From NCBI GenBank assembly GCA_009602725.1, contig WELB01000080.1, forward strand, positions 471,524 through 499,052: a stretch of DNA of 27,529 nt. Reading direction: 5' to 3'. Origin of the DNA: Spirogloea muscicola (Eukaryota > Streptophyta > Zygnematophyceae > Spirogloeales > Spirogloeaceae). Shown piece after piece: positions 1-27,529 of the stretch; the stretch's first letter is position 1, and the number at the start of each line of letters is the position of its first letter. The position numbers and the translations under genes are program-made. The notes under the pieces are model-generated. The model searched no databases and was not told the DNA's origin. It saw only the letters and a program-made list of their open reading frames with translations.

Positions 1-24
1 CCCTCCCTCCCTCCCTCCCTCCCC
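1..24. repeat. (CCCT)n microsatellite in intron
   Basis: Short run of CCCT units at the window edge. It lies upstream of the first visible photolyase exon, so most likely in an intron of that gene. It is a 4-mer repeat and not the 7-mer telomere-like repeat seen elsewhere in the window. Confidence 0.8.
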
Positions 25-97
25 TGCTAGTTGTTGCACATTGCATTGGAGCTGGTCCGCCGCTGCTTACGCCGGTGTCGTGGGCTGGCGGCGGCAG

Positions 98-2866
98 TGG
101 CACATCACCAAGCTCTGCTTCGAGTTCGACACCGAGCCGTACGCTTGCGACCGCGATGCTAAGATCCACGTGAGCGCCGCTGCCGTCCGACCTCGCGCTG
201 GGCCGCCATCCCCCCCCCGGGTCACCAACTGCGCTCCTTGTGGGCCATGTACCAGCAATGGGGTACATAATAGCAGACCACAGACAGCTAGTGCCTTGTG
301 ACTGCCCCCAGGAGCTGGCGCGTGAGGCTGGCGTGGAGGTCGTGGACCCGGTGGGCCACACGCTCTGTGACCCCCGCGAGACCATTCAGAAGGTCAGCTC
401 CCCACTCTGCTCTGCTCAGCAGAAAAGTTGGAGCATAGATTCCATGTGACTACATTGGACTTCCATGTTATTTATCAGATAAGTCTATTAAATGCTGACT
501 CTTAGACCCTGATCCTGTGGAGGCCGGGGGCACAGCCCCGACGTCCTACGGCCCTTTCTGCAAGGCCGTGGGCAAGCCGGCCGACCACATCGGTGACCCG
601 CCGGAACTCATTCCGGCACCGCCGCCCGACCTTGCTGGCGTCCCCGTTGTGCCCGTGCCGACGCTTGCCGACCTTGGCTACGACCACATTGACGATGTGC
701 GCCCATCGCCTGAGCTCTTCGTATTTGATAATTTGAAAATCAGATTCATGCAAACCGATCACACAGAAAAAAATCCAAGTACACAGCAAGATAGCCTGAA
801 ACCTTGGGCTTGCTTGTTACTGCCGCCGGCCTTTGCCGCGGCTCAGGAGAACGAGACGCCGTTCAAGGGCGGCGAGACTGAGGGCCTGCGCCGCCTGGAC
901 AAGTTCATGAGCCGCAAGGAGTGGGTGGCGCGCTTCGAGAAGCCCAAGGGCAACCCGACCGAGTTTGATGAGCCCGCCACCACAGTGCTCTCGCCCTACC
1001 TCAAGGCACGCAGTGCTGAAGCCTGCCACTTGCATCAGGAGCGCTGCTGCGTAGCAATCGCAGTGTGCTGCTCCATACGAGCCCTCCTCAGCCTCCAGGT
1101 GTTGTTGCCGCATGGGTGAGTGCAGTTTGGATGCGTGTCGTGCCGCCTGTTCTACAAGCGCCTCATGGAGATCTCCAACGAGCTCGGCGGCAAGCACACG
1201 CAGCCGCCCGTGTCTCTCGAGGGCCAGGTGCTGCACGTACTGCAGGGCCCCCTCCAGTTCGTGTTGGCATGGACCAGGCAGTGGTGCTCAATAATGAGGT
1301 GGCTGCGATTACGCGCGCAGCTGCTGTGGCGCGAGTTTTTCTACACCGTCGGCTACGGCACACCACACTTTGACCGCATGACCGGCAATCCCATTTGCAA
1401 GAAGGTGAGCAAGCCGCAACTACATCACAGCCTTTTATCTCCAAGTAATGTGACATCAGGGAGCCTCAAATTTTGGATCATGGTTCGCATGACCACTGGG
1501 CTTTGCCTGGGCATTCACCGGGGTGCAACTGTGGTGCAGATTGGGTGGAAGGAGGACGAGGACCTCCTGGCGGCGTGGCGAGACGGCCAACCCGGATACC
1601 CCTGGATCGATGCCTGCATGACACAGGTCTCTCTGCCTAGGGCTTGCTCAACTTGGTAATGTAGACACTAGACCCCGTGGAGTGGAGGTGGGCACCGCCC
1701 ACCGGTACAGTAGCAGCCTTCTGTGGTGAAGCGTGGAAAGGCATTGCGGGTGCATGTGGCACAGCTGCGCAAGTGGGGGTGGATGCACCACCTGGCACGG
1801 CATGCCGTCGCGTGCTTCCTCACCCGGGGCGACCTGGTGAGCTGATGCCTTTCCCTTGGACAGTCTGGCACCTAGTGAGCTGCCGTTTGTCTTGATTTGT
1901 GACTGCCGAAGCAGATGCCCACACATGCTAGCTGCGTGCTGAGACACATGCACCCTCGGCGCAGTATGTGCACTGGGAGAAGGGACGGGACGTGTTTGAC
2001 CGGCTGCTCGTCGACGGCGACTGGAGCATCAACAATGGCAACTGGATGTGGTTGTCCGCCTCCGCCTTCTTCCACCAGGTTCGTCTTCGTCCGTAGTTGT
2101 TAATCGATCTTGTTTAGATCATGTCAGTGCCAGTTGACACGCAATTGAAGGAGCTGTTGCCTACTGCACCACACAGTACCATCGCATCTACTCGCCGGTC
2201 ACATTCGGGCAGAAGTACGACAAGGCTGGGAAGTTCGTCAAGTTCTTCATTCCAGTTCTCAAGGGTGAGCATTGCTTACCATACCGCCAGCGCTGCCTGC
2301 ACTGTCCATGCTCATTGTTGGCCCCCACGTGGCTGATGCCGAGCATGCCTGGCAGACATGCCGCCGCAGTATATATATGAGCCTTGGAAGGCGCCAATGG
2401 AGGTGCAGAAAAAAGCCAACTGCATCATTGGCAAGGACTACCCCCACCCAGGTTGGGTGCTCATAGGTTGTAGGGTCATATTGCAGACATTATGCATCAG
2501 CAGGCAGAAGCTATTGAGCTCAAGCTGATGTTCATACAATTGTGCGAGTGGTGATGCTGCTGTGGCGTTGTTGTTTGTGCACACCATTACACAGTGGTGG
2601 ACCATGGTGAGGCGAACAAGAAATGCCGGGACCGGATGGCAGCAGCATACAAGTTGAACAAGGAAACCAAGAATGCGCCGTCTGAGGAGCAGCTGCTGGC
2701 GCTGCGGCACGGGCTGGACGATGACCCTGATGAGGACCCAAAGGAGAATGCACGAGAGGGCGTGGACCGGCGACCTCCCCGGCGCTCGGCACATGTCCCC
2801 GGCAGCGACAAGAGCAAGGACAAGGGGGACAGCAAGCGCCAGCGGCGACTGACGGACTATGGCTGA
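98..2866 (+). CDS. UVR3: (6-4) photolyase / animal-like cryptochrome, 5' end outside window
   Basis: Flavoprotein of the photolyase/cryptochrome family, plant (6-4) type. In this family it uses FAD and blue light to repair (6-4) photoproducts; algal relatives can also act as photoreceptors. Exons: 98-169, 312-392, about 523-720, 847-1005, 1126-1227, 1321-1404, 1540-1626, 1765-1836, 1965-2078, 2177-2264, 2356-2451, 2595-2866. They join in frame to 474 codons plus TGA; roughly the first 80 residues lie upstream of the window. Visible family blocks: [106 protein letters not shown]. The two histidines of HLARH, needed for (6-4) repair, are present. Asn is kept at the FAD N5-facing position (first N of NNGNW), where plant cryptochromes have Asp. 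The tail after KLNKETKN is short (about 60 aa), acidic then basic. The intron after YLK begins with GC. The third exon's acceptor (GAG at 520-522) is weak and that start is least certain. Repair enzyme versus receptor cannot be decided from sequence. Confidence 0.92.
1006..1125 (+). other. GC-AG intron of the photolyase gene
   Basis: The conserved family sequence runs SPYLK then FGC. The exon ends exactly at YLK with AAG followed by GCACGC, and the next exon starts after TGCAG with FGCVS. No GT donor nearby keeps the frame and the conserved residues, so a GC donor is the simplest reading. Confidence 0.75.
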
Positions 2867-3509
2867 GGATGTATTGCTGCATGACAGTGAATGTCCTGCC
2901 CTCAAACAGCGATTCTCCTGCTCTATTGCTCTACTTAGCTCCACGTAGATATTCTTATTCGTGAGTTGTGTGTGTCGGCTGTGGCTGCCGAAGCATTGGC
3001 TTGTAGCTATCCTCGCTCTTTGTTCAGAGTGGTAGTGAATTGCCTACTAGTCTGGTTGCTTCATGGCCTCTGCATGTGGTCATAAAGGTTGAGGGCGACG
3101 CGAGGTAGTCAGGATGGCATGATGGAGCCAGGTTTCCGTAGGGTGGTGCTGACCCTGTGATAACATGGGCAGCGCAAAGTGCAGGTGGGGCTATGGAGTG
3201 CAACCAACGTCACTAGTTTCGGTCAAGATACTTGTGCATCACACCCAACAAGCCCAAGGCAAAGCAAGGAGTAGAAACACGGCCAATCAGCTACGGCAAT
3301 GTGTAGCCCTGGATGTCAGTCAGTGGCTGGCTCTTACAACGGGAAACGGCACAAGCAGGGGGCAGCTTTGGTTAGCTGGTGACGAAGAGGTTAGAGGGTT
3401 GGAAGGGGCTGGGCAATGCGCCAGGGCAGCCAAGCCACGGCCAGGGCTTAGCAGCTGGGGGTGTAGCCCCCTCCCCCAGACCCGCGAACGCACCTCCCGC
3501 GCGGCCGCC
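2867..3509. other. Intergenic region between photolyase and RRP41
   Basis: Holds the 3' UTR of the photolyase gene and the presumed promoter/5' UTR of RRP41, both on the plus strand. I see no conserved exon, RNA gene, retrotransposon fragment or clear TATA box. Open frames here are short and match nothing I recognise. Confidence 0.5.
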
Positions 3510-5753
3510 ATGGAGTTCGTGAGCCCCGAGGGCCTGCGCCTGGACGGCCGCCGGCCCCGCGAGCTCCGCCAGCTCCGCTGCGAAGCCGGCGTCCTGCCCC
3601 ACGCCGACGGGTGCGCCTCCACCACCGCCGCTGCNGCCGCCACCGCCGCCGCCACCGCAGCCGCCGCTGCCGCGGCCGCCGCCCCAAACCCAAATCCTAA
3701 CCCCTCACCTAAATCCCAAACCCCGGCTGCCTCACGGGCTCGTCCCATTCTCCGCCGCAGCTCGGCGTCGTTCGAGATGGGCAACACCAAGGTCGTGGCT
3801 GCCGTCTTCGGGCCCCACGAGGTACGGGGCGCCCACCGCCTGTGGCTGCTGCTCCGCGGCCTCCTCTGCCGTTCGGTCAGCGCTCGCTGCTGACGGCACC
3901 AGCGCTAGCGGCGGCGGCGCGACGTGCTGCTGACCCGTGCTTACTGGGCTAGTCAGTGGGTAATGTACGTCGTCAGATGTGGTTGCCGTTGTACTTGGCC
4001 ACTTTGGCCTTCCATTATCTCACGCAAGTTCCTTTCTCCTGGCAGGTCACCAACCGCAGCCAAAGCCTGCACGACCGCGCGCTTGTGAGAGCTCGAAACC
4101 CCAAAACCCACAAGTTGGAGCTTACAAGCCAAACAGAACCCTTTCCCAAGTAGACTCTGCTGAGTCTCAGAAAGCCTGGATGCTGAGCCGTTTCGTGCAG
4201 CCTCGCGAGCTGGCGCCCCCGAACCGCCTGCGGTAGTAGCGCTGCAAATGGCGATCGGATCTGCTTGCCAGCATCGGCCACTTGTTCCAGTCGGTGGTGG
4301 CCCGCCTGACTCCGCCAGCCTGCAGGTCAAGTGCGAGTACAGCATGGCGGTGTTCAGCACTGGCGAGCGGCGGCGGCGGCCCAAGGGCGACAGGTGAGGT
4401 TGCTAGCTTGCCTCGTCGTTGCTCCGGCCTGCTCCGTAATGCTCAGACCATCAACTGTATTCCCAGTGCGACCCTAAACCCTAAACCCGAAACCCTAAGC
4501 CCTTGGTATTGTTGCTACTTCAGGCGGTCCACGGAAATCTCGCTGGTGATCGGCCAGACCATTGAGTCAGCCATCTTGGGCACCCTCCTCCCGCAGACTC
4601 AGGCATGTGAGTCAGCCATTGCACCACTTGCAGACAAGTCCAATGAGACAATGGATTGGTGCAACTGTGCAGCAGCTTCGACAGGCTGTAGATCCCTGAT
4701 TAAGTTGCTCTAGCCGCTTGCGCAGATCGACATCTTCGTGCAAGTCATCCAAGCGGATGGAGGTAATTAGTTGTTCGGGTGGATGATGCGCCCCACGGTG
4801 ACGATCTGCCAAGAGCGGCTGGGGGCACACACAAACTTGGCCAAAAACACTTGGATGGGCTGTGGAGCCCGCAGGAACGCGGTGCGCGGCGCTCAACGCG
4901 GCCTCCCTGGCCATCGCCGATGCTGGGATCCCCATGCGTGACATGGTCGCCGCTTGCGCCGCTGGTTACCTTGATGGCACGCCACTTCTGGGTGAGCCAT
5001 GCGCTCATCCCCCAGCTCTTTGCTTTGTTCGTCTCAAACGCTGATAGCAGGTGCAGTGGAAAGGCAGGTGATGGCATCTGCCTTTTTGTGGCTTGCCATC
5101 TGCAGATCTGAATTATCTGGAGGATGCCGGAGGTGGGCCCGACTTGACAGTCGGGCTGCATCCGAGCTCGTCAAACATCCTGCTACTCCAGGTTCGTGCA
5201 CGTGGTATTGACGGCCTAAATTGTTGATGCATGTGGTCAATAACGGCCAGAGCCGATGATCACCGTCCTGTCTTTGCTTCGCCCTTCAAAGGTCCCCTGA
5301 GTCTTGGCCAGGGTAAACGGCAGCACTATTTCAAGGTCCATATATCTGCGCCCTGCATGACTCCAGAAAGTAAAAGTGATGGGCAACTTGTATGCAGATG
5401 GACTCAAAGCTGGCCTCGGACCTCTTTGAGAAGGTGCTGGAGCTTGCAATTCTGGGTTGCAAAGCCGTCGCCGCCCACATGCGCGAGGTAGGAACTTTGA
5501 GAGTGCGACAATGGTAGACCCAGTGGCTGCCATTGGCAGCCTTGCAAGATTTAGGCACAGCGACGCTGTTTGCACAAGGCTTTTACACAACCAAGTTGTG
5601 TAATAATCACACATACACTCTCACTATGTGGTCTTGGACTTGTAGGAACATCAGACCCAAGAACTTGACAAAATAGTATTCTGTCGTGATCTGCAGGCTA
5701 TGTTGGAACGTACGCAGCAGCTGGCAGCTGTGCGGGGCTCCCTCCGCTTATAA
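3510..5753 (+). CDS. RRP41: Exosome complex subunit RRP41 (EXOSC4-like)
   Basis: RNase PH-fold subunit of the RNA exosome ring, acting in 3'-5' RNA processing and decay in nucleus and cytoplasm. Ten exons: 3510-3610, 3761-3821, 4046-4084, 4326-4393, 4524-4602, 4726-4762, 4875-4991, 5106-5191, 5398-5487, 5697-5753. They sum to exactly 735 nt, i.e. 244 aa plus TAA, matching the 245-246 aa of human and yeast RRP41. The start [16 protein letters not shown] is the family's canonical N-terminus. Further blocks in order: [111 protein letters not shown]. All exon phases agree. Intron 5 is GC-AG. Introns 1, 3 and 4 carry C-rich telomere-like stretches, intron 1 contains the window's only N (3635), and intron 2 contains a repeat shared with the retrotransposon region. 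No gap or stop is seen; the gene looks intact. Confidence 0.96.
3691..3726 (+). repeat. Degenerate CCCTAAA-like tract in RRP41 intron 1
   Basis: C-rich stretch of imperfect CCCTAAA/CCAAACC units on the sense strand, about 35-70 nt before the intron's 3' splice site at 3760. It directly follows a GCC/GCN triplet tract containing the unresolved base. Confidence 0.55.
4471..4502 (+). repeat. Interstitial telomere-like repeat in RRP41 intron 4
   Basis: About four CCCTAAA-type heptamers, two of them perfect, on the sense strand. They lie 20-50 nt upstream of the 3' splice site (AG at 4522-4523) of the intron spanning 4394-4523. Confidence 0.85.
4603..4725 (+). other. GC-AG intron 5 of RRP41
   Basis: The exon ends PQTQ with CAG followed by GCATGT, and the next exon begins IDIF after GCAG, reproducing the family's continuous ...QIDI segment. 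A good-looking GTGAGT donor 5 nt further on would shift the frame, and no acceptor rescues it. Confidence 0.8.
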
Positions 5754-6300
5754 CTTTAGACTGTCCCACTAGTCCTGCCATTTGCCACCTACAAACCAAG
5801 ATCGTGCAGACCCCTCTGGCTGGAGCTGGCCAAGTGGAAGACGTGGATATTCCAAACAGGAGCACCATTCAATTACTTAGCCAGCATAGGAAAAACTGCA
5901 GCTTAGAGGTGCAGAGCAGGTCACACAAATGTAGCAGATCGTGTGTTGAGCCACGCCAGCTAGTGTCGAACCTCTCCCTCCTTGGCGGCTGTCTTTTAAG
6001 GAAAGCTTTCCTTCAGCTGACAGCACACTATGTAGACTCCGGAGTGAAAAATGACAGAGTAACAAAGGACTTCGCTGTAAATGAGCAGCCCAGTAAATGG
6101 TCACGGCTCTTGAGACGAGTGGGTCTTCTGAGGCTGGACCTGCCTGGGAGGAAGAATGGGTCACGGAAAAACCAGTCCAAAGGGAACGGACAAGATCCGA
6201 GCCAAAAGGCGCCAGAAGAGAGAAGGCGCGCGGTGCGCATGAAATTGAACGGGAGGCCAATTCTAGCCTTACAAATGTCCTGTTAACTGGGTAATGAGCT
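5754..6300. other. Intergenic stretch, nothing recognised
   Basis: RRP41 3' UTR followed by unassigned sequence. A plus-strand open frame (5804-6286, 160 codons) has low-complexity basic content, no recognised domain and no splice support, so I do not call it a gene. Confidence 0.45.
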
Positions 6301-6314
6301 GGCTAATGGGGACA

Positions 6315-6645
6315 CTAAATATCCCGAGTGAGCACATGCATATCTGACAAGCTATACTGAGGAGCCAAACCACCACCACGGAAGCCACTAGCCTGGGCTA
6401 ATGCACGACCAGCACGCTGGAGAATCGCGAGTGCCTGGGAGCGCCGCAGACTCAATGATAGCCGCATTCTATGGCATGCAACGGTGGCTTGCGGGACGCT
6501 AGAATGGCCTAAGCTACCCGCCCGACTACATCGGCGGGCATCGACATGCAGTGCCAGGCGATGGAGGGGGGAAGACCACTTCGTTCCGTAGCCGCCGTGT
6601 ATATCCATGGCGCACGGGAAGAAGTGGTTGCCCCGGGGGTTGTAA
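6315..6645 (-). mobile_element. RLE-type non-LTR retrotransposon, 3'-terminal fragment
   Basis: Minus-strand translation shows the distal end of the endonuclease ORF: AMDIHGGYGTKW, then HRMRLSLSLRRSQALAILQRAGRALA and a C-terminal SLSDMHVLTRDI block. These match the ends of the other copies (for example 9420-9717). The family is a non-LTR retrotransposon whose ORF runs from reverse transcriptase to zinc motif to restriction-like endonuclease. Only the last 110 or so residues survive here, so it is a 5'-truncated, dead copy. Confidence 0.75.
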
Positions 6646-6765
6646 CGAATGCTGTGGACCCCCAAGCCCGGGCTGCCGGCGGCGCAAGGAAAAGCGGGGA
6701 GGCATTGGGATGGGGCCGCAACGGTTACTGCAGGGGCAAGGGTCCAGGGGTCCGAGGTTGGGTGA

Positions 6766-7190
6766 AGAGGATAGGGGCTGGACAAGCCAGCCCAAAAAAG
6801 AATGAACAAAGAACGAGAAGGGGGCCAGAGGAAGCCAGAGGAAGCGCTAAGAAACCAAAGCACACAAAGAAAGAAAGCAGCTACAAATTACTCAGTAACC
6901 CCTGCTAAGCAGCCGCAAATCAGAGAGGCTAGGGTCCTGGAAGTGGGTCCCCTGGACAGAGCCAGAGGCAGCAGCGAGGGCTCTCCCGGCACGAAGGTGC
7001 AGCGCACGGGCCATGGACCTCTGCAGCGAGACGGCCAAGCGCATGCGATACACTTGCGCCAGCGACCCGGCTGCAGGAAAGTCTACCGGTTCACCATGGA
7101 AGCGACGGGCGATTGCGTGGCGGGCGAGCTGGTTAAGTAGCTCAAGCCACCGAGCGCCCAGTGCCCCATGGATGTCAATTGCCAACGGGA
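6766..7190 (-). mobile_element. RLE retrotransposon C-terminus with 3' UTR
   Basis: The minus strand encodes AIDIHGALGARWLELLNQLA, SLAQVYRMRLAVSLQRSMA and ends SLSDLRLLSRGY at a TGA near 6892. It continues into a 3' UTR that ends in the tail hairpin at 6775-6793. On the same strand it is followed by the next truncated copy (6645-6315), so copies lie head to tail. Confidence 0.8.
6775..6793 (-). other. Retrotransposon 3'-tail hairpin
   Basis: Perfect 7-bp stem GGGCTGG/CCAGCCC with a 5-nt loop. On the minus strand it is preceded by the conserved TTTGTTCATTCTTTTTT. The same stem with other loops recurs at 7481, 9749, 10371, 10711 and 21320. Confidence 0.8.
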
Positions 7191-7277
7191 AGAACTCGTC
7201 TTCCGGTGGATGGTCGGTGAAGAACTCACCCCCTCTCCCATCTCGGGTGCCCTCTATTGCTCACCGCTCTTAGGCCC

Positions 7278-7427
7278 CTCTGAACCTTTGTGAATTCTTT
7301 TTGGGCTGGCTTTTCGCAGCCCTTGCCCCCATTGGGAGTGCCACTTCTTCTTCTCTGAACCTTTGTGAATTCTTTTTGGGCTGGCTTTTCGCAGCCCTTG
7401 CCCCCATTGGGAGTGCCACTTCTATAT
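7278..7427 (+). repeat. 75-bp tandem duplication of a tail fragment
   Basis: Two nearly identical copies of a 75-bp unit starting CTCTGAACCTTTGTGAATTC (first base at 7278 and at 7353). Each contains a hairpin-like GGGCTG...CAGCCC (7303-7322 and 7378-7397) of the retrotransposon-tail type. Probably a local duplication within a tail remnant. Confidence 0.8.
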
Positions 7428-7530
7428 CGCTTCCTCTGGCTTCCTCTGGCCCCCTTATCGTTCTTTGTTCATTCTTTTTTGGGCTGGCTTGTCCAGCCCC
7501 TATCCTCAATGGGCGAGCCCTTTCAATTCT
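7428..7530 (+). mobile_element. Stand-alone retrotransposon 3' tail (plus orientation)
   Basis: Contains the same leader as the minus-strand tail at 6766-6891 (CTTCCTCTGGC repeats, TTTGTTCATTCTTTTTT), the hairpin at 7481-7499 and the following CCCTATCCTCAATGGGCGAGC. No coding part is attached, so it resembles a SINE-like or severely truncated insertion. Confidence 0.65.
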
Positions 7531-8225
7531 ATATAGCCCGACGGACTGCGAGCCCGGCCATACGGGCCCGGGTGGGACATGTGGCACCCAGTCTCTCGTT
7601 GACGACCCGTCCACGACCTGTCGACGGCTATCAACGGGCTACCACCGACAATCTACCCATCCATCGGCAACCACCGCCATACTGACGGTCCCCCGTCACT
7701 AGCAGCTGACGGTCACTACCCCCAGGCTATCGTCAGCCGTCTATCGTTCTCGTCATCACTAACGGCTAACAACGCCGTCAAGGCAGTCTACAGCGCTGCC
7801 ACCTCCCGTCGCCGTTCCAGCGCCAGCACCATGCTGTCTCGCGTGTCACGGCTCCGGGTTGCGCCGCTCTCAGCTCTATATCAAAGCCACGCTGCCCAGC
7901 TTGGTGAAACTGTCCGTCTCCAGGCATCTGTCAAGCCTTTCCTGCGGCACTGACAGTCAATTTGTTGATCAGCCGGATGAGGTGTCCAGTCTCCAGGCAT
8001 CTGTCGATACCTTACTGTGCATTGACATTCCAGCCATGTAAAATCGTTACAGGGGTGGTCATGATAGTGCCTCTCCTTCTTCCTCTCCGCATGATGTGCC
8101 AGAACGGAAAACCACACTGCTAGACACGAGACGAAAGTAAGACGCTTCCAGGAGGGGGCGAAAGGAGGAGACGGACAGCAGCATTCGGAAGACCTGCGCA
8201 AGCGACCCAGGCAGCGTTGAAGCCG
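7531..8225. other. Unassigned repeat-flanking sequence
   Basis: No gene recognised. Between about 8120 and 8225 the minus strand reads LPGSLAQVFRMLLSVSSF, a short fragment of the RLE retrotransposon C-terminus. The rest shows only short open frames and small dispersed duplications (for example GTCTCCAGGCATCTGTC near 7918 and 7990). Confidence 0.45.
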
Positions 8226-9717
8226 CGTAGCTCTTCCCCTTGCGAGTGCCATTGGAAGTGCCACTTCTCCTTGCAAGGATACATGCAGGTCCTGCCAGAG
8301 CTCCCCAGCCTTGGGGACTCTCAGTTGGCAGTGGCCTTTTTGACCAGGAGTGTGGCACAGCTGCCGTGCTACCTCCTGCGTACGGTCCCACCGTCAGTCA
8401 GCTTGGATGCTATCTATGCAGCCATTGATGTCAAGCTTCAGCAATGCCTTGCTGATCTGATTGCTCACCCACTCCTAGAGCAGTCTCCAGCAGCACTGGT
8501 GCAATGTACGCTGAACATACGCCACGGTGTGCTTGGTTGTCGCCCCTTGGTCCGCTTATGCAGACCAGCGTACCTTAGCTGCTGGGCTCAAGTGGCTTCG
8601 TCCATATCTGGACGATTCCTCCTTGAGCAACAACGTGTACTGGCGCCTCACATCAGTAACGTAGTTCAGGGGAGTCTGCCTTTCCAAGTGACTCTCAAAG
8701 CATGCCAACAGGACCTCTTCGCCGCATACCCCGCCTCTGGTGAATGAGCCTGTTGGTTTTGCTGCCTGGGCTGACGTTTCTGATGTTAAGGCTCAATCGC
8801 GGTTTTCCCGTGCTGCAGACGAGCAACCACTGGAGCATCTCCGGAGTCTCCTCCAAGGGGATGCTCGAGGCCAGGCTCGGCTCCTATCTGTTTCGTCTCT
8901 GGGAGCGTCTGAGTGGCTTCGCGCTTTGCCTTTGCATGCGGGCTTGCGGATGGAAAATGCTTTGATTTGCAATGCTATACGCCGCCGCCTTGGCTTACCA
9001 TCCCTGTGCTTGGCAGGGGTGACCCAGTGTGAATGTGGGCTTATTGAGCATGATGCATTGCTCATGGGTGACCACATGCTCAGGTGTGCGAGAGGCAGTG
9101 AGCGCACAGGCTCCCACAACCTCCTACGTGACGCCATGTATGGCATCGTCAAGGAGGCGGGATATCAAGTGGCGTTGGAGAGCACCGGGGTGATGCCCAT
9201 CCAACTCCGCAACGGGGTCCCTCGAACGAGGCGTGTCGATCTGGTTGGCGTCCTCCTGGGAGGTGGCAAGCGGCTCCTCATGGACGTCGTCCTAACCGAC
9301 AGCTTCCGGACGAAGGGCCCCATTACTTCTGAGACCGGCTATGCCGTGAAGGTGGCCGAACAGAAGAAGTTGAGCAAGTACAAGGACCACCCGGCGGGTG
9401 TTACCTTTTACCCCTGGCCATGGACATCCATGGGTGTAACGGGGTCGGTGGTCCTCGTTACTTTCGCTGCTGGCCTCTCAAGCTGACCAGCGGCGCCGGG
9501 AACAAGGTGCAGCCCTTCTCGGTGGCTCGGTGCCCGTGGGTCTTGTGTCCTGCTACCGAATGCGTCTGTCAATGTGCCTACAGCGGTCCCAGGCGATTGC
9601 ATTGCATCGCCGGGCTGGTCGCGCCCTTGCAGCAGCCTCTGGTCTGCGCAGCGGGGTTGCTCTTCCTCCCCTCAGCTCATCTGACTTCCTACTGCTGACA
9701 CGGGGGTATTTGAAAGG
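8226..9717 (+). pseudogene. RLE-type non-LTR retrotransposon, subfamily A, 5'-truncated (copy A1)
   Basis: Longest plus-strand copy of the A subfamily. It begins after the reverse-transcriptase palm (LADLIAHPLLEQSPAALVQC, LGCRPLVRLCRPAY) and is cut by a stop at 8747. It resumes in another frame from about 8740 to 9486, shifts again, and finishes near 9717 with SSSDFLLLTRGY. In the middle ORF (residues counted from 8740) a CxC (97, 99) and HxxxC (112, 116) form a zinc motif. It is followed by RRVDLV (D167) and LLMDVVLTD (D182), then KKLSKY (209-214) and, after the frameshift, a PLAMDIHG-like block. This D-x14-D then K..KY order is that of the restriction-like endonuclease of R2/NeSL-like elements. 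With at least two frameshifts it is not functional. The native TGA after LTRGY is replaced at the junction with the next fragment. Confidence 0.85.
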
Positions 9718-10040
9718 AAGAAAGAAAGTGCTCGCCCATTGAGAATAGGGGCTGGAACAACCAGCCCGAAAAAGAATGAACAGAGTACGAGAAGGGGGCC
9801 AGGTGAAGCGCTAAGAACAGAAACAAAGCAGCTACGAGACACTCAGTAACCCCTGCTAAGCAGCCGCAGATCAGAGATGCTGGGCTCCTGGAAGTGGGTC
9901 CCCTGGCCAGAGCCAGAGGCAGCAGCGAGGGCTCTGCCGGCACGAAGGTGCAGCGCCCGGGCCATGGACCTCTGCAGCGAGACGGCCGGGAGCATTCGAC
10001 ACACTTGCGCCAGCGACCCGGCTGCAGGAAAGAGACCGTG
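9718..10040 (-). mobile_element. RLE retrotransposon 3' end fragment with tail
   Basis: The minus strand reads PAAGSLAQV...SLQRSMARALHLRAGRALAAAS and ends SISDLRLLSRGY with TGA near 9848, then a 3' UTR with the hairpin at 9749-9767 (loop TTGTT). Closely similar to the copy at 6766-7190. It abuts the plus-strand A1 copy tail to tail. Confidence 0.8.
9749..9767 (-). other. Retrotransposon 3'-tail hairpin
   Basis: GGGCTGG stem (7 bp) with a different 5-nt loop from the copies at 6775 and 7481. The stem is conserved while the loop varies. Confidence 0.8.
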
Positions 10041-10109
10041 TATTAGAAAGAAATGTAGGCCAAATGGCCAGGTACAAAGGCAAGCACATCTAAAAATCTA
10101 CATAACCTA

Positions 10110-10330
10110 CAGCAGATTGACCCGCTCAATAACCACGGGTCAAAACATAAAGGTCACTACTCGATGCATGAATACTAGATGCCAGGAACGGAGCCCTTCT
10201 GCCACCTACTAGAGCTCGCCCAGCTTTCTGGTGCAAGGCACTAGCCTGAGCACGCTGCAAACAGGCCGAAACTCGACGTCGCAAGAGCGACAGATATGCA
10301 GCTGGCAAGCCCATCTCAGCCGGAAACACA
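10110..10330 (-). mobile_element. RLE retrotransposon C-terminal fragment
   Basis: The minus-strand frame ends SACLQRAQASALHQKAGRAL...SSSDLYVLTRGY, the standard C-terminal end of this retrotransposon family, diverged from its neighbours. The adjoining sequence at 10034-10110 is shared in part with RRP41 intron 2. Confidence 0.65.
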
Positions 10331-10370
10331 TCTAAAACACATGCAGGGAAGCGCGGCCAGATTGACTGGT

Positions 10371-10555
10371 GGCTGGGAAAGGCCAGCCCAAAAGAATGGA
10401 CAAAGTCTGAGGGAGCCTGAGTGCGAACGACTAGGACTAAGACATCAGCCAGGGAACGCTCAGTAACCTCTAGACAGGAGATGCAGGTCCGAGAAGCTAG
10501 CTGGCAGAAAGACGTCGCCCCGACGGAAGCCGGAGGGCCGCCGCCAAAGCTCGGT
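10371..10555 (-). mobile_element. RLE retrotransposon subfamily B 3' end and tail
   Basis: The minus strand reads ELWRRPSGFRRGDVF, PASFSDLHLLSRGY, TGA, then a 3' UTR beginning GCGTTCCCTGGCTGATGTC and ending with the hairpin GGCTGG/CCAGCC (10371-10388). At 10555 it abuts, in opposite orientation, a subfamily A tail. Confidence 0.75.
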
Positions 10556-10662
10556 ATTGAGGGCGCCCTGTGTCTGCCTAGCCTTTGGCTCCGTCATGAA
10601 CACCTGTATGCATCTGGCTGGCAGTTTACAGCCGATTCTTTAATATCAGCAGCCGCATTTCT
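10556..10662 (+). repeat. Subfamily A 3'-tail repeat (about 100 bp)
   Basis: Sequence from TATTGAGGGCGCC to TTTAATATCAGCAGCCGC. The same block occurs at 21935-22038 (+) and 27297-27405 (-), there directly after the LLTRGY stop of subfamily A, so it is that subfamily's 3' UTR. A partial copy is at 21521-21566. Confidence 0.8.
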
Positions 10663-10760
10663 TTCTGAGTGATTCTCCTGTGGCTCTTTGGATTTTGTCC
10701 ATTCTTTTTTGGCTGGCTTCTGCCAGCCCCTCTCTTCTATGGGCGAGCTCATTCTTCTTC
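10663..10760 (+). mobile_element. Stand-alone hairpin tail fragment
   Basis: Contains TTTGTCCATTCTTTTTT, the hairpin GGCTGGC/GCCAGCC at 10711-10728 (4-nt loop) and ATGGGCGAGC, as in the 7428-7530 tail, joined directly to the end of the A tail. Confidence 0.65.
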
Positions 10761-10764
10761 TTTC

Positions 10765-10890
10765 TTGCGGACCCTGCCGACGATCGATGGCCTGCCGGGC
10801 AAGCCGCTGCAGAAGGTCCACCCAGCGACCGCCGGATGCCCCGTGCACGTCTATCACAAGCGCCGCAAACGCATCGCCAGCCGAGAGAAA
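10765..10890 (-). mobile_element. RLE retrotransposon coding scrap upstream of DCI1
   Basis: The minus strand reads VIDVHGASGGRWVDLLQRLARQAIDRR, matching the DxHG.xG.xW.xLL block of the endonuclease ORF. It ends about 60 bp before the DCI1 start codon, so transposon DNA reaches into that gene's promoter. Confidence 0.65.
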
Positions 10891-10951
10891 GAACACCGAG
10901 GCCCATATGTAGAGTGGTACCTCGTCGACGGAGTTACTCCCCAGCCAGGAC

Positions 10952-11803
10952 ATGGCGGCTCCCGAGCTCGAGTTGCTCGAGTGGAACAGCGTGACCGTGT
11001 CGCGGCGTGTTGGGGGCGTGGGGCGGGTGACGCTGCGACGGCCCGCAAGGGCAAACGCCATCGACGACGCCATGCTGCGCGAGCTGCCGCAGGCCGTCGC
11101 GCACCTGGACGCCTGCGGCGACGTGCGCGCCATCATCCTGGACGCTGCTGGGAGGAACTTCTGCAGCGGCATCGACTTGGGCAGCCTGGCCTCGCTCGGC
11201 GCCGCAGCAGCCGAGGCCGGCGGCGGCTGCCCGGGCCGCCAGCGCGAGGCGCTGCGCCGCCAGATCCTGGCCATGCAGGCCAGCGCAACGTGCTTCGAGG
11301 CCTGCCGCAAGCCGGTGGTCGCCGCCATCCAGGGCGCCTGCGTCGGCGGCGGCGTCGACCTCGTCACCGCCTGCGACCTGAGGTACTGCACCTCCGACGC
11401 GAGCTTCGCCGTCAGGGAGGTGGACCTGGGCATCACCGCGGACCTGGGCACGCTGCAGCGCCTGCCGCGGCTGATCGGCGACGGCGCGGCGCGGGAGCTG
11501 GCCCTCACGGCCAGGACCGTCGACGCCGCCGAGGCCCACCGCCTGGGCCTCGTCCACGGCGTGCATGCGAGTGCGGCGGAGCTCGCGGCGGCGGTGGAGG
11601 CCGTGGCGCAATTGCTGGCGGCCAAGTCCCCGCTGGCCATCACCGGCACCAAGGCTGTGCTGCTCCACCCCCGAGACCACAGCGTCGCCGACGGCCTCCA
11701 GTACGCCGCCACTTGGAACGCCGCCATGCTCGCATCCAGCGACCTTGACGAGATTTTGCAGGCCCGGCAGGCACGGCGACCACCGACGTTTGCCAAGCTC
11801 TGA
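10952..11803 (+). CDS. DCI1: Delta3,5-delta2,4-dienoyl-CoA isomerase (crotonase family), peroxisomal
   Basis: Isomerase that moves double bonds in 3,5-dienoyl-CoA to 2,4-dienoyl-CoA during beta-oxidation of unsaturated fatty acids. It is a 283-aa single exon, close to the family length. Crotonase landmarks: RVTLRRPARANAIDD near residue 27, the first oxyanion-hole segment NFCSGIDLGSL near 68-78, and the second in GACVGGGVDLVTACDLRY. The Asp of GGVDL, the Glu of VREVDLG and the Asp of ITADLGTLQRLP correspond to the three acidic residues known for rat dienoyl-CoA isomerase (D176, E196, D204). This favours the isomerase over plain hydratase. The C-terminus AKL is a PTS1-type peroxisomal signal. 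The start is the first ATG of the conserved frame. Neighbours are retrotransposon debris, which extends to about 60 bp upstream. Absence of introns contrasts with all other host genes in the window. Confidence 0.9.
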   Translation: MAAPELELLEWNSVTVSRRVGGVGRVTLRRPARANAIDDAMLRELPQAVAHLDACGDVRAIILDAAGRNFCSGIDLGSLASLGAAAAEAGGGCPGRQREALRRQILAMQASATCFEACRKPVVAAIQGACVGGGVDLVTACDLRYCTSDASFAVREVDLGITADLGTLQRLPRLIGDGAARELALTARTVDAAEAHRLGLVHGVHASAAELAAAVEAVAQLLAAKSPLAITGTKAVLLHPRDHSVADGLQYAATWNAAMLASSDLDEILQARQARRPPTFAKL

Positions 11804-12473
11804 TGGACCATTCTCAAATCTGGTACCAAAGCAGCCACATGGACTGGCGCCAGCCCACAGAACAAGCTCACTAGCCCTCCATCAGTAAAGCATCCTACCC
11901 ACATTCTGCTCAATGACCTTCACATAGCCAAGCGGGCTTCAGAAGTTGTTCTTCTATACACTGTGCTCGTGTACAAAGGTTGTCGTGTTTCCAGCTCTGT
12001 CATGTATTCTTAGACGTGCCGGGCACCTTCAGGGAGCAGTGGCTCATGACCCTCATTAAACGCTGCAGGCCGCCTCTTTCGGCCAGATGCTGGTAGGGCA
12101 ACAACCGGCTGTCTGTGCTGCTTATTCCCTTGCCACCTCTAGCTTGCTGTCAATTATCCCACTGCACAGACCGCCCGCCTCCTTATACCTGCCTTGCTGT
12201 ACAGCGCTCGCTGACATTCATGATCACCACATGTAATTGTTTCCCATCCTCGACCCTTCTCCCGGACGGCCAGCCTTTTCCACCATTGGCTCGAATTGAG
12301 CTGGTTATGGGCCAGCTATGCTTGCGGCAGCTGCCCCTTTCCTGGTGAGCTCTTCTTCATTTTGCTGGCAAGTGCCAGCCATATCATCATGAGCACTGTT
12401 TAATACTCAAGATCGTGGCAATGTGGTGCAGCACTGCCACGAAAGTGTAAATGCTTTCATGCTTTCATTTCAG
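11804..12473. other. Intergenic, DCI1 3' flank
   Basis: No gene recognised. Contains a TGTAA (12231-12235), the motif used for polyadenylation in green algae, but it is more than 400 bp from the DCI1 stop and its use is uncertain. Confidence 0.35.
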
Positions 12474-12590
12474 TATGGCGTGGCCAGAAGGGCCATCGCA
12501 TCCGTGATTGCACCCAAGCTCCCAAGCACCCATCATCAGGCAAATCCGCTCCACCCGGCCCCAAGGGGCAGTATAAAGGCAAGGGCACAC
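12474..12590 (+). other. Zinc-knuckle-like possible exon or gag remnant
   Basis: A 117-nt segment bounded by a good acceptor (CATTTCAG) and donor (GTGAGT). One frame reads GQKGHRIRDCTQAPK followed by a Lys/Gly/Pro-rich stretch, resembling the second half of a CCHC zinc knuckle. The expected upstream Cys positions are absent (an Arg codon CGT sits where Cys would be), and no neighbouring exon could be joined. It could be an exon of an unresolved gene or a decayed retroelement gag piece. Confidence 0.3.
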
Positions 12591-13222
12591 GTGAGTGCCT
12601 TTCCTTAAGTACCGTGTGGAGTCCTCAACTGCATGATGTGCGCATGCTGTGTGACCATGTAGGACATGCTTGTCACAGCCCCGGCCCCTTCGCAAGAGCT
12701 CACTGCAGCTGCAAGTCACTCCCACTTGCGGCTGCTTACTCGGGGTCGCCAAGCTCCCATCCGCCGTAGCCTCTCGCATAGCTGTGTGGTTTTAGCGCAT
12801 TATGGCCGTTACTTTGACCTCGCCTTTCTGGGCTGGCTTTCTACTGCCTCCGCCCCCTTTGCAAGAACCGGCTCTTCTATTTCAGTTCTTTCATAGCCCT
12901 CGCCTCCTCTGAAAGAGCCCCTTTCTTTCTTTGCAAGAGCCCCTTCCGTCTTCCTGCGCCCCTCCCCTCCTCCCATCTTCCATATCCAGTCCAGGTTTCC
13001 TTCCAAGAAGCAGCTCTGCAAGTGATAAGAATACCAATAACACATGGGGGTGGCTGTGTCGTGAGGTGGCTGGCAAGGGGGAGAGAGAGCCCCCCGGGCT
13101 ACAAGAATTTGCACCCACTTGAGTACACCTGAGATATTCACCAACCAGGAACTTAAAGAGGCCAAATAGCCCCAAAAATGGTTGACAGTGAGACAGCGGT
13201 CATCATCAATGATTAATATCCT
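12591..13222. other. Intergenic, includes EEFSEC 3' flank
   Basis: No gene recognised. Around 12828-12870 a GGGCTGGCTTTCTACTGCC segment resembles a degraded retrotransposon tail. Around 12905-12955 there are short repeats of GCAAGAGCCCCTT/GAAAGAGCCCCTT. The EEFSEC 3' UTR reads leftward from 13222. Confidence 0.4.
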
Positions 13223-16200
13223 TTAAGTCTGAGCAATACGTTTTGTTGTATCATACATGTATTTCTTGAAGCTAAGCAGTAACCTACTGCCGCCAGCTGC
13301 TGTTGGATCTGCAGCAACCGGAGCCTGAATGCCTTCCTTAAAGTGCACCTATATGCATTGTCCACCACCAGTAGGTTAGAATGTCTTCAAATGAGATTTC
13401 TACAATGAGCACTCTTATGTGCGGTGCACCACTGGTGACTTTTCATACAATATCCACATATCTTGGTCAGGAAAAAGACATAGCTGTCTACCTTAAATTT
13501 GCCAGACTTGCCAAAGGAAGATTGGATCACTCCACTTTCACCTGCTTGACAACAGTCATGTCAGAGAACCAGTATAATAAGTGGGTAGTGTATCAGTAAT
13601 GAAGCAGGTCAATCAGGCAGCTTGTATAGGGTATGTATCAGAGAACCAGTATAATAAGTGGGTAACGTATCAGTAATAGAGCAGGTCAATCAGGCGGCTT
13701 GTATAGGGTATGTAACGCTGTGATCACCATTGTCTGAGGTTACACGAAGGCCGACGAAGAGAGATATGTCTGTTTCTTTCTTGAAGAGGCCCCTCCCGAT
13801 CACATTGTACCCATCAACATACTGCCCCTCCAAATCACATTTTTCCTATCAGCATCCTGGCCCATAAGCTCATCACAGGTTGTCTGACATCGCAGTTGCA
13901 GAAAAGCAACACATGTGTTTGGCAAGCAAGCATCTGACCTGCTTATCCTTCGGTTGGCTGCTTAAATAAATGCATGCCTTGAATTATAGGGTGCAACTGT
14001 GCACGTGGACAAAGTAGAATACTTACTCTGTCAATGACGCCTTCCCGAGTCTTTTCCTTATATACACGAAGCTTCTGTAGAGCACAAGTGATGAGAAGCA
14101 ATCAGATATAGCACCACCACAAACTTGTCAACACTGGATCACCATAATTAATGCCATGCATAATTATGAGCTCAACTCAGCAGCACCATCCAAGCAGCAG
14201 CGCTTGAGATGTTTGCATACCTGCATGATGGCCTTGTCGGAGGGGTCTACAAATGTCACCAGCTTGCCATGCAGAGCGAGCCTGCAAGTGCTGCTGTCTG
14301 TCCATTGTGTTCAGGAGGCCAACACCAAGTCACAACTGTAACAAATGCCTGCGCAGTGCATCATGAACCATTTACTCATGAACCCTAGAGTTACTATATG
14401 CAACAATGACCTACTGCTCGTCTTACAAGGATACGGACATCAGTGTCCAGTCTTGAGCCAATAATAAGAGCATCCGAAGGACACGTAATCTGCAAGTGAT
14501 AACATCACCCTCTTAGCATCTGACAGAAAGAATGTACCGCCTAGATCACCACAGCACTTGCAAAAGGCTCACAAAGCTCAGACAAAGCACGACCGTTCAG
14601 GTGAACGGTAGTCCACAATCGAGGGCACACTACCAAGCACTACAATCTAATGCAATCTTACATCCCTGCAAGGTGCACGCTACAACATTGTCCTGATGTA
14701 ATCAACCATCTACTACCAAGACTGGCTGGCAAGCAAGCACAATCTCACTGGTGTTTGAAATTCAAGCAGTGCAAACTGCTTGAGGGCTTCCATCGTGCAC
14801 AAATCATCACCTGAGGAAAGCTGCCGAGGTGTCATCATGCCAGCAAGAAGTGGTAGCAGCACACTGATTTAGCTAGCATCGTGGGCAGCAGAAAGGTAGC
14901 CTTATGAAGAGTCTCTGATTTTGAAGCAATTGCCATTGTCAAATTTTGCAACGTACTTGCGCAGTCTGCTGTTCTATCCTCCTCTCCAACAAGCTCTGCC
15001 TTCAAGACGTTAGGAGCAACAAAGCGAGACTGCATCAGCATCTTGGACGCACTTGCTGCACCATTGACATCCTGGATAGACACGGACAGCACCAGCTCTC
15101 TTCATTTGCTTATTCTTCAAGAATCCCAAAGCGAGGAGCTGCGACCATGCATGGGCCAGCCATGCATACTTGATGAGCATAGTCTCTGGCAAAGTCAAAC
15201 GACGCATCTGCATCACGTCAACCGAAAGCTAGTGAGGAGGAGTAGCCCTTGTGGGGATACCGTTGAATAAGAAACATAGTAGAAAGACAAGTATCAGCAT
15301 TCTCCATGAAGGGAGACAGCTTGAACCTGGCAGTTGACTGTTGGAGCACGATGCCGGAACTCTGAAGAAGGACACTTGCGCAAACACTGTGGTATGGCCA
15401 GCTGTGACTGGCATTCACACCCAGCAACAATCCACAACAATTGAGCTGCAACTTCAAGCAACTCTCCTGGAAATACTGGTCTTTCTGATGGTGCCAAGCC
15501 TGCAAGATGAAGCACTGCGGTAGAAGAGCTCACTGTGCAGCTTGCTCTTTGATGAGATGGCTCCTTTGAAGAACCGCGCTTTTTGGACCTCCGCCAGTGC
15601 TCCCTTTGCAGTGGGCACGCTTCCAGGCTCTGCCTGCAACAGGGCGTGCTCAATGCAATGATCATGGATGACGGCACTCATTTGTGGTTGGCAGGTTCTG
15701 TCACATGCAGGCTCCATGATGCTCACGGAAGGAACACAAGGAGTACTGCCAGACTGCTCAAATTCTGGCCAAATATAATGGCACCTGCACAGGAAGAGTC
15801 ATAACAGGTAAGAGTTATCTTACCGCGATCCCCCGCTCCAGCAGCTTTGCATCCAGCTGTGTCACACAGATGCCCACTCTGTCCCCCTGCGCATCGTTTG
15901 TATCTACGTACATATGCCTTGTCAGCTTCGTGCTGGCATTGATTGTCCAGATGTGCAAGTCAGCAACGCCGTTTGATAAGCTGCGGGGAAAAGAGGCTAC
16001 CTTTATGGCTGTCGTGACTGGACGATGGAACATCTGCATGCTTTTTATCTGCGACAGTCAACACACATCCAGCTTCTTCACAGGTCACAATAGAATAGCT
16101 ACTCGGCACCTCATATGTCTGCCGTCTTCATCAATGACCAGACAATTGCATTCAGGAGAGATTGATTTCCAACCCTGCGCAGAAGCTTGAGGGCTGGAAG

Positions 16201-18050
16201 CTCAATCGTCTGGTTGATGGAGGCACGGCCTCTTAGGATGGTGCCTGTCAGAACAGTCCCCTGCAGCCCGTGCATGGGACCATGAGAGTTGAGCTTTAGT
16301 ATTTGCACCTCATTTAAGTGCACAAGACCCATATCAATACAGAAAGGCCAGGACTCCTCTACGTGCATAGGGTACAGGCAAGACAGGTCCTGCCTGCAGT
16401 AATGCTCACCTGTCCACGGATGAGGAAACAATGGTCCACCGAAAAGAGAAACCGGCCTGCATCATTGCGCTCGATGTCTGCAGCAACGAATTTGAATGCC
16501 CGCAGGAACGAAGGGTCCTTTAGAGAATATCATGCGTGTTATCTCAAGGGTGTAAGGTTTAGGGTTTAACATTTAGGAATTAGGGGTTAGGGTTGTAGGG
16601 GTTAAAGGTTTAGGGCTGAGGGTTTAGGCTGGTATATAGGCACACATGATGTGTATACTTTGATAGTACTTTGAGGATATCAGTGTGCATTACCCTGCAC
16701 ACATGCAGAGAGCTCATGCACAAGGTTGTCCAGTCCTCGAGCAGGATTGCCTTCACTGGTCCTTTCAACCCCGCCAGGACAGGCCGCAACGGCCACCATG
16801 GCACATTCTGCAAACTTGGTCCCCTTGAAGGTGGCCCGCAGCCGCTTCTTCGTCTAGTGCAACGGGTGACAACAAGTAGAACTACACTGGATCAGCAACT
16901 GCCTTCATACTGTCTGACTCAACAACTAAGAACACTGGGTATACGGAATAATCACAGAGCTTTTTGGCCATTTGTGCTCACTTTCTCAATATGAGCAGCT
17001 CTTGTGGCCTCCAGAAGCATATCCTGCACACAAGAATGTCTGATAAAGGCGTAGAAGAGGCTCGTAGACGAAAATGGCAAAGGCAAGGCTATAGACTGCA
17101 TGATGACAGAACCCCTGCCTGAAAGCGACCAGTTCAGTCTCCGTGAAGCCTTTGATTGCACAGCCACGAGATTAGAGAGGAGGTGGTATCGTACGATCTT
17201 GTTGAGAACGATGACCATGTTGCGCGTCGGAGAGATCTCTCCGATCACAATGCACTGCTCGCAGGCGCAGCCGCCGTCAGCTCACAAAGCAGTGCTGCCT
17301 GCTTGACAAGCACAGTACGTGCGACAGTACGGCCACGCATCGATCGTGTTATATTCACCTCAGCCGTCTGCATCTGCACGCCCTTGGTGACGTCCACCAC
17401 CAGCATCATGACATCGATGATGTGAGCGCCTGCCAACGATGGCGCGCACGAGCACCCGCTTCTGCCGTCAGCGCTCCTCGCCGGCCGATGGAGCCGACTG
17501 GCGACGCAGCTGGAGGCGCAGGAATGCGAGGGGAATGAGCGGAGACCGCCAATGATGGTGCGGATGAGGGAGGAGTGGCCCGGGCAATCGACGAGCGTGA
17601 ACTGCAGCTGGTCGTACGGGAGGCCCGCCAGGTGCTCCGGCAGCGGCACCTGCGGCGGCGGCGGCGGGTCAATACCAAGCTTCAGAGCGGGCAGCCGCGC
17701 AGCAAGGCCGGGCTGGAGCGGCCCGTCCAGTGCCAGTGCCAGGCCTGCGGCGGTGCGGCGAGGGCTGACCGCGAAGGAGGAGAAGCCGAGGTCGAGCGTG
17801 ATGCCGCGCTCCTGGCTCTGTGGGTGCTTGTCCAGAGCCGCCGTCGACAGCGCCGTGCTCAGCGCCCGCGCTGCTCGCGCGCGCCAGCGCCGCAGCGGCG
17901 GCGCCTCAGCTCGTGGCGGCCGTGGCGGTGAAGAATGGCGCCACTGCGCCCGCGGCCTCGCGCACCGAGGCTGGTCTTGCCGCAGTCCACGTGGCCCAAA
18001 ATCCCGGCGTTGACGTTGAGCACGCGCGGCGCCGCCGCCGCCGCCGCCAT
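13223..18050 (-). CDS. EEFSEC: Selenocysteine-specific elongation factor (eEFSec/SelB)
   Basis: GTPase that delivers Sec-tRNA to UGA codons with SECIS/SBP2. Exons (minus): 18050-17966, 17870-17547, 17429-17359, 17254-17195, 17023-16982, 16853-16694, 16477-16410, 16260-16174, 16048-16001, 15886-15824, 15633-15534, 15407-15327, 15207-15170, optional 15071-14957, 14810-14749 (from 14820 if the optional exon is skipped), 14489-14435, 14297-14221, 14074-14027, 13821-13728, 13541-13492, 13348-13223. All phases join; 582 aa, or 617 with the optional exon (human 596). G1 GHVDCGKT; switch I QERGITLD; G3 DCPGHSSLIRTIIGG; G4 NKI split by an intron before D. Domain 2 has SVDHCFLIRGQGTVLTGTI and KSMQMFHRPVTTA; domain 3 has GDRVGICVTQLDAKLLERG. 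The C-terminal SelB domain has LIIGSRLDTDV, CRLALHGKL, VIGRGLFKKETDISLFVG, SFGKSGKFK and LSFKKYMYD. The start ATG is followed by an Ala run, then RVLNVNAGILGHVD as in animal orthologues. The gene seems intact, but a copia remnant occupies its upstream region. Confidence 0.95.
13561..13713. repeat. 77-bp tandem duplication in an EEFSEC intron
   Basis: Two copies with period 77 bp, both starting TCAGAGAACCAGTATAATAA and both ending with GTATAGGGTATGTA, differing at a few positions. They lie in the intron 13542-13727 of EEFSEC. Confidence 0.9.
14298..14434 (-). other. Candidate U12-type intron in EEFSEC
   Basis: The frame requires the upstream exon to end LDTDV plus one base at 14435 and the next to start at 14297 (HSSTCRLALHG). 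The intron so defined starts GTATCCTTG, matching 8 of 9 positions of the U12 donor consensus (RTATCCTTT). It ends CTCCTGAAC plus 12 nt to the AG, matching 7 of 9 positions of the U12 branch site TTCCTTAAC at the usual distance. A strong U2-like GTAAGA 8 nt downstream is out of frame with every available acceptor. Confidence 0.6.
14957..15071 (-). other. Possible extra or cassette exon of EEFSEC
   Basis: Within an otherwise unusually long 349-nt intron, a 115-nt open segment follows CTATCCAG and precedes GTACGT. It encodes 38 residues rich in Ala and acidic residues (DVNGAASAS ... VGEEDRTADCA). Its phase fits if the following exon starts at 14810, giving two introns of 98 and 146 nt, typical for this gene. 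Human eEFSec has a variable acidic insert at the same place. Confidence 0.45.
16555..16628 (-). repeat. Telomere-like repeats in EEFSEC intron
   Basis: Interspersed TTTAGGG-type heptamers (GGTTTAGGG, GGGGTTAGGG and relatives) on the plus strand, so C-rich CCCTAAA in the gene's sense direction. They sit in the intron 16478-16693, 77-150 nt upstream of the 3' splice site. Confidence 0.8.
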
Positions 18051-18144
18051 GGCCGCCGCCGCCGCCAGCGTGGCAGGCCGGCGGGCCCTGACCTGGCATT
18101 CCAGGGCCGCAGGAATATATGTCAGTGCCATGAAGATTAGGGCA

Positions 18145-19517
18145 CTTGCAAATCACTTCTCCTTTTCCAACAGCTGGCTGCACACTGTCATCACCCGGAT
18201 GAATGTTGAAATCCGGAACGGATTGATAGTTATGGAACCAGTCTCGCCTGTAGGTGAGATACTGAGACGCTCCGCTGTCAATCTGCCAGCTATCACAATT
18301 TGACCTGTCAGACCGTCTAGACAGATGTGCCTCTCCCTCAGCATGGCTGCCTCTGCCTCTCCTGCTATTGCCATCAAATTTCAGAGCCTTCTTCTTGGGA
18401 CAGTCGTTGATCACATGTCCAGGCTCACGGCAGTAGAAGCGAGTTCTAGGATACATGGGATTCCTGTTCCACCCTGCAAACTGATCTTCACTCAGAGGAC
18501 TACTACCACCAGTCCCGCTCCGAAGACTGCGAGCAACAGTTTGCTGATGAAGCCTCGATTGATTCAAGTGATGTCGAAGATCTTGCTCAGAGTGGCGTCT
18601 TGCCAGCAGTGCTACCTGTGAATTCGGCAGAGAGCCTACCAGAGAACCTGTCAGCGAACCTGTGTTCAAAGAGCCTGTCAGAGGTCCTATTGAATATCCT
18701 GTCAGAGACCCTGTCAGATGTCGGTGTTGCTCCTCCAATGCTCGCTCCTTATGAAGAAGTCGAGCCAGCACAGATTCCACAGTCAGGTTGTGTCGGCGCT
18801 GACCATCTGCAATGTATCTCTATCAGTATCATACGCAGGCGGGAGGCCCATAAGTATGGCCAGAACTAGGAAGCGGACTGGAACCTCCTCGCCAATGTCA
18901 TGCAGCTGAAGGGCCAGTACTTTTACTCTGTTTACAAATGCTTGGATGGACTCATCCTCCTCCTTTCTGCACTCGCGCAAGCGTATTCTGAGGTAGTAAG
19001 CCCTGTCAGTTCCGCGGTTCTCAAACTTGTCCTTGAGGTACTCCCAGATGCCACTAGCCAGGGACAGGTTGACAACGCCTATCACCTCTTCATCATCCAG
19101 ATTTGCGGCAAGAGTTGCTGAGGCTATGACATTCTCACGAGAGAAGGGCCGACAAAGCCCTCGATCAGCTGGAGGCTCTACAGCGTCCCAGACATTGTGA
19201 AACTGGAGCATCTTCTTCATCCTATATTTCCAGACTAACCAATTTGTATCTCGGCCAAGCTTGGGAGTCACAACAGGGAGCGAACCCAGAGAACCCCCGA
19301 AGGGTGGGCCCATCACCTGAAAGTATTCCTGGGCTGTGTGCTCTTGTGCCTGCTCCTGTACCTGTCCCTGTGGGTTGTACACAGCGTCTTCAGAGTCTGC
19401 ATTCCTCCAGTCGTGCTCCTCCATTGGACGTCCTTCAGGTCCAGCAGATCGCCCTCGTTGAGACGGCGGCCCAGCAGAGCGACCTCGTCGCAGCGGCTCA
19501 GATGCAGATGTGCTCAT
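18145..19517 (-). pseudogene. Ty1/copia gag-protease remnant
   Basis: LTR-retrotransposon polyprotein start. Gag from the ATG at 19517 has NWLVWKYRMKKMLQFHNVWD and IWEYLKDKFENR-type blocks of copia gag. A one-base deletion near 18785 introduces a stop, and the frame resumes with NLTVESVLARLLHKE. A zinc knuckle near 18405-18445 (FYCREPGHVINDC) has lost its first Cys to Arg. The protease shows WQIDSGASQYLT near 18270-18290. The homology stops around 18145, before integrase and reverse transcriptase, about 95 bp from the EEFSEC start codon. The element is dead: frameshifted, missing a zinc ligand and 3'-truncated. Confidence 0.85.
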
Positions 19518-19771
19518 GGCGGCAAACAGATTCAGATCTCAGACAGACAGTCAGACAGCACAGGCTCCGACCTCACCCAAGGTGGGCGACAGCCTTGGCT
19601 AGGCGCACGGGAGTACCGCGTGGCCTCAGACATAGAGTGTGATCCGACCGGTGCCCGAGGCCTCCCTTATCTCTTTCTCTCTTATCCAGGGGAGACACTC
19701 AGGGCCCAATGAGACGGGCGGGATGGTCACCCACCCCGACCCGCCGATTCAACATATTATAACATTCAACA
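19518..19771 (-). repeat. Copia 5' LTR and leader
   Basis: On the minus strand the sequence starting at 19771 reads TGTTGAATGTTATAATATG, a typical copia LTR start, and runs to the gag ATG. At 19772 subfamily A retrotransposon sequence begins abruptly, marking the insertion boundary. The LTR/leader border and primer-binding site could not be fixed. No second LTR is present, so a target-site duplication cannot be tested. Confidence 0.65.
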
Positions 19772-21290
19772 GCGAAGAGGTCCTGTTGGCATGCTTTGAG
19801 AGTCACTTGGAAAGCCAGACTCCCCTGATGTGAGGGTTTAGGGTTTACATTACTGATGTGAGGCGCCAATACATATTGTTGCTCAAGGAGGAATCGTCCA
19901 GATATGAACGAAGCCTTTTAAGCCCAGCAGCCCAGTACGCTGGTCTGCATAAGCGGACCAAGGGGCGACAACCAAGCCCACCGTGGCGTATGGGCAGCGT
20001 ACATTGCACCAGTGCTGCTGGAGACTGCTCTAGGAGTGGGTGAGCAATCAGATCAGCAAGCATTGCTGAAGCTTGACATCAATGGATGCATAGATAGCAT
20101 CCAAGCTGACCGTCGGTGGGACCGTATGCAGGAGGTAGCACGGCTGCTGTGCCACACTCCTGGTCAAAATGGCCACTGCCTACTGAGAGTCCCCAAGGCT
20201 GGGGAGCTCTGGCAGGACCTGCATGTATTCTTGGAGACGAGCAAGGACAGCACCCTCCGAGAAAGACGGGTCCCCTAGTGGCTCTCCCAAGATCCTCAAG
20301 CCGCCCTCTGGAGTCTGACAAGATGTCGGCGACGAGGGGAAGAGGGAAAGAGGGATGCCAATGGGTGACCAGGCAGAGCACTTAGCCGGATTGACCCAAG
20401 CCCGATAAGCTGGAGCTGGTGCTGAAGCGTGCCAAATGCTCGCAGCACCTCCTCTTGGGGGCCGAGGAGCGTGGTATCGTCCGCATAGCTCGTGAGGAGA
20501 ACGCCTAGGTGAGCGCTCGCAGTGTTGCGCAAAGCACGGTGATGCGCCAGAGCGGAGAGGAAACCACCCATAGGATCACCTTGGCGTGTCCCCGTCTCTG
20601 ACTGCAGAACAGCCAAAGGAGTCCCTGCCCCCCACAACAATCCAGATGGCGAGCCATACATGCAGCGGAAGTCAGGGAGGAGGGTGGGAAAGTACTGCCT
20701 TAGCTCCTCGGCAATAACCTGCCAATCCACGGAGTTGAAGGCGTTCTGTACGTCCACGCTCAAGGCCAGCCAATGTGGGTTGACATCCAGTGCCGCTCGT
20801 ACCCCGTGCACCAGGGTCTCAGCGCCAGCACGCATCCCAGCCCCAAATTGGTGGGGATGGAAGTGCGCCTGGGCATCGTCCTGGATCTGCATGATTAGGG
20901 TGCGCCCCACGAGGCGCGGCAGAACCTCCTCCATCGAGATAGAAGGCACTCCCCTGCTGTCCTTCTGCAAAGCAATGAGATTGCTTGTGCAGAGGACTGC
21001 TCCTACACGATGGGTGAGGTGTCCACGCGCAACATGTTGCGCGACCCTAAGCAGCAGATTGATCCGAGTCGTCCTCCCCATACAGCTCCTGCAAGTGCTC
21101 AAAGAGCATGGCCGATGGACCCCCGGCGACTGCCTTGCGGCTACTCACAATCGCCCGACAGAAGACAGGCGGGTCCAGGTCCACCGGTTGAGCAGGCGAG
21201 GTGTTGAGAGGTGCAACTGAAGGGCTGCCTGCCCTCCCATGGTCTAATGACCCCCGGCCCGGACTGATCAGAAACAGCGTTGTTGAGATG
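19772..21290 (-). pseudogene. RLE non-LTR retrotransposon subfamily A with reverse transcriptase (copy A2)
   Basis: Minus-strand reverse transcriptase. The N-terminal part near 21190-21050 (DLDPPVFCRAIVSSRKA, GGPSAMLFEHLQELYG) is followed by VLPRLVGRTLIMQIQDDA, then LALSVDVQNAFNSVDW (catalytic Asp of motif A), ETGTRQGDPMGGFLSALAHH and LLTSYADDTTLLGP (YADD of motif C). The C-terminal thumb section 20380-19845 matches copy A1. The zinc/endonuclease part is missing because the copy ends at the copia LTR boundary at 19771/19772. Several frame breaks make it a pseudogene. A telomere-like insertion lies at 19833-19847. Confidence 0.85.
19833..19847. repeat. Telomere-like insertion inside retrotransposon copy A2
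   Basis: AGGGTTTAGGGTTTA, two heptamers. Copy A1 (8650-8675) lacks this block; in A2 it is flanked on both sides by the 10-mer CTGATGTGAG. Confidence 0.75.
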
Positions 21291-21295
21291 TGCAA

Positions 21296-21520
21296 GAAAG
21301 CGCGGCCAGATTGACTGGTGGCTGGGAAAGGCCAGCCCAAACAGTAACTTCTAGTCAGGAGATGCAAGTCTGAGAAGCTAGCCGGCGGAAAGACGTGACT
21401 CTGACGGAAGCCGGAGGCCGTCCCAAAGCTCGGCCTCCTCCGCGCAAGTGAACCGCGAAGGCAAGGGACCGCTGCATCGAGATGGCCAAACGTTGCCCTT
21501 CCAGGCGGCTCTCCGCTCAG
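21296..21520 (-). mobile_element. Subfamily B RLE retrotransposon 3' end
   Basis: The minus strand reads RPSFGTASGFRQSHVFPPASFSDLHLLTRSY and continues directly into TTTGGGCTGG of the 3' hairpin (21320-21337). The stop codon and most of the 3' UTR seen in the copy at 10371-10555 are deleted. It sits just upstream of copy A2 on the same strand. Confidence 0.7.
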
Positions 21521-22038
21521 CATCTGGCTGGCAGTTTACAGCCGATTCTTTAATATCAGCAGCCGCAATCTCAGCTCAGCCCGAACAGAAGAAGTTGAGC
21601 AAGTACAAGGACCATCCGGCGGGTGATACCTCTTACCCCCTGGCCATGGACATCCATGGGTGTTACGGGGGTCGGTGGTCCTCGTTACTTTCGCTGCTGG
21701 CCTCTCAAGCTGACCAGCGGCGCCGGGAACAAGGTGCAGCCCTTCCGGGTGGCTCGGTGCCTGTGGGTCTTGTGTCCTGCTACCGGATGCGTCTGTCCAT
21801 GTGCCTACAGCGGTCCCAGGCGATTGCTTTGCATCGCCGGGCTGGTCTGCGCCCGCCCTTGCAGCAGCCTCTGGTCTGCGCAGGGGGGTTGCTCTTCCTC
21901 CCCTCAGCTCATCTGACTTCCTACTGCTGACACGGGGGTATTGAGGGCGCCCTGTCTGCATAGCCTTTGGTTCCGTCATGAACACCTGTATGCATCTGGC
22001 TGGCAGTTTACAGCCGATTCTTTAATATCAGCAGCCGC
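21521..22038 (+). mobile_element. Subfamily A tail plus subfamily A 3' fragment (copy A3)
   Basis: A partial A tail (21521-21566, ending CAGCAGCCGC) is joined to an A coding fragment. That fragment starts EQKKLSKYKDHPAG, continues PLAMDIHGCYGGRWSSLLSL, SCYRMRLSMCLQRSQAIALHRRAG, and ends LLTRGY with TGA near 21936, followed by the full A tail to 22038. Frameshifts are present. The next element starts directly after the second tail. Confidence 0.75.
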
Positions 22039-22043
22039 TTTCC

Positions 22044-24190
22044 TGGTGCCACGGGCCGTCCCGCTCGCGCACCTCGCGCGCACGGCCGACCTCCGGACCC
22101 AAGCTCGCTTCATGGCAGAGGTACATGCGGCCTCCTTCACTACGGCGATGGGGCTCTTGCCATCGGCCGACCTCCGGGGGCGCGCGCGGTTGCTCTCGGC
22201 ATTCTCACCAGGGGCGGCAGCTTGGTTGTCTGCCCTGCCGATCCACGACGTGCTCCGAATGCTCGACGACGCCTTCCGTACGGCGGTGCACCGCCTCCTC
22301 GGCCTCCACCCACCCTGCCTCAGTGGAGTACAGCAGTGTGAGTGCTTCGACGCAGCTCAGACGCGGCATCGTCGGCAGCTCACATGCTCAGGTGCGCACG
22401 GGGCGGGGAGCGGACAGGAACACACGACCTGCTGCGGAATGCAACGTTTGGCATCTATGTCGAGGCTGGTCACACGGTGGCGCTCGAGAACACCAGCATC
22501 ATGCCTCCGACCGTTGGGGCGGATGGCCGCATCCACACCCGGCACGCCGATCTCGTCGCCAGCGCGCTCCATGGGGGCCCCGGCTCATTGCCGACGTTTT
22601 AACGACTGACTGCTTTCTTTCCAGCAGCGCTAAGCGCTCGCCGGAGGAGGCGGGCTACGCAGTCTGCCAAGCGGCGGGCGCAAAGGAATGGAAATACTCG
22701 GACCACCCAGTGGGAGACGAGTTTGTTTCACTGGCAGTCGACGCGCACGGAGCCTTTGGCACAAGATGGCTTGACTTGCTTCACCACCTTGCGCGTGCGC
22801 GGCGTGCAGCGGCCCGCCGCCTCGGCAGCAGGGTGAGCAGCCCGGCTTCAATGTCGCCGGGTCCCTCGCTCAAGTCTTCCGAATGGCGTTGACAACAGCC
22901 AGGGAATGCCCTGCCAATCCACGACGCGCTCCGAATGCCCGACGACGCCTTCCGTACGGCGGTGCACCGCCTCCTCGGCCTCCACCCACCCTGCCTCAGT
23001 GGAGTACAGCAGTGTGAGCGCGGAGAGCGCAGTTCAGACGCGGCATTGTTGGCAGCTCACATGCTCAGGTGCGCACGGGGCGTGGAACGGACAGGAACAC
23101 ACGACCTGCTGCGGAATGCAATGTTTGGCATCTTTGTCGAGGCCGGTTACACGGTGGCGCTCGAGAATACCAGCATCATGCCTCCGGCCGCTGGAGCGGA
23201 TGGCCGCATCCACACCCGGCGCGTCGATCTCGTCGCCAGCGCGCTCGGCGGGGGGCCTCAGCTCATCGCCGACGTTGTCACGACTGACTGCTTTGTTTCC
23301 AGCAGCGCCAAACGCCCGTGGGAGGTGGCGGGCTACGCAGTCGGCCAAGCGGCGGGCGCAAAGGAACGGAAATGCTCAGCCAGGCAACGCCCTGCCGATC
23401 CACGACGCGCTCCGAATGCCCGACGACGCCTTCCGTACGGCGGTGCACCGCCTCCTCGGCCTCCACCCACCCTGCCTCAGTGGAGTACAGCAGTGTGAGT
23501 GCGGAGAGCGCAGTTCAGACGCGGCATTGTTCGCAGCTCACATGCTCAGGTGTGCACGGGGCGTGGAACGGACAGGAACACACGACCTGCTGCGGAATGC
23601 AATGTTTGGCATCTTTGTCGAGGCCGGTTACACGGTGGCGCTCGAGAATACCAGCATCATGCCTCCGGCCGCTGGAGCGGATGGCCGCATCCACACCCGG
23701 CGCGTTGATCTCGTCGCCAGCGCGCTCGGCGGGGGGCCCTCGGCTCATCGCCGACGTTGTCACGACTGACTGCTTTCTTTCCAGCAGCGCCAAGCGCTCG
23801 CCGGAGGAGGCGGGCTACGTGGTCTGCCAAGCGGCGGGCGCAAAGGTACGGAAATACTCGGACCACCCGGTGGGAGACGAGTTTGTTCCACTGGCAGTCG
23901 ACGCGCACGGAGCCTTTGGCACAAGATGGCTTGACTTGCTTCACCGCCTTGCACGGCGTGCAACGGCCCGCCGCCTCCGGCAGCAGGGCGAGCAGCCCGG
24001 CTTCAATATCGCCGGGTCCCTCGCTCAAGTCTTCCGAGTGCGTTTGGCCATCTCGATGCGCGGTCCATTGCCTTCGCGGTTCACTTGCGCGCAGGCCGAG
24101 CTTTGGTGGCGGCCTCCGGCTTCCGTCAGGGCAACGTCTTTCCACTGGCTAGCTACTCAGACTTGCGTTTCCTGACTAGAGGTTACTGAG
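22044..24190 (+). pseudogene. Subfamily B RLE segment, left arm of inverted repeat, three tandem units
   Basis: Encodes pre-zinc helices, the zinc motif, the RLE core (ENTSIMPP, DLVASAL, LIADVVTTDCF, YAVCQAAGAK) and the C-terminus ending LLTRGY-like at 24190. The zinc/RLE segment occurs three times: about 22232-22890, 22909-23370 and 23390-24190. Only the first and last units reach the distal FV(P/S)LAVDAHG block, and only the last has the C-terminus. Units are in different frames with internal frameshifts. Junction fillers are at 22891-22908 and 23371-23390. Confidence 0.85.
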
Positions 24191-26432
24191 CTACAGGGCT
24201 CTTTGGCTCATGCGGTCCACGCGCGCGCTGGCCGTGCTATGGCTGCTGCTTCCGGGTCTCGGCAGAGTGCCAGGGAACGCCCAGTAACCTCTAGTCAGGA
24301 GATGCAAATCTGAGTAGCTAGCTGGCGGAAAGACGTCGCCCTGACGGAAGTCGGAGGCCGCCGCCAAAGCTCGGCCTGCGCGCAAGTGAACCGCGAAGGC
24401 AAGGGACCGCTGCATCGAGATGGCCAAACGCATTCGGAAGACTTGAGCGAGGGACCCGGCGACATTGAAGCCGGGCTGCTCGCCCTGCTGCCCGAGGTGG
24501 CAGGCCGCTGCACGCCGCGCAAGGAGGTGAAGCAAGTCAAGCCATTTGTGCCAAAGGCTCCGTGTGCGTCGACTGCCAGTGGAACAAATTCGTCTCCCAC
24601 CGGGTGGTCCGAGTACTTCCGTTCCTTTGCGCCTGCCGCTTGGCAGACTGCGTAGCCCGCCTCCTCCGACGAGCATTTGGCGCTGCTGGAAACAAAGCAG
24701 TCAGTCGTGACAACATCGGTGACAACATCGGCAATGAGCCGAGGCCCCCCGCCGAGCGCGCTGGCGACGAGATCGGCGCGCTGGGTGTGGATACGGCCAT
24801 CCGCCCCAGCGGTCGGAGGCATGATGCTGGTATTCTCGACCGCCACCGTGTAACCGGCCTCGACAAAGATGCGAGATGCCAAACATTGCATTTCGCAGCA
24901 GGTCGTGTGTTCCTGTCCGTTCCCCGCCCCGTGCGCACCTGAGTATGTGAGCTGCCAACGATGCCGCGTCTGAACTGCGCTCTCCGCACTCACACTGCTG
25001 TACTCCATTGAGGCAAGGTGGATGGAGGCCGAGGAGGCGGTGCACCGCCGTGCGGAAGGCGTCGTCGGGCATTCGGAGCGCGTCCTCGAGCGTTGCCTGG
25101 CTGAGTATTCCCGTTCCTTTGCGCCCGCCGCTTGGCAGACTGCGTAGCCCGCCTCTTCTGACGAGCGTTTGGCGCTGCTGGAAACAAAGCAGTCAGTCGT
25201 GACAACGTCGGCAATGAGCTGAGGCCCCCGCCGAGCGCGCTGGCGACGAGATCGGCGCGCCGAGTGTGGATGCGGCCATCCGCCCCAGCGGTCGGAGGCA
25301 TGATGCTGGTATTCTCGAGCGCCACCGTGTAACCGGCCTCGACAAAGATGCCAAACATTGCATTCCGCAGCAGGTCGTGTGTTCTGTTCCTGTCCGTTCC
25401 CCGCCCCGTGCGCACCTGAGCATGTGAGCTGCCAACGATGCCGCGTCTGAACTGCGCTCTCCGCACTCACACTGCTGTACTCCACTGAGGCAGGGTGGGT
25501 GGAGGCCGAGGAGGCGGTGCACCGCCCGTACGGAAGGCGTCGTCGGGCATTCGGAGCGCGTCGTGGATCAGCAGGGCGTTCCCTGGCTGATGTCAAACGC
25601 ATTCGGAAGACTTGAGCGAGGGACCCGGCGACATTGAAGCCGGGCTGCTCGCCCTGCTGCCCAAGGCGGCGGGCCGCTGCACGCCATGCAAGGCGGTGAA
25701 GCAAGTCAAGCCATTTTGTGCCAAAGGCTCCGTGCACGTCGACTGCCGGTGGAACAAACTCGTCTCCCACCGGGTGGTCCGAGTATTTCCATTCCTTTGC
25801 GCCCGCCGCTTGGCAGACTGCGTAGCCTGCCTCCTCTGACGAGCGTTTGGCGCTGCTGGAAACAAAGCCGTCAGTCGTGACAACGTCGGTGATGAGCCGA
25901 GGGCCCCCGCCGAGCACGCTGGCGACGAGATCGGCGTGCCGGGTGTGGATGCGGCCATCTGCCCCAACAATCGGAGGCATGATGCTGGTATTCTCGAGCG
26001 CCACCGTGTAACCGGCCTCGACAAAGATGCCAAACGTTGCATTCCGCAGCAGGTTGTGTGTTCCTGTCCACTCCCCGTCACGTACGCATCTGAGCATGTG
26101 AGCTGCCAACGATGCCGCATCTGAGCTGCGCTCGCCGCACTCACACTGCTGTACTCCACTGAGGCAGGGTGGGTGGAGGCCGAGGAGGCGGTGCACCGCC
26201 GTACGGAAGGCGTCATGGAGCATTCGGAGCGCGTCGTGGATCGGCTGGGCCGACAACCAAGCTGCCGCCCCTGGTGAGGATGCCGAGAGCAACCGCGCGC
26301 GCCCCCGGAGGTCGGCCGATGGCAAGAGCCCCATGGCCGTGGTGAAGGAGGCCGCATCTACCTCTGCCATGAAGCGAGCTTGGGCCCGGAGGTCGGCCGT
26401 GCGCGCGAGGTGCGCGAACGTGACGGCCCGTA
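22044..26432. repeat. 4.4-kb inverted repeat with two 2.15-kb arms
   Basis: The left arm 22044-24190 and right arm 24282-26432 are reverse complements with modest divergence. They are separated by a 91-bp spacer (24191-24281). The inner ends are CTGACTAGAGGTTACTG and its complement; the outer ends are near GTGC(C/T)ACGGGCCGTC. Both arms contain the same three-unit internal amplification. Confidence 0.85.
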
Positions 26433-27296
26433 GCACCAGGGCGGGGTGATCTGCAAGCAGCGCATCCCGGGCTGAGCGGAGAGCCGCCTGGAAGGGCAAC
26501 GTGCCAGTCTCCACGTCCGCTGCCGCCTGCTCCAGAAGGCGATCCTCATGCCGGATGAAACGCTGGGCCACCGAAGCCGCACCCTGCGCCCAACTCCCCA
26601 GGTGTGCTGCCCGGCAGGCACGAGCCAGCGGACGGCAGCCCAGACCCCGCGGCTCACAGGCAGGGAGGCCTGGTGCACGGCAGCCGGCGTCGCCAGGAAG
26701 GCCGGGTATTGGACCAGGGCCGCTGTGCTGACGAGGATACCTGCATCGAAGGTTGCATAAGCGGCCTGCGCCGTCGGGGAGGGGGGGAGGGCCCGAGCCA
26801 GGTACAGGGACGTTGCGCAATGCTGCACGTCAGCATGGCGAGCCCTAGCTGCATGTCGCGCAGCTCAGGGCCGCCTGCTTGAGGTGCTCCTGCAGCTTGC
26901 AGCGCAGCTGCTCGTCCACGAAGGCCGGTGAGCCCAAGGGAACCCCGAGGAGTGTGAGGCCCCCCGCTGGTGTTAGACAGCCGGAGGGTAGGCGGAGGAG
27001 GGCTGGCAACCCTTGTGGGGACCAAGCGCTGCACTTCGACGTGCGGATGTCCAGGCCGATCTCCTTCAGCAGCTCCTCAAGGGTGGCAAAGGCAGCCAAG
27101 ACCTCGTCTGCTTGCCCGACTAGGGTGGTGTCGTCGGCATACGTTGGCATGAGGACCCCCGGGTGAGCGGCTGCCGTGGCCTTCAGGGCGCGGTCGTGGG
27201 CCAGTGCGTAGAAGAACCCCGCCAGCGGGTCCCCCCGACGCGTGCCCGTGGAAGACTGAAGGACCTCCACCCCTCCGGCTCCAAGCCGCCATAGAG
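24282..27296 (-). pseudogene. Subfamily B RLE retrotransposon, partial RT plus three RLE units (right arm)
   Basis: Read on the minus strand. It starts at 27296 in the reverse-transcriptase palm (TGTRRGDPLAGFFYALAHDR, MPTYADDTTLVGQ) and shifts frame near 26830. It then continues through GLGCRPLARACRAAHLGSWA and LADLRAQARFMAEVDAASF to the zinc/RLE segment in three copies (about 26248-25597, 25576-25110, 25089-24282), ending SDLHLLTRGY-like at 24290. An 841-codon open frame spans most of it but reads the middle unit partly out of frame, so it is not a real protein. Unit 3 also has a 12-bp duplication in the catalytic IADVVT segment (near 24713-24730). Confidence 0.85.
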
Positions 27297-27529
27297 AAAG
27301 CGGCTGCTGATATGAAAGAATCGGCTGTGAAATGCCAGCCAGATGCATACAGGTGTTCATGACGGAGCCAAAGGCTAGGCAGACAGGGCGCCCTCAATAC
27401 CCCCGTGTCAGCAGTAAGAAGTCAGATGAGCTGAGGGGAGGAAGAGCAACCCCGCTGCGCAAGCCAGAGGCTGCTGCAAGGGCGCGACCAGCGCGGCGGT
27501 GCAAAGCAAGCGCTTGGGAGCGCTGCAGG
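27297..27529 (-). mobile_element. Subfamily A retrotransposon 3' end (copy A4), continues past window
   Basis: The minus strand reads LQRSQALALHRRAGRALAAAS...SSSDFLLLTRGY, TGA near 27402, then the A tail ending at 27297 with CAGCAGCCGC. It is followed immediately by the 5'-truncated B element. The coding part extends beyond the right edge of the window. Confidence 0.8.

Follow-up and report, generated by a model that had tools for sequence, protein, structure and literature searches.

A probable U12-type intron in the selenocysteine-specific elongation factor gene of a likely green-lineage alga

Within the window, the whole stretch of 27,529 nucleotides, intron 16 of the gene for the selenocysteine-specific elongation factor (EEFSEC) is probably a true minor (U12-type) intron, with GT-AG ends. 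An earlier note on this DNA had proposed a U12-type intron at this place, and the proposal is supported by the donor, the branch site, the distance between the branch site and the 3′ end, and the phase. The intron lies in EEFSEC at the position given in that note, on the minus strand and in phase 1, and the note's figures for donor match, branch match and spacing were all reproduced (Table 1). We infer that the RNA is cut at this junction and that the host, most likely an alga of the green lineage, possesses a minor spliceosome.

Table 1. Positions of the main features in the window. A slash marks an exon/intron junction.
Feature	Position	Strand	Description
6-4 photolyase gene	about 122-2866	+	truncated at the N-terminus by the window start; 11 introns, one GC-AG (AAG/GCACGC)
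RRP41-type exosome subunit gene	about 3510-5753	+	frame complete, with 9 introns including one GC-AG (CAG/GCATGT)
Enoyl-CoA hydratase/isomerase match	10913-11800	+	intronless open frame
EEFSEC	13223-18050	-	21 exons, 20 introns, complete 617-aa frame
EEFSEC exon 17	14221-14297	-	rest of H codon, SSTCRLALHGKLVTFVDPSDKAIMQ
EEFSEC intron 16	14298-14434	-	137 nt, phase 1, candidate U12-type GT-AG intron
Intron 16 3′ splice site AG	14298-14299	-	GGACAG/ACA
Intron 16 candidate U12 branch site	14309-14317	-	CTCCTGAAC; branch A at 14310, followed by 12 nt of intron
Rival in-frame U2-like donor	14405-14410	-	TAG/GTCATT; 24 nt downstream of the GTATCCTT donor, adds 8 residues
U2-like GTAAGACG	14419-14426	-	8 nt downstream of the donor; outside the 13 frame-keeping pairs
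Intron 16 5′ splice site	14427-14434	-	GTATCCTT; exact RTATCCTT match
EEFSEC exon 16	14435-14489	-	ITCPSDALIIGSRLDTDV and first base of H codon
Copia-type gag	18786-19538	-	Pfam match
RVT_1 reverse transcriptase fragments	20299-21144 and 26848-27393	-	Pfam matches

The exons of EEFSEC were rebuilt by eye from the sequence and its three-frame translations and then joined by script, with both start and stop codon present. In a phmmer search against PDB sequences, human eEFSec was the top match of the product (535 bits); the two proteins (human: PDB 5izk/7zjw) are colinear over residues 7-584 and have the GTPase, third and fourth domains in common. Three Pfam models scored above their cut-offs, namely GTP_EFTU (89 bits), euk_SelB_III (108.6 bits) and eEFSec_4th (106.4 bits), and the product thereby has the domain combination by which EEFSEC membership was judged: an EF-Tu GTPase domain with domain III of eukaryotic SelB and domain IV of eEFSec. 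In comparison with animal and algal EEFSEC, the second-domain model GTP_EFTU_D2 falls just under its cut-off (27.8 against 30.3). The gene is densely interrupted, with 20 introns in 1854 nt. EEFSEC scans of viral contigs and genome contigs returned no relative, and no second eukaryotic EEFSEC gene came to light.

Several further features were observed around these genes. An open frame with a CCHC-like motif (17248-18819) comes after the Copia-type gag frame, runs stop-free past EEFSEC exon 1 in a different frame, and then shares the reading frame of exons 2 and 3. A retroelement remnant thus lies directly upstream of EEFSEC. In the open frames from about 22000 to 26800, one protein stretch recurs, as judged by eye, in several divergent versions. 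The intronless enoyl-CoA hydratase/isomerase frame lies amid intron-dense genes and ends in AKL, which we take to be a possible peroxisomal signal. No known RNA family reached the Rfam gathering score in the window, and no tRNA was found in it by ARAGORN.

Intron 16 was evaluated within a comparison set of 40 introns from three genes (20 from EEFSEC, 11 from the 6-4 photolyase gene and 9 from the exosome RRP41 gene), all of whose junctions were placed by homology and frame. The set comprises 38 GT-AG and two GC-AG introns, with a mean length of 146 nt. The donor of photolyase intron 3 was revised by homology to Arabidopsis from TTC/GTATTT to GAT/GTGCGC, because the latter removes extra residues that are missing in Arabidopsis.

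The intron interrupts the third domain of eEFSec and has the borders TCC/GTATCCTTG...CTCCTGAAC-ACAATGGACAG/ACA. The joined exons 16 and 17 read LDTDV-H-SSTCRLALHG, compared with LDADI-H-TNTCRLAFHG in the human protein. Left unspliced, the frame runs into a TAG after 14 intron codons, so that splicing would be needed to obtain the C-terminal domain IV. A search for GT/GC-AG and AT-AC pairs near the intron ends yielded, over the span searched, 13 pairs that preserve the frame and introduce no stop, among which the junction of Table 1 gave the best local score against human eEFSec (117), together with 112.8 bits for the euk_SelB_III profile. An AT-AC pair 2 nt away, whose sole effect on the protein is to change H to R, reached 109 and 109.5 bits, respectively. 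This reading, CGT/ATCCTTGT...GGACAGAC/AGC, was dropped since ATCCTTGT misfits the AT-AC consensus in that register. GTAAGACG was likewise dropped as a U2 donor, being absent from the 13 pairs in the span searched. The earlier note had described the donor and acceptor as forced. They are indeed the best of the 13 pairs, but the AT-AC pair and a pair using the TAG/GTCATT donor also keep the frame; the junction is thus strongly favoured by homology and frame, not strictly forced.

A donor and a branch motif found together are unspecific by themselves, and the case for a U12-type intron rests on the donor at the boundary that homology favours. GTATCCTT conforms to RTATCCTT, the strict U12 5′ rule of a 2010 survey (PMC2846911), and the donor agrees with the U12 consensus at 8 of 9 positions. 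The observation that no other of about 40 introns has this donor also held, as RTATCCTT was absent from the remaining 39. When donors were scored as log-odds of U12 type over local type, intron 16 obtained +11.5, the next intron +1.4 and the other 38 negative values; this scoring used approximate U12 donor and branch matrices, with photolyase intron 3 unrevised. ATCCTT at +3 to +8 has a chance probability of about 1.1e-4 per intron, or 0.004 over 40 introns, an estimate that takes its composition from the other 37 GT donors, treats positions as independent and concerns a single intron chosen after looking. With photolyase intron 3 revised, intron 16 is the only one of the 40 that has neither -1G nor +5G (two such introns result if that revision is not made). 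Its match to U1 is 3/9, a lowest value that it shares with EEFSEC intron 2. No other intron of the 40 has, at a distance of up to 25 nt, a GT whose U1 score is higher by 2 or more. In terms of U1 duplex energy, two donors, EEF4 (-0.9) and PHR3 (-0.4), are weaker than its own (-1.5). In the whole window, RTATCCTT was observed three times against 0.5 expected. Neither of the other two sites lies at any junction of the gene models: the one at 8275-8282 (-) lies opposite an open frame of the plus strand (8124-8744), and the one at 13216-13223 (+) overlaps, on the opposite strand, the final base of the EEFSEC stop codon.

The candidate branch site gives weaker support than the donor. By plain count, CTCCTGAAC matches TTCCTTRAY at 7 of 9 positions, level with EEFSEC intron 19, while by the weighted matrix it ranks first of the 40 (+9.2, next +4.8), a score found in 0.003 to 0.006 of Markov-simulated tails. 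The distance from the branch A to the intron end, AG included, is 12 nt, inside the optimum of 11-13 nt given in PMC3584512. Of the 20 nt that precede the last 3, 45% are pyrimidines, which is non-discriminating, as seven of the 40 introns are lower and five more are equal. Minor introns are described as avoiding phase 0 (PMC10639083); phase 1 is a weak discriminator here, common to 8 of the 20 EEFSEC introns with intron 16 counted.

Two U2-type readings have to be weighed against this. If the junction is right, the intron could still be of the common U2 type, with a weak donor that looks like the U12 consensus through coincidence, which we consider unlikely. Local donors are degenerate, with +5G in only 29 of the 40, and neither the moderate branch match, equalled elsewhere on plain count, nor the pyrimidine content speaks against such an intron. 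Furthermore, GT/AT...AG pairs carrying both motifs, taken free of gene context, occurred in 12 of 60 windows simulated with a Markov model, and the real window has one further such place, where the plus-strand RTATCCTT at 13216 pairs with five AGs having a 7/9 branch site; U12 introns are also reported absent in Chlamydomonas (PMC2846911). However, the very low number of such donors expected in 40 introns and the joint lack of -1G and +5G, unique in the set, argue against coincidence, and this reading leaves the better U1 sites nearby unexplained. It is less probable still that the true donor is TAG/GTCATT at 14410, in a U2-type intron, with GTATCCTT exonic. This donor keeps the open frame and has a U1 match of 6/9, typical of the set, but it adds eight residues (RILVRRAV) and places D for H, so that the histidine common to human eEFSec is lost. 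The local score then drops from 117 to 91 and the euk_SelB_III profile from 112.8 to 98.0 bits, and the presence of RTATCCTT at the homology boundary becomes a coincidence.

With the U12-type reading preferred, a splicing pathway can be proposed along the usual lines of the minor spliceosome. U11 would recognise GTATCCTT, and U12 would pair with CTCCTGAAC, roughly 12 nt upstream of the 3′ end. U4atac/U6atac together with U5 would then take over, and the minor spliceosome would join V/H in the third domain of eEFSec.

The identity of the host determines how surprising such an intron is. Against solved structures, the photolyase of the window scored 565 bits with Arabidopsis 6-4 photolyase, 511 with that of Chlamydomonas and 427 with that of Drosophila. 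This one neighbouring gene supports the description of the DNA as probably green-algal in the earlier note, but the host may also belong to another algal group, since the names listed for the structure set seem to include no haptophyte, cryptophyte or dinoflagellate. In a test with four sequences, the photolyase grouped with Arabidopsis against Chlamydomonas and Drosophila (AU 0.992 versus 0.008 for each alternative, with an IQ-TREE warning of too few replicates for AU; KH 0.975 versus 0.025); as one gene with four sequences, this tree is weak for including or excluding a chlorophyte host. The window also holds five matches to CCCTAAAC repeats, compared with 0.32 expected, in units at 4472-4486 (+) in RRP41 intron 4, at 16557-16615 (-) in EEFSEC intron 6 and at 19836-19843 (-). 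CCCTAAAC is the plant-type telomere unit.

The intron may be U12-type in a host that is a streptophyte alga, or that belongs to some other lineage in which a minor spliceosome is known, and its distribution would then be unsurprising. We regard this as a serious possibility that stops somewhat short of probable; it concerns the host only and overlaps with the U12-type reading of intron 16. The grouping of the photolyase with Arabidopsis rather than Chlamydomonas favours it, as do the reports that the whole Sec machinery including eEFSec is kept in streptophyte algae (PMC6627142) and that minor introns occur in Klebsormidium (110) and Chara (166) (PMC10639083). On the other hand, the four-sequence gene tree is weak evidence, and the introns of the window are short and dense, nearer to those of Coccomyxa (240 nt on average, with 7.0 per gene; PMC3446292) than to those of Mesostigma (mean intron of 1142 nt, 4.81 exons per gene; PMC6947507), a pattern that looks more like that of chlorophytes. 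The joint alternative, that the host is a chlorophyte or other non-streptophyte green alga and has retained a working minor spliceosome, is held only tentatively, as plausible without being likely; this grading is a judgement, not a calculation.

The contrast with chlorophytes drawn in the earlier note should be read accordingly. In the 2010 survey (PMC2846911), green algae are among the groups without U12 splicing, and for Chlamydomonas no U12 introns are predicted, next to 25,053 U2 GT-AG, 532 GC-AG and 7 other AT-AC introns. The absence in Chlamydomonas is thus in print, but a chlorophyte host is unproven and the photolyase sides with Arabidopsis; the contrast is further weakened because eEFSec as well as minor introns have been reported from streptophyte algae (PMC6627142, PMC10639083). 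Among the matches listed from the open-licence literature, none described minor introns in a chlorophyte, and EEFSEC and a minor intron together gave no match in the open-licence literature searched. Should the host be a chlorophyte with a working minor spliceosome, minor splicing would not have disappeared in a single event at the root of Chlorophyta, and its loss would be later or repeated within the group; such a lineage could show how minor introns get lost or converted, and its selenocysteine pathway would depend on minor splicing. If the host is a streptophyte alga, the intron would be one more in a known set. With either host, the gene provides a specific junction that can be checked, in a factor on which selenoprotein synthesis depends.

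Comparison with known systems places intron 16 as one more probable case of the known U12-type class, as judged from its motifs and position. A 2023 survey counts 110 minor introns in Klebsormidium nitens, 166 in Chara braunii and 77 in the glaucophyte Cyanophora (PMC10639083). The minor introns of Klebsormidium nitens and Chara braunii likewise belong to the green lineage and are a minority among U2-type introns; according to that survey they had been confirmed through comparative genomics, whereas intron 16 is a candidate from one sequence. Compared with the U12 branch consensus TTCCTTRAY, CTCCTGAAC differs at positions 1 and 6, with a G where T is usual. Intron 16 resembles U12-type GT-AG introns in its RTATCCTT donor, in the branch-like CTCCTGAAC at 12 nt and in its phase 1; it also seems to lack a distinct polypyrimidine tract, a property that is non-discriminating in this set.
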